Part shown: positions 1 to 64,000 of the stretch, one piece after another | Layout of the letters: each line of letters starts with the position of its first letter | How positions within the stretch are numbered: position 1 is the first letter of the stretch | The notes under the pieces: generated by a model | Told to the model about the DNA's origin: nothing | Databases searched by the model: none | The model's input: the letters and a program-made list of their open reading frames with translations, nothing else | Program-made: the position numbers and the translations under genes | Assembly: GCF_000003815.2 (NCBI RefSeq) | Contig: NC_049989.1 | Location: forward strand, 22,719,737-22,783,736 | Length of the DNA: 64,000 bases | Reading direction: 5' to 3' | Source of the DNA: Branchiostoma floridae | Taxonomy: Eukaryota > Chordata > Leptocardii > Amphioxiformes > Branchiostomatidae

Positions 1-1416
1 GAGAGGATCAGCGCCAGAGCTCCCACCTGTAGGTACGGCGCCACGAAAGCCTGCAGACAGAAGGATCACCATGGTTACACAAACAAACAACCCCTCACCA
101 GTCCCACCTGCAGGTGCGGCGCCACGAAAGCCTGCAGACAGAAGGATCACCATGGTTACACAAACAAACAACCCCTCACCAGTCCCACCTGCAGGTGCGG
201 CGCCACGAAAGCCTGCAGACAGAAGGATCACCATGGTTACACAAACAAACAACCCCTCACCAGTCCCACCTGCAGGTGCGGCGCCACGAAAGCCTGCAGA
301 CAGAAGGATCACCATGGTTACACAAACAAACAACCCCTCACCAGTCCCACCTGCAGGTACGGCGCCACGAAAGCCTGCAGACAGAAGGGTAGAGGAATCG
401 GCATGGTTACAAAATCTACTATATCATTCCAGGGACCAGGCTCTTTTCTTCTTCAGACTTGAAAGAAAAAAATCTTTGATAAAGCTGTTCAAAATAAAGT
501 CTTATAGATAGATCTAGTATAGTTCAAAGCAGGGCTGGGTACCGGTACAGAAAATTCAGGTCCAGGTCTGGTTCAGGTCCAAAGGATCAGGTTCAGGTCC
601 GGACCTGAACCTGGACCTGATTCAGTATGACTCATTCCAATGGTCCATTTCACTACAAAGAAATCGGTTGGGTGGAGTATTAGACTCCCACTGGCGTTTT
701 AAAATCCTTCAACGCTGACTGCACCTGTGCGATTGGCTGTAAAATTTAGTAGAAGTTACTATAAACTCTACTCTACTTCACTCTTGTTATTTTCTTCCAC
801 CTACAAGCGCCAAAACGTGTGAATGCCGGATAAAATAATCTGTTAATTTTCTAATCGGTCCAGCATCCGGTCCACCTAATTTTTTCAGGTCCGGTTTTTC
901 TGGACCGGTCCAATAAGAAAAACCGGTTTTGTACCGGTACGCTGTACCGATACCCAGCCCTAGTTCAAAGCGTTCTTATTGACAGGAATAAACCATCTTA
1001 TTGACAGGAATATAGCTTTGGCCTTTTGATAATGTTGGTCAGTCACAGGCTGCAGCCCAGGAATGATCTGTACGGCATTGTTACACAAACAAACAAACAA
1101 ACAAATGCTCACCAGTCCGAGTGGCAGAGCTGCTCCGACCCCTGCATGGATCATCAGCATTATTGACAGGCGCAGGACGGGCTCGGGGCCCAGGAACGAC
1201 CCATACATCGGCATGGTTACACAAACAAACAAACAAACAAACAAATGCTCACCAGTCCGAGTGGCAGAGCTGCTCCGACCCCTGCATGGATCACCAGCAT
1301 GATTGACAGGCGCAGGACGGGCTCGGGGCCCAGGAACGATCCGTACATCGGCATGGTCAGCATCCACAGCAGCGGGATCAGTCTCACGCCGTCTCCACAC
1401 GACAGACACATCTTTC
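1..1416 (-). CDS. Multi-pass membrane protein gene, left copy (partial)
   Basis: This is the mirror copy of the gene at 17650-20323. Two coding pieces are visible on the minus strand. The exon 1253-1416 (164 bases, same length as its right-arm partner) follows an acceptor at 1417-1418 and ends at a donor (CTG|GTGAGC). The exon 1-50 follows an acceptor at 51-56 and runs off the window. The encoded segment starts near [16 protein letters not shown] and is strongly hydrophobic. The junctions are tandemly multiplied: the donor end of the first exon recurs at about 1075-1180, and an 81 bp unit holding both an acceptor and a donor recurs four times at 50-390. I do not recognise the family. A hAT-type MITE sits in the intron at 530-962. 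Confidence 0.6.
50..400. repeat. 81 bp minisatellite carrying acceptor and donor
   Basis: Four near-identical 81 bp units plus flanking partial units. On the minus strand each unit reads CTGCAG|GCTTTCGTGGCG, about 33 bases of exon-like sequence, then CTG|GTGAGG, then a spacer with GTTTGTTTGTGTAACC. Each unit is therefore a potential 33 bp mini-exon with a 48 bp intron. The plus strand is open as a 27-residue repeat only because 81 is divisible by three. The right arm has only about one full extra unit (18352-18432). Confidence 0.85.
530..962. mobile_element. hAT-type MITE, 433 bp, left arm only
   Basis: The ends are inverted repeats: CAGGGCTGGGTACCGGTACA at the left, and the complement of CTGTACCGATACCCAGCCC plus TA at the right. 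The element is flanked by an 8 bp target duplication GTTCAAAG (522-529 and 963-970). CAGGG-type termini and an 8 bp duplication are typical of hAT elements. The interior has further palindromic CAGGTCC motifs and no coding capacity. The matching right-arm position (about 18222-18232) has a single uninterrupted GTTCAAAG, i.e. an empty site. Confidence 0.9.
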
Positions 1417-1424
1417 CTGACACC

Positions 1425-1657
1425 AAGGATGTTAAAATAAGAACTCGCCATTACAAAAATCTTCACACCACCCAAAATCAATACAAAAGATCCTCACACC
1501 ATGCAAAATCAGCTTCTCAACACCACCAAGATCAGCTTTGTCTGACACAAAAAATCTTCGCACCACCAAAAATCATCTTTTTCTGACACAAAAAATGTTC
1601 GCACCACCAAAAATCATCTTTTTCTAAAACAAAAAATCTTCGCACCACCAAAAATCA
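1425..1657. repeat. ~40 bp minisatellite (left arm), cut by gap
   Basis: Imperfect ~40 bp repeats around ACAAAAAATCTTCGCACCAC, the reverse complement of the right-arm array at about 16740-17640. The left array is cut by the gap at 1658-1757, so most of it is probably unassembled here. Confidence 0.85.
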
Positions 1658-1757
1658 NNNNNNNNNNNNNNNNNNNNNNNNNNNNNNNNNNNNNNNNNNN
1701 NNNNNNNNNNNNNNNNNNNNNNNNNNNNNNNNNNNNNNNNNNNNNNNNNNNNNNNNN
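1658..1757. other. Assembly gap (100 N)
   Basis: Run of exactly 100 N. By comparison with the right arm the missing DNA corresponds to roughly 16530-17480, about 1 kb of minisatellite and possibly a LINE fragment, so the true gap may be far from 100 bases. Confidence 1.
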
Positions 1758-2173
1758 GATAATCTTTTGAAACCTTTTAGACATTATATTATTGTATTTT
1801 GGACGAGACATCTCTTCAGGCATTGTGTATTCATTTATAAGCTATGCAACAATATTATAGCGTTTTGTTGCCATGGTTGTAAAGGTCAAAGGTGGCAAAG
1901 ATGGCGTCATCTCGCCGGATGTGAAAGTTCGTCTGCAGCGAGAGTTCAGAATTTACTGGTATTTCGGCAGATTTAAAGTGATTTCCGGTTCCACCTTGGC
2001 CTTGGTAATTAAGACTTGTAGAAAATACTTTGTTACTGGGAAGTGTTTGATCCTCTCCATTGCACAGGTAACGTTATAAAGCAGTCTGCTGGTGGCGCAT
2101 GGCGCTGGCTGGCTTGCCACGAACCAGTATTTTGTAAATGTAATTGAGGTCCTACGTGTGCGCTGATTACATG
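1758..2173. other. Intergenic DNA between the divergent genes, left arm
   Basis: Unique-looking DNA matching the right arm at about 16110-16540 in reverse. It lies between the minus-strand membrane-protein gene and plus-strand TRMT44, so it probably includes 5' ends or promoter DNA. Short open frames here (such as about 1873-2079) carry no recognisable domain and are not called. Confidence 0.5.
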
Positions 2174-2610
2174 TTCTTGTTCTTGTTCTTGTACTGTGCA
2201 ACACCCCTAGTTTGTTGGGGCAAACCACACAGGGCGTAGTGCTGTTGTGTTATTGGCTGTTCCTTAGATGTTGTAATGCCTCTTCCTTAAACTTAGTGGG
2301 GTTAGCTTGGAGTGTGGTAGAGTATGGTAATGTATTCCAATCTGTGGCAGTTCTTGAGAAAAATGAATATTTGAGGCAGTCTTTGTTAGTCTTAATGGGT
2401 TTATATGAATTTGGATGATTGTGTCGGGATTGCCTAGGGTTCAGCTGCAAGTAATGATCGACCGGTAGGGCTAGGAGGTCATATCTAGATTTTTGGAGGA
2501 TGGTGAGTCTGTTTGCTGTTCTTCTGTTTTTGAGAGTATCCCAACCCAGGTCTGAAACTAGTTTAGAAACGCTTGTCTGAGAATTTGGACAGTTCGGGAC
2601 GTTTGAAACA
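2174..2610 (-). mobile_element. 5'-truncated LINE 3' end, left arm only
   Basis: On the minus strand this encodes the C-terminal tail of a non-LTR retrotransposon ORF2 (motifs such as LVSDLGWDTLKNRR, SRYDLLALPVDHYL and FFSRTATDWNTLP). It ends in a (CAAGAA)n-type 3' tail, seen as TTCTTG repeats at 2174-2191. ACATG is duplicated at 2169-2173 and 2611-2615. The right arm reads straight through this point at about 16100-16112 with a single ACATG, so it is the empty site. Confidence 0.88.
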
Positions 2611-2615
2611 ACATG

Positions 2616-2910
2616 TTTGTGATAGCTACTCCAGTATTGTGTTAGTTGCTGCATACGGGCGCTGCCATGTTTGTGAAAGCTACTCCAGTATTGTGTTAGT
2701 TGCTGCATACGGGCGCTGCCATGTTTGTGAAAGCTACTCCAGTATTGTGTTAGTTGCTGCATACGGGCGCTGCCATGTTTGTGATAGCTACTCCTGTATT
2801 GTGTTAGTTGCTGCATACGGGCGCTGCCATGTTTGTGATAGCTACTCCTGTATTGTGTTAGTTGCTGTATATGGGCGCTGCCATGTTTGTGATAGCTACT
2901 CCTGTATTGT
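2616..2910. repeat. ~54 bp minisatellite between divergent genes (left)
   Basis: About six units of a ~54 bp repeat containing GTGTTAGTTGCTGCATACGG and GCTGCCATGTTTGTGA. The right arm has about four units at 15060-15254 and three at 15945-16106. A further diverged unit lies at 3705-3745, just upstream of the TRMT44 coding start. Confidence 0.88.
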
Positions 2911-3706
2911 CACGTAATGGACCCTTCCAGCCGAACACCATAAGCCCTGCCCCCTGTTCGATCTCGGGTTCGATTTCAAAACCTCGGTCAAAAACGGCGC
3001 GAGTTGCCAAAACATGGCCGCTGCCGCTATTAAGCTGAGGATACCGTATGACTTCGGTTTAGCTTTTTGGGCCCTGAAATCCTCTCAGAACGGGCGAAAG
3101 AAAAATGCTATGTATTCTTTGTGTAAGGCTACATCCACTGGGTACATTCGTTTGAGGAGGAGGCGTATATAGTTGCGGTCAGGGCGATATAATTTCAGTC
3201 AAAGCGGAAGCGGGAGGCGCTCCATAATATTACCTTGTTGGTGGGCAAGAGTGCCCGGTTTCTGACATGCGGTCGATGCAGGTGTAAAGCTGGGTACGTA
3301 TATCTGTGACAGGTTTTCTACCGTGTTTGTTGCATGCATGACATTTAAATATAAGCTCAGGAGAAAAACCACACTAAGAAGAAAGCAGCTCGGTCACTCA
3401 GTCTCACGGAGAGGGAGCTTGTACCACATGCCAAAATATAAGACCCTAATACAAAGTCCGCTAGTGCAGAGTCCCGTCTCTTCTACGTACACTGCTTTAC
3501 ATGTACATCCTGCCCAGGAACTAAGTAATGCTATGTAGCGCCTACCCTTCCCAAAACAACTATACTCAGAAGGTGTAGTCTTCAACAAAAAAGGCATAGC
3601 ATTTCTCTTTGGCCATTTCTGTCCCACTAGGGCTGTTTTTGACCGAGTATTCGAAATAGAACGGGGGTTCTATTTGTTCGATATGGCGTTCGGCTGGAAG
3701 GGTCCG
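2911..3706. mobile_element. Foldback-like element with long inverted repeats
   Basis: An ~800 bp element whose ends are inverted (GGACCCTTCCAGCCGAACAC at 2919 and its complement at about 3685-3705). Imperfect inverted homology continues inwards for at least 200 bp; for example AAATGCTATG near 3104 pairs with CATAGCATTT near 3595. It is inserted in the 54 bp minisatellite. The same element occupies 14250-15057 in the right arm, so it predates the separation of the arms. No transposase frame is visible. Confidence 0.75.
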
Positions 3707-3818
3707 TTGTGTTAGTTGCTGCATACAGGCACCGCCATGTTTGTGTCAAGAGCAGACCAGCAGGGTTCAAACTTCTTTCAGAGGCCACAACTTGACCGTT
3801 GGGCGCGTGGGTGTCGAC

Positions 3819-6800
3819 ATGCTGGCGTGTGACCTTCCCGAGGCAGGGGTCAGGCGGGTCAGTGCCCTCCCGACCGCTGCGGAACCAGCCGGGTTCTGGA
3901 GCGGCGTGGCCGTGTGGGTGGACAAACCGCACGTGGTGAACCGCAGGCTGACCGGCGCAAAGGAAGTGGCCAGGATTTGGACCAATCACAGAGTCATCAG
4001 CACCATGCTGCAGCAGCCTAGGTGGGGCGCTAGTTTCTTTGTGTGACTTCTTTTCACAATTTTGCAGTTTCAGTCTCCCCTGGTTTCAAAAAGGTTTTAC
4101 ACATAAATATGGTATGTTTTAGGTAATTCAATCTCTACAACTGGATAAAAATAGTGATTTACCTCTGGATGTTTTGAGTGACATCCATCACTCTTCTTCT
4201 GCATCACTAGAATGAACTGGCGGAACACAATTCAGTGCAAGTACATCTAACTAGAAAAAAAACCTATTGAACCTGTAAGGATTGTATGCAAATGTCACTC
4301 ATGTAAATCTCAAAAGTATATAAATGTTAACCTGGATGTCTAAGCTTCATAAAGATATGTTGTTTTTTGTTTGTGTTCTCCACACACCTGCCTCAGGGTC
4401 TTTGCTGGGTTATCTGAAGAAAGCCTGCAGAAAAGACTGGCAGATATGAAGATGGAGGGAAGAAATGAAGCGGAAGGAGATGATTTAGAACTAATCATAA
4501 GGGACTTGTTACCACGGCAACTGGAAAGGGCCAAGGTTGTCAGGGAAGTCGTTGTTTTGGGTGAGAAATGTCAAACTACTTATTTTATTAATATTAGTAC
4601 AAAATAATCAGCATCATTATAGCATTTCCCAGCATCAAAGGTTCTATTTGGTTCATCCCTGTGCAGTATGGGTAAGGAGGTGAAGTCTGCCAGCTGTTTG
4701 TGATTTCCTTGTTGTCGTCTTTAGATCACCCCCGCATCACGGCGTGGTTCATTCCCCTGGGCAGCAGTTGCCATGGCGACACAGAAAGTGAGCAGAGCTA
4801 CAAGTCCTACAGATTTGTCTACTCTGAAGATCAAACAGGGAAAACGTACGTCTCCAACTGTCTCTCATACTTACCAACCTGAGATGGCTAGCTTCCATGT
4901 CTTCCTGTAGGTCTTAAAGAATAGACTGTTGGTGTGTTTGGTCAGATTATGCCATGGTCAAGGTTGATGTTTCTTGTTTAGGGAGAAGACAAGCTGGTCC
5001 AGTCTTATTCATATAACTGCTAATCTCAATTGGCCGTTGTGTATAGTTTGCCACCTTTTGTGAAAAACTATTAGAAGTTGCTGACCTGTTTGTTTTGCTG
5101 CAGTATTGCACTAGACATCCTGAGTCCACCAGGGGTCGCTGCTGCACACAGTCCTGACAGGAACTGCAGTACAGGGGGCGCTGCTGTACACAGTCCTGAC
5201 AGGAACTGCAGTACAGGGGGCGCTGCTGTGCACACTGCTGAAGATGACAGGAAGTGCAGCCCAGGGGGCGCTGCTGTACACAGTGCTGAAGATGATGGCA
5301 TCTGCAGTCCAACTACAAAGTAAGTTTCTTCTTTCAGCTATAATGGTCAGGATGTTTTGAATGCTGTTGATATGCAAGAAATGATTCTTCTGTGTTTCTT
5401 GCCTATCCCTCACCTAATGAGGAACAACATAGCCAAGTGGTCGGCTGATGTTGCTCAGGATGATTATTGATGAGGTAGGTTATTGATGAGTTAAGTTATT
5501 AATGAGTTAGGTTATTGATGAGTTAGGTTATTGAGGTGTACATCCCCACAGATGGCTGTGCGACCATCTGCTCCCCAAGATAGCCAAGTGGTCGGCTGAT
5601 GTTGCTCCTGGCGGCCGGAGGCGGGTGCAGGCCCTGGTGCCCATCGACAGGTACAACATCAGGTACCAGCAGCTGAAGAGGAAGTACGGCAGGAGGATGA
5701 TGCAGGTCTGGCCGGACGTCACCACCACAGATCCAGAGAAGTTTGTGTACGAGGATATCGCCATAGCAACGTATCTCCTGGTAACCTGGTTACAAACATC
5801 ACTTTGCTTTTGAGAAATTTTCCCCTTCTTGCATTTGTGTGAACGAATGAGTTATGAATGAAAAAAAAAAACATTTTTTCTCAACCACCCTTGCTTTATT
5901 TCTACCGATATTTTGGTGACTGTCTGTCACCTTCAGGGCAATTCTGACTGGTTCATATTGTACTGCAGCGTTGCTGCTTACAGTTACACTGTTTACGTTT
6001 GGGACTGCAGTGTATATGTAAAAATTTGACAAAACAATCACTGTACATTATGTACATACTTGATGTTTGTGACCGCATCTGTAGCTGTAAGCAGCGCCAC
6101 CTAGAGCTGCAGTACAAAGTGACAGCAAAACGTTGGTGTAAATTATCAAAAGTTAAAAGAGTCTCTTTATTCTGTTTCCTGTCAGCTGTTGTGGGAGGAA
6201 GAGAGAAGCCGACTGAGGCTTGAGGAGAAGCAGTCGTTTGTAGACCTGGGCTGCGGCAACGGACTTCTGGTGTACATCCTGGCTCAGGAGGGGGTGAGAC
6301 ATCCTTACATAGTTAGTGTATATCCTGGCACAGGAGGGGGTGAGACATCCTTACATAGTTAGTGTATATCCTGGCACAGGAGGGGGTGAGACATCCTTAC
6401 ATAGTTAGTGTATATCCTGGCACAGGAGGGGGTGAGACATCTGTGCTTTGTTCTTTTGTTCTTACTTTAGACTTACTTAGACTTACATCAAGCCTCCACA
6501 TTAAAGCTCTGAGAACAACGGATGCATGACAAACTGGATAGTGTGTGAGTGCTAGGTCCTGCATGACAAACTGTATAGTGTGTGAGTGCTAGGTCCTGCA
6601 TGACAAACCGTATAGTGTGTGAGTGCTAGGTCCTGCATGACAAACCGGATAGTGTGTGAGTGCTAGGTCCTGCATGACAAACCGTATACTGTGTAAGTGC
6701 TAGGTCCTGCATGACAAACCGTATAGTGTGTGAGTGCTAGGTCCTGCATGACAAACCGTATACTGTGTAAGTGCTAGGTCCTGCATGACAAACCGTATAC

Positions 6801-9800
6801 TGTGTAAGTGCTAGGTCCTGCATGACAAACCGTATACTGTGTAAGTGCTAGGTCCTGCATGACAAACCGTATAGTGTGTGAGTGCTAGGTCCTGCATGAC
6901 AAACCGTATAGTGTGTGAGTGCTAGGTCCTGCATGACAAACCGTATAGTGTGTGAGTGCTAGGTCCTGCATGACAAACCCGTATACTGTGTAAGTGCTAG
7001 GTCCTGCATGACAAACCGTATAGTGTGTGAGTGCTAGGTCCTGCATGACAAACCGTATAGTGTGTGAGTGCTAGGTCCTGCATGACAAACCGTATAGTGT
7101 GTGAGTGCTAGGTCCTGCATGACAAACCGTATAGTGTGTGAGTGCTAGGTCCTGCATGACAAACCGTATAGTGTGTGAGTGCTAGGTCCTGCATGACAAA
7201 CCGTATAGTGTGTGAGTGCTAGGTCCTGCATGACAAACCGTATAGTGTGTGAGTGCTAGGTCCTGCATGACAAACCGGATAGTGTGTGAGTGCTAGGTCC
7301 TGCATGACAAAGCGTATAGTGTGTGAGTGCTAGGTCCTGCATGACAAACCGGATAGTGTGTGAGTGCTAGGTCCTGCATGACAAACCGTATACTGTGTGA
7401 GTGCTAGGTCCTGCATGACAAACAGGATAGTGTGTGAGTGCTAGGTCCTGCAGGACAAACCGGATAGTGTGTGAGTGCTAGGTCCTGCAGGACAAACCGG
7501 ATAGTGTGTGAGTGCTAGGTCCTGCATGACAAACCGTATACTGTGTGAGTGCTAGGTCCTGCATGACAAACAGGATAGTGTGTGAGTGCTAGGTCCTGCA
7601 GGACAAACCGGATAGTGTGTGAGTGCTAGGTCCTGCAGGACAAACCGGATAGTGTGTGAGTGCTAGGTCCTGCATGACAAACCGTATACTGTGTGAGTGC
7701 TAGGTCCTGCATGACAAACAGGATAGTGTGTGAGTGCTAGGTCCTGCATGACAAACCGTATACTGTGTGAGTGCTAGGTCCTGTGTGAGTGCTAGGTCCT
7801 CCCATGTTGACACATTAGGCAGCAAGCCTTCTCCACTCAGGGCAGTTTTGGGCAGGGTTTCTGATTTCTTCAGACTAACCACCAGTTGGTCGAGGTCCCT
7901 TTGTAGTACATGTCTCTAAGTTAGTTTTGGTCTTCCTCACCTTTATTCACATAAATTCCCTCCATGGTTCCAGCATCCTGGAAAGGGGATTGATGTGAGG
8001 AAACGCACCACGTGGGACATCTTCGGACAGGGCACAGTTTTACAGGTACCCACTTACTATCTACAGATGGCACAGTTTTACAGGTAACCCACTTACTATC
8101 TACTGACAGGGCACAGTTTTACAGGTAACCACTTACTGTCTACAGACAGGGCACAGTTTTACAGGTAACCCACTTACTGTCTACAGATAGGGCACAGTTT
8201 TACAGGTAACCCACTTACTGTCTACAGACAGGGCACAGTTTTACAGGTAACCACTTACTATCTACTGATGGCACAGTTTTACAGGTAACCACTTACTGTC
8301 TACGGACAGGGCACAGTTTTACAGGTAACCACTTACTGTCTACAGACAGGGCACAGTTTTACAGGTAACCCACTTACTGTCTACAGACAGGGCACAGTTT
8401 TACAGGTAACCCACTTACTGTCTACAGACAGGGCACAGTTTTACAGGTAACCCACTTACTGTCTACAGACAGGGCACAGTTTTACAGGTAACCACTTACT
8501 GTCTACAGACAGGGCACAGTTTTACAGGTAACCCACTTACTGTCTACAGACAGGGCACAGTTTTACAGGTAACCCACTTACTGTCTACAGATAGGGCACA
8601 GTTTTACAGGTAACCACTTACTATCTACGGACAGGGCACAGTTTTACAGGTAACCACTTACTATCTACAGATAGGGCACAGTTTTACAGGTAACCCACTT
8701 ACTATCTACGGACAGGGCACAGTTTTACAGGTAACCCTCTTACTATCTGGTATTGTAATATTAAAGGGGCATTCCACTCCACACAGGAGTTTTATTTTCC
8801 GATAGATATTAATTTTAGGAAGTAATAAAGGCATACTACTTCACATTATACGATAATGTACCCAGTTGCTCCACGTGCCTCAAAAGCATCCAGTATTCTA
8901 CTTAACTCCCCAAGTACCCTCTAATTGAATTAATTCTATGGCTGAATACAGTTATGCAAAACTTTTAGGTAAGGTTACAAAATTAATTTCAGGATCGCTA
9001 AGAAATCTCGTCTTGTTATGTGTTCTTATGCTATCTTATGAGCAATTTGCTTTCGCGGTGTGCCAAAAATATGCACGATAAATAAAGTGTCTATGCATAT
9101 AGGGAATGCATGGGTAGGGTCTGCATAGGTTTAGTGAGTGGCATGTTGTTTTAAAAAACACACATCGTGCAATTTATCCCAAGGTGAATTCCACAACATT
9201 CGGCTGATTATGTATTCATTGACACATTATCTATTGGAAAACACCACCAACTTCTGGAGTGGAATGCCCCTTCAATTGGTACTTAAATCATTGATGAAGT
9301 ATTGATGACTTGAATTATAAATATTTTAAGTTATTGATTGAGTCGTTTGCAAAGAGTCACGTTATTGCTAAGTAAGGTTCTGACAAGTTCAGTCATTGAC
9401 AAGTTAAGTTAAGCTAATGACATTTTAATTTATTGGCAAGTTACTGGTGAAACTTTTGCTTAGTTACATTATTGAAGAGTTAAGTTATTGATGACCCTAT
9501 TGCCGAGTTAGGTGATTGATAAGTTATTGATCATGTAAGTTATTGATGTTTTTCTAGGAAGAGCCAATCACGCCATCTGACAGCTGCCTGTTCCCGGACT
9601 CTGATTGGCTAATTGGTAACCATAGTGATGAGCTGACTCCATGGATACCCGTCATAGCTGCCAGGTGAGAAGTTTCCTGTGATGTCACTGTGACATCATC
9701 CTGATTGCTTGTGTTATGGAAGAATTAAAAGTAAATAAAATAATTTGTTCTCTGGTAAACTGTGTTCTGTATGTTCAGTCATTTGTTCAACCTTCCTGAC

Positions 9801-10143
9801 CACTTAGATTTCCTTACGAAGGCAACATTCTTTCCTTGCCAAACTTTTGCAAATGTAGTCCACAACAAAGCTGTGTGGCCCAAGGGCTGCATCAGAGATG
9901 GGTGCCGCCCAATGCACCATCTGGTGTGGGACTTTAACGTTTAACTTCATCTCCCCCAGGTCCTCCTACACCGCCCGGTACTTTGTTCTGCCCTGCTGCC
10001 CGCATGACTTCCACGGCAGGTTTGCGCGCACACACACGGCCACCAGCCACTACAGGAACTACCTGGACTATGTGTGCTCCATCGGGCAGGCCTGCGGGTT
10101 CACTGTGGAGGAGGACAGCCTCAGGATCCCATCCACTAAGAGG
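3819..10143 (+). CDS. TRMT44: TRMT44 tRNA(Ser) Um44 2'-O-methyltransferase, left copy, C-terminus missing
   Basis: Nine exons join in frame: 3819-4021, 4397-4560, 4725-4845, 5104-5319, 5552-5780, 6186-6293, 7974-8045, 9558-9664 and 9960-10143, giving exactly 468 codons, with AG before and GT after each. The family (METTL19/TRMT44, yeast Trm44) 2'-O-methylates U44 of tRNA-Ser in the cytoplasm. Diagnostic segments are GFWSGVAVWVDKPHVVNRRL near the start, DPEKFVYEDIAIATYLL, the SAM-binding motif FVDLGCGNGLLVYIL, GIDVRKRTTWDIFG, DWLIGNHSDELTPWIPVIAA, RYFVLPCCPHDFHGR and EDSLRIPSTKR. The start is the first ATG in the open frame that has homology nearby; the upstream frame is open but begins without an ATG. 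Vertebrate proteins run roughly 200 residues further, ending in a CCCH zinc-finger region. That part is absent here, probably lost in the repeats and gaps at 10.1-11.95 kb. Exon 4 contains a coding minisatellite. Several exon ends are tandemly repeated into the introns. Confidence 0.93.
4140..4262. repeat. Half of a foldback element in TRMT44 intron 1
   Basis: The segment with GTGACATCCATCACTCTTCT and CACTAGAATGAA matches one arm of the full palindromic element at 37960-38150. The right TRMT44 copy has the same half at about 13600-13725, so it predates the duplication. Confidence 0.7.
5429..5456 (+). repeat. 28 bp copy of TRMT44 exon 5 inside intron 4
   Basis: These 28 bases are identical to exon positions 5580-5607 (AGCCAAGTGGTCGGCTGATG is the core). 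The right arm has no such copy in its intron, and its exon has a diverged version of the same block. Confidence 0.85.
6240..6440 (+). repeat. Minisatellite copying the end of TRMT44 exon 6 and its donor
   Basis: The last bases of exon 6 plus the donor (GTGTAYATCCTGGC, CAGGAGGGG|GTGAGAC) and about 20 bases of intron are repeated, giving the real donor at 6294 and three further copies downstream with a ~45 bp period. Every copy keeps GGGGGTGAGAC. Confidence 0.9.
6520..7800. repeat. 37 bp minisatellite, ~34 copies, TRMT44 intron 6
   Basis: Unit of 37 bp containing GTGAGTGCTAGGTCCTGCAT and GACAAACCGTATA, repeated about 34 times with scattered single-base variants (GTATAGTG, GGATAGTG, GTATACTG). 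The variants form short blocks, suggesting amplification of multi-unit segments. Confidence 0.97.
8024..8745 (+). repeat. 40-41 bp minisatellite copying the end of TRMT44 exon 7 and its donor
   Basis: About 18 units, each starting with the last ~20 bases of exon 7 (GGGCACAGTTTTACAG) followed by GTAACC and a ~20 base intron piece. The authentic donor is GTACCC at 8046; the copies have GTAACC, closer to the donor consensus than the original. Confidence 0.95.
8761..9275. mobile_element. MITE with ~20 bp terminal inverted repeats, TRMT44 intron 7
   Basis: Ends are inverted: TTAAAGGGGCATTCCACTCC at 8761 and the complement of GGAGTGGAATGCCCCTTCAA at the right. It is about 515 bp, AT-rich and non-coding. 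The target duplication is not clear. There is no comparable right-arm position because the right TRMT44 copy stops before this intron. Confidence 0.82.
9276..9557. repeat. Degenerate ~18 bp AT-rich repeats, TRMT44 intron 7
   Basis: Loose repeats of GAGTTAAGTTATTGATGA type. A related short run lies at 5460-5535 in intron 4. Confidence 0.7.
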
Positions 10144-10668
10144 GTCAGTCTCACTTTCACTTTCACAGTCTCAGGGTCAGTCTCACTTTCACTTTCACAG
10201 TCTCAGGGTCAGTCTCACTTTCACTTTCACAGTCTCAGGATCCCATCCACTAAGAGGGTCAGTCTCACTTTCACTTTCACAGTCTCAGGGTCAGTCTCAC
10301 TTTCACTTTCACAGTCTCAGGATCCCCTCCACCAAAAGGGTCAGTCTTACTTTCACTTTCACAGCCTCAGGGTCAGTCTCACTCTCACTTTCACAGTCTC
10401 AGGGTCAGTCTCACTTTCACTTTCATAGTCTCAGGGTCAGTCTCACTTTCACAGCCTCAGGATCCCATCCACCAAGAGGGTCAGTCTCACTTTCACTTTC
10501 ACAGTCTCAGGGTCAGTCTCGCTTTCACTTTCACAGTCTCAGAATCCCATCCACCAAGAGGGTCAGTCTTACTTTTACTTTTACAGTCTCAGGATCCCAT
10601 CCACCAAAAGGGTCAGTCTCACTTTCACTGTCACAGTCTCAGGGTCAGTCTCACTTTCACTTTCACTA
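10126..10668 (+). repeat. Composite minisatellite copying the end of TRMT44 exon 9 and its donor
   Basis: Units mix the exon 9 end (CTCAGGATCCCATCCACTAA, GAGG|GTCAGTC) with a shorter TCTCACTTTCACTTTCACAG motif. At least five further copies of the LRIPSTKR-coding exon end follow the original, each with the donor-like GGGTCAGTCT. The array is open in two plus frames, but the translation is only repeat sequence and is not called as coding. Confidence 0.9.
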
Positions 10669-10744
10669 GCGGCTGCTAGGTCAGACCGGGCCCCAGATTT
10701 TTAAAAACTCAGAGTTATTTAACATCAACCCAGGACCGGGTGAC

Positions 10745-11030
10745 AATTAGACGCCATGACCTACCTGTGAAACACTGCGAGGTACCCCTGCAGTGACCTA
10801 CCTGTGAAACACTGCGAGGTACCCCTGCAGTGACCTACCTGTGAGAACACTGCGAGGTACCCCTGCAGTGACCTACCTGTGAAACACTGCGAGGTACCCC
10901 TGCAGTGACCTACCTGTGAGAACACTGCGAGGTACCCCCTGGCCAAGGCTGCACCCACTGCAGGCACCCACTGCAGGCACCCACTGCAGGCACCCACTGC
11001 AGGCACCCACTGCAGGCACCGGCGCAACTG
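10745..11030. repeat. Two short minisatellites, 37 bp x5 and 13 bp x6
   Basis: First an array with unit containing GACCTACCTGTGAAACACTG and CGAGGTACCCC (about five copies), then CAGGCACCCACTG repeated about six times. The second one may be a G/C-rich remnant of an exon edge; no coding homology is visible. Confidence 0.92.
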
Positions 11031-11849
11031 TGACCATAACGTTATCTGTTATAATGTTAGGGTGGGATCTGAACCTTTATCTGTTATAACGTTAGGGTGG
11101 GATCTGAACCTTTATCTGTTATAATGTTAGGGTGGGATCTGAACCGTTATCTGTTATAACGTTAGGCTGGGATCTGAACCGTGATCTGTTATAACGTTAG
11201 GGTGGGATCTGAACCTTTATCTGTTATAACATTAGGCTGGGATCTGAACCTTTATCTGTTATAACGTTAGGCTGGGATCTGTTATAACGTTAGGGTGGGA
11301 TCTGAACCTTTATCTGTTATAACGTTAGGGTGGGATCTGAACCTTTATCTGTTATAACATTAGGGTGGGATCTGAACCTTTATCTGTTATAACGTTAGGT
11401 GGGATCTGAACCTTTATCTGTTANNNNNNNNNNNNNNNNNNNNNNNNNNNNNNNNNNNNNNNNNNNNNNNNNNNNNNNNNNNNNNNNNNNNNNNNNNNNN
11501 NNNNNNNNNNNNNNNNNNNNNNNTCTGTTATAATCTTAGAGTGGGATCTGAACCGTTATCTGTTATAACGTTAGGGTGGGATCTGAACCTATATCTGTTA
11601 TAACGTTAGGGTGGGATCTGAACCTTTATCTGTTATAACGTTAGGGTGGGATCTGAACCTTTATCTGTTACAATCTTAGGGTGGGATCTGAACCTTTATC
11701 TGTTATAATCTTAGAGTGGGATCTGAACCTTTATCTGTTATAACGTTAGGGTGGGATCTGAACCTTTATCTGTTACAATCTTAGGGTGGGATCTTAACCT
11801 TTATCTGTTATAATCTTAGAGTGGGATCTGAACCTTTATCTGTTATAAT
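11031..11849. repeat. ~35 bp minisatellite, >20 copies, broken by a gap
   Basis: Unit of about 35 bp containing TTATCTGTTATAACGTTAGG and GTGGGATCTGAACC. The same array continues on both sides of the gap 11424-11523 and runs into the gap at 11850, so its true length is unknown. Confidence 0.96.
11424..11523. other. Assembly gap (100 N)
   Basis: 100 N inside the 35 bp minisatellite; the array continues on both sides. Confidence 1.
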
Positions 11850-11949
11850 NNNNNNNNNNNNNNNNNNNNNNNNNNNNNNNNNNNNNNNNNNNNNNNNNNN
11901 NNNNNNNNNNNNNNNNNNNNNNNNNNNNNNNNNNNNNNNNNNNNNNNNN
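11850..11949. other. Assembly gap (100 N) at the inner end of the right arm
   Basis: 100 N placed exactly where homology to the left arm would continue towards TRMT44 exon 6. The missing exons 6-9 of the right copy, and the missing C-terminal exons of the left copy, could both lie here. Confidence 1.
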
Positions 11950-12040
11950 GTTGTTTTTTTCATTCATAACTCATTCGTTCACACAAATGCAAGAAGGGGA
12001 AAATGTCTCAAAAACAAAGTGATGTGCGTAGCCAGGTTAC

Positions 12041-14139
12041 CAGGAGATACGTCGCTATGGCGATGTCCTCGTACACAAACTTCTCTGGATCTGTGGTGGT
12101 GACGTCCGGCCAGACCTGCATCATCCTCCTGCCGTACTTCCTCTTCAGCTGCTGGTACAGGACGTTGTACCTGTCGATGGGCACCAGGTCCTGGACCCGC
12201 CGCCTGCCGCCCTCAACAACCTCCTCTGACCACTTGGCTATCTTAGGGAGCAGATGTTCACACAGCCATCTGTGCGGATGTACACACATCAATAACCTAA
12301 CTCGTCAAAGAATTCATATGTCAGAAAAATCATAATGGGGAAGATTTACTCACTCACACACTCAGTATCCTATCTATCGTCTGTTGTTCCTCATCAGGTG
12401 AGGGATAGGCAAGAAACACAGAAGAATCATTTCTTGTATATCAACAGCATTCAAAACATCCTGACCATTATAGCTGAAAGGAGAAACTTACTTTGTAGTT
12501 GGACTGCAGATGCCATCATCTTCGGCACTGTGTACTGCAGCGCCCCCTGGGCTGCACTTCCTGTCATCTTCAGCACTGTGTACAGCAGCGCCCCCTGGGC
12601 TGCACTTCCTGTCATCTTCAGCACTGTGTACAGCAGCGCCCCCTGGGCTGCACTTCCTGTCAGGACTGTTTGCAGCAGCGCCCCCTGAACTGCAGTTCCT
12701 GTCAGGACTGTGTGCAGCAGCGCCCCCTGGTGGACTCAGGATGTCTAGTGCAATACTGCAGCAAAACAAACAGGTCAGCAACTTCTAACAGTTTTTCACA
12801 AAAGGTGGCAAACTATACACAACGGCCATTTGAGATTAGCAGTTTGAGATTAGCAGTTATATGAATAAGACTGAACCAGCTTGTCTTCTCCCTAAACAAG
12901 AAACATCAACCTTGACCATGGCATAATCTGACCAAACACACCAACAGTCTATTCTTTAAGACCTACAGGAAGACATGGAAGCTAGCCATCTCAGGTTGGT
13001 AAGTATGAGAGACAGTTGGAGACGTACGTTTTCCCTGTTTGATCTTCAGAGTAGACAAATCTGTAGGACTTGTAGCTCTGCTCACTTTCTGTGTCGCCAT
13101 GGCAACTGCTGCCCAGGGGAATGAACCACGCCGTGATGCGGGGGTGATCTAAGGACAACAACAAGGCAATCAAACAGCTGGCAGACTTCACCCCCTTACC
13201 CATACTGCACAGGGATGAACCAAATAGAACCTTTGATGCTGGGAAATGCTATAATGATGCTGATTATTTTGTATTCATAAAATAAGTAGTTTGACATTTT
13301 CTCACCCAAAACAACGACTTCCCTGACAACCTTGGCCCTCTCCAGTTGCCGTGGTAACAAGTCCCTTATGATTAGTTCTAAATCATCTCCTTCTGCTTCA
13401 TTTCTTCCGTCCATCTTCATATCTGCCAGTCTTTTCTGCAGGCTTTCTTCAGATAACCCAGCAAAGACCCTGAGGCAGGTGTGTGGAGAACACAAACAAA
13501 AAACAACATATATTTATGAAGCTTAGACATCCAGGTAAACATTTATATACTTTTGAGATTTACATTTGCATACAATCCTTACAGGTTTAACAGTTATTTT
13601 TTTTCTAGTTAGATGTACTTGCACTGAATTGTGCTCTGCCAGTTCATTCTAGTGATGCAGAAGAAGAGTGATGGATGTCACTCAAAACATCCAGAGGTAA
13701 ATCACTATTTTTATCCAGTTGTAGAGATTGAATTGTCTAAAACAAACCATATCTATGTGTAAAACTTTTTTGAAACCAGGGGAGACTGAAACTACAAAAT
13801 TGTGAAAAGAAGTCACACAAAGAAACTAGCGTCCCACCTAGGCTGCTGCAGCATGGTGCTGATGACTCTGTGATTGGTCCAAATCCTGGCCACTTCCTTT
13901 GCGCCGGTCAGTCTGCGGTTCACCACGTGCGGTTTGTCCACCCACACGGCCACGCCGCTCCAGAACCCGGCTGGTTCCGCAGCGGTCGGAATGGCACCGA
14001 CCTGCCTGGCGGCTGCCTCAGAAAGGTCACCGACCCGCCTGACCCCTGCCTCGGGCAGGTCACCGACCCGCCTGACCCCTGCCTCGGGCAGGTCACCGAC
14101 CCGCCTGACCCCTGCCTCGGGAAGGTCACACGCCAGCAT
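12041..14139 (-). CDS. TRMT44: TRMT44 right copy, first five exons only
   Basis: Minus-strand exons 13838-14139, 13306-13469, 13028-13148, 12492-12755 and 12041-12269 match left exons 1-5. Exons 2, 3 and 5 have identical lengths. Exon 1 is 99 bases longer, from extra copies of an 11-residue unit (DLPEAGVRRVG), and exon 4 is 48 bases longer, from one extra 16-residue unit; both keep the frame. Exon 5 differs from the left copy in a cluster (KIAKWSEEVVEGGRRRVQD against KIAKWSADVAPGGRRRVQA). Exons 6-9, including the SAM-binding motif, are missing because the sequence meets a gap at 11949. Without them the copy could not be an active methyltransferase; it is either incomplete in the assembly or a truncated duplicate. 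Confidence 0.9.
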
Positions 14140-14249
14140 GTCGACACCCATGCGCCCGGCGGTCAAGTTGTGGCTTCTGAAAGAAGTTTGAACCCTGCTG
14201 GTCTGCTCTTGACACAAACATGGCGGCGCCTGTATGCAGCAACTAACAC

Positions 14250-15057
14250 AATGGACCCTTCCAGCCGAACGCCATATCGAACAAATAGAACCACCTGTTC
14301 TATTTCGAATACTCGGTCAAAAACAGCCATAGTGGGACAGAAATGGCCAAAGAGAAATGCTATGCCTTTCTTGTTGATTACACACAAAGACTACACCTTC
14401 TGAGTAAAGTTGTTTTGGGAAGGGTAGGCGCTCCATAGCATTACTTAGTTCCTGGGCAGGATGTACATGTAAAGCAGTGTACGTAGAAGAGACGGGACTC
14501 TGCACTAGCGGACTTTGTATTAGGGTCTTATATTTTGGCATGTGGTACAAGCTCCCTCTCCGTGAGTGACCGAGCTGCTTTCTTCTTAGTTTGGTTTTTC
14601 TCCTGAGCATGTATGTAAATGTCATGCATGCAACAAACACGGTAGAAAACCTGTCACAGACATACGTACCCAGCTTTACACCTGCATCGACCGCATGTCA
14701 GAAACCGGGCACTCTTGCCCACCACCAAGGTAATATTATTATGGAGCGCCTCCCGCTTCCGCTTTGACTGAAATTATATCGCCCTGACTGCAACTATATA
14801 CGTCCCCTCCTCAAATGACTATACCCAGTGGATGTAGCCTTACACAAAGAATACATAGCATTTTTCTTTCGCCTGTTCTGAGAGGATTTCAGGGCCCCAA
14901 AAGCTTTAGACCGAAGTCATACGGTATCCTCAGCTTAATAGCGGCAGCAGCCATGTTTTGGCAACTCGCGCCGTTTTTGACCGAGGTTTTGAAATCGAAC
15001 CCGAGATCGAACAGGGGGCGGGGCTTATGGTGTTCGGCTGGAAGGGTCCATTACGTG
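14250..15057. mobile_element. Foldback-like element, right-arm copy
   Basis: Same element as 2911-3706, in reverse. Its ends are ATGGACCCTTCCAGCCGAAC at about 14251 and the inverted copy at about 15030-15050. It is shared by both arms. Confidence 0.75.
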
Positions 15058-15254
15058 ACAATACAGGAGTAGCTATCACAAACATGGCAGTGCCCGTATG
15101 CAGCAACTAAAGCAATACAGGAGTAGCTATCACAAACACGGCAGCGCCCGTATGCAGCAACTAACACAATACTGGAGTAGCTATCACAAACATGGCAGCG
15201 CCCGTATGCAGCAACTAAAGCAATACAGGAGTACCTATCACAAACATGGCAGCG
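15058..15254. repeat. ~54 bp minisatellite, right arm, part 1
   Basis: About four units of the ATGCAGCAACTAA / TATCACAAACATGGCAGCGC repeat, interrupted by the insertion at 15255 and continuing at 15945-16106 with about three more units. Confidence 0.88.
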
Positions 15255-15944
15255 CACGGGCATACTTACCTCATAGGCCCTGTCAGAAGTTGGTGGGGTC
15301 ACGTGGTCTTTTGGTTACGTGTGCAACGCATGCCGAGTGCGTGCCCTCAGTCGGTTTTTGTCGCAAAATCGCACTTCGGGTACCTTCAGCATCCGTCGGA
15401 AATCACCGTCGGAACTTTCCGCTCTCACTCGGGTTCTTCGGGTCACGCACGGAACACCGACCCGGGCGCTTCAGCACGGGCGATCCGACAACAATACCTT
15501 CGCCTACCGCCGAGGGGCTGACCGCACTCTCGGACCTCTCTCTCATTTAACAAAAGTGGTGTCGACGTGCGGTTTTCGGCATCATATTCGTCACTAATCT
15601 ACCTACCCGGGATATTACTGTGATTTTGGACACCGCTTTGGTTTTTTTTTCTATATCATCTCAAAGTTGGGACATACAAACATGGCGAACGTACCTTGAA
15701 AGTGACCTTCTTTCAGCGAAATTTCTAGAAACCACACCGACTGACACAGATGGCGCCTTCCTTTTACGCCCCTCTAACGTTTCCGCATGGAAAACAATTT
15801 ACGGCGCATGTTTGGACATGTCTGAGAGGCAAAGTTTCGCCGAAATTTTGAATCGGCAAATCGAGCCGCCATTTTTCCAAATGCCGCACATGAGGCGTTT
15901 TGTCGTAAATGGACCAGACCAAATTCTGACAGGTGTGTGCCCGT
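15255..15944. mobile_element. 690 bp insertion, right arm only, family unknown
   Basis: It interrupts one unit of the 54 bp minisatellite, with GCAGCG duplicated on both sides (15249-15254 and 15945-15950). The ends carry short inverted repeats (ACGGGCA near 15256 and TGCCCGT at 15938-15944), followed further in by a second inverted pair (CTGTCAGAA and TTCTGACAG). The 191-residue open frame across it has no recognisable domain and runs into the minisatellite, so it is not called as a gene. It is a likely non-autonomous DNA transposon. Confidence 0.65.
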
Positions 15945-16106
15945 GCAGCGCCCGTATGCAGCAACTAAAGCAATACAGGAGTACCTATCACAAACATGGC
16001 AGCGCCCGTATGCAGCAACTAACACAATACTGGAGTACCTATCACAAACATGGCAGCGCCCGTATGCAGCAACTAACACAATACAGGAGTAGCTATCACA
16101 AACATG
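15945..16106. repeat. ~54 bp minisatellite, right arm, part 2
   Basis: About three units of the same array after the 690 bp insertion. Confidence 0.85.
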
Positions 16107-16740
16107 TAATCAGCGCACACGTAGGACCTCAATTACATTTACAAAAATTATACTGGTTCGTGGCAAGCCAGCCAGCGTCATGCGCCACCAGCTGACTGCT
16201 TTATAACGTTACCTGTGCAATGGAGAGGATCAAACACTTCCCAGTAACAAAGTATTTTCTACAAGTCTTAATTACCAAGGCCAAGGTGGAACCGGAAATC
16301 ACTTTAAATCTGCTGAAATACCAGTAAATTCTGAACTCTCGCTGCAGACAGCTGCAGACGAACTTTCACATCCGGCGAGATGACGCCATCTTTGCCACCT
16401 TTGACCTTTACAACCATGGCAACAAAACGCTATTATATAATAATATTGTTGCATAACTTATAAATGAATACACAATGCCTGAAGAGATGTCTCGTCCAAA
16501 ATACAATGATATAATGTCTAGAAGCTTTCAAAAGATTTTAATATAGTATTTTGGACGAAAAACCCTTGAGCAAACTGGATATTTCAGACTCTTGCGCTTG
16601 TGATTGCACTGGCGCCATTTTTGATCAGGGTCAGAGTGACAGGGCAGGAAACGTTTCGGTCGTCTGACAAGTTTCAGTCATTGGAAAGTGTTCCGTTGAT
16701 TCGTCACGCAGAAAAGGGGACGAGGAGGCTGAATCTCCGT
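16107..16740. other. Intergenic DNA between the divergent genes, right arm
   Basis: This matches 1758-2168 of the left arm in reverse up to about 16530 and then continues into sequence lost in the left gap. The stretch ending CTCCGTG|GTATGAAG at about 16740 could be a 5' exon of the membrane-protein gene; there is no further support. Confidence 0.45.
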
Positions 16741-17640
16741 GGTATGAAGATTTTCTGTGTCAGAAAAGGCTGATGTTGGGTGATGTGAAGCTTTTTTTGT
16801 GTCAGACAAGGATTATTTTGGTGGTGTGAAGCTTTTTTTGTGTCAGAAAAGATGAGTTTTGGTGGTGCGAAGAATTTTTGTATCAGAAAAGATGATTTTT
16901 GGTCGTGTGAAGATTTTTTGTGTCAGAAAAAGATGATTTTTGGTGGTGCGAAGATTTTTTGTGTCAGAAAAAGATTGTTGTTGTTGTTGTTGTCCTCGTT
17001 TAACGTCTATTATTTCGCTAGACGTGGTCTCTTGGTGCTGAGTAACACATGGTTCGCTTTTGAGTCAATAGTCTCTCATGGTATTTAACTCTTGGTTCCT
17101 TGTGCTTGAGAGTTGCTGGAGGAGTTTCTAGGAGAGTACGTCGAGGAGAAGGCCATGTACATCTGTTTGTTGATTCCTTCTGAAAGGTCTTCTCTCATTC
17201 CAGCTAGCGTGGTGATGTCCGTGTCTCTGCTGTCCTCTGCTGTGTTGTATGTCTCATATATGTTCTCCACTTCTAGCAGCATGTGTTGTCTTTCCTTTTC
17301 ATAGCGAGGGCAGTGGTACAGGAAGTGGTTGGTGGTCTCCACAGCACCGCAGTTAGTGCAGCTAGGTGAGATTTCAGGGTTCATCCAGTTTTGATAGGAC
17401 TTTTGATGACTTTTGGTGGTGTGAAAATTTTTTGTGTCAGAAAAAGATGATTTTTGGTGGTGCGAAGATTTTTTTGTATCAGAAAAAGATGACTTTTGGT
17501 GGTGTGAAAATTTTTTGTGTCAGACGAAGCTGATTTTTGGTGGTGTGGAGAAGCTGATTTTGCATGGTGTGAGGATCTTTTGTATTGTCTTTGGGTGGTG
17601 TGAAGATTTTTGTAATGGCGAGTTCTTATTTTAACATCCT
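16740..17640. repeat. ~40 bp minisatellite (right arm), split by a LINE
   Basis: Repeats containing GTGTCAGAAAAAGATGATTT and GGTGGTGCGAAGATTTTT run from about 16740 to 16975 and resume at about 17405-17640. The last unit supplies the polypyrimidine/AG context (GGTGTCAG) of the acceptor used at 17650. Confidence 0.9.
16976..17404 (-). mobile_element. LINE 3' fragment inserted in the minisatellite
   Basis: The minus strand encodes the end of a non-LTR retrotransposon ORF2, with a zinc-knuckle-like CTNCGAVETTNHFLYHCPRY (Cys, Cys, His, Cys spacing). It finishes in an (ACA)n tail, seen as TTG repeats at 16976-16992. It is strongly 5'-truncated. The matching left-arm position lies in the gap at 1658-1757, so presence or absence there cannot be judged. 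Confidence 0.85.
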
Positions 17641-17649
17641 TGGTGTCAG

Positions 17650-19999
17650 GAAAGATGTGTCTGTCGTGTGGAGACGGCGTGAGACTGATCCCGCTGCTGT
17701 GGATGCTGACCATGCCGATGTACGGGTCGTTCCTGGGCCCCGAGCCCGTCCTGCGCCTGTCAATCATGCTGATGATCCATGCAGGGGTCGGAGCAGCTCT
17801 GCCACTCGGACTGGTGAGCATTTGTTTGTTTGTTTGTTTGTTTGTGTAACATGCCAATGTACGGGTCATTCCTGGGCCCCGAGCCTGTCCTGCGCCTGTC
17901 AATCATGCTAATGATCCATGCAGGGGTCGGAGCAGCTCTGCCACTCGGACTGGTGAGCATTTGTTTGTTTGTTTGTTTGTGTAACATGCCGATGTACGGG
18001 TCGTTCCTGGGCCCCGAGCCCATCCTGCGCCTGTCAATCATGCTGATGATCCATGCAGGGGTCGGAGCAGCTCTGCCACTCGGACTGGTGAGGATTTGTT
18101 TGTTTGTTTGTGTAACATGCCGTACAGATCATTCCTGGGCTGCAGCCTGTGACTGACCAACATTATCAAAAGGCCAAAGCTATATTCCTGTCAATAAGAT
18201 GGTTTATTCCTGTCAATAAGAATGCTTTGAACTATACTAGATCTGTCTATAAGGCTTTATTTTGAACAGCTTTATCAAAGATTTTTTGCTTTCAAGTCTG
18301 AAGAAGATAAGAGCCTGGTCCCTGGAATGATATAGTAGTTTGTGTAACCATGCCGATTCCTCTACCCTTCTGTCTGCAGGCCTGCGCCGCACCTGCAGGT
18401 GGGACTGGTGAGGGGTTGTTTGTTTGTGTAACCATGGTGATCCTTCTGTCTGCAGGCTTTTGTGGCGCCGTACCTGCAGGTGGGAGCTCTGGCTCTGATC
18501 CTCTCGCTGCCCGTGAACCTGCTGCCGTACGCGCTCGTCTGGCTGTACGACAAACTGCTACTGGTGTCGGAGCCGGCGCTGCTGCTGGTGGAGGCGGCGC
18601 AGGTGGTGAGACTGGCCATGGCTGGCAGCGAGCTGGCGCTGGGGGAGATAGAGGAGCGGCCGGTGCTGATAAAGGTCTGTACACACATGCACACTCACAC
18701 ACACACACACACTCATGCATACACACACACATAGAGTACTAAAGAAACTGGCGCTGGGGGGGATAGAGGAGCGGCCGGTGCTGATAAAGGTCTGTACACA
18801 CACATGCACACTCATACTCACACACACTCATGCACACTCACACACACACTCACACACACACACACACTGCGCAAGTGGTGAGGCTGGCCATGGCCGGCAG
18901 CGAGCTGGTGCTGGGGGGATAGAGGAGCGGCCGGTGCTGATAAAGGTCTGTACACACACATGCACACTCATACACACTCATGCACACACACACTCATGCA
19001 CACTCATGCATACACACACGCACACACACACTCATGCATACACACACACATGCACACTCACACTCATGCATACACACACACATGCACACTCATACGCACA
19101 CTCATGCACACACACAGTAGCTGGCACTGGGGGGGATAGAGGAGCGACCGGTGCTGATAAAGGTCTTACACACTCATGCACACACACACTCATGCATACA
19201 CACACACACACACATGCACACACACACACACTCATGCATACACACACACATGCACACACACACACACTCACACACACTCATGCACACTCACACTCATGCA
19301 CACTCACACTCACACACACTCATGCACACTCATACGCACACACACAGACTCACACACACACACACATGCACACACACACACACACTGCGCAGGTGGTGAG
19401 GCTGGCCATGGCCGGCAGCGAGCTGGCGCTGGGGGGATAGAGGAGCGGCCGGTGCTGATAAAGGTCTGTACACACACATGCACACTCATACACACTCATG
19501 CACACACACACACACAGGCACACTCATGCACACACTCATGCACACTCATACGCACACACACACTCACACACACACACTCATGCACACACACACACTCATG
19601 CACACTCATGCACACGCACACACACACTCATGCACACACACACGCACACACACACACACACACACTCATGCATACACGCACACACAGAGTACTAAAGAAA
19701 CTAGCGCTGGGGGGATAGAGGAGCGGCCGGTGCTGATAAAGGTCTGTACACACTCATGCACACTCAAACTCACACACACTCATGTGATGTGTGTGTGTGT
19801 GTGTGCATGTATGTGTCTGTGTGTGTGTGTGTGTGTGTGCATGTTTGTGTGTGTGTGTGCGTGTGTGTGTGTGTGCATTTATGTGTCTGCGTGTGTGTGT
19901 GCATGTTTGTGTGTGTCTGTGCGTGTGTGTGTTTGTGTGCATGTTTATGTTTGTGTGTGTGTGTGTGTCTGTGCGTGTGTGTGTTTGTGTGCATGTTTA

Positions 20000-20034
<35 letters not shown>

Positions 20035-20323
20035 ATGTGTAGGTTTGTAATCAGCACTGTGCTTGCTGTGTGTGCATGTTTGTGTGTGCATGTTTGTGTG
20101 TATGCATGTATGTGTGTGTGTGTCTGTGTGTACATGTTTGTGTTTGTGTGTGCATGTTTGTTTGTTTGCATGTTTGTGTGTGTGGTGTACATGTGTAGGT
20201 TTGTGTTTAACAATAGTCCGTTACCCCACAGAGCCTGATACTGGGCGTGACTGCTGTCTCCTATGTCATCAGCGCTGCGATCGCTGTGGTTCTGTACAGC
20301 CATGGCAGCTCCGCCTTAAACTG
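17650..20323 (+). CDS. Multi-pass membrane protein gene, right copy (partial)
   Basis: Three exons are supported: 17650-17813 (acceptor GTGTCAG, donor CTG|GTGAGC), 18456-18674 (acceptor TCTGCAG, donor AAAG|GTCTGT) and 20232-20323 (acceptor CCCACAG, donor CTG|GTAAGT). The protein segments are almost wholly hydrophobic: [20 protein letters not shown] in the first; [20 protein letters not shown], then the conserved-looking acidic turn [15 protein letters not shown], in the second; [20 protein letters not shown] in the third. At least four membrane helices are likely. I do not recognise the family. Exon edges are duplicated: the exon 1 donor end three times, the exon 2 acceptor region once, the exon 2 donor end five times within the CA repeat. 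The gene is truncated downstream by the gap at 20907. Confidence 0.72.
17690..18160 (+). repeat. ~140 bp minisatellite copying exon 1 and its donor
   Basis: Three units, each with about 100 bases of exon 1 (ATGTACGGGTCGTTCCTGGG onwards), the donor CTG|GTGAG and a (GTTT)n intron piece, then a partial unit at about 18114. The left arm has two full units. The added copies lack an obvious acceptor, so they look like extra donors rather than extra exons. Confidence 0.92.
18675..20225. repeat. CA/TG microsatellite with embedded exon fragments
   Basis: The plus strand is (CA)n-rich from about 18675 to 19790 and then switches to (TG)n up to about 20215, so the halves can pair as a long hairpin. Five copies of the exon 2 donor end (GCTGGGGGGATAGAGGAGCG then GATAAAGGTCTGTA) are embedded at about 18748, 18868-18944, 19121, 19385-19463 and 19702. 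Two of them reach back to the GCGCARGTGGTGAGGCTGGC part of the exon. The apparent His/Thr- and Cys/Val-rich reading frames are repeat artefacts. Confidence 0.95.
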
Positions 20324-20666
20324 GTAAGTGGTCAGGTTGGTGTCAGGGCATCTGGGATGGAATGGCCCCTTATGGGAGAGAGATAGCTAGAATTGATGTA
20401 AGGGTATGAAGGTAAGGGGTGTATTACTGACATCTATTTTGTTTAGGGCTATTGCATTAAGATATTCACTTAAGCTTGAAATGTTTCAAGTAGGTATGAG
20501 AGCTTTTAGATTGTGTGTGCATGCACTTGTTTGTGTGCATGTGTGTGAATGCACTTTGTGTGTGTGTGTGTGCGTGCATGTGTGTGTGCGCGTGTGTGTG
20601 CATGCACTGTGTGTGTGTGTTTGTGTGCATGCACTTGTTTGTGTGTGTGTGTGTGTGCATGCTCAT
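20324..20666. other. Intron with a second TG microsatellite
   Basis: Downstream of the last recognised membrane-protein exon. It holds a (TG)n run at about 20505-20660 and nothing else I can identify. Confidence 0.6.
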
Positions 20667-20906
20667 CAGGGCTCCAGACTAACTTTTTGACCTAGGAGCA
20701 TGGCGCTCCTAACTCCTAAAACTTAGGAGCGCCAGCAAAAAGTTAGGAGCACCACTATGAAAGGTTGGGAGCACAAGCAAACGTCTGAAGCCATACAAAA
20801 TATTACTCCAATAATCAATGTTTTTGACTAGAGGTGGGTATGGCTTAAAGAATTAATTAGGGGTGTTATATATTATATATAGTTACCCAGTAACCAAACA
20901 AGAAAC
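20667..20906. mobile_element. hAT-like element end, truncated by gap
   Basis: It begins CAGGGCTCCAGACTAACTTT and contains repeated TTAGGAGC motifs. The CAGGG start suggests a hAT non-autonomous element; the other end is lost in the gap. Confidence 0.55.
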
Positions 20907-21006
20907 NNNNNNNNNNNNNNNNNNNNNNNNNNNNNNNNNNNNNNNNNNNNNNNNNNNNNNNNNNNNNNNNNNNNNNNNNNNNNNNNNNNNNNNNNNNNNN
21001 NNNNNN
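20907..21006. other. Assembly gap (100 N)
   Basis: 100 N between the membrane-protein gene and the CysD gene; both genes may continue into it. Confidence 1.
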
Positions 21007-21098
21007 TTCACAATATGACAGAGGCATCAGCAAGTCAATATGTAGGATCTAATCGTTTAGAACCTAGATCTGATCACAAACAATTACATGGTACTTAC

Positions 21099-24000
21099 GA
21101 GGGCAGCAGAAGCGAACTTCATAGTCGAGACACTTGCCGTCGGGCTGATCTTTCATCCTGCACACGAACCCGGTTGTGACGTCATAGAACGCAAAGACTT
21201 CTCCCGTTTGAAATGCGTCCTGCCCGGTAGCGATGACGCGGGCCTGGATGTCGGTCGGTGAGCGGCAGATCTGCCCTGGGTTCTCCGGACGGAGATGGGA
21301 AAGAACCTCCCAGTCACCAGTCGTTCCAGGGTTGTCCCGATCAAACCAGGGTGTCCAATTTGTGCATGCTGTTATGTGGAAACAACAAGAACTTGGAGTA
21401 TTCTTCTACTCAACGTGTACTGTTTAAATCCGCCATGGTTTTAGTGTTAACCCTAGTTAGACTGGCATTGTTGTGAATCTCGGACGGGGTGAGGGGACGG
21501 ATTTGGAGGCCAACCCCTTCTAACAAACGAAACTCCTAAACAATTTATCATATAACAATTACATAATACATTTGACGTCATTATAACTTATAGGACGTCA
21601 TTATAACGACATCAATGTGATTGTATTGACTGGAATCATAAAAAAAAAGAGTTTTCCTAGAAACCTTTCAGGTATGCTTCAAACATGGAGTGTACATTAC
21701 AAAATAGTTATGTCAGCTACGAGTTCTCCTGTCAATAAAATGACGTCATACATGTTTGCGATACCAGTTAAATGTTAGCCGATGACTTCATTAAATAGGC
21801 GTAATTTATGCATTCTAGATGTTAAGATATAAAAAAAAACTTAATTGCATAAGAAAGACTTAATTTCGAAGCCGTAGGTACTTCTTCGTGTAATGATATA
21901 GCTATAATGAAGCAAGGAAACCTAAAGAAATACATTGTAAGAAGAGAAATGAGCCATTTGGTCAAAAATACCTATAAACAATAGGTTGCAATGGTTAAGC
22001 AAAAATAGTTTTTCAAACACCATATTTTTCAAATTGTTGCTAACCAAATGTTGGGAAGAGTCATCAAATTTAGTGACTCTAGCCTCAGTCGTTCGGATGT
22101 TATAAATATAAAATTTGGAGCAGGCCTTACACCCCTTCCTCTGATTATAAGATACAAAGCTATATGTACCTGCCTTATGGTTCTCATGACTTAGACTGCA
22201 TTACTGGAATATTTACATTCTTGTGTCTAACTGTTAAGATGTACCTTAAACAATGTATTGAAACACTACTTGAGAGGGTAGCAAAATGTACTTACGAGGG
22301 CAACAGAAACGAACTTCATACTCCAGGCACATCTCGCCATCGTTCTGTTGCCTGTTTACGCAGGCGAAGCCGTTTGTCGTGTCGTACCAGTGGATAACCT
22401 GCCCTGTCAGCGACGCCTCCACTTGTGTGCTGATGACGCGCGCGTGCACGGCTGTAGGGTTGAAACAGATCTGGCCAGGGTTTTCAGGGCGGAGATGGAC
22501 CAGCGCTTCCCAGTCACCGGTGGCAGAAGGATTATCACGGTCGAACCATGGCGTCCAGGACCCGTCAGGGCAGTCTGGAACTGTAAACAAGTCACACGTG
22601 AGCCATGTATGAGTCACACATGAGTCATGCGTGAGTCACGGTCGAACCAGGGCGTCCAGGACCGTCAGGTAGGGCAGTCTGGAACTGTAAACAAGTCACA
22701 CATGAGTCGAGGTTAAACCATGGCGTCCGGGACCGTCAGGGCAGTCTAGAACTGTAAACAAGTCACACATGAGTCGAGATTGAACCATGGCGTCCGGGAC
22801 CAGTCAGGACAGTCTGGAACTGTACACAAGTCACACATGAGTCATGTATGAGTCACAAATGAGTCATGCATGAGTCACGGTCGAACCAGGGCGTCTGGAA
22901 CTGTACACAAGTCACACATGAGTCACGGTCGAACCATGACGTCCAGGACCCGTCAGGGCATTCTAGAACTATAAACAAGTCACACATAAGTCACGGTCGT
23001 TCCATGGCGTCCAGGACCGTCAGGCAGGGCAGTCTGGAACTATAAACAAGTCACACATGAGTCGAGGTTGAACCATGGCGTCCAGGACCGTCAGGGCAGT
23101 CTAGAACTGTAAACAAGTCACACATTAGTCGAGATTGAACCATGGCGTCCGGGACCAGTCAGGACAGTCTGGAACTGTACACAAGTCACACATGGGTCAC
23201 GGTTTACCCACGGCGTCCAGGACCCGTCAGGGCATTCTGGAACTGTAAACAAGTCACACATGAGTCACAGTTGAACCATGGCGTTAAGGACCCGTCGGGG
23301 CAGTCTGGAACGAAAAACAAGTCACACATGAAACACAGTTGAACCATGGCGTCCAGGACCCGTTAGGGCAGTCTGGAACTGTCAACATGAGTCACAGATG
23401 AACCATGGCGTCCAGGTTCCGTCAGGGTAGTCTGGAACTGTAAACAATTCGCACATGATCATGAGTCGTGGTTGAAACAGAGCATTCCGAACCCGGCAGG
23501 ACATTCTGTAACTGTGAAAAAAAGTCGCACATCATCGCCCAGGACCCTTTAGCCTTTTAGGACAGTCTGAAAACTTAGGCAATGTCGTATTATCACCTTC
23601 ACAATGAGTCGATTTTACGCTCTGGACTTTACAATACGTCACATTGCCGCGCGCCTCTGTGACAGTTGGCCCTCTGCAAATCCGGCCACGGTTCTCCTGT
23701 TGGAGGCTAATCAGAACTTCCCAGTTGACTGTCCCTGAGGGTTCGCCTTGATCTAACCAGTCCGTCCAGCTGTTGGACTTAACCCTTTACAGACAGGGAT
23801 TTTTTGGTTATCCCTGGACCGTGCAATGCCCCCTCCCCCTTCTGACTCATGAAACTCCTGAACGAATAATCGTATGGCCACTAAATGTTTAGAGAGTGAT
23901 GTGGACATAATAACCGACAATTCTAGAAAGTTGGATGCTATAATGACGTAATATGACGTAGAATGACGTCATCAATTTGACCATTGGCTGTAAACGTGAA

Positions 24001-26374
24001 ATGGGGTTATTCCAAGAAAACTTCAAGGTATTTTCGTCAAAAATGCCTGTCAACAAATGAAAAACGAAACCTCTTCCAAACTTCGTTGGAGTGAGCTTCA
24101 AAAGCCCTCTTTCCCTGTATGAATACAGTTAACGAGTTTTTCCCTACTCCTGTTGGCCGGTTTGCAAATTTAGACTTTCTTTGATTTAGCGAGTACATTT
24201 GTGTGTACTTCTGACACTCTGGCTCCTGTGATAGTATGAGGGTTGGGATTATAATATAATTCCTTTTCTGTGATCATTCCTATTCTGCCCGTGTTGTCCA
24301 TTGATTGGTTAAAAATATCCCCACACCTTAAACATCCAACTTGATTGAACTGTTGCCTATTTACGAGGGTCGTTGTGTCCGAAACTTATTCGCGTGTACA
24401 TGTGTAATTGCAAGAAGTGGTGTGATATAAAAAGTTTTCATGCGCAAAATACGCGCGACCCTCTCTCGATCTTAAAATTGGCCGACATGCCAGCGATCGC
24501 GAAGTGCGCCCAAATATCTACCATTTGACAGGGGCATTAGCGAAACATTCCCTGTCAATATACATGTAATACCGTTAAGGCTTGCTTAATCTAGTCGTTA
24601 AGAACCTAGATCTGATCACAAACAAGGTACTCACGAGGGCAGCAGAAGCGAACTTCATAGTCAAGACAGATACTGTCGGGCTGATCTTTCGCCCTGCAGG
24701 CGAACCCGGATGTGACGTCATAGAACGCGAAGACTTCTCCAGTTTGAAACGCGTCCTGACCGGTAGAGATGACGCGGGCCTGGATGTCGGTCGGTGCGCG
24801 GCAGATCTGCCCTGGGTTCTCCGGACGGAGATGGGAAAGAACCTCCCAGTCACCACCTCCTCCTGGATTGTCCCGATCAAACCAGGGTGTCCAGTTTGTA
24901 CATGCTGTGATGTGGGAACAACAGGAACTTGGAGTCTTCTGATACATAACGTTAATTTCCGCCATGGTTTTAGAGTTAACCCTATTCAGACCGGTCAATC
25001 TGGGACGAATTGAAGGGTGTGTTTTGAGGCCCGCCACTTATAACTCTCGTAACTCCTAAACAACTTGCTATATGACTGCTAGAATTTTTTAGAATGATGT
25101 AGACGTAATATGGGTATTGTAATAAATAAATCATTATAACCTATGGGATTTCATTATAACGTCATCAAAATATTCGTATTGGTTGGAACCATGAAAAGTG
25201 GTTTTCTTAAAAAATACAAGGTATGCCACATAAAATGTAACAAGAAGACTAAAGTAGATAAAATAGCAATGACTGCTACGACTTCTCTTGTCAATTAACA
25301 TATAATTGACGTCAAAATGACGTATTGTAACTTGTATTAGATCAGTTATAATTGACTACTTTGCATATGAAAGAATCGACTGAGAAGGTGTGTCCTCGCT
25401 AGAAAGCTACCGGTTGTGGTGCAGTTACAATCGCCCGCCTCCCCTTGTCTGCAAAAATTGAAAAAGCTAAATGTTTCTTATAGTTCTCACAGCTCGGATT
25501 TCATTTACATTCTTGTGTTTAACTGTTAAGTTGTAGCTTGTAAAAAGTATTTTAAAAATACTACTTGAGAGGGTAGAAAAAGGTACTTACGAGGGCAGCA
25601 GAAACGAACTTCATACTCTAGGCATCTGTCGCCATCGTTCTGTTGCCTGTTTACGCAGGCGAAGCCGTTTGTCGTGTCGTACCAGTGGATAACCTGCCCT
25701 GTCAGCGACGCCTCCACTTGTGTGCTGATGACGCGCGCATGCACGGCTGTAGGGTTGGAACAGATCTGGCCAGGGTTTTCAGGGCGAAGATGGACCAGCG
25801 CTTCCCAGTCACCGACGCCACCAGGATTATCACGGTCGAACCATGTCGTCCAGGACCCGCCAGGGCAGTCTGGAACTGTAAACAAGTCACACATGAGTAA
25901 GTGTTGAGCCAGATCGTTCAGGACCCGGCATGACATTCTGCAACTGTAAAGAAGTCACAAATGAGAGGCCCAAAACCATTAACCCTATCCAGACTGGGCA
26001 TTTTTGGCATTCCCTGGCCTGGGGGGTTGGGGTGCTCATTTGACATTTTCCGTCCATATAGATCGTTAACTACATCTGATCACAAACATATGCATGGTAC
26101 TCACTAGGGCAGCAGAAGCGAACTTCATAGTCGAGACAGGTGCCGTCGGGCTGATCTCTCATCCTGCAGACGAATCCGGTTGTGACGTCAAAGGACGCGA
26201 AGACTTCTCCCGTTAGAAACGCGTCCTGCCCGGTAGAGATGACGCGGGCCTGGATGTCGGTCGGTGAGCGGCAGATCTGCCCTGGGTTCTCCGGACGGAG
26301 ATGGGAAAGAACCTCCCAGTCACCAGTCGTTCCAGGATGGTCCCGATTAAACCACCGAGTCCAGCTTTCGCATG
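21099..26374 (-). CDS. Secreted CysD/WxxW-domain (mucin-type) protein, five domain exons
   Basis: Five minus-strand exons each encode one full CysD (WxxW, Pfam Mucin2_WxxW type) domain: 26105-26374, 25591-25875, 24635-24904, 22296-22580 and 21099-21368. Each has WTPWFDRDNP or a close variant, GDWE, HLRPENPGQIC, QARVI or HARVI and the closing EVRFCCP, with the family's conserved cysteines. CysD domains occur in gel-forming mucins and related secreted proteins and take part in mucus network interactions. Exons are 270 or 285 bases, all phase 1-1, so any number can be joined in frame. Type A (270) and type B (285) alternate A-B-A-B-A along the gene. Neither the first nor the last exon is visible: gaps lie on both sides (20907-21006 and 26633-26732). 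In the 26.1 kb copy the donor is GTGAGT and the last codon base differs from the others. Confidence 0.87.
21369..22295. other. Intron of the CysD gene
   Basis: AT-rich. The part at about 21440-21640 resembles 24970-25170 (ACTCCTAAACAA, CATTATAACGTCATCA), showing that introns were duplicated with the exons. No other feature seen. Confidence 0.6.
22530..23560 (-). repeat. ~80-100 bp minisatellite copying a CysD exon start and its acceptor
   Basis: About a dozen diverging units built from the 5' end of the type B exon at 22296-22580: GGTCGAACCATGGCGTCCAG, GGGCAGTCTGGAACTGTAAA (on the minus strand TTTACAG|TTCCAGACTGCCC, i.e. acceptor plus first exon bases), then a GTCACACATGAGTC spacer. It extends upstream of the exon, in the direction of the preceding intron. 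Confidence 0.9.
23600..23790 (-). pseudogene. Decayed half CysD exon
   Basis: The minus strand encodes SWTDWLDQGEPSGTVNWEVL and then ENRGRICRGPTVTEARG, the first half of a CysD domain, strongly diverged from its neighbours. It then leaves the domain: the expected second half ending EVRFCCP is not there. It lies between the repeats and the next complete exon. It is either a relic or a highly diverged domain with its end lost. Confidence 0.65.
23791..24634. other. Intron of the CysD gene
   Basis: It contains a TTAACCCTTTACAGACAGGG start motif also seen in variant form near 24975 and 25980, followed by AT-rich DNA. No gene is visible. Confidence 0.55.
24905..25590. other. Intron of the CysD gene
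   Basis: AT-rich and homologous in part to the introns at 21369-22295. Nothing else recognised. Confidence 0.55.
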
Positions 26375-27195
26375 CTGTGAATAGGGAACAATAAGAACCA
26401 TTGAACGACGTGTCGTATGGCCACTAAATTATTAGGAAATGATTCAGACATAATATCTGACAATTAAACGACGTTTGACATTACGATGACGTAATATGAC
26501 GTTATTATGACGTAATCAATTTTTTTGTGTTGGCCGAATCTATGAAATAGGGGTATTGTCAGAAAACTTCAAGTTTTGCTCCAAAAACATAATAGCAAGG
26601 GCAGATAACAGAATTATAATGTTTGTTACGACNNNNNNNNNNNNNNNNNNNNNNNNNNNNNNNNNNNNNNNNNNNNNNNNNNNNNNNNNNNNNNNNNNNN
26701 NNNNNNNNNNNNNNNNNNNNNNNNNNNNNNNNGGCCGCACACGGTTTGACCGTGACACACCCGCAAACATACACAAACACAGTGCTGGTACTTGTGTTCC
26801 TGACATGCTGCAAGCAAGGCCTCCCAGACGCATTCCCGAAGGGCCCGGCCAGTGGTGGACAGGGCAACCTTGGGTCACTGGCACTAGCATGGTTGGAGAT
26901 CAGCAATTACTATGCCTGTCAATCAGCTATTTTGGCTGAGTGCCATATGATGGGGCAGGTATGAATGGGGGGATCTGAGTAGCCTGACGTGATAGCCAGG
27001 CCAGGTAGACAGGCCAGGTAGCCTGGCCTGGTAGACAGCCCAGCCTTTTAAGCGAACCCAAGACTAATAGACAATGTCACATGGCAGAGACAGGCAGATA
27101 CAGGCAATAGATATTCCACTGTTATACAACTTTGACAAAAATAAGTTTGTTGAGTTACAAATACAAATACATCACCTTCTTATTCATTTGTAACT
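26375..27195. other. Intergenic or intron DNA with a gap
   Basis: AT-rich DNA similar to the other CysD introns up to the gap at 26633-26732. After the gap (26733-26965) there is a GC-richer stretch with an open plus frame of no recognisable domain. At 26980-27045 there are short AGGCCAGGTAG-type repeats. Confidence 0.5.
26633..26732. other. Assembly gap (100 N)
   Basis: 100 N upstream of the first visible CysD exon; more domain exons or the signal-peptide exon may be missing here. Confidence 1.
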
Positions 27196-27202
27196 CTTAC
27201 AG

Positions 27203-27347
27203 TAGCCCCAGTGCGACTGTTGTTTTTTTGCTATCGCCGAATAAATGAGCCGTTGCACTAATCCTCAGAATTCGTTAATTCGGCGATTTGTTCATTTGCT
27301 TCAACGTACCCGTCTGCGACTGTTGGTTCAGTCGCACTGCGGCTACC
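27203..27347. mobile_element. Small MITE (~145 bp)
   Basis: Inverted ends TAGCCCCAGTGCGACTG and the complement of CAGTCGCACTGCGGCTACC, flanked by CTTACAG at 27196-27202 and 27348-27354. Confidence 0.7.
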
Positions 27348-27637
27348 CTTACAGTAATTGTAGCAAACCATGCTCCTCTCTGTTACTGGATCTTTACCAC
27401 AGATATAAAGTACTGGATAGGGACTAGGTACTCTACAGTGTTATCATATCTTTGGGGATTATCTCCTCACAGTTCCAGCACCTGGCTTTTAATGATGGGA
27501 GTGAATCAGTCAAAGTTGTCAGATGTTGAAGCAACTTCCCATCTTTGTTATCAGCAGAAAAAAATATACTCTTGACTTGTAATATGTTTGATTTATGTGT
27601 TTAATCTTTTCAATTTTCTGTCCATTAGGTAATAGAC

Positions 27638-28465
27638 ATGGCAGAGGCAGGTAATGGGTCTCCTACTGCTGTTCCCCAGAACCACTGTGGTGGGTCTCCT
27701 ACTGAAGTTGTGTTGGACAGAGATGCAAGCAAGTTTGAAGACAAGCCGACAGGAACCAAAACCAGTTTGGACAATCAGACAGAAACACAAACTGGAGAGA
27801 AACCCTACATGTGTGGGGAGTGTGGGTACAGGACAACTTGTAAGTCTATCTTATCCCAACACATGAGAACACATACAGGAGAAAGGCCCTACAAGTGTAA
27901 CCAGTGTGACTATGCTGCTGCTAAGAAATCTACTTTGGAGAGCCATCTAGTAAAACATGCTGATGACATGTGTGGCAAGTGCGGGTACAGGACAGATAAA
28001 AAGTCTGACTTAACCCAACATATGAGAACTCATACTGGTAAATACCCCTACAAATGTGACCAGTGTGACTATTCTGCTGCAAGGAAATGCAATTTGGACA
28101 GGCATCTAGCAAAACACACTGGACAGAACCCCTACATGTCTGGGCAGTGTGGGAACAGGACCCCTGACAAGGATGGCCTTTCCAAACACATGAAAACTCT
28201 CACAGGAGAAAGACCCTACAAGTGTGATCAGTGTGATTTTTCTGCTGCACAGAAATCCACCTTGTACCTACATCTGGCAAAGCACTCAAAACCCTTCATG
28301 TGTGGGGAGTGCGGACACAGGGCAGCTCGGAAGTCTCAGTTATTCCTACATATGAGACACCATACAGGAGAAAAATATCACAAGTGTGACCAGTGTGACT
28401 TTTCTACTGCACATAAGTTCATCTTGAACCAACATCGGGCCAAACACACAGAAAAGAAACTCTAA
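27638..28465 (+). CDS. C2H2 zinc-finger protein (275 aa)
   Basis: A single coding exon. An acceptor (CCATTAG) lies 13 bases before the ATG region, so a 5'UTR exon is likely. About 50 residues of linker precede eight C2H2-type units alternating between CGECGYRT-like and CNQCDYAA-like sequences, many with TGE(K/R)PY linkers; the pairing suggests duplication of a two-finger block. Finger 5 (MSGQCGNRT to MKTL) has lost its first cysteine (C to S) and its last histidine (H to L) and cannot bind zinc normally. Finger 3 lacks the usual linker. Such proteins normally bind DNA in the nucleus; no target can be inferred. AATAAA at 28830 fits a polyadenylation signal. Confidence 0.9.
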   Translation: MAEAGNGSPTAVPQNHCGGSPTEVVLDRDASKFEDKPTGTKTSLDNQTETQTGEKPYMCGECGYRTTCKSILSQHMRTHTGERPYKCNQCDYAAAKKSTLESHLVKHADDMCGKCGYRTDKKSDLTQHMRTHTGKYPYKCDQCDYSAARKCNLDRHLAKHTGQNPYMSGQCGNRTPDKDGLSKHMKTLTGERPYKCDQCDFSAAQKSTLYLHLAKHSKPFMCGECGHRAARKSQLFLHMRHHTGEKYHKCDQCDFSTAHKFILNQHRAKHTEKKL

Positions 28466-28680
28466 ATCAGTAGGGAGTTTGGGTACAGGACGGCTTTGAT
28501 AAAAGTCTTATTTATCCAAACATATGGGAACTTGTACTGGTGAAGAGAGACTACATGTGCTGTGAGCAGTTTGGGTATTCAGGTTGGAAATCATATGCTG
28601 TCTGCCATCTAGCAAAACATACTAATGAAAACCTTCAAATTTGTTTGGAGTGTAGGTACAGGTCAACATCGGTTATGTTG
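28466..28680 (+). pseudogene. Decayed zinc-finger repeats after the stop
   Basis: After the stop, the DNA still resembles further fingers: TTTGGGTACAGGACGGCTTT matches the CGYRTA coding block, CATCTAGCAAAACATACT matches the HLAKHT block, and GGAGTGTAGGTACAGG another start. Frameshifts and stops break all frames. The gene therefore once had about two to three more fingers, now probably 3'UTR. Confidence 0.75.
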
Positions 28681-30580
28681 TCTGCCATTGTCACCAACCT
28701 ATGCTGTACAATATCTATTGGTACGCAACTTAGTATAGCTTGAGTGTTGAACATTAGGAATAATTGGGAGGTAAGCTTGTGTCATGTATTACCTGAAAAA
28801 CAGGTCTAGGTTTGACTCCTGGTTAATTAAATAAAGTAAAGTAAAGTAAAGTATATGAAGTGACTGTTATGGTAGATTTGAAAAACATTTCCGTCAAATC
28901 TTGTGTAGGCTACCCTGACACCTGACTTTCTACTGACGTCCTACATTGTGTTTGTGGTTCAGTGTAACCTGTAAAGTGTGTATAAACTTAGAGGCTGTAA
29001 TGCTCATTCTCTCGCTTATTTAACTTTTAAGGCCATGTGGATTTGATCATCTGGATGACGTCCGCGCACGTATCAATTTTCATCCGTTTCCAAAAATGAA
29101 AAAAAAAGGTTTTCAACGTACCACATTGTAAACCATACAAAGCAGTTGTAAATGCCATGAATTTAAAGTAAAATATCGTAAAATGGATACTAATATCATA
29201 CCATACAAACCATGGGGCGCCCCAACACAAAAAGAGATAACAAGAAAGCCATACATCTTGGAGATAAGCTATTTTTTGGCTCTTTGTGTAAGATGCGACT
29301 TTGGTTTAATTCTCGTTGTTTGACTTTGTACTACTTTTATGTTCAGTGTTAGTACAGCCTCAGCGAGGAGACCAAAAGTAGCTGCTGGTAAAATGCTTTT
29401 TCTGCACGTATCCACACAGAGCCAACACAAGTAACCGCAACCCAATTGGTGCTATTCAGCATTTTATTATTTTTTGCCTTTGAACAATTACAGGCTACAC
29501 AATAGAAATACAAAATGAACCATAAAATTCTACTAACTAAGCAATAAAAGCTAACATTTATTATTTCTTTTGTTTGATCAACTAATGGCTACAAAATAGA
29601 AATACAAGATAAACCTACAAATTCTACTAACTAAGCAATAAAAGCTAACACGAGTAAATATGAAATCAATATCTAATGTTACAACCTGGTTATGCAAACA
29701 GTGCAAACTTGTTTTTGTGGTTTACTCTTTCGTTCAGTCCACTGCAAACTACAAAAAAACACTGATACAAAAGAAACCTCAAAATTCTACTTACCAAACA
29801 ATAAAAGATAACATGAGCGTATCTGAAATAAATAACAATATCTTGTTACAACCAGCTTATGATGCATATACAAAATTAGAACAGTACAATCATGTTTTGT
29901 ACGATTATAACCAGAGTGTTACTGATCTCGTTTTGAATCGCATAAAAAGCCATCCCTTGATATCACATTACAAAAATTAGTAATTGACGTAAAATTAATG
30001 GTTAAAGTTACATATTGATAAAATAGATAATGATACAGAATAATATTCATATGTACACAAATCGAAATTACCATCAATAGTTAACACTTGAACATAAAAC
30101 AAATCACATAAATTGTGTATAATGATAACGAAAAATATGATACTACAGTGTAGGTAACAGAAAAGTGAACCAAACCACGAGAAGCCATTTACATCAGGGC
30201 CTTACAACAACACCAGTGATAGGTGGCGCTATAAACGTTCTACAACTTATGATCCTCTGCTCACCGAGTCACGAGTTCTATCAGTATAGCGTGACGTCAC
30301 AGAAACGATGGGTTGCTCTTTCCTTGACAAAGATTGGAGTCAGCCGAAAATTTGGGTGAGTCCTATTTTGCCTCGGAAATTCCAATTCTACTTTGCTTCA
30401 AAACAAAGCAAAATGACTCAGTGTAGGTGAAAGAAATATGAACCAAACTACGAGAAGTATGGGATGGACGGCACCATAAATTTTCTACAACTTATGATCT
30501 ACAGCTCACAGAGTTAATTTTTGTCCTCAAAATTACAGTTTAACATTGCATCGGATAAGAGAAGTACGTACAAACAGTGG
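28681..30580. other. Intergenic AT-rich DNA
   Basis: It contains a dispersed-repeat copy at about 29027-29100 (GGCCATGTGGATTTGATCAT; relatives near 53330, 53860, 58405 and 60010). A ~88 bp tandem duplication lies at about 29505-29655 with a third diverged copy near 29740 (CTACTAACTAAGCAATAAAA). A pair of ~100 bp repeats lies at about 30150 and 30420 (GAACCAAACYACGAGAAG). No gene is supported. Confidence 0.6.
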
Positions 30581-33500
30581 CTACATTGGAAGGAGAGGAA
30601 TGGCATCACCCTCTCCAAACCACTGGTCTTCTGGCTCAAAAAATAGAACTTCATTATGCTGTGCCAGAACGTTCCGCAAGGGGCCAAGCACCTGCGCTTC
30701 CACAATGTTCCTTACCGGAGCCAGTTCTTGCTGCTCCGGAATGTTCCCAACCGGATCTTGTGTATGCTGTTCCTGATTTTGTACCCGCTGTTCCGGAATG
30801 TTCCGTTCCGGATCTTGTGTCTGCTGTTCCGGAATATTCCGTTCCGGATCTTGTTCCGGAATGTTCCGATCCGGATCTTGTACCTGCTGTTCCGGAATGT
30901 TCCGATCCGGATCTTGTACCTGCTGTTCCGGAATGTCCCGTTCCGGATCTTGTACCTGCTGCTGAGGCTCTGGGTCCCGGGGTAGAGGATCGCCCAGAGC
31001 GTCTCGCAGCCGCTTCCAGAACAGCGGCCTTTTCCGCACGTCGTCCGGCCACGTCAGGTACGTGTCCCTCTTCATTACGGCGTTCAGATGGCGGAACCGT
31101 TTCAGCATCCTGTCAGGAATCCTCTCCAGAAACACCAGGATGAGACGCCTCCCTCCCCCCTCCTCAAACATGTTGTACTGGGCCATCTGGAACTCGTACT
31201 CGCACCACTTACTCTTCAGGAAGTTCCTGGTGATGAGGCAGACGGTTCTCCGGCTGTTTTCCACGGCATCCGCGATGTTTTCCACAATGGGTGCGCCGCC
31301 TATAAAGTCCCTTTCGTGTATGACCAGACTGTAGTCAGGTTCCAGATTCTCTATTGCTTCATGTACAACCCACATGACGTCCTGGTTGTTGTAGGCAATA
31401 AAAGCATCGTGCGTGTATCTGGGCGGCTCTTGGTACTCTACTTCGCCAATCTTCGGTCTCAGCAACTTCCACAGGTAGTACTGAACACGATCGATGTTGT
31501 AGTCGACCAGGAAAATGGTCATCATGGCGACGAAGATGCCGGAAGAGGCGAGCACACAAGCCAGGAGGCGGTTGGGCCGAAATCCATGACTACAGACTGT
31601 GTCAAAAAACCTACGTTCCGAAGAATCCTTTCTGTCGTCGGATTGTTGTTTCTGGATCAACCCGTCTATCAAACGTTGTCCATGCAGTTTTGCGGGACGA
31701 GAACAAGTATAGCCTCGACGAAAGCCAGGATAAGGGTTGTACAAGTTCGGCACCCTATCGTATTTGTGGTTGGCCCACTCAACAAACCACAGTAAGTTAC
31801 AGTCACACAGAAACAGGTTGCCTACAAGGTCCAGCCTCTCCAGCCGGTAGACAACAGGACCCAGCGCTGTTTCATTTAAAACAGTTAAGCTATTTCCACT
31901 CATATTCAAATCTTTTAAGCCGTACAGACGGTGAAAGGCGTCCCCTATCACCGCTATCTCGTTAAATGCCAGATTAATATGTATGAGGTTGCCCAAACCT
32001 TCAAATGTTTTCTCTGCTATGTCTTGTATTTTGTTGTTACTGAGATCCAGGAATCTCAGCCGTGATAGTATGCGGAAGGTGGATGGCATGACGGTGTTTA
32101 TGTCGTTATGACTAAGATCTAGATGTTCCAGTCGGACCAACCCTTGGATTTGTTCGGTTTCGATACCATGGATGTTGTTGTGAGAAATTGTCAAAGTTTT
32201 TAGGTTTGGTGAGTTTGTTGAAAGATGAGGAAAATCCCTTATTTGATTGTTATCCAGCCGAAGTGTTTCTAAAGTCTCACAATTTGTACATTCCTCGGAA
32301 AGACCAAATGCTTTGATTTCATTGTTAGAAAGGTCAAGGTACCGTAAATCCCAAATGCAGCATACGCCATGGGAAATATCTATAATTGTGTTGTGCTGTA
32401 AATCAAGCACAAATAAACTGTAAGGTAGACATGCCCCTATATTTATATCTATATCTTCATCTACAATTGTCAGTGAATTATGACTCAAATTCAGACGATG
32501 TATATACATCGCCTGAGGTTCCCAAAAACTGAAGATGCCACAAAGTGTTTGATCGTCAATGTTATTGTAACTGAGATCAAGATAGTCAAGTTCTACATTG
32601 TAAATGAAATCATCATAGTAGAAGGTTTTAAAGTTGTTGTGGCTCAGATTAAGAGAGGTCAGTCCTTCAAGCAAGCCTTCTGGTAAAAACAAAGTAGACA
32701 TTTTGTTATCGCTCAAGTCAAGATGGCTGAGAGAGTTCAGTCCTGCAAACACACCCGTTGGTAAAGTAGAAATTGTGTTATGCGTCAAGTCAAGATGAGT
32801 GAGAGAGGTCAGAGGTTTAAACACGCCCGCTGGTAAGGTAGAAATTGTGTCTTGTGTCAAGTCAAGATGAGTAAGAGAGGTCAGACCTTCAAACACGCCC
32901 GCTGGTAAAGTAGAAATTACGTTTTGTGTCAATTTAAGATGAGTTAGAGAGGTCAGAACTTTAAACACGCCTTGTGGTAAAGCAGAAACTTGTTTCCATC
33001 TCAAGCTAAGATCAGTCAGTGAGGACAGTCCGCGGAACGTCTTGTTTTGTAAAGTCAAGTATCCGAATCCCAAATCCTGATACGAGCTGCCCCCATCTAA
33101 GTCCAGCCTTTCTAAATGTGGAAGACCCGCAAAGGCGTCATTTTGTATGAACTCAATCCATGTCACATCTACAAGCAAAGCTTTTAAGTTTGTCGGACCT
33201 TTTATTTTCACTAGCGTATCAGATGTTATGTAGCCTATTACTGAATCAAACGTGTGAAGTGCCAACTCCTGAATCTGCGTGTGTCGGAGTTCAGGTAGAA
33301 CGCCCGTAATGATTGGATTTACGTTGTTGAGGTCCAACGTCTGCAGATGTTTGAGTGATTTCAGCAGACCTGGCTCTACTTGTACCTCCCCTGACATGAC
33401 ACACTCACACACAACGAGTAAATGTTTCAGAGTTAGCAACAGCGGTCGGAACATCTGAACACTGAGAGAATAGACATAATATAACTTAATTTCTATAGTC

Positions 33501-34135
33501 TCTAAGTTAGACAGGTTTGCAAATACAGATCCAAAGTAGAGGTCACTTGGTCTTGGTAGAGTATAGAGAGTCAATTTCTTAAGGTTGTGCAGCGGTGCCC
33601 ACAACGGACGTCGCTGTAAGAACCCACTTCCGCTTTGGACTCTTCTAGCGGTGGTAGTTTGGTCCTCTGTTATGTCATTGCCGAGTTCCTCTATCTTCAG
33701 ACTTTCCAATGAAGTCAAAGAGTCAAAAATGTGATCCGGTAAAAAGCTGATATTTTTCACACTGAGATCTAAATGTCTCAAATTAGATAATCCAGCGAAT
33801 GCACCAACCTCAAAGGTATGTACACTATAATCGACCAGGTCTAAGGATTTTAGGTTTCTTAACCCCCTAAACGAGCCGCTGTGCAGTTCCGTTATGTTGT
33901 TATAACTGAGCTCTAAGGTGATGACAGACTCTGGAATGCCCGGAGGTACTCGAGTTAGGGACTCGCGGGCTGCACTATGCCCAGTATTTCCTGTACACAC
34001 CACAGTTGTTGAGTTCCAGGTCTGACACACAGGCGGGGGGAGTTGTCCTCTAACCCGTCCATGTTGGGTGATGAGCGCGGAAACCACAGCTAAGCAGACT
34101 GCGAGAAGAACAGGTTTAGACTCTGGTTTAGACAT
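30581..34135 (-). CDS. Toll-like receptor, 1184 aa, intact
   Basis: A single uninterrupted coding exon. A signal peptide (hydrophobic [14 protein letters not shown]) is followed by a long leucine-rich ectodomain of roughly two dozen LRRs (many LDLSxNxI), one C-terminal LRR cap ([15 protein letters not shown]), a membrane helix at about residues 857-877 ([20 protein letters not shown]), a TIR domain at about 907-1048, and an unusual ~136-residue tail. The single cap makes it vertebrate-type rather than Drosophila Toll-type. TIR motifs present are box 1 [29 protein letters not shown] and the closing FW ([11 protein letters not shown]). In the BB loop the usual RDxxPG reads RDFIGG: glycine replaces the signalling-critical proline at residue 946. 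The tail holds about six 10-12 residue repeats ([10 protein letters not shown]-like). An acceptor (TTTCTACAG) about 30 bases upstream of the ATG indicates a 5'UTR intron. Ligand unknown. Confidence 0.96.
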
Positions 34136-34590
34136 GTTGATCTGTTTGATCCTTGTCGTTGTGACCTGTAGAAAATATGAAGAACTGTAATGTCATTTAT
34201 GAGCCAGAAATTGAAGCATTGCAGTAAAAGTTATACGCTGGGTACATAACAATCAGAAATGCATATCATTTTAGGCATATTCAATATAATAAACTGCCGT
34301 TTCCTGCACATGTAGTGTTGCTTTGTGAAATAATAAATAAATAATATGCTGGCACTGCTTCGTAACCTCGATAGTCACGGGCTGGCAAGAGGCTCCAAGC
34401 TCTGCTGCACTCAATCTTTTGCCATGCATATTAGCTGATTCCTGACAAACAAGAAATTTGACCCTTTCCTTCTGTACTCTCANNNNNNNNNNNNNNNNNN
34501 NNNNNNNNNNNNNNNNNNNNNNNNNNNNNNNNNNNNNNNNNNNNNNNNNNNNNNNNNNNNNNNNNNNNNNNNNNNNNNNNNNACCATTCA
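34136..34590. other. Region upstream of the TLR, with gap
   Basis: The TLR 5'UTR and its intron acceptor (about 34165), then AT-rich DNA and the gap at 34483-34582. No other feature is seen. Confidence 0.6.
34483..34582. other. Assembly gap (100 N)
   Basis: 100 N between the TLR upstream region and the satellite; the gap may hide more satellite units. Confidence 1.
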
Positions 34591-37170
34591 TGAGGTACAC
34601 CATTCACTACAACTTACAAGATATGTCAATCCTTAACGTGTACGTCATGTACACTTGTAACTAACCATCTAATACATACATTCAATCAGTGGCTACATGT
34701 ATTCTACACTGTTGTCATTCATTTGCTATCACCAATGCACCAAGAGGTCATGAGGTTAACAAGATATGCCAATCTCCAGATCCGGATACACAATGCACGC
34801 ATCAGATGTCATCTTGTATTCTACACCAACACAGACTATCATGTATGATCTATGACGTATGCAGCCGTATCTATCACGAGTTTTGCCATTTACAACAATT
34901 TGTGCCAATCATCAATGTGTTCCTCGTGAACGAAACGTCGTACTAAACCATCTAATACACTCATTGCATATACACTTTATGATTACATGTGTTCTTCAAG
35001 TGCATGTGAACGCCTGTTCACTGCCAGTTGTGATGATTTTTTCCCCGTCTGCTACAAGATTCGCCATTTGTGCCTCGTGCGGAAAGAAAAACAACAACCC
35101 CTGGCGATTAACTATATCAGACCTCCAAGCCCTCAGGGTAGAATAGGAACATGTACGAGACCATATGTTTATAGAAATCGTCTCCACGCGGTTCTAAATT
35201 GCCCTTCTTATGTCATGTCGTCATCCCTCGACGGAAGTTGGAATCCCGATATCACCAGTTTTCCTGACTTGGGGGAAATTAGAAAAAAAACAAAAAAAAA
35301 CGAACCACCACATTGACTGCCGCCGCATCACACTTTTCACGGAACTTCTTTATCTGCTACTGCCAGAATTTCCTTTGGAGTCTCAGCCTCCAACATTCCC
35401 ATGACTCCATCTCATCATACAATTATTGCATACACTCATATGACAACATGTAATCTGCACGTACATGTGAACTTCTGTTCACCCACATTTGTGATCATAA
35501 GTTTCCTCATCTACTACAAGATTCACCATTTGCGCCTCGTGTGAAGAACAAAACACCTTGCGATCATGCATATCAGACCTCCATGTCCTCAGGCTAAAAA
35601 AACAACGTGTGCGAAAGCCACATGTTAATCGCTATGATCGTATTATTTTCGCATCTCCACGCGCTGCTAAATTGCTCTGATTATGACATCCCTCGACGGA
35701 AGTGCTAAAAGAAATCCCGATATCACCACTTTTCCTGACTTAGCTAAGGGAAATGCAAAATGAGAACGACTACATTGACTGCAGCGGCATCACACTTTTC
35801 ACGGAACTTCTTTATCTGCTGCTGCCAGAATTTCCTTTGGAGTCTCAGCCTCCGACATTCCCCGTGACTTATGGTCCATCTCATCATACAATTATTGCAT
35901 ACACTCATATGACAACATGTAATCTGCACGTACATGTGAACGCCTGTTCACCCGCAGTGGTGATAATAATGCCCCCCATCTACTACAAGATTCACAATTT
36001 GTGCCTCGTGTGAAGAACAAAACAACACCTTGCGATCATGCTTATCAGACCTCCATGCCCTCAGGCTAGAATAACAACGTGCGCGAGACCACACATGTTC
36101 ATAGAAATCGTGTTAATTTCATACCTCCACGCGCTGTTAAATTGCTCTGTTTATGAAATATCTCGACGGAAGTGCTAAACGAAGTCCCGATATCACCATT
36201 TTTCCTGACTTAGCTAAGGGAAATGTAAAATCAGAACGGCCACATTGACTGCAGCGGCATCACACTTTTCACGGAACTTCTTTATCTGCTGCTGCCAGAA
36301 TTTCCTTTGGAGTCTCAGCCTCCGACATTTCCATGACTTATGGTCCATCTCATCATACAATTATTGCATACACTCATATGACAACGTGTGATCTGCACGT
36401 ACATGTGAACGCCTGTTCACCCACATTTGTGATCATAAGTTTCCCCATCTACTACAAGATTCACAATTTGTGCCTCGTGTGAAGAACAAAACACCTTGCG
36501 ATCATGCATATCAGACCTCTATGTCCTCAGGCTAGAATAAGAACGTGTGCGAAAGCCACATGTTAATTGCTATGATCGTATTATTTTCGCATCTCCACGC
36601 GCTGTTAAATTGCTCTGATTATGACATCCCTCGACGGAAGTGCTAAAAGAAATTCCGATATCACCATTTTTCCTGACATAGCTAAGGGAAATGTAAAATC
36701 AGAACGGCCACATTGACTGCAGCGGCATCACACTTTTCACGGAACTTCTTTATCTGCTGCTGCCAGAATTTCCTTTGGAGTCTCAGCCTCCGACGTTCCC
36801 CGTGACTTATGGTCCATCTCACCATACAATTATTGCATACACTCATATGACAACATGTAATCTGCACGTACATGTGAACGCCTGTTCACCCGCAGTGGTG
36901 ATAATAATGCCCCCCATCTACTACAAGATTCACAATTTGTGCCTCGTGTGAAGAACAAAAGACCTTGCGATCATGCATATCAGACCTCCATGCCCTCAGG
37001 CTAGAATAACAACGTGCGCGAGACCACATATGTTCATAGAAATCGTGTTAATTTCATATCTCCACGCGCTGTTAAATTGCTCTGTTTATGACATCCCTCG
37101 ACGGAAGTGTTAAACGAAATCCCGATATCACCAGTTCCCTGACCAGAATTTCCTTTGGAGTCTCAGCCTC
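34590..37170. repeat. ~465 bp satellite, about 5 units
   Basis: Units start at about 35312, 35774, 36243 and 36711 (marker CATTGACTGC, then CACTTTTCACGGAACTTCTT). A more diverged unit lies before 35312 and a truncated one ends near 37170. The period is 462-469 bp. A 63-codon minus-strand frame is intact in the units at 35744-35935 and 36682-36873 but broken by a stop in the first unit, so it is not called as a gene. All units share CATGTGAACGCCTGTTCAC-like inverted motifs. Confidence 0.92.
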
Positions 37171-37960
37171 TAACATGAAGTATGATCCAAACCTGCTACG
37201 CGCTGTGACATATTGCGAGAAGGAAGCCCGTTATATTTCTAAATGATGGTGTATTAGTATCCCTACGGGTTTATTAATATCCAAAGGGGCTCTCCTAGTC
37301 TCTGGATGGTACGTTTATCATGACAAAGCACGCCCGGGGTAGGAAGGTAGAAAGATTCACATTCAGACTGTGATGTCATACCGCCTAAATCTATATTGAA
37401 ATGCAGAATCTCGCTTATAGACAGGCAAGGGAACGACTTATGTGGTAGGGCATACTTTAGGACAGGCTTGATGTATTTGGTCCTCTGGACTGGCATTCCT
37501 AGTATAAACGGTGCTCAGAAGCATATTTTGAATTCAACTTTTCTCCGCCTCAATTCATGTAGATGGTAATGCACTATATAAAACTTTTCTTCAGGGACGC
37601 AGGCAGAAACATATGTCAAATATGTCAAACTTGTAATAAGAAAGGTATCTTTTCAGCCAGCGGCAAGCTCTGTCCAAATGCCCCAAAGCGGTCAACAGAA
37701 TAGAAAAAAAAATGGTTTTGAAATTGATCTTGACACATCTCAATTTCAAGATTATTGTTTCAGTTGGTCTCAATGAAGAACTGACAAAGACACAGCCAAT
37801 ATATATTACAGTATACGTATTCTTCTTTGGCACCCCAAATAACCTCTTCAGGGGCAAAGTAGGGCGGGTAGGCTTCCGACAAGCTGGCTTTGAATGACGA
37901 AACTGTGGGACCTGGTACATTTATAAAGCTTCGACGCACAGGTAAACAATATTCAAATAC
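37171..37960. other. Intergenic DNA
   Basis: Moderately AT-rich; open frames under 110 codons with no recognisable domain. Nothing else seen. Confidence 0.5.
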
Positions 37961-38150
37961 AACTGGATAAAAAGCGGAGATTTACTTCCGTAAATTTGGA
38001 GTGACATCCATCACTCTTCTTCAGCGTCACTAGAATGAAATGGTAGAACAGATCAATACAAGTACGGCTAACTAGAAAAACTGGTTTGAATTGTTTTGCG
38101 AGTTCATTCTAGTGACGCTGAAGAAGAGTGATGGATGTCACTTGAAACAT
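37960..38150. mobile_element. Palindromic foldback element
   Basis: GTGACATCCATCACTCTTCT at about 37990 and its complement at about 38115-38135 form arms of about 40 bp (continuing through CAGCGTCACTAGAATGAA) around a ~65 bp spacer. One arm of the same family lies in TRMT44 intron 1 in both copies. Confidence 0.8.
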
Positions 38151-40105
38151 GCACGTAGGTCTAAACTCGACCTCGTGACTCCTCCTAGTGCCCCTGGGTT
38201 GGTTTAGTCTACGGTCAGTTTGGATGTTGTTTTGGTATGTACTGTTTTATAAAAGGTAGTGTATGATACACCGGGGAAATTCTCATAGATCTCTTCAGCT
38301 TCATAAAGAACCATGGACGCTTAAACCCCATCTATATATTCTTGTGTTCTCAACTAATAAATCATTTTCGGAATCAGAATATGAAGAGAAAACACAGAAA
38401 CCCCACGTTTGTACGATATCTTCATGATAAGAGCACCAAAGACAGATCTAGAGAAGCAAGAAAACAAAACATGATTAAAAGCATACCTCGGCGATCATTG
38501 AACAAATAATTCATCTCTGTGGTTGCACCTCTAGGTGATCACTTAGCGCCTTTTAATTCTGACCTTTTCGTGGATGTAAGTGACCTATAACAACGCCGAG
38601 CTGACCTTTGTGGGCAAACTGTAATGATGAATGAAAAAGACTTCCGGAAATATGTGGGTGGAATCAATAAACAGTTACCTGAAATTTATTATGATCAGAA
38701 ATCCCACGCTTTCCTGAATGTGCTTAAAATTGACCTTAATGCTCTTTTGAGTAACCAGCTGATCCTAGTGGGTTTATGGCTACCATTTCGTCCATTAAAA
38801 CGTCTCGGAGTAAATAGCAAGTCTCCACAAAAGGTTAATCCTTGGGGAGCTGAGAAAACTATAAGCTAACGCACATATATGGAAGTCTTACACAGTTATA
38901 TAAAAAACTGACCCACCGAAGGGTAAAATTTGCGGGACACTGTTGCCGAGCAAAACAGGAATAAGTGTCTTCTGTTCTTCTATGAAAACCAAGTGGCCGG
39001 GTACATTGCAGAAGTTTGACTTTTACGGGCACGTGCACATGAACTAGAGATTCTGGCATTGATTTTGAGAACCTAGAGCAAGCAATGTTAGATATGACCC
39101 TATGTGGTGAAATATGTATTAGCCTGGTCCCGACCTCCGGTCGCTGATGTATGTATCAGTAACGCCTGAGACCGACAGTGGGTTAAGCTGGGTGCACACG
39201 TGCGTGTTTACTCAAGTCCGTATGAGTTCCGTATGGAATTCTTAGCCTCTGACCAGGCGCTGTAAAAAAAAAGAGAAATTGGAAAAATATAGACACATAA
39301 CATGCCAGAGGAGTTAGCTGGCCGAAGAGTCTGGTTTACAACCAGCGTACTTCGCTGACATGTTATATTTGTCCAATTTTTATTATTTTTCCGGCAAGCT
39401 GAGGAGCCTCGTAGGGCACATATATACATGTGTGCGTGTGAGAGAGAAGGAGAGATTTTATCTGCATAATAGCTGAGAAAATGTTATAATTCCATGGTGG
39501 CTAAGGATAGGATTACCATATTTGCGGTATCGAGATGCTATGGTGAACAATTTAGACATAAATCATGCAAACCAGGTTCTTATTCACATAATTTATGAGG
39601 AAATACTACAATAGCCTTCTTGCCGAGACAAGACGTTCGCACTTTAAACAACTTGTGTTATTTGGTTAGAGAAGATGATGAACTGAAACAATATATGCAA
39701 ATGAGAAATTGTGCATGATCAAATTGAAACCATTGTAATACGTCACTCGAAAAGTTTAATATCATTTGGCGAAGGTAAGGTAAGGTCATGCAACTCTAGT
39801 TATTTCTGTGTCTGCCTACATAAACTTCGACCCTAACGAGCTAAAACGCTTTTTTTCAGCTCAAAGTAAGTGCCTATAGCAGTGCCTTTGCCACCATCAA
39901 CCGGTTAAAATGACATACAATTCGACGTTTACTGGTGTTTCCGCTGTGCAAAAAGGATCAGTTGAATCTGCCACCTGATGTACCTACCCACGCGAGGCGT
40001 GATGAGTTATGCTGTGTTAATTGTCAGTTGTTTGTCAATCTAAGCCTTTGAAAGCAACGTTTACGGGCCATTCACCTAGGAACGTCGTGCATTATTTACG
40101 GTACC
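38151..40105. other. Intergenic DNA
   Basis: An 81-codon plus frame at 38624-38869 has no recognisable domain. At about 39265-39410 there is an imperfect inverted repeat (ATTGGAAAAATATAGACACA against TTTGTCCAATTTTTATT), possibly a degenerate MITE. Otherwise nothing is recognised. Confidence 0.5.
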
Positions 40106-40205
40106 NNNNNNNNNNNNNNNNNNNNNNNNNNNNNNNNNNNNNNNNNNNNNNNNNNNNNNNNNNNNNNNNNNNNNNNNNNNNNNNNNNNNNNNNNNNNNNN
40201 NNNNN
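40106..40205. other. Assembly gap (100 N)
   Basis: 100 N truncating the LRR gene. The sequence to the left does not look like LRR coding sequence, so a sizeable piece is probably missing or misjoined. Confidence 1.
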
Positions 40206-40480
40206 CCGTTATCGATTATAGAGATCTGATTTTCTCCAAGGCGCAATATCTGCAGGTGTGCATACCTTGAGAAATCGGACTGACTTAAGGTTGTGATGGA
40301 GTTGCCTCGCAGGTCCAGGCTAGTGGTGGTTGTAGGCAGGTCCTGGGGGACTCTGGTGAAGCCTCTGTTCGAGCAGTGACACTCAAAGTTATACGCAGGA
40401 CAGTAGCATCTTTGCGCTGCAGTCGGTCCAGCCTCTTTCAGGACGATCAGCAGCAGAACCAGTAGCCTCTTTACCTTCAT
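40206..40480 (-). CDS. N-terminus of a secreted or membrane LRR protein (partial)
   Basis: The first 91 or so residues are visible: signal peptide (MKVKRLLVLLLIVLKEAG), an LRR N-terminal cysteine cap (CYC, then CHCSNRGFTRVPQDLP) and two LRRs (LDLRGNSITTL, LRLGENQISII). The start at 40480 is chosen because the signal peptide begins there and an acceptor (TTTTGTGCAG) ends only 16 bases upstream; the open frame extends further but crosses that acceptor. The rest is lost in the gap. Which LRR family this is cannot be said from this part. Candidate upstream non-coding exons lie in the array at 42.3-52.2 kb. Confidence 0.82.
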
Positions 40481-40496
40481 GCTGAACCTCTCAAGG

Positions 40497-42340
40497 CTGC
40501 ACAAAAAGATGCATGTCTTTTATCAACATCAATCACCTATTACTGTAAAAGTATACTCAAAATGAAAATAGTCACTATCATTGCTGATTTACTATAATAA
40601 ATGATTTAGTAATAACCCTTAAAGTTCTCACATAAGTGTCATTTCATTAGATCTCACAAGATAGTCTAACTATCTTAATCGCACATTTCGACTGAAAGTT
40701 AGTTTTCTGTGAATAACTAGATGATTATGAAAAGTTTTGTCAGAAAAACAAGTAATTCGGGCTGATTACAGTATCACTTTACTTCATGACCCTGTCAATA
40801 GGAATGTTTCTTGCATTACTGACAAGATAATCCTAGTTCAAGCACAGGTAAATTAACTTAGATAGGGGATACTTGCACCAACCTGTAAAGTGATCCTACA
40901 GCTGACCTCTGGTTGTTGCAGAAACCGCTGATGACAGCAGGGCACAATAAACTGGATTTCTTTGGACAAGTCAAGGACACGATACCTGCAAAAATGCATG
41001 TTAGGGGATTGATTTTGTATTGTGAATTATGGTATATGAGCGTTTTTCTTAAATCGGGAAAAGAGAGAGCAGTCATAACAGCAAGGAACTGGAATAAAAT
41101 ATATAACTTGTTTTAATTAAAAAATACCCAAGTCTGACAAATAAACTCTTAGCTATTATTTTCCATCAACTATAGACACACTATAATTAAAAATTAGGCA
41201 AAGCAAGAGTTCGGTGACCTCATATCTCCATGAAGTAGTCTGAATATGTAAATGACCTCCACATTTACATAATCTATGCTTGGTCATGTACACCTTTAGA
41301 TAACTTACACTGCTCATGTTGACAATGCTGATTGCCCAATCATTTACCATTGATGGCACTTTTCCATTGATTATGCAAAGTAGGGACTTATTTGCATAAT
41401 TTGTATCTGTTAAAAATTAGTACGTGANNNNNNNNNNNNNNNNNNNNNNNNNNNNNNNNNNNNNNNNNNNNNNNNNNNNNNNNNNNNNNNNNNNNNNNNN
41501 NNNNNNNNNNNNNNNNNNNNNNNNNNNCGAAGGCCAATGCCAATTATAGGCTTCCAAGAGGCTGACCATGGTACTGCTGCAGAAATTCTGTTGCCCTGGA
41601 CACGCCATGTTCCTTATTTTTGGGTGGCAGAAAGCTATTGGGGTAGAAGCAGTGTCGATTTGGGTCCCCTAGCAGCTTGAACCGGAACTGCATGGATGGT
41701 TTGTTAAGATGAGATGTACACAGCGAAACAAAAATTATGCACTTTTTAACTGATGGCTAATTAATGAGGAAACTCTATAATTCAAGTATTTTCCATGATA
41801 GGGCCTTATCAATACATGCAACAGAAAGAAACATAAGAAATGGTAAAAGGATGACTCGGCTTGGGTCATTGGATATGACAGGACACCCCTTGTGATATGT
41901 GGAATCACCCATCAGCAGCGTCACCACACTGACACTGATCGTCTGCACACTTCTCAACCGCTCGGGTGTAAGATTAACGCTCCGCCAGGCCTTCCAACAA
42001 GGTTACGGACCGTAGAATTCGACACAAAATACGGCAAATTATTGGCCAGGAGAGTCGAGTCAGTCCAAGGGGTGAAAATTTTGGAACACCGGGCATGGGG
42101 AAAATAACCCACTGTAAACATCTCTCCAGACTTCTCATATTGTTCAGTACGAACCTGGTCTCAGGGAGGTCAGACAATGTAGGGGATACAGAATTTCTTC
42201 GCGATGGAATAAAGCTCCTCTGCTGGCTAAACTCCTTCCCCAGCTTATGTTACCGTATTAAACCACCGCCAGATCTGCTTGGAGATTATGGGATACAGAC
42301 GAATCCAAAAAGCCATGACTAAATATCGCTAGGGGGCACA
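40497..42340. other. Upstream intron DNA of the LRR gene, with gap
   Basis: AT-rich, with the gap at 41428-41527. At about 40877-40910 a minus-strand TTTACAG|GTTGGTG resembles the donor context of the array exons (CCAG|GTTGGTG), so another 5' exon may end here. Nothing else recognised. Confidence 0.5.
41428..41527. other. Assembly gap (100 N)
   Basis: 100 N in the presumed intron upstream of the LRR gene. Confidence 1.
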
Positions 42341-42784
42341 AGGTGACTGGGCGGTAACTTGAACAGACCACTCGTCTACTGTCGCAGGGGTCAGAAAGGC
42401 CACGTGTGTAACACGACACACCAAGGCCAGACGAAACCATTTTAGACATTCGCTATCCGATTGGAAAAATCAACATAAAACCCTGATAAAATATACTTCA
42501 AAGTCCTTCCATTACGTTTGACTTTATCACAAACTAGAAACTCGTGTCGTGAAGAAACTTCGCGGATTTTTAGCAGGGGTAAAACTAGAGACGATGAGGC
42601 TACGGGACTGGTGAGGTGAAGTGAGGTAAGGTGAGGTGAAGTGAGGTGAAAACTAGAGAAGATATTAAAGGCATTAAAACAAAATGACAAAGTGTTCTAG
42701 GGAGTCTATTTATAGCTTTATGGCTTTATACAGTGTATAACATTCACTTCACTTCAATTCAATAGAAAAGCGGTTTTCACCAAC

Positions 42785-42864
42785 CTGGACTATTATGCTG
42801 ACGAATAGAACTTTCTCTGGGATGTAGGGCGCAGATCACTTAACCCAAGATGACGAAATGGCTC
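42785..42864 (-). other. Candidate 80 bp non-coding exon, array unit 1
   Basis: Minus strand: TTTTCTTTGCAG| then 80 bases then |GTTGGTGAAAAC. Two of three frames are stopped early and the third ends in stop codons near the donor, so it would be 5'UTR. It is on the strand of, and upstream from, the LRR gene. Confidence 0.55.
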
Positions 42865-44675
42865 CTGCAAAGAAAACAATATATTAGAACTACTGTATAA
42901 ATCCTGGTAATTTTCATAGATTGACAAATTAGAATCCAAGTGTACTGTGTAGCTGTGTTTTTAAACTAAAAAGTGCCTTCTGGCAGTGTTCTTAGCTGTC
43001 GCTTCCTCATCGCCGTTTTCACTTGTAAATTGAACAAACTATCATTGCTAAGAAACAGTACAAGTAGGAAGACTAGCTAGCCTGGATGCCATACCCAGTG
43101 CGAGCTCGCAATATCCCGTCGGAGAGCAACATGCCTCGCTTCCAGAGTTACCACCCTATATCTAATTGTTTCTCGTGCGAGGCGGGCTAGCTTACTCCGC
43201 GTGTGTGCCAACTTTCAGAGCGGGATGCACTTTTTTTTCTGACGCCAAATGGTTGGATTTTGCCTCGCGCGCTTTGGGTCTGGCACCCGGGGTATAGGAA
43301 GATTCACCAAGGTATGGATACTGATCTTGTCAGTCTGGGGAGTAATCTTTAAGTGGGAGTCTGTCTTACATACACTGCTGTTCACTGCTGTGCAGTAGTA
43401 GCGGTTGAACGAGGCGTATCTAACTTTAGATGTGAGCTCACACTGCCTGTATTGTTTTACTTGCCCACAGGTGATACACCTGTGGTAATTACTGTACTAG
43501 TCATACGATGCTTGTCCTTGGTTGAACTCAGAAGGAAGCTAATCTGTTGGTTGTATACTGACATAGGGGTCAAATTTGTTACATGTGCATCACGGCAAGT
43601 GAAGGTCAGACAAAGCCATTTCAGACATCTGCGATCAGTAGAATTAGACAAGCAAAAAGATCTCAATGAAACATACCTAAAACATGTTGCGCACGATTAT
43701 TGACGTCACAAAATACGTACTAGTCATGGTCACACTTCGCAGATTTTGAACAGGTGTGAAACTAGAGAAGAGTTCAAAAGGTCCTAATCAATGCGTTGCT
43801 GACAAAGACTAGTCCAATTTGCAAGTATCAAGCAACGCCGAGAGTTTTAGTTCATTTAAACCAGGTCTGAGAGAGGTGATCAGACAGTGTGGGGGATCCA
43901 TGACTCATCGCTAGAAGGAAAAGGCGACTGAGCGGTAACTAATGAACAGACAACTAGTCTACTGGCGTAGGGGTCAGAAAGGTCACATGGGCAACACGAC
44001 ACACCAAGGTCAGACGAATCCATTTTTAGACATTCGTATCATTGGAAAAATCAACATAAAACCCCAATAAAACACTTAAAATCCTTCCATGGTGTTTGAC
44101 TTTATCACAAATGACAAAGCCGTGTTGTAGAGAAACTTCGCGGATTTTCAGCAGGGGTAAAACTGGAGACGGTGAGGCTGCGGGACTGGTAAGGTGAGGT
44201 GAGGTGAAGTGAGGTGAGGTGAGGTAAGGTGATGTGAGGTGATGTGAGATGAAAACTAGAGAAGATGTTGAAGGGTCTCAATCAGTGTGTTGCTGAGAAT
44301 TAAATACAAATATTTACCAACGCACAGAGTTCTGTTTCAAAGATTAGAATTTTAGAACCAAGTCATTTGGCCTATGTTTTAGACGAGGTCTATAAAAGAC
44401 ACATTTCATGAAGCAATGACCAAATGATTTGCAAATATTGGACAGCTTCAGTCTCATATTCAGTTGCACCACCCAATCTATCATATTTTGAAGAAGAAGA
44501 AAAGAAAAGCATGATGCTAAGAAGCACATTCTAACATTGAGCTACCTTAAGACGCTTTACGTGTAAGTTTGTAACGCATTAAAACAGAATGACTAAGGGA
44601 GTCTATCTATAGCTTATGGCCTTATACAGTGTATAGCATTCACTTAAATTCAATAGAAAAGTGGTTTTCACCAAC

Positions 44676-44755
44676 CTGGACTATTATGCTGACGAATAGA
44701 CCTTTCTCTGAAATGTAGGGCATAGATCACTTAACCGAAGATGAAGAAATGGCGC
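44676..44755 (-). other. Candidate 80 bp non-coding exon, array unit 2
   Basis: Same length and same splice signals (TTTGCAG| and CCAG|GTTGGTG) as the unit 1 block, with several base changes inside. Confidence 0.55.
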
Positions 44756-46817
44756 CTGCAAAGAAAACAATATATTAGAACTAGAAATCCTGGTAATCTT
44801 CATAGATTGACAATTTGCAAATTAGAATTCAAGTGTACTGTGTAGCTGTGTTTTTAAACTTAAAAGTGCCTTCTGACAGTGTTCTTAGCTGTCGTTTCCT
44901 CGTCGCTGTTTCCACTTGTAAATTGAACAAACGGCACGTCAACTACCATTGCTAATAAACAGTACAAGTAGGACGACTAGCTAGACTGGATGCCAGACCC
45001 AGTGCGAGCTCGCAATATCCCGTCGGAGAGCAACATGACCGCTTCCAGAGTTACCACCCTATATCTAATTGTCTCTCGTGCGAGGCGGGCTAGCTTACTC
45101 CACGTGTGTGCCAACTTTAAGAGCGGGATCCACGTTTTTTCTGACGCCAAATGGTTTGGTATTCCCTCGCGCGCTTCGAGTCTGGCATCCAGGCTATAGG
45201 AAGACTCACCAAGGTATGGATACTGATCTTGTCAGTCTGGGGACTAATCTTTGAGTGGGAGTCTGTCTTACACTGCTGTTCACTACTTTGCAGTAGTAGC
45301 GGTTGAACTAGGTGTATCTAACTTTAGATATGAGCTCACACTGCCTGTATTGTTTTACTTGCCCACAGGTGATACACCTGTGGTAATTACTGTACCTGTC
45401 ATACGATTCTTGTCCTTGGTTGAACTCAGAAAGAATGTTAATATGTTGGTTGTATACTGACATAGGGGGTCAAATATGTTACATTTCCATCACGGCAAGT
45501 GAAGGTCAGACAAAGCCATTTCAGACATCTGCGATCAGTAGAATTAGACAAGCAAAAAGATCTCAATGAAACATACCTAAAACATGTTGCGCACGATTAT
45601 TGACGTCACAAAATACGTACTAGTCATGGTCACACTTCGCAGATTTTGAACAGGTGTGAAACTAGAGAAGAATTCAAAAGGTCTTAATCAATGTGTTGCT
45701 GACAAAGACTAGTCCAAATATCAAGCAACGCCGAGAGTTTTAGTTCATCTAAACCAGGTCTGAGAGGTGATCAGACAGTGTGGGGGATCCATGACTCATC
45801 GCTAGAAGGAAAAGGCGACTGAGCGGTAACTAATGAACAGACAACTAGTCTACTGGCGTAGGGGTCAGCAAGGTCACATGGGCAACACGACACACCAAGG
45901 TCAGACGAATCCATTTTTAGACATTCGTATCATTGGAAAAATCAACATAAAACCCCAATAAAACACTTAAAATCCTTCCATGGTGTTTGACTTTATCACA
46001 AATGACAAAGCCGTGTTGTAGAGAAACTTCGCGGATTTTCAGCAGGGGTAAAACTGGAGACGGTGAGGCTCCGGGACTAGTGAGGTGAGGTGAGGTGAAA
46101 ACTAGAGGATATGTTAAAGGGTCACCGTCTCAATCATTGTGTTGCTGAGAATTAAATAAAATATTGACTAACGCACAGAGTTTTGTTTCAAAGACTAGAA
46201 TTTTAGAACCACTTTAGATGTGAGCTCACGAGTACGTGTTCCAATGTCTTTACTTACTTACAGGTGGTAGACCTGAGGTAATTACTGTACCAGTCATACG
46301 ATGGTACGATGCTTGTAGGTTGTTGAACCCAGGAAGACACGACGCGGAAATGTCAGACAAAGCTATTTCAGACATCTGCGATCAGTAGAAAAACAGATTC
46401 AATGAAATATACCTGAAATGTATTGTCCACGATATTTGTCACAACAAACTTAATATACCCGTGGTGGACAAATTTCGCAGGATTTTCAGAAGGTGTGAAA
46501 CTAGAGAATGCTAAAAGGGTCTTAATCAACATTTTGCTGGCATAGACTAGTCCAAATATCAACCAACGCACAGGGTTGTAGTTCATTGACCAATGACCCA
46601 GACTCAAAGATTAGAACCAAGTCGTTTGATATATGTTTCACATTCATTGAGACATATTTCATGAACCTCTGACTAAACTATCCGACAGATATTGGAGAGT
46701 TTCAGTCTCATGTTCAAGTTGCAAACAGGAAGATGATGATGAAAAGATTAAAGAGTTAAAACTGACGTCAAAACGTAAACGTCAAAACGTAAAGCTAATC
46801 AGGTGTGATTCTCAATT

Positions 46818-48905
46818 CTTTTTTTTTATCTATGCTGTGAGCACACCTCATCTTTAGCAGCTGTGCTGACATTTACAATGCATCACGCTGGCGAATATCG
46901 GTGCGGTGGGCATTAACTATTCGTTTAAAGTTCTTCAAGTCTCTGATATTTACAATGTCTTGTGGTAGACAGTTCCATAGCTTAACTGTGGCTGGGAGAA
47001 AAGTTCTTTTGTGACAGGAGGAGGTTGACTGGACAGGTTCTAGGGCTGCACTGTGTTGGGATGTTGACAGACGTGTTTCTCGGCGGTGTACGTAGGGCTC
47101 GGGTAGAAGGTTGCTCAGTAGTGTTGGTGCGTCTTGGTGATACATTCGGTGTAGGAGTGAGAGGGCCCCAACATTTCTTCGCTGTTCTAGAGGCTGGATC
47201 TGAATACTGTCCAATGAGTCTTGAGGCATGTCGATTATCTTTGTTGCTCTTCTTTGTATGGCGTCTAGCGAGCTAAGGGATGTGGCGCTTGCACCCATCC
47301 ACACAGTAGAGGCGTACTCCATCGAGGACCGAACCATGCACTTGTAAATAGTAGCTCTCTGTTCAGGACTTAGGTATGGGGAGACTCTTCTTAGCAGGCC
47401 AAGTCGTTTTCCAGCATCAGTTGACATTTTGTCTATGTGGTGAGACCAGGTCAGATCTCTCCTTATTGTAAGTCCTAGCAGGTCTACTTCTACCACCTCA
47501 GTGAGGATTGTATCCATAAAGGTGAGATCAGGGTGGTTTCCTTCGACATCCTTCAAGTTACTTACTATCATGCTTTTGCACTTTGTGGCCCCAAAAAGAA
47601 CATTCCAGTCTTTTGCCCAATTCTGGATCCCCATGAGGTCTGTGTTGAGTGATTGGGCGGCTAGGGTTCTTTCTTGTCTTTTCCTTCTGATGTTCATAAG
47701 AGATGTGTCGTCAGCATATAGCATGGCAGTGTTTCTTATCTTTTCGGTGATGTCGTCTATGAAGATGAGGAACAGGAGAGGGCCTAGGATGGAGCCTTGG
47801 GGAACTCCAGCGTTGATGACTTTGGAGGTGGAAGTTTTCCCACTGATTACTACTTTCAGTTCTCTATTTGACAGGTAATCCTCAATCCATTTTAGTAAGC
47901 TTCCTTTGACACCAATGGCGTTCAGTTTAGCAATGAGCCCTCTATGCCATACTCGGTCAAAAGCCCTGCTTATATCCAGGCAGATCAATCTGCTCTCTTG
48001 CCGTCTGTCCTTGGTGTCATGTAGAAGTTGGCTTACAAAGGTCAGCGCATCTGTTGTCGAGTCACCTGCCCTAAAACCAAATTGGTTGCAGCTTATGAGT
48101 CTGTTCTTATTGATGTGTGACCAGAGAGCTTTGTTTATGAGAGCTTCCATTACCTTGATTATGCTCAGTAGAGAGATAGGTCTATAGTTGTCTGGATCTT
48201 GTTTGTTGTTCTTCTTGTGGACTGGAATAACATTAGCAATTTTCCACTGTTTCGGCATGTGGTGCTTGTCTAGTAGAAGTTGGAAGAGTCTGGCTAGAGG
48301 CCCGGCTAGCTCAGGTGCAGCTTGTTTTAGTACTCTGGCGGGTATGGAGTCTGGACCAGTAGCCGTGTTGGTGTCGAGCGTAGACAACTCTTTGTGCACT
48401 TGATCAGGGCAGAAGGTTACTTCCTCTAGGCTGGATGTATTTCTGGTCGTTACCAGAGGGACTTCTTTCTCATTTTCTTCTTGTGATATGGTGGATTTGT
48501 CGGCGAATATGCTAGCAAAGCACTCAGCTTTCTCCTCAGGGTGTATGTAAGTCTGGTTGCCAGAAGTCAGTAAAGGAATATCACATTGTCCACCTTGCCC
48601 CATCAACCTCTTTGCCGTCCACCACCAGCTTTTGCTTCCATTTTTAAGTCCTGTGGTCATTTTTGCCTTGACCCTCTTTTTGTGGGCTTTCATTGCTTTT
48701 CTGGTGACATAGGTGTAGTCATTTCTGGCCTTGTTGTATCTGGTTCGTGTCTCTTGGGTTTCGTTTGCTTTGTACTGGTGCCAAGATTTCAGTTTTTTCT
48801 GTAGGGCTCTCTCACACGCACCATTGTACCACTCAGGTTTTTCACTCAAGAATTCGATCAAGAGCCTGTGAGTTGTGTACATGTGCGCATACATGTACAT
48901 GTATA
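46818..48905 (-). mobile_element. 5'-truncated LINE with long intact RT frame
   Basis: A minus-strand frame of 675 codons (46873-48900) encodes reverse transcriptase of the CR1/L2-like non-LTR type. Visible motifs are PDSIPARVLKQ, NYRPISLLSIIKVMEAL, QFGFRAGDSTTDAL, LDISRAFDRVWH, AGVPQGSILGPLLFLIFIDD and the catalytic LYADDTS, followed by a normal C-terminal tail ending near LWNCLPQDIV. The endonuclease domain that should precede RT is absent, so the copy is truncated and cannot retrotranspose alone. The 3' end has an A-rich tail (T run at 46819-46827). The lack of stops suggests a young insertion; it lies in unit 3 of the tandem array. Confidence 0.94.
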
Positions 48906-49436
48906 TAGGGTCTTCCTGTTTTTAAGTAATGATGCTACAAATTTAAGCTTTGTGAACAGACTACTAGTCTACTGACGTAGGGGTCAGGAGGGTCAGTTGA
49001 GAAACACGACACCCAATATCAGACAAAGCTTCTTTTAGACATTTGATATTGATGGAGAGATAACCATTAAAATCCGACTAAAATGTACCTAAAACCTGCC
49101 CGTAATGTTGGACTTTATCACACAAAAAATCTCAATCAGCGAGTTGCTGAGAACTAAGTACAATTATTAACCAACGCTCAGAGTTTTGATTCATTGCTTA
49201 ATGACTCAGACTCCAGATTAGAACAGCGTCGTTGGACGTATGTTTTGAATGAAGTACAAGTATACAGAATACTAAGAAGCAGATTCTAACATTAAGCTAT
49301 ACATACTGTAAAACGTTTGACTTGTAAGTTGTTAAGCATTAAAGCAGAATGGCAAAGTGATCTAGGGAGTCTATCTATAGCTTTGTACAGTGCATAGCAT
49401 TCACTTAAATTCAACAGAAAAGCGGTTTTCACCAAC

Positions 49437-49515
49437 CTGGACTGTAATGCTGACGAATAGACCTTTTCTGGAATGTAGGGCGCAGATCACTTAACCCAAG
49501 ATGAAGAAATGGTTC
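49437..49515 (-). other. Candidate ~79 bp non-coding exon, array unit 4
   Basis: Conserved TTTGCAG| acceptor and CCAG|GTTGGTG donor on the minus strand, one base shorter than in the other units. Confidence 0.55.
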
Positions 49516-51259
49516 CTGCAAAGAAAATAACACAATTATTAGAACTACAAATCCTGGTAATTTTCGTAGATTGACAAATTAGAATCCATGTGTGCTGTGT
49601 AGCTGTGTTTTTAAACGTAAAAGTGCCTTCTGGCAGTGTTCTTAGCTGTCGCTTCCTCGTCGCCGTTTTCACTTGTAAATTGAACAAAAGGAACGTCAAC
49701 TATCATTGCTAAGAAAAAGTAAAAGTAGGAAGACTAGCTAGCCTGGATGCCAGACTCAGCGCGAGCTCGCAATATCCCGTCGGAGAGCAACATGCCCCTC
49801 TTCCAGAGTTACCCTTAATCTAAATGTCTCTCGTGCGAGGCGGGCTAGCTAACTCCGCGTGTGTGCCAACTTTCCGAGCGGGATCCACGTTTTTTTCTCA
49901 AGCCAAATGGTTGGGTTTTGCCGTGCGTTTTAGGTCTGGCATCCAAGCCATAGGGAGACTCACAAAGGTATGGATACTGATCTTGCACCTCAATCTTTAA
50001 GTGTGAGTCTGTCTTAAACTGCTGTTCATTGCTTTGCAGTAGCGGTTGAACGAGGTATATCTAATTTATTTTAAATGTGAGCTCACACAGCCTGTATTGT
50101 CTTACTTGCCCACAGGTGATACACCTGTGGTAATTACTGTACCAGTCACACGATGCTTGTCCTTGGTTGAACTCAGAAGGAAGCTAATCTGTTGGTTGTA
50201 TACTGGCATAGGGGTCAAATATGTTACATGTGCATCACGGCAAGTGAAGGTCAGACAAAGCCATTTCAGACATCTGCGATCAGTAGAATTAGACAAGCAA
50301 AAAGATCTCAATGAAACATACCTAAAACATGTTGCGCACGATTATTGACGTCACAAAATACGTACTAGTCATGGTCACACTTCGCAGATTTTGAACAGGT
50401 GTGAAACTAGAGAAGAATTCAAAAGGTCTTAATCAATGTGTTGCTGACAAAGACTAGTCCAAATATCAAGCAACGCCGAGAGTTTTAGTTCATTTAAACC
50501 AGGTCTGAGAGAGGTGATCAGACAGTGTGGGGGATCCATGACTCATCGCTAGAAGGAAAAGGCGACTGAGCGGTAACTAATGAACAGACAACTAGTCTAC
50601 TGGCGTAGGGGTCAGCAAGGTCACATGGGCAACACGACACACCAAGGTCAGACGAATCCATTTTTAGACATTCGTATCATTGGAAAAATCAACATAAAAC
50701 CCCAATAAAACACTTGTTTGACTTTATCACAAACGACAAAGCCGTGTTATAGAGCAACTTCGCGGATTTTCAGCAGGGGTAAAACTGGAGACGGTGAGGC
50801 TCCGGGACTGGTGATGAGAGGTGAGGTGAAAACTAGAGGATGTCTTAAAGGGTCTTAATCAGTGTGTTGCTGAGAATTAAATACAAATATTAACCAACGC
50901 ACAGAGTTTTGTTTCAAAGACTAGAATTTTAGAACCACGTCGTTTGGCCTTTGTTTTAGACGAGGTCTACAAGACATATTTCATGAAACACTGAGTAAAT
51001 GATCCGCAAATATTGGATAGCTTCAGTCTCATGTTCAGCTGCACCACCCAATCTATCATATTTTGAAGAAGAAGAAAAGAAAGGCATCATCCATGATGAT
51101 AAGAAGCACATTATAACATTGAGCTACCTTAAGACGCTTGACTTGTAAGTTTGTAAGGCATTAAAACAGAATGATAAAGTATTCTAGGGAGTCTTTTTGT
51201 AGCTTTTACAGTTTATAGAATTCTCTTTAAATTCATTCAATAAAGAAAGCGGTTTTCAC

Positions 51260-51460
51260 CTACTCACCAAGCAGAGGTTGGCCTCCGGCTGTGTTTTAAC
51301 GTCTTTTTAGTCGTTTTTTTTTTCTTTTTTGTATTGTATCTTGTATTGTCAAAACCTTACGGGCGGACTTCAAGAAACAATACAAAATAGAAAGCTGGAT
51401 AAAAACGACTAAAAAACCCTTAAAAAAACAGCCGGAGCCTAACCTCTGCTTGGAGAGTAG
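51260..51460. mobile_element. MITE, 201 bp, in array unit 5
   Basis: Inverted ends CTACTCACCAAGCAGAGGTT and the complement of AACCTCTGCTTGGAGAGTAG, continuing to CTCCGGCTG, flanked by TTTTCAC at 51253-51259 and 51461-51467. The other array units lack it and read through the target site. Confidence 0.88.
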
Positions 51461-51471
51461 TTTTCACTAAC

Positions 51472-51551
51472 CTTGACTGTTACGCTGACGAATAGACCTT
51501 TCTCTTGAATGTACAGCACAGATCACTTAAAACGAGATTTATAAATGGCAC
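51472..51551 (-). other. Candidate 80 bp non-coding exon, array unit 5
   Basis: The most diverged copy, still with TTTGCAG| acceptor and AAG|GTTAGTG donor on the minus strand and the same 80 base length. Confidence 0.5.
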
Positions 51552-52200
51552 CTGCAAAGAAAGCAATATATCAGAACTAGAAATCCTGGTAAGTTTCGTA
51601 GACAAGAAAGTCCAACTTGATGCAGCTGCGTTACAAGCCTAACAAGGTCTCCCGGCAGTGTTTTTGGCTGTCATTTCCTCGTCGCCGTTTTGACTCGTAA
51701 GAGCGGACGACGCATCGACCATCATGCAGGCTTGTTAAGAAACAACACTAGTGGGAATCCCAGACTGGTTGCCAGACCCAGTGCGAGACATAATACAACA
51801 AGTCGGCCGGGGTAGCGACATGTCCCGCTCCCAGAGAGAGAATTTTTAGAGCGGGACGCATGTTTTTCTCTCCAGTCGAAGGGTTTGGTAATGTCTGTAG
51901 CGCGTTGGGCCTGGTAGCCAGGCTATAGAAATACTCACCGACAGTAGATGGGTCGCAGATCTTGGCTTTTCAGTGTGAAGACTGATCTTGAAGTGTCGGG
52001 AGTCTGTCTTACACTGCTTTTCACTGCTGTGCAAAAGTGGTTGAACGAGGCGCGTCTAACTTCAGGTGTTCACGCCACCTATCATTACTTACAGGTGATA
52101 TCATCATTACTTACAGGTGATATCATCATTAATTACAGGTGATGCACCTGTGGTAAATACTGCACCAGTCACGCGATGCTTCTAGGCTGTTGAACTCAGC

Positions 52201-53126
52201 CATAAAGTTAATACGAGCGATCGCTGTTGTTGTTTATATCCGGGGTATTGGATGGTTGTTACCTACCAGGACGTCAATAGATTGGATCAAAAATCGATAT
52301 TCAAATCAGCGGCTCAAATTACTGGTTAATATGTAAATCAATCTTTTGGAAAACACCTGCTTTTTGCCTACCACTGCGTCACCGTGACATCATCGCGATC
52401 GCTCGTATAACGTTGTTTATGTTGCAGTCATCGGTTCAGATACGTGTTTTTGTTAGAGATGGCTGATCAGACTTAATTTTGAATAGGATTATTCGGTACT
52501 TAAAATATGTTGAATTATCTTTCTGAAAAGCACACTGTAACAAGTTTGCATCCACAAAATATAATAACTACCATCGGCCAAAACTTTAGGGATGAAGTAT
52601 TTTCGCCAGACATTTACACACCACATCTTCGAGAAACGACCACAAGGTGATGCGTAGATACACGTTCAGAGCCTACAAAACCAACTCCTTGGCGCCTGGG
52701 CTACAAGGGCCAGCTCCTCAGCTCTATGGCATACATGCCACAAGGAAATTTTACGACGGGCACCCCTGAGTTAGACCCTGCCCTGTGAAATGTGTTGCCA
52801 ACTTTGATAGTGAGGCATGTATGTCACTTTCCGGCAGAGGGCGCTATCCTATAGTCCAGCATCCAGACTACAATAAAACCATTGTGCGTAAATCAAATAT
52901 TCCTCTTGTGCAAGAAAAGATTGGGGAGAGTAATTGGTTGAAAAGGTCATTTTCTTCTGGAACAATTGATGATGTCCATACCTTGCACCTTAGTCTATCA
53001 GGCCGCAACAATTATAACAAATTATCTGATAAACTCAAGTGTTTAACGATAACCTACATCGCGTTCTCTGTCAGGCTGCCTGCCAACCAGTTGGCGCATG
53101 TATAGATTGACTCATGTTAGAAGATA
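52201..53126. other. Intergenic DNA
   Basis: No recognised gene. A 106-codon plus frame at 52785-53105 has no identifiable domain. Confidence 0.5.
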
Positions 53127-53300
53127 CAGTAGAAGCCGCTTAATTGCACACCGTACTTGCCAGCGAATTCCGTGCAATTATCCGGCGTGTGCGATAATGC
53201 GAAGTTACCCAGTTGGACCGCACCACCATGGGATTTGTGGATTCCGTGCAATTGACCGAAGTGTGCGTTTATCCGACGTGCAATTAACTGGCTTCCACTG
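53127..53300. mobile_element. pogo/Tigger-type MITE, copy 1
   Basis: Inverted ends CAGTAGAAGCCGCTTAATTG and the complement of CAATTAACTGGCTTCCACTG, flanked by TA on each side (53125-53126, 53301-53302), as for Tc1/mariner-pogo elements. Confidence 0.88.
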
Positions 53301-53329
53301 TATTGACTTCTGTTGACGTGTCTTGCCTT

Positions 53330-53460
53330 AAGGCCATGCTGATTTGATTACATGGACGACATCCTCTATGAACCCCAAAAATGATGCAAAGTTTTATGAA
53401 AAACAGAATTTTCCTTCATTATGGAATCTGCATACAAGTGATCAGAAAAGTGGAACAAAT
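53330..53460 (+). repeat. Dispersed repeat, member of a local family
   Basis: Starts near AAGGCCATGCTGATTTGATT and continues ACATGGACGACATCCTC. Related copies are at about 29027 (+), 53790-53860 (-), 58405 (+) and 60010 (+). Family unknown, probably a short interspersed element. Confidence 0.6.
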
Positions 53461-53467
53461 GACTGTA

Positions 53468-53649
53468 CAGTGGAAGCCGCTTAATGCATTGCACACCCAA
53501 TTTGCTAGCGAATCCCGTGCAATTATCCGGCGTGTGCGATAATGCGAAGTTTAATACCCAGTTGGACCGCACCGCCACGGGATTTAGGGATCCCGTGCAA
53601 TTGACTGAAGTGTGCGTTTATCCGACGTGCAATTAACTGGCTTCCACTG
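53468..53649. mobile_element. pogo/Tigger-type MITE, copy 2
   Basis: Same family as 53127-53300, ends CAGTGGAAGCCGCTTAATGC and the complement of CAATTAACTGGCTTCCACTG, flanked by TA. It lies 167 bp after copy 1 in the same orientation. Confidence 0.88.
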
Positions 53650-53651
53650 TA

Positions 53652-55210
53652 CACACTAAGATGGTATACTGGAAAATAGCTACTTCTTCGTTGACTTGAA
53701 AAAATTGGCATTCTACGACATTAGTGTCCGTTTCCCAATACTTTTCTTAAAACAATTGCTCATGTTGCAGCTGCTTTGTACGAGATACATTTTTCAGACA
53801 AAAATGGGTGCGTGTGCAGATGTCATCCATGCATTAATCAAATCAACATGGCATATAGTAAGGTATTTAAGGCACAAGCATACGGGTCATGGCCAATGCA
53901 ACACACGTGGGACTGGCACTGATTTCGACTACTGTTAAGGTGTATGGGGGTTCTGAGTTACAAAATTCTTAATCAAGACACAAACCTGTCGTTAACATCC
54001 GTCATCTTGGGATTCTAAAACCTACTGGTCAGCAACACATTTCCGTCAAGTAGAGGCAAAACCAGCATATGTTCCGTTTGTACCAGGTTGCAGTATCAAC
54101 ATGGATGGCTAGTCGGCGCTTCAGTACCGCCTGGAGTTCCTGACATAGTACTCGTAATACCCCTGTCACATTATCCACGATCTTTGGGCTTATAGATGGA
54201 AAATCGGCCATATTTAGGATCGACAGAGGCTTACGCATAATTTTCACCTGAAAACCGTCCCTCTCACATATAAGCCATACTTTGTACCTTGTACAATTGT
54301 TGTGCAATAAAGTTATTATTATAAGCGAGGCTCGGACGATTGCCGCAGACTCGTCGACCGATCGATTTTCGCCTAATGTGAGGGGGTATAAGCAATATGT
54401 CGATTATAATGTTCATTCCTATATTCAAGGACGTTTTTTTTACGTCCTTGCTATATTCTACTACAATTTCCCCCAATACGACATACAATATGAATCACAC
54501 TAAAATGTAAACCTAACTTGCATGTAATGCGGCTTCAGGAATGTGACGCTGTAAATAAGACCTAACGTTACAGGTCCTGAAGGCTGAGTCAGAAAGGGAT
54601 GTCTGGACATTGTGCACATGCCCATGTAACGATAACGGACCCAACAGCTGACATAGGGCGTTAAATGGAGGTCCCATGATTGGGGACAGCCACACCTCGA
54701 GCACATGCTAAACTGACGGAAAATGATAAATGACAAAATACAGAAAGAACTGCGAACTTCATGTACTTGACAAATGTCATTAAGCCTGTAGCCACTAAAG
54801 AAGTTGTACGCAACAAAATTGGTCTGGGTGACAGGCTGAAAAAGAAAAGACGGTCGCTAGACCCGAAATAAAAACTGGGGTATGCCCTCTTAACAGCAAG
54901 GTTAGCTCGTTTGAACTGTGCTAAAACACCTGGGGTCAGCCGGGGGTCAAAAGGCGGGAAAAGCGCGAAAACGTCACACTGATTACGTCACACCATACCT
55001 GCCCGGAGGAGAAAAGGCGGGGAGGTGGCATTAATATTGTTTCATCTGAGTGAGGGTTGGTGGTAAGCAAGCGCCGTCCATAAGGCTAACGTCATATTTC
55101 CACATATGGGCCGTCGGAGGGAATACAATCGTGTTAAGAGCCTTTCACAAGGGCACAAGGTTTGCACAGGAACGCCTGGTATCGAACCCGCTGTCTCCCA
55201 GTCTCATGAT
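53652..55210. other. Intergenic DNA
   Basis: A minus-strand dispersed-repeat copy lies at about 53790-53870. No gene recognised. Confidence 0.5.
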
Positions 55211-55214
55211 CTCT

Positions 55215-55440
55215 CATGTCTAACGCAAGTTCATCTTTATCCGCGGGGTAACCTATATCCGTTGCTTTCAAAATCAGGGTATTTTGGGCTATCATGCCGA
55301 CGAAATGTGAGTTCAAACAGCTATACTTTGAAAATATTACAATTCAAAACAACCGTCCGTCGACTTGATATTCCTAAATGCGCTGTTTTGAAAAACAACG
55401 GATATAGGCTACCCCACGGATAAAGGTGAACTAGCGTTAC
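55215..55440. mobile_element. MITE with long inverted ends
   Basis: TTCATCTTTATCCGCGGGGT then AACCTATATCCGTTG at the left and the inverted CAACGGATATAGGCTACCCC at the right, arms of about 45 bp. I associate this GGGGTAACCTATATCC-type end with lancelet genomes, from memory. Confidence 0.8.
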
Positions 55441-55945
55441 TAGACAAGCCACTTGGTACCATTCCACGCCATGCCTCAGCTACACTTGCTTGCTCCCAAC
55501 AGAACCAGAAACGATCGGCCCCTGCTCGTGAAAAAAGGCGCCCGACCAGTTGGGTCATCGGCAGGTATTTTTTTTATCGTGTGACAAAAACACACGGAGG
55601 GAGCCGAGAAAATGGACGATCTCTCCCTCCTAGCACCTGAAGGATCCTTCCCCAGGGGTCAGCCGAGGTGAAGACGTCTGCCACATGGCGTGTTTGTGTT
55701 CGGCACGGGGCAGACGGAGGGGCGCCCTGCCAGGTGAGCCTTAAGATACTCCGGGAGTCCCTCAGGTGAGGCTTAACGTCTTACCCCCTCTCACCTCGTC
55801 TTTTAACAGGCGAATTAACGTCTTACGCCATGTCACCACATGTTGTTTACGTCTTAAAGTGATAAGCTCGGGATCTGACATCGTCTTATCTTGTCTTAAG
55901 TCTTGATTCAAGGGTTTGAGTCTTAAACCGACTTCGTTATCCGTA
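55441..55945. other. Intergenic DNA
   Basis: It contains repeated short motifs AACGTCTTAC and GTCTTAA (about 55770-55930). No gene recognised. Confidence 0.5.
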
Positions 55946-55947
55946 TT

Positions 55948-56155
55948 GCAGACCGGGTAGGTGGTCTTGTTGACGTAAAACCTGAAGGTTCCGGGTTCGA
56001 ATCCCAGAGAGGTCCCAATGCTTGTGTTCTTAGAAAATACGCTAGACAGCTATATCCTCACTCGACTCGTGAAAATGAGTACGTAGCTTCGGTTAGGGAC
56101 GTAAATACGAAGGTTCCGTGTTTAGACTTTAACAAGAGCCACGTGCACGTGCACA
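55948..56155 (+). mobile_element. tRNA-derived SINE
   Basis: The head has a tRNA B box in context (GTTCCGGGTTCGAATCCC) and short complementary acceptor ends (GACC and GGTC) with an imperfect stem, so it is not a functional tRNA. The body has the GAAAATGAGTACGTAGCTTC and CGGTTAGGGAC type central sequence common to several invertebrate SINEs. Confidence 0.72.
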
Positions 56156-57750
56156 CACTACGTGTATCGATACAAATGGAAGTTACATTCTGACATGAAC
56201 AGAATGACAATTAAGAACAACATAAAACGAACATCTCTCCCCTCTCTTTCTCAGTGTGTGTGTTTGTTTGTGTGTGTGTGCGTGTGTATGCATATAGACA
56301 TTGTATGTATCTTCGTTAAAGGGGTACAAGTGCACAATTGGAATGGTCCTCAGGGAAAATTCAAGAACTCGTTCGCTACAATGGTCCCCCTGCGTTTAGG
56401 CTTCAACGTATGGTAGATTTGACCAAACAAACTTTATTCAAACACAATCATTTATTATTTGAGGAATTATGACACCCCTTCTGGGGTAGAATGTATACAA
56501 ATGACTGTAGATCATTTTTAATTGAAGTGGATGTGTGCTCTGTGTATGAGTGTTTGAAAACGTGTGAGAAAGGGCTGACAGTCAAGAACAACATAAAATG
56601 CACATCTCTCTCTCTGTATACACTTTATATATCTTCGTTAAACGTATATCATTGAGTGTAACTCCTTTCTCTAATTGAAATAGATGTGTGATCTGCTTGT
56701 GTATGGGTTTGGGAAACGTGACAATAGCCCTCGGACAATCAAGAACAACATACAACACACATCTCTCTCTCTCTGTATACACTGTATATATCCTTTTCTA
56801 ATTGAAATGGACGTGTGAACTGTTTGTGTATAGGTGTTAGAAAACGTGTGAGAAATGGCCTGGGGGTTCTGTACATCGTAGAGCTCGTCAGGTCTCGGTA
56901 AGCAGGTGATCTATCACACGTACCCGTCTCACCTGTAAGCAGGTGATCTATCACACGTACCCGTCTCACCTGTCATCACCTGGCGCCACCGGGCTCAGGA
57001 CAGGTGGTATCAGCTCCAAGCAGATGTTAGGAGGGTCGTAGCTACATAGATGTTTTGAGAAGTGATACAGGACTGGAGCCATACTGCATGGGAAAAGCGA
57101 TGCTTGACAGGGACTTCTGGGCAGCCACTGTGATTTGGGTGGCAGGGAAGGAGCGTCACCCGAAATAATTCAACTACTAGTGCTTGAGACGCTTATTCTG
57201 AGGCGAATCTGAAACGAAATATTTCCAGCACATTTTGCGTCCTTGAAAATCAGTTATTGTGCCTAAGGGGGTTCACAAATAAAATCAAATGACCAAAAAT
57301 TTATTTACCAATTAGATTTTTACTATCTCCAGTTTTTTTTCAAGTCAGAGAGTCGGTGGAACATTTGAAAACTACTGGAATTGGACTGTCTGAAATTTGG
57401 GTATCTCCAAGTTTTTGTGTTGGAAATTATAGTTCAAATCTGCTTCAGAACAATCATCTTTAGTACTTATGATCCCCTCGTAACCATCTAATAGAAAGGT
57501 TTGAAGCCAAACCACGTACCAGACCACTTACTTCGCACGGCAGGCACCTCCTGTATGTAGCAAGTGAAATGTAACAAAGTTGCCTTCGCTAATGTGACAC
57601 ATTTGCTACACAGTAGTAATCATTTCCAACAGCAGATAACGCTAATTGTAGCCGTCCCGGCTGTTACTGACACACCTCCAGACGGGTTTAACACTTTCAT
57701 GAGCTGGTGTAATAACAGCGCCTTCGGCCGTTTGTAGCGATATGAGAATT
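56156..57750. other. Intergenic DNA with short repeats
   Basis: Three related segments with ACACATCTCTCTCTCTGTAT near 56220, 56600 and 56760, each followed by a (T/A)-rich ~200 bp unit containing GATGTGTG and GAAAACGTGTGAGAAA, form a loose tandem repeat of about 180-350 bp. A pair of CAGGTGATCTATCACACGTA copies lies at 56904 and 56940. No gene. Confidence 0.55.
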
Positions 57751-57769
57751 GTAGTAGTCTCAGAAGGAC

Positions 57770-58130
57770 ATGGTGACAGGAAAAGATGGACGAAAAGAAA
57801 GGTGAGGGAGAGAGAAAGGGGGAGGAAAAGAATGGGGACAGAAGGAGTGGTAGAAGGACAGTGTGGATCAGTGTATTCCGAAGGAAGGGGTGGAGAGAGA
57901 AAGGGCGGGAAGGACGAGGGAAAGGAGAGAGTGGGAAGAGGATGAAAGAGGGGAAAGCATTAGTGGTAAATAGAAGGGAGAGTTGAAGGGGAGGGAGAGA
58001 GGGAAGGGGAGACAAAGAGGAGGAGGGCAACGGATAGCGCAGGGCTATGGCGTGACACAGAGAGAGGGGGGAGATAAAGTAAGTAAGTCAAGAGGACAGA
58101 ACGGACAAAAAAGAAGAAACAAAGAACTTA
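57770..58130 (+). repeat. Purine-strand tract
   Basis: About 360 bases of plus strand dominated by A and G (GAGGGAGAGAGAAAGGGGGA and similar). Open frames on both strands here follow from composition, not coding. Confidence 0.85.
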
Positions 58131-58136
58131 GGAGAT

Positions 58137-58305
58137 CAGGAAAGAAACCTTTGCCAACCCCACGTCTGCTCGGAGAACAAACCACGCGGCCTCCCTGTGC
58201 AGTGAAGCGGACGGTGTCGGCGCCGGGGTCGGGCGGAGCGGCGCTCAGCAGGGAGGAAGCCTTCAGGCGATACCCAAGGAAACTGGTCGGGCTGGTTCCG
58301 TACTA
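58137..58305 (+). CDS. Possible upstream exon of the SH3 gene
   Basis: A GC-rich stretch after the purine tract, open as KPLPTPRLLGEQTTRPP to EEAFRRYPRKLVGLVPYY and followed by a donor-like TAT|GTATGA. The phase does not match the next exon (58832) directly, so it is only a candidate. Confidence 0.3.
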
Positions 58306-58314
58306 TGTATGATG

Positions 58315-58831
58315 CGGTATACACTGTCTACAGTGATCATAGAGGGGATTTTAAAAAATGGCCAGTCTACAGTCTACAAGTTATTTGCCTAATAAAACTA
58401 GTCACCTAGGCCACACTGAATTTATCTTTTGGACGATATTCTCTGGAGACCTTCAGACTGATGCGCAAGGTTGAAAAAAAAAATTCAGCAAAAAAACTGC
58501 TAAACCACAAGACGAAACATCCAGTCCATTTTTCTCAGGCTTGGATTGTCTTGGATCGTTCACCTCTAGTAAGAGACAATCGTCGCCATTTCAATAACAT
58601 AACATTTTATCCACAGAGGCCTGGCCGGGCAGGTTTAGGGAATGAAAGTACGATATAAAAGACAACAAAAACGCAAAACGGACAAAAAATGATTCAACAG
58701 AATGCCTTGTGCATTTTGTTGGCATAAACTTTAAACTTTAAATTTTTTTTCGTTCCCGCAAACCGCCCGGCCGGGGCCCGGTAGGAAATGTGACGTAGGC
58801 CTAACGGATGCTGATATTCCGTCTTCTCCAG
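58315..58831. other. Intron or intergenic DNA
   Basis: It contains one copy of the dispersed repeat at about 58405-58620 (GGCCACACTGAATTTATCTT). Nothing else seen. Confidence 0.5.
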
Positions 58832-59982
58832 GTCTGCCCGACGCCCCGCCCCTATCAACGGACCAGCTGATCGCCAAGTGGCAGGCCGAGAACAGCACAG
58901 AACGGGACGAGGGTTACCATAGCTACCACGGCCCTACGTCATCAACGGGTCGCCAGGGGCTACCAGCAGACGGCGAGAAGCCTGCAGTTACCAAGAACTC
59001 CGCCAGGTGGCGTTGCGAGAATGAGCGCGGGAAGCATAAGAAGAAACTTGCTGTGGGTGAAAAACTACGGCAACCCCGTTGGGACAGGCATTTACGACAA
59101 CCTGGTAGGGACCCGCATGTAGGCCAATCCGGTTGGGACCATCCTCATTTACGGCCACTCGGTTGGGACAAGCATGTACGGCAATCCAGTTGGGACAGTC
59201 ATGTGGTACAGCAACACGGTTTGGACCTGCATGTACGGCAACCCGTTTGGAACTCTCATGCAGAGCAACCCAGTTGGGACAGTCACGTGGTACGGCAACT
59301 CGGTTGGGACAGCGACTCCGACTTTGACCAGGACTCCCCGGAACTGGACGAGCCGCCCTTCACGGTTTTCGACCGAGACGCAGAGCTGCTGATCCGCAAC
59401 GCCACCAAGCGGCGTCCCGCGAATGTGCAGGCGGTGGTGATCAACACCTTCGTGTCCGGCGGTCCCGGTCAGCTGACTGTGGCGCGAGGCGACGTGGTGC
59501 GGGTCCTGTACAGGACAGAGGACTGGGTGCGGGTCGCCAACGTCTGGCGTGACCGAGGCTTCATCCCGTATAGCTACGTCTGGCCGCTCGGTCGCAGATT
59601 CCCGAGGAAACCGGAGCGGCAACGGTCGCACACCTCACCGCCTCACGCTATCGACCCCGGCGGGCACGGGTGGACATGCCACCAAGGAGAACCGGAGCAG
59701 GATCCGGTGGCTGTTGCGTCGGATTCTCCCGATCGTTCGGACGGCTCTCTGTCGGACGACGCGGGAGACGGCTTCTTTGCGCGGCTCCTGCACGGCCCGG
59801 CTCTGACGGTGCTGTTCGACTTTCGCGCCATTGACGAGGATGACGTCACAGTCAGACGTGGGGAGACCGTGATGTTGTTGAACGAGGAGGACGCTGATTG
59901 GGTGTGGGTGCGGAACAGGGCGGGGCGAGAGGGGTTCATGCCCAGGAGATACGCCGTGCAGACATGCGAAGGTGGGTTTTAA
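58832..59982 (+). CDS. Two-SH3-domain adaptor-like protein with decapeptide repeats
   Basis: The frame is open from an acceptor (TCTTCTCCAG, 58831) to a stop at 59982, about 383 codons. An N-terminal region (LSTDQLIAKWQAENSTERDE) is followed by about eight ~10-residue repeats (VRQPSWDSHV-like, residues about 75-160), SH3 domain 1 (VVINTFVSGG, then GDVVRVLYRTEDWVRV and GFIPYSYV), a polar linker, and SH3 domain 2 (VLFDFRAIDEDDVTVRRGE, DADWVWVRN, GFMPRRYAV). SH3 domains bind proline-rich peptides; ALYDY-type and WW-equivalent positions are partly altered (ADWVWVRN keeps one W of the usual pair). No start codon is visible, so an upstream exon is needed. A good donor (GAAG|GTGGGT, 59971) just before the stop suggests splicing onward as an alternative to stopping here. 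Confidence 0.85.
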
Positions 59983-60561
59983 GTTGGGTTATATAAGGTT
60001 TTAAGCTACACTGACTTAATTTTATGACTGACATCCTCTGGACACCCCAAAACTAATAGGGAAGAAGAAGAAAAAAATTCATTTAAAAAATGCAGCTAAA
60101 CCACCGGTCTAAACATTCAGACCTTTTTCTCCCAGGCTTGTCTTATCCTCACCTCCAGTAAGCCTGTAAGAGATAATCATCTCCAATTCTATTATGTTGA
60201 TCTTGCCATTCTTGTTTAAAGAATGCAAGGGGACTGCGACCCCATGTGTCCCTTAACCCCGCAGAGCAAATCCTTTGGCAAGCATGAAATTCTGACTGAC
60301 CAGGTATGCTATTGTGTAAAATGTGGCCACATTTTTTTTAGAACAGGCAAAAATCAATGCGTAGAATTAATGTCATCCTTAGAATTAAGTCAGTGTGACC
60401 TAAGGTATTTGAGCACACATCTGTTGGTTTGCAGTGGCTGTGTCAGTTTGTAGTGGGATTTAAGGATATGTCAGTAGTGTGTGTGACTGGTTGGTGTGTA
60501 TGTGTGCGACCATGGCACATCATCACATGACTAACACACAACCTGTACCTCAGCCTGCAGG
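59983..60561. other. Between the SH3 exon and the W-repeat exon
   Basis: It holds a dispersed-repeat copy at about 60010-60190 and a possible small exon at 60230-60303 (frame GDCDPMCPLTPQ, then KSFGKHEILTDQ, donor CAG|GTATGC). That exon would follow the donor at 59971 in frame, but its own end is out of phase with the long frame that follows. Confidence 0.4.
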
Positions 60562-62010
60562 GTCGTCTTAAGGAAAAACTTGAAACTGAAACTGCACGGC
60601 CATCCATGGGAACGAGAGGCGACCGGAGGACATTGGGAACGATTCCACACTGACACTCCCGACGAAAACCCACAACTGCCAAGTACTTCCTGTCGACAGT
60701 TAGCTGATGACTTCTTTCCTACCCAAGACTGTAAGTCTGTTTTTGAAGAGAAGAATACAATGAGTTTTGCACAGAAAGTTGCTTCAGACCCGACAACATG
60801 GCAGGAGGGAAATAGAGAAGACTCTGAGCAGAGGCCACAAGGATGGTGGAAAGTACCTCACAAACAACAAAGAACAGCATTCACCACAGACGGTATGGCT
60901 GAGCGATCTGCATGCACGTGTGCAGCAAGGGTGGACAAGGAGGGGACACGACGGCAAAAAGAACGGAAGGAAGACAAAGAAGAGTGGCCACAAGGATGCC
61001 AAACATCTTCTGAGGAACTCAAAGACTTCAGGGGCAATTCTCAAGGAGTTATAAAAGACTGCCATAGGAGAAAAATGATATTGAGCGAAAACAGGAAATG
61101 TTTTGGGTTGGGAAATATGGAACATGTACCAGGGCTGCCGATAAGAAACCATACAGGAGCAGCTCAGAAGCAGAAAGGGGTGTGTTTTTTAGAGCAAGAA
61201 TCTGCAAAAACCTCCTCAAAGGAACAAGCAGAAGGAACAAACTACAAGAAGTCACCTTGGTGGAATCTGGAGACGTCTCAAGACTGTAGCATGATACTCA
61301 GGGACAAACTTGCAAGGGGCCAAAACTGGGAACGAGAGCAGGGCCAAAGCTGGGAACGAGAGCAGGGCCAAACCTGGGAACAAGGCCAAACCTGGGAACA
61401 AGGCCAAACCTGGGAACAAGAACAGGGCGAAACCTGGGAACAAGAACAGGGCCAAAGCTGGGAAGAAAAACAGGACCAAAGCTGGGAACGAGAACAAGGC
61501 CAAACCTGGGAACGAGAACAGGGCCAAACCTGGGAACGAGAACAGGGCCAAGCCTGGGAACAAGAGCAGGGCCAAACCTGGGAACAAGAGCAAAGCCAAA
61601 CCTGGGAACAAGAAAAGGGCCAAAGCTGGGAACAAGAGCAAAGCCAAACCTGGGAACAAGAAAAGGGCCAAAGCTGGGAAAGAGAACAGGGCCAAAGCTG
61701 GGAACGAGAACAGGGCCAAACCTGGGAACAAGAGCAGGGCCAAACCTGGGAAAGAGAACAGAGCCAGACCTGGGAACAAGAAAGGCGCCAAGCCTGGGAA
61801 GAAGCAGGGGCTACCTCAAGAGAAAGACGTAAACTTTTGAATGAAGACCGAGACAGCAAAGTGACGAGACAGAACTATCGTACACAACTCAGGAAACAAG
61901 CGATGGATAACATGAGGAAACAGAGAAACAGTGGATGGGACGTGCCAACAGGACACTCTGCTATGGGGAGGGGAGGGGTTTATATCAGCAAACTAGAGAC
62001 CGCTCTGTGA
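60561..62010 (+). CDS. Trp/Glu/Gln repeat protein exon, probable last exon
   Basis: The frame is open from an acceptor (CAGCCTGCAG, 60560) to a TGA at 62008-62010, about 482 codons. The first ~245 residues are non-repetitive and charged (HPWEREATGGHWERFHT to WNLETSQDCSMILRDK). Then come about 20 eight-residue repeats (WEREQGQT/WEQEQGQS type, 61320-61800). The end is non-repetitive and basic (RQNYRTQLRKQAMDNMRKQR). AATAAA at 62163 lies 153 bases after the stop. Because the unit is 24 bp, other frames are open in the repeat too; this frame is preferred since it alone is open through both unique flanks. It could belong to the SH3 gene or be separate. Function unknown; likely extended or coiled and highly charged. 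Confidence 0.6.
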
Positions 62011-64000
62011 GACAGAAGTGTGTTGATTACTTTGTCACAGTTGCCATTGTACTGTGTACAACTGTCGAACTATAAAGTTCATTCATTCTTTTGATGAAGA
62101 ATTTAACATGGAATTTGACTTGCACATGGTCCAAAGTTCCAAAGCTCATAAACCAAGAAAAAAATAAAGCAATGTAAAACATGTCAGTGCTAAACCTCTA
62201 CAGTTTCATCCATTCCTTCATCCAAAAAAAGTACAGATCTCACCCCCATTTATACAATGTATTCTTCCAACACATCACAGTAAGATGGTTACTGGCATCT
62301 CCCATTACGAACAGTAGGGGTGGTCACAACACATTAGAATCAAGTTTTGCTCATTACATGCAGTCATCACAGCAGAAAAGAATGTAGTGAACACTAAAAG
62401 ACCGTTCGTTTGTGTGGTACACCAGTTTAATTCCTTGGTTTTCAAATTATGAACAAGAAAAAGAAGCAAGAAGATTATACATTGTATCTCGCCTATACTG
62501 CAGATTATGATGAGAAAATGAAAATGTTACACAGATTTTTAAATTTAATTTTATGCATGACACCCATCTGTATATACACCGATATTTCTATTTTCAAAGA
62601 TGAGAAAAATTTAATATTTTCACAAAATGGAATCAGTACTGGACAATACTTGCAACAATTTTTCTGGATCAGAATTGTGGTCATCCATAAAGTCAAGGTG
62701 ATGTGTCGTTAGCACACACAGGCATCGATCATGAGAACAAACAGCTCTCATCTCACATCATACTTGTTGACATAACTTAATCTGGTCAATCTACTTAGAA
62801 AACATAACGTATTTCAGAATTAGACTGTCAGTGTGTTACCTGTTTCCAGCATTACATTATTATTTTGTACTTCAAGTTTGAAAACCAGGAACAAAACATC
62901 GGTGCTATGTTCACATTACTTATTGGCACTGTACAAATTCTGAATTTCTTCATAGGACCAAAGCAATTTATTTCGATGGTTCTCAGATTTAAGAAAAAAT
63001 TTAGCAAGAAGTCATGACAACAACAGAGTGCTGCGAGAAAGTTGCTTACGGCTATCTTCAGTCCCTGTATCAGATGTTGTACCATATGAAGGTATGGACA
63101 TGTTTTTACTTCATCTTTTAAAATCCAAATCCAAGAACCAAGACATTAAATTGCGCTCGCCTGAAATATATAATAATTCGTAACTAAGATGTCACATGAT
63201 ACTTTTACAGGATCTTTTAACAACTTCCACAAGTGTTCACATATTACACTTATGACAATGGTAAAGGATGTGGTTACTCCACCATTCAGTTTATGTACCA
63301 AAACACTTGACACTTGTGGTAATTCAAAAGGCTTTGTAGACATAAAAAGGTATAGATATTCTTCTGTTCAACCTTCATCATGTTGTGTTAGGCTGGAAAC
63401 AACTCAAATGTGGTGAAGAAACATGCCTGCATTAAGGAGAATGTCAAGTTCAACAGTGCAGCATTTTAAGTACCCCCCCCCCCCACTTCCAATGGTTTAA
63501 ACCTTAACATCAACAAATAAATTAAAATGGCTGACAGATGAGTGGGTCAATGCTACAAACATGTAGTTGTTGCTATTGGCAACCACTGGTGAGGTATGGC
63601 AACCAATAATGATTGACAGAGGAGTAGGACAACACAACTTGTTGCTACGGGCACCGTGGCGACCAATAATGTGGTCCCTCTACAGAGTGGCTGCAGGTTT
63701 TCAGATTTCTGTCAGAAATAATGTACTGTTTCTTCTCAGTTGCCCCTGCAACAAAGAAAACAACAACACAAAAAAGTAGCATTAGCATATAACCCGCTAC
63801 CCCTACTTTCAAATGAATCTGACATGGTACGGCTCAAAACTGTCAAAAACTGAGATCATCAGGAACATACCACTGTTACAAAGGGGTGATCTGTGTAATG
63901 TTTTTTGTATCCATATATTTTGTTTTCTCTCCCTGATGCATGCCCTGACCTTTGACCCTAAACTTCTAACTTGCTTGGCTGTCCAATGATGCAATCTTCA
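62011..64000. other. 3' flank, AT-rich
   Basis: Contains AATAAA at 62163, a short C run at 63473-63484 and imperfect ATGGCAACCAATAATG repeats around 63575-63675. No gene or RNA recognised. Confidence 0.5.

Follow-up and report, generated by a model that had tools for sequence, protein, structure and literature searches.

In a 64,000-nt stretch of the Branchiostoma floridae genome (the window), an exon edge and its splice site are tandemly copied at seven loci in three neighbouring genes. The loci are the donors of TRMT44 exons 6, 7 and 9, the exon 1 donor, exon 2 acceptor and exon 2 donor of a membrane gene, and the acceptor of one CysD exon (Table 1); the total becomes six without the locus that shares sequence with its neighbour. 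A sequence-only reading had listed at least six such cases, and Tandem Repeats Finder (TRF) reported an array at every place it named. Gene models were built manually, relying on continuous reading frames and GT-AG signals, and the junctions hold on these models; copy counts include the true site and come from permissive pattern matching. These boundary arrays are probably new examples of the 'mirages' known from amphioxus. We consider it likely that they arose by slippage-type tandem duplication in array-rich genes and were tolerated since surplus copies leave with the intron.

Table 1. Boundary arrays, their exons and contrast cases, in window coordinates (TRMT44 exons numbered as the nine visible in its arm)
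Feature	Position	Strand	Description
TRMT44 exon 4, in-frame wholly coding array (5130-5308)	5104..5319	+	Contrast case
TRMT44 exon 6	6186..6293	+	Frame open from exon 5, cag acceptor, GGG/gtgaga donor
Exon 6 donor array	6270..6441	+	46-bp unit, 3.7 copies (TRF), exon 6 end and donor in each
Wholly intronic array	6523..7800	+	37-bp unit, 34 copies (TRF); contrast case
TRMT44 exon 7	7974..8045	+	Handmade gene model
Exon 7 donor array	8019..8748	+	41-bp unit, 18 copies of exon 7 end and donor
TRMT44 exon 9	9960..10143	+	Handmade gene model; end set by eye
Exon 9 donor array	10115..10660	+	Compound 32/50-bp, 14 GGGTCAGT copies
TRMT44 first visible exon, other arm, coding 33-bp array (13988-14129)	13838..14196	-	Contrast case
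Membrane gene exon 1 end and donor array	17711..18111	+	135/139-bp unit, 3 copies
Inverted-arm counterpart of exon 1 donor array	1085..1357	-	Homologous, 2 copies
Membrane gene exon 2 acceptor unit	18370..18485	+	81-bp type, 2 acceptor copies; pattern allowed up to 8 mismatches
Exon 2 acceptor array, inverted arm	21..388	-	5 acceptor copies
Membrane gene exon 2 end and donor AAAG/GTCT	18633..19760	+	6 copies, 115 to 301 bp apart
CysD (Mucin2_WxxW) exon, acceptor repeated upstream	22296..22580	-	Pfam PF13330, boundaries by eye
CysD acceptor array	22520..23520	-	~68-bp unit, 14 copies: intron end, acceptor and exon start

The joined TRMT44 protein matches Pfam PF07757 (E 6.5e-31). Pattern matching yields four copies of the exon 6 donor. 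At exon 7 all 18 copies retain CAG/GTA; the coding-frame donor reads GTACCC, and each of the remaining 17 starts with GTAACC. At exon 9, exon-like AARAG precedes 6 of the 14 GGGTCAGT copies. Reading through the first donor reaches a stop at +66 nt in exon 6 and at +39 nt in exon 7, and the inner donors of these exons would shift the frame or lie beyond that stop; read-through past the exon 9 donor is open for 282 nt. The CysD exon (one of five exons scanned) matches PF13330 with E 1.8e-25. Its copies were found with a pattern allowing up to five edits (TRF range 22632-23458), and AG is retained in 12 of the 13 aligned, the alignment leaving out the outermost of the 14 copies, at 23519.

For the membrane gene, neither Pfam (E 0.001) nor PDB (E 1) gives a match. 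Its exon 1 donors are spaced by 135, 139 and 140 bp, and a CA-rich microsatellite lies between the exon 2 donor copies. The repeat at exon 2 that had been read as an acceptor array does repeat the acceptor, but its 81-bp unit comprises an entire short intron together with the exon edge on either side. Array 21..388 holds four complete mini-exons of 33 nt, all in frame and each having its own acceptor and donor, separated by 48-nt mini-introns, and 18370..18485 holds a 28-nt mini-exon.

The same genes also carry arrays that are wholly intronic or wholly coding. In the other arm, exon 4 of TRMT44 (12492-12755) is longer by 48 nt, and the first visible exon at 13838..14196 exceeds its counterpart at 3762-4021 by 99 nt; both coding arrays thus differ by a whole number of codons, and the frame is open through them in both arms. 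Two further arrays, 52081-52143 and 56898-56973, looked splice-like at first and were set aside, with no gene model there by eye.

These arms, one at about 1-5870 and the other at about 11950-18485, are inverted copies of each other. In 13 aligned blocks longer than 150 bp, identity is 91.7-95.7% in 12 and 87.2% in the innermost. The array at 50-400, which had been listed together with 18352-18432, is not independent of it: it sits in the inverted copy (array 21-388) and matches 18370-18485; counting the arms as independent cases was rejected, as they are inverted copies. Between the arms the exon 1 donor array has three versus two copies and the exon 2 acceptor array two versus five, and non-boundary arrays vary likewise (TRF). 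The two arms may be haplotypes. It is extremely improbable that the arrays are an assembly artefact, with repeats of two haplotypes collapsed or mis-joined: the same two boundary arrays stand at unequal copy numbers on arms several percent apart, and PMC3902484 draws on both a re-examination of Sanger data and new Illumina data in support of lancelet PGBD5 repeats. Such an artefact may well be the cause of the arms themselves. The window contains eight 100-base gaps, the inverted arms are near-identical and one begins right after the gap at 11850-11949, and the amphioxus draft is reported to contain artefactual duplicates as well as inversions (PMC2632668).

In the duplication-and-tolerance reading that we prefer, an array would start with a short tandem duplication between short direct repeats, one exonic and one intronic, and would then lengthen or shorten by slippage or unequal exchange. 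The used splice site would be the copy adjoining the coding exon; surplus copies would therefore be spliced out with the intron, leaving the array nearly neutral. A wholly exonic array would survive only if the frame were kept. Direct repeats at founder ends, looked at by eye in four arrays, are CATGCCG at membrane exon 1, ACAG[CT]CTCAGG at exon 9 and ATCT at exon 7, the last too short to carry much weight; at exon 6 no clean direct-repeat founder is visible, because 12 nt of the unit have no counterpart in the right flank. Four boundary arrays have units whose length is not divisible by three (46, 41, 32/50 and 68 bp), the 81-bp unit is divisible, and the spacings at membrane exons 1 and 2 are mixed. 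The direction of the arrays, most of which had been described as extending from the exon into the intron, is uninformative, because copies past the used donor are intron by definition.

Whether arrays favour exon edges was assessed by collapsing each array to one founder unit and simulating its placement in the three gene spans. Junctions lie in 7 of 13 hand-listed arrays versus 2.3 expected (nominal P 0.002), a post hoc count on handmade gene models in a single region picked for showing the pattern. The 13 were taken from 102 TRF rows, many of them overlapping, and the 33-bp one is an array solely in the other arm. The list omits two microsatellites (19783-20188, 20512-20657) and every array lying outside the spans of the three genes, such as those at 555-600, 1452-1657, 2612-2910, 3162-3201, 11042-11849 and beyond 26632. 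By an approximate formula, the count is 6 of 12 versus 2.0 expected (P 0.005) without the 81-bp array and 5 of 11 versus 1.9 (P 0.02) when the CysD array is also removed. Array length was rejected as the basis of the null, since it mixes expansion with origin: arrays take up 44% of the gene span in TRMT44, 53% in the membrane gene and only 17% in CysD, and only 3 of 18 TRMT44 exon edges lie inside an array, which by length alone would resemble depletion. At face value, the excess of 7 of 13 over 2.3 exceeds chance placement and counts against pure chance with tolerance.

Founder duplications might be truly targeted at exon-intron boundaries, for example through an accident of replication or repair linked to splicing or to the composition step at exon ends; we regard such targeting as unlikely. 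Beyond the founder count itself, barring wholly exonic placements leaves 7 of 11 non-coding arrays versus 2.4 expected (P 0.002), placement within each array's own gene gives P 0.0003-0.005 across margins of 0-8 (approximate formula), and lancelet mirages are reported from several unrelated genes (PMC3087553, PMC3902484). Yet the region was chosen post hoc, with three genes and a handmade array list as well as handmade models. Gene by gene, TRMT44 gives P 0.09, the membrane gene 0.04 and CysD 0.14, none strong alone; an array is present at only one of five modelled CysD exons; and if 100 windows were examined the chance of one this extreme would be 18%. Exon-edge targeting of duplications is possible but unproven. 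Selection could also maintain the arrays if copies were useful as spare splice sites or regulated decoys. This is very unlikely, although in the exon 7 array the CAG/GTA common to all copies lies within an 18-column run that spans the exon end with GTA and is invariant in 18 copies (uncorrected P 0.006 from a column shuffle; the search pattern included these stretches), and GGGTCAGT is present in 14/14 exon 9 copies with an 11-column invariant run over the donor (the search pattern included it, and copies were chosen by matching that same stretch). Plain neutrality does not predict these invariant runs across the exon 7 and exon 9 donors. At exon 7 the splice window shows no more conservation than other parts of the unit (22 of 41 rotations equal or higher), in the CysD array it is likewise not extra conserved (19 of its 59 windows equal or higher), the inner exon 6 and exon 7 copies would shift the frame or follow a stop, and copy number is unequal between the arms. 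Evidence for selection retaining splice sites in copies is mixed and weak.

The sequence-only reading had argued that neutral arrays would not include splice sites this often, and that either duplication is prone to begin at exon ends or arrays persist under selection for one good site in each; it did not link the arrays to the mirages already named in amphioxus. The two proposed causes are partly supported: the excess over the uniform founder model is nominally significant, in a region chosen for it and with no gene strong alone, and the selection evidence is mixed.

The gain of introns and exons is an old question, and boundary-spanning minisatellites are one proposed source. With seven arrays in three adjacent genes, and two of these arrays occurring in both arms at unequal copy numbers, the region is a good test bed. 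Here the mirage model becomes countable, as a founder preference for boundaries, and testable with RNA, by asking which one of the 18 near-identical donors splicing selects. It is quite unlikely that the 81-bp array is an exon-and-intron factory mid-process, with protein length alleles and boundary-directed duplication steadily supplying spare donors, acceptors and mini-exons. If boundary-directed duplication were true, genes would be continually fed such spare sites and whole mini-exons. In the open-access literature we found no genome-wide count of boundary minisatellites among the matches listed.

Two known systems resemble these loci. The Adh3 mirage reportedly has units of 10-72 bp and is said to show somatic instability; units at four of our seven loci (46, 41, 32/50 and 68 bp) fall inside that range. 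Units of 81 and 135-140 bp lie between it and the 150-160 bp of globin mirages (PMC3087553), and membrane exon 2 donor copies are 115-301 bp apart. Intron gain by tandem duplication, in potato and in human segmental-duplication genes, is similar in that a duplicate at or across an intron-exon boundary brings splice signals; it differs in that the potato work describes a new intron and the human work putative new introns (PMC4974935, PMC2812944), and none is claimed here.

Amphioxus mirages are in print for globin genes and earlier for Adh3, with globin haplotypes of six and three units and RT-PCR suggesting regular splicing (PMC3087553), and for PGBD5, in a report that cites Adh and TnC as being without aberrant mRNA (PMC3902484). 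Our loci share with those of Adh3, globins BflGb6/BflGb9, troponin C and PGBD5 a minisatellite-like boundary duplication on the donor or acceptor side, the unit spanning an exon-intron boundary at all seven, and many copies with AG/GT signals (PMC3087553, PMC3902484), here 18/18 exon 7 donors and AG in 12/13 aligned CysD copies. Copy number varies between haplotypes in published mirages and between two arms, which may be haplotypes, here. Unlike the published mirages, ours lie in other genes, reach as many as 18 copies at a single donor and include one unit that forms a complete mini-exon plus mini-intron.

The sequence-only reading had proposed at least six minisatellites whose repeat unit takes in the end of an exon together with the splice site there (boundary arrays), and had offered two causes, a tendency of duplication to begin at exon ends or selection that lets the arrays persist. 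Tandem Repeats Finder returned arrays at all of the places it named; in total, seven boundaries in three genes have boundary arrays. All gene models were made by hand within this single region, with several exon boundaries adjusted by eye. For TRMT44, nine exons were modelled from frame continuity and GT–AG signals, and the joined protein matched Pfam PF07757 (E 6.5e-31). The three exons of the membrane gene are in frame and open, and its product had no Pfam match at E 0.001 and no PDB match at E 1. CysD was modelled with five exons, of which one was scanned against Pfam and matched PF13330 (E 1.8e-25). Array copies were counted with permissive patterns, the true site included.

Coordinates of arms, genes, arrays and other features in the window
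Feature	Position	Strand	Copies	Remarks
Arm A	~1-5870			inverted copy of arm B
Arm B	~11950-18485			inverted copy of arm A
TRMT44	3762-10143	plus
TRMT44 exon 6 donor array			4
TRMT44 exon 7 donor array	8019-8748		18
TRMT44 exon 9 donor array			14
TRMT44 coding minisatellite	13988-14129			purely coding; arms differ by 99 nt
TRMT44 coding minisatellite	5130-5308 / 12492-12755			purely coding; arms differ by 48 nt
Exon-5-like copy, TRMT44 intron 4	5425-5456			32 bp, 97% to part of exon 5; adjoins 16-bp array
Membrane gene exons	17650-17813, 18456-18674, 20232-20323
Membrane gene exon 1 donor array	17711-18111 (arm B); 1085-1357 (arm A)		3 (arm B)
Membrane gene exon 2 acceptor array	18370-18485 (arm B); 21-388 (arm A)		2 (arm B)	81-bp unit
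Membrane gene exon 2 donor array			6
CysD	21099-26374	minus
CysD acceptor array			14
Toll-like receptor	30584-34192	minus		LRR plus TIR, one open frame
Array in receptor gene	30735-30961			encodes repetitive C-terminal tail
Satellite-like array	35308-37133		3.9	469-bp unit
Reverse-transcriptase element	46876-48921			open reading frame (RVT_1)
24-bp array	61317-61804		~21	within 491-residue open frame (WEQEQGQ-type repeats)

Because arrays grow out of one unit, their length is the wrong yardstick for a chance expectation. In our null, every array was collapsed to one unit and the units were placed at random inside their own gene spans, the input being 13 hand-listed arrays in three spans. Under this placement, 7 of the 13 arrays contained a junction against 2.28 expected (P 0.002). 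Taken singly, TRMT44 gave 3/9 against 1.1 (P 0.09), the membrane gene 3/3 against 1.0 (P 0.04) and CysD 1/1 against 0.14 (P 0.14); with the membrane gene omitted, the result was 4/10 against 1.25 (P 0.03). Restriction to non-coding arrays gave 7/11 against 2.0 (P 0.0006), or against 2.4 when placement inside exons was barred (P 0.002). The 81-bp array has its donor half in common with the membrane gene exon 1 array; its omission left 6/12 (P 0.005), and that of CysD as well 5/11 (P 0.02), both by an approximate formula. Arrays fill 44% of the TRMT44 span, 53% of the membrane gene and 17% of CysD. Since the region was chosen for showing boundary arrays, and a result this extreme has an 18% chance of turning up in one of 100 windows inspected, the junction excess is a hint, short of proof.

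The inverted arms carry the same two genes and are separated by about 6 kb with TRMT44 exons 6–9; exons 1–5 are open in both. They align in 13 blocks of more than 150 bp, twelve of them 91.7–95.7% identical and the innermost 87.2%. By part, identity is 96–99% in the intergenic piece and introns 1–3. It is 76% in intron 4; the arms diverge there over a stretch that in arm A carries the exon-5-like copy and a 16-bp array, and this 32-bp copy is absent from the aligned intron 4 of arm B. Arm B begins immediately past a 100-base gap, and one source reports a 6–7% difference between amphioxus haplotypes as well as artefactual duplicates and inversions in the draft genome (PMC2632668). We infer that the arms are two misjoined haplotypes; they may also be a real palindrome. 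Because the arms are inverted copies, the paired positions of the membrane gene exon 1 donor and exon 2 acceptor arrays denote one locus each. Both boundary arrays common to the arms vary in copy number (arm B against arm A, 3 versus 2 and 2 versus 5, respectively). Arrays that do not touch a boundary vary as well: in arm B, TRMT44 exon 4 has 48 nt more and the first seen exon 99 nt more, in whole codons.

The array pattern fits an origin in which a founder unit, the original single unit, would be duplicated in tandem between short direct repeats, with slippage or unequal exchange following. By eye, founders are flanked by CATGCCG in the membrane gene exon 1 array and ACAG[CT]CTCAGG in the exon 9 array, the exon 7 founder has only ATCT, and the exon 6 units contain 12 nt without a counterpart in the right flank. 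That arrays run from the exon into the intron, as had been noted for most of them, is true of their direction but uninformative, because it follows from how an intron is defined. Selection keeping the arrays had also been suggested. Invariant runs speak for it, one of 18 columns over the exon 7 end and GTA (P 0.006, column shuffle, uncorrected) and one of 11 columns over the exon 9 donor in 14 copies, themselves selected by a pattern including that run; but the splice windows of exon 7 and CysD are not specially conserved. At exon 7 the window from −3 to +6 is not above others, 22 of 41 rotations being as low, and at CysD 19 of 59 windows equal the acceptor window in conservation, with AG retained in 12 of the 13 aligned copies (of 14; the outermost was omitted).

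Among the seven boundary arrays, unit length is not divisible by three in four (46, 41, 32/50 and 68 bp), is so in one (81 bp) and is mixed in two. This frame pattern agrees with tolerance of the arrays, because the coding TRMT44 arrays differ by whole codons while those four units are not multiples of three. The donor consensus is GTRAGT. The exon 7 donor adjoining the coding frame reads GTACCC, and the inner copies (17/17) start GTAACC, which fits one base better; therefore position, not strength, would have to decide the donor. Read-through beyond the first donor meets a stop after 66 nt at exon 6, 39 nt at exon 7 and 282 nt at exon 9. The 81-bp unit consists of a 33-nt in-frame mini-exon, with the peptide [11 protein letters not shown] or [11 protein letters not shown], and a 48-nt mini-intron. 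If used, the mini-exons would add 11 residues per copy. Arm A has four of 33 nt; arm B has one, of 28 nt, that breaks the frame, and this copy argues against a need for the mini-exon.

Boundary-spanning minisatellites of this kind are already published in amphioxus as 'mirages': one study describes them in globin genes and cites Adh3 (PMC3087553), and another describes them in PGBD5 and cites Adh and TnC (PMC3902484). Adh3 and globin RT-PCR data suggested to their authors that splicing is undisturbed (PMC3087553, PMC3902484). Elsewhere, duplication across a boundary has been connected with the gain of an intron in potato (PMC4974935) and, within human segmental duplications, with putative new introns (PMC2812944). 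The boundary arrays of the window are further examples of the known 'mirages'.
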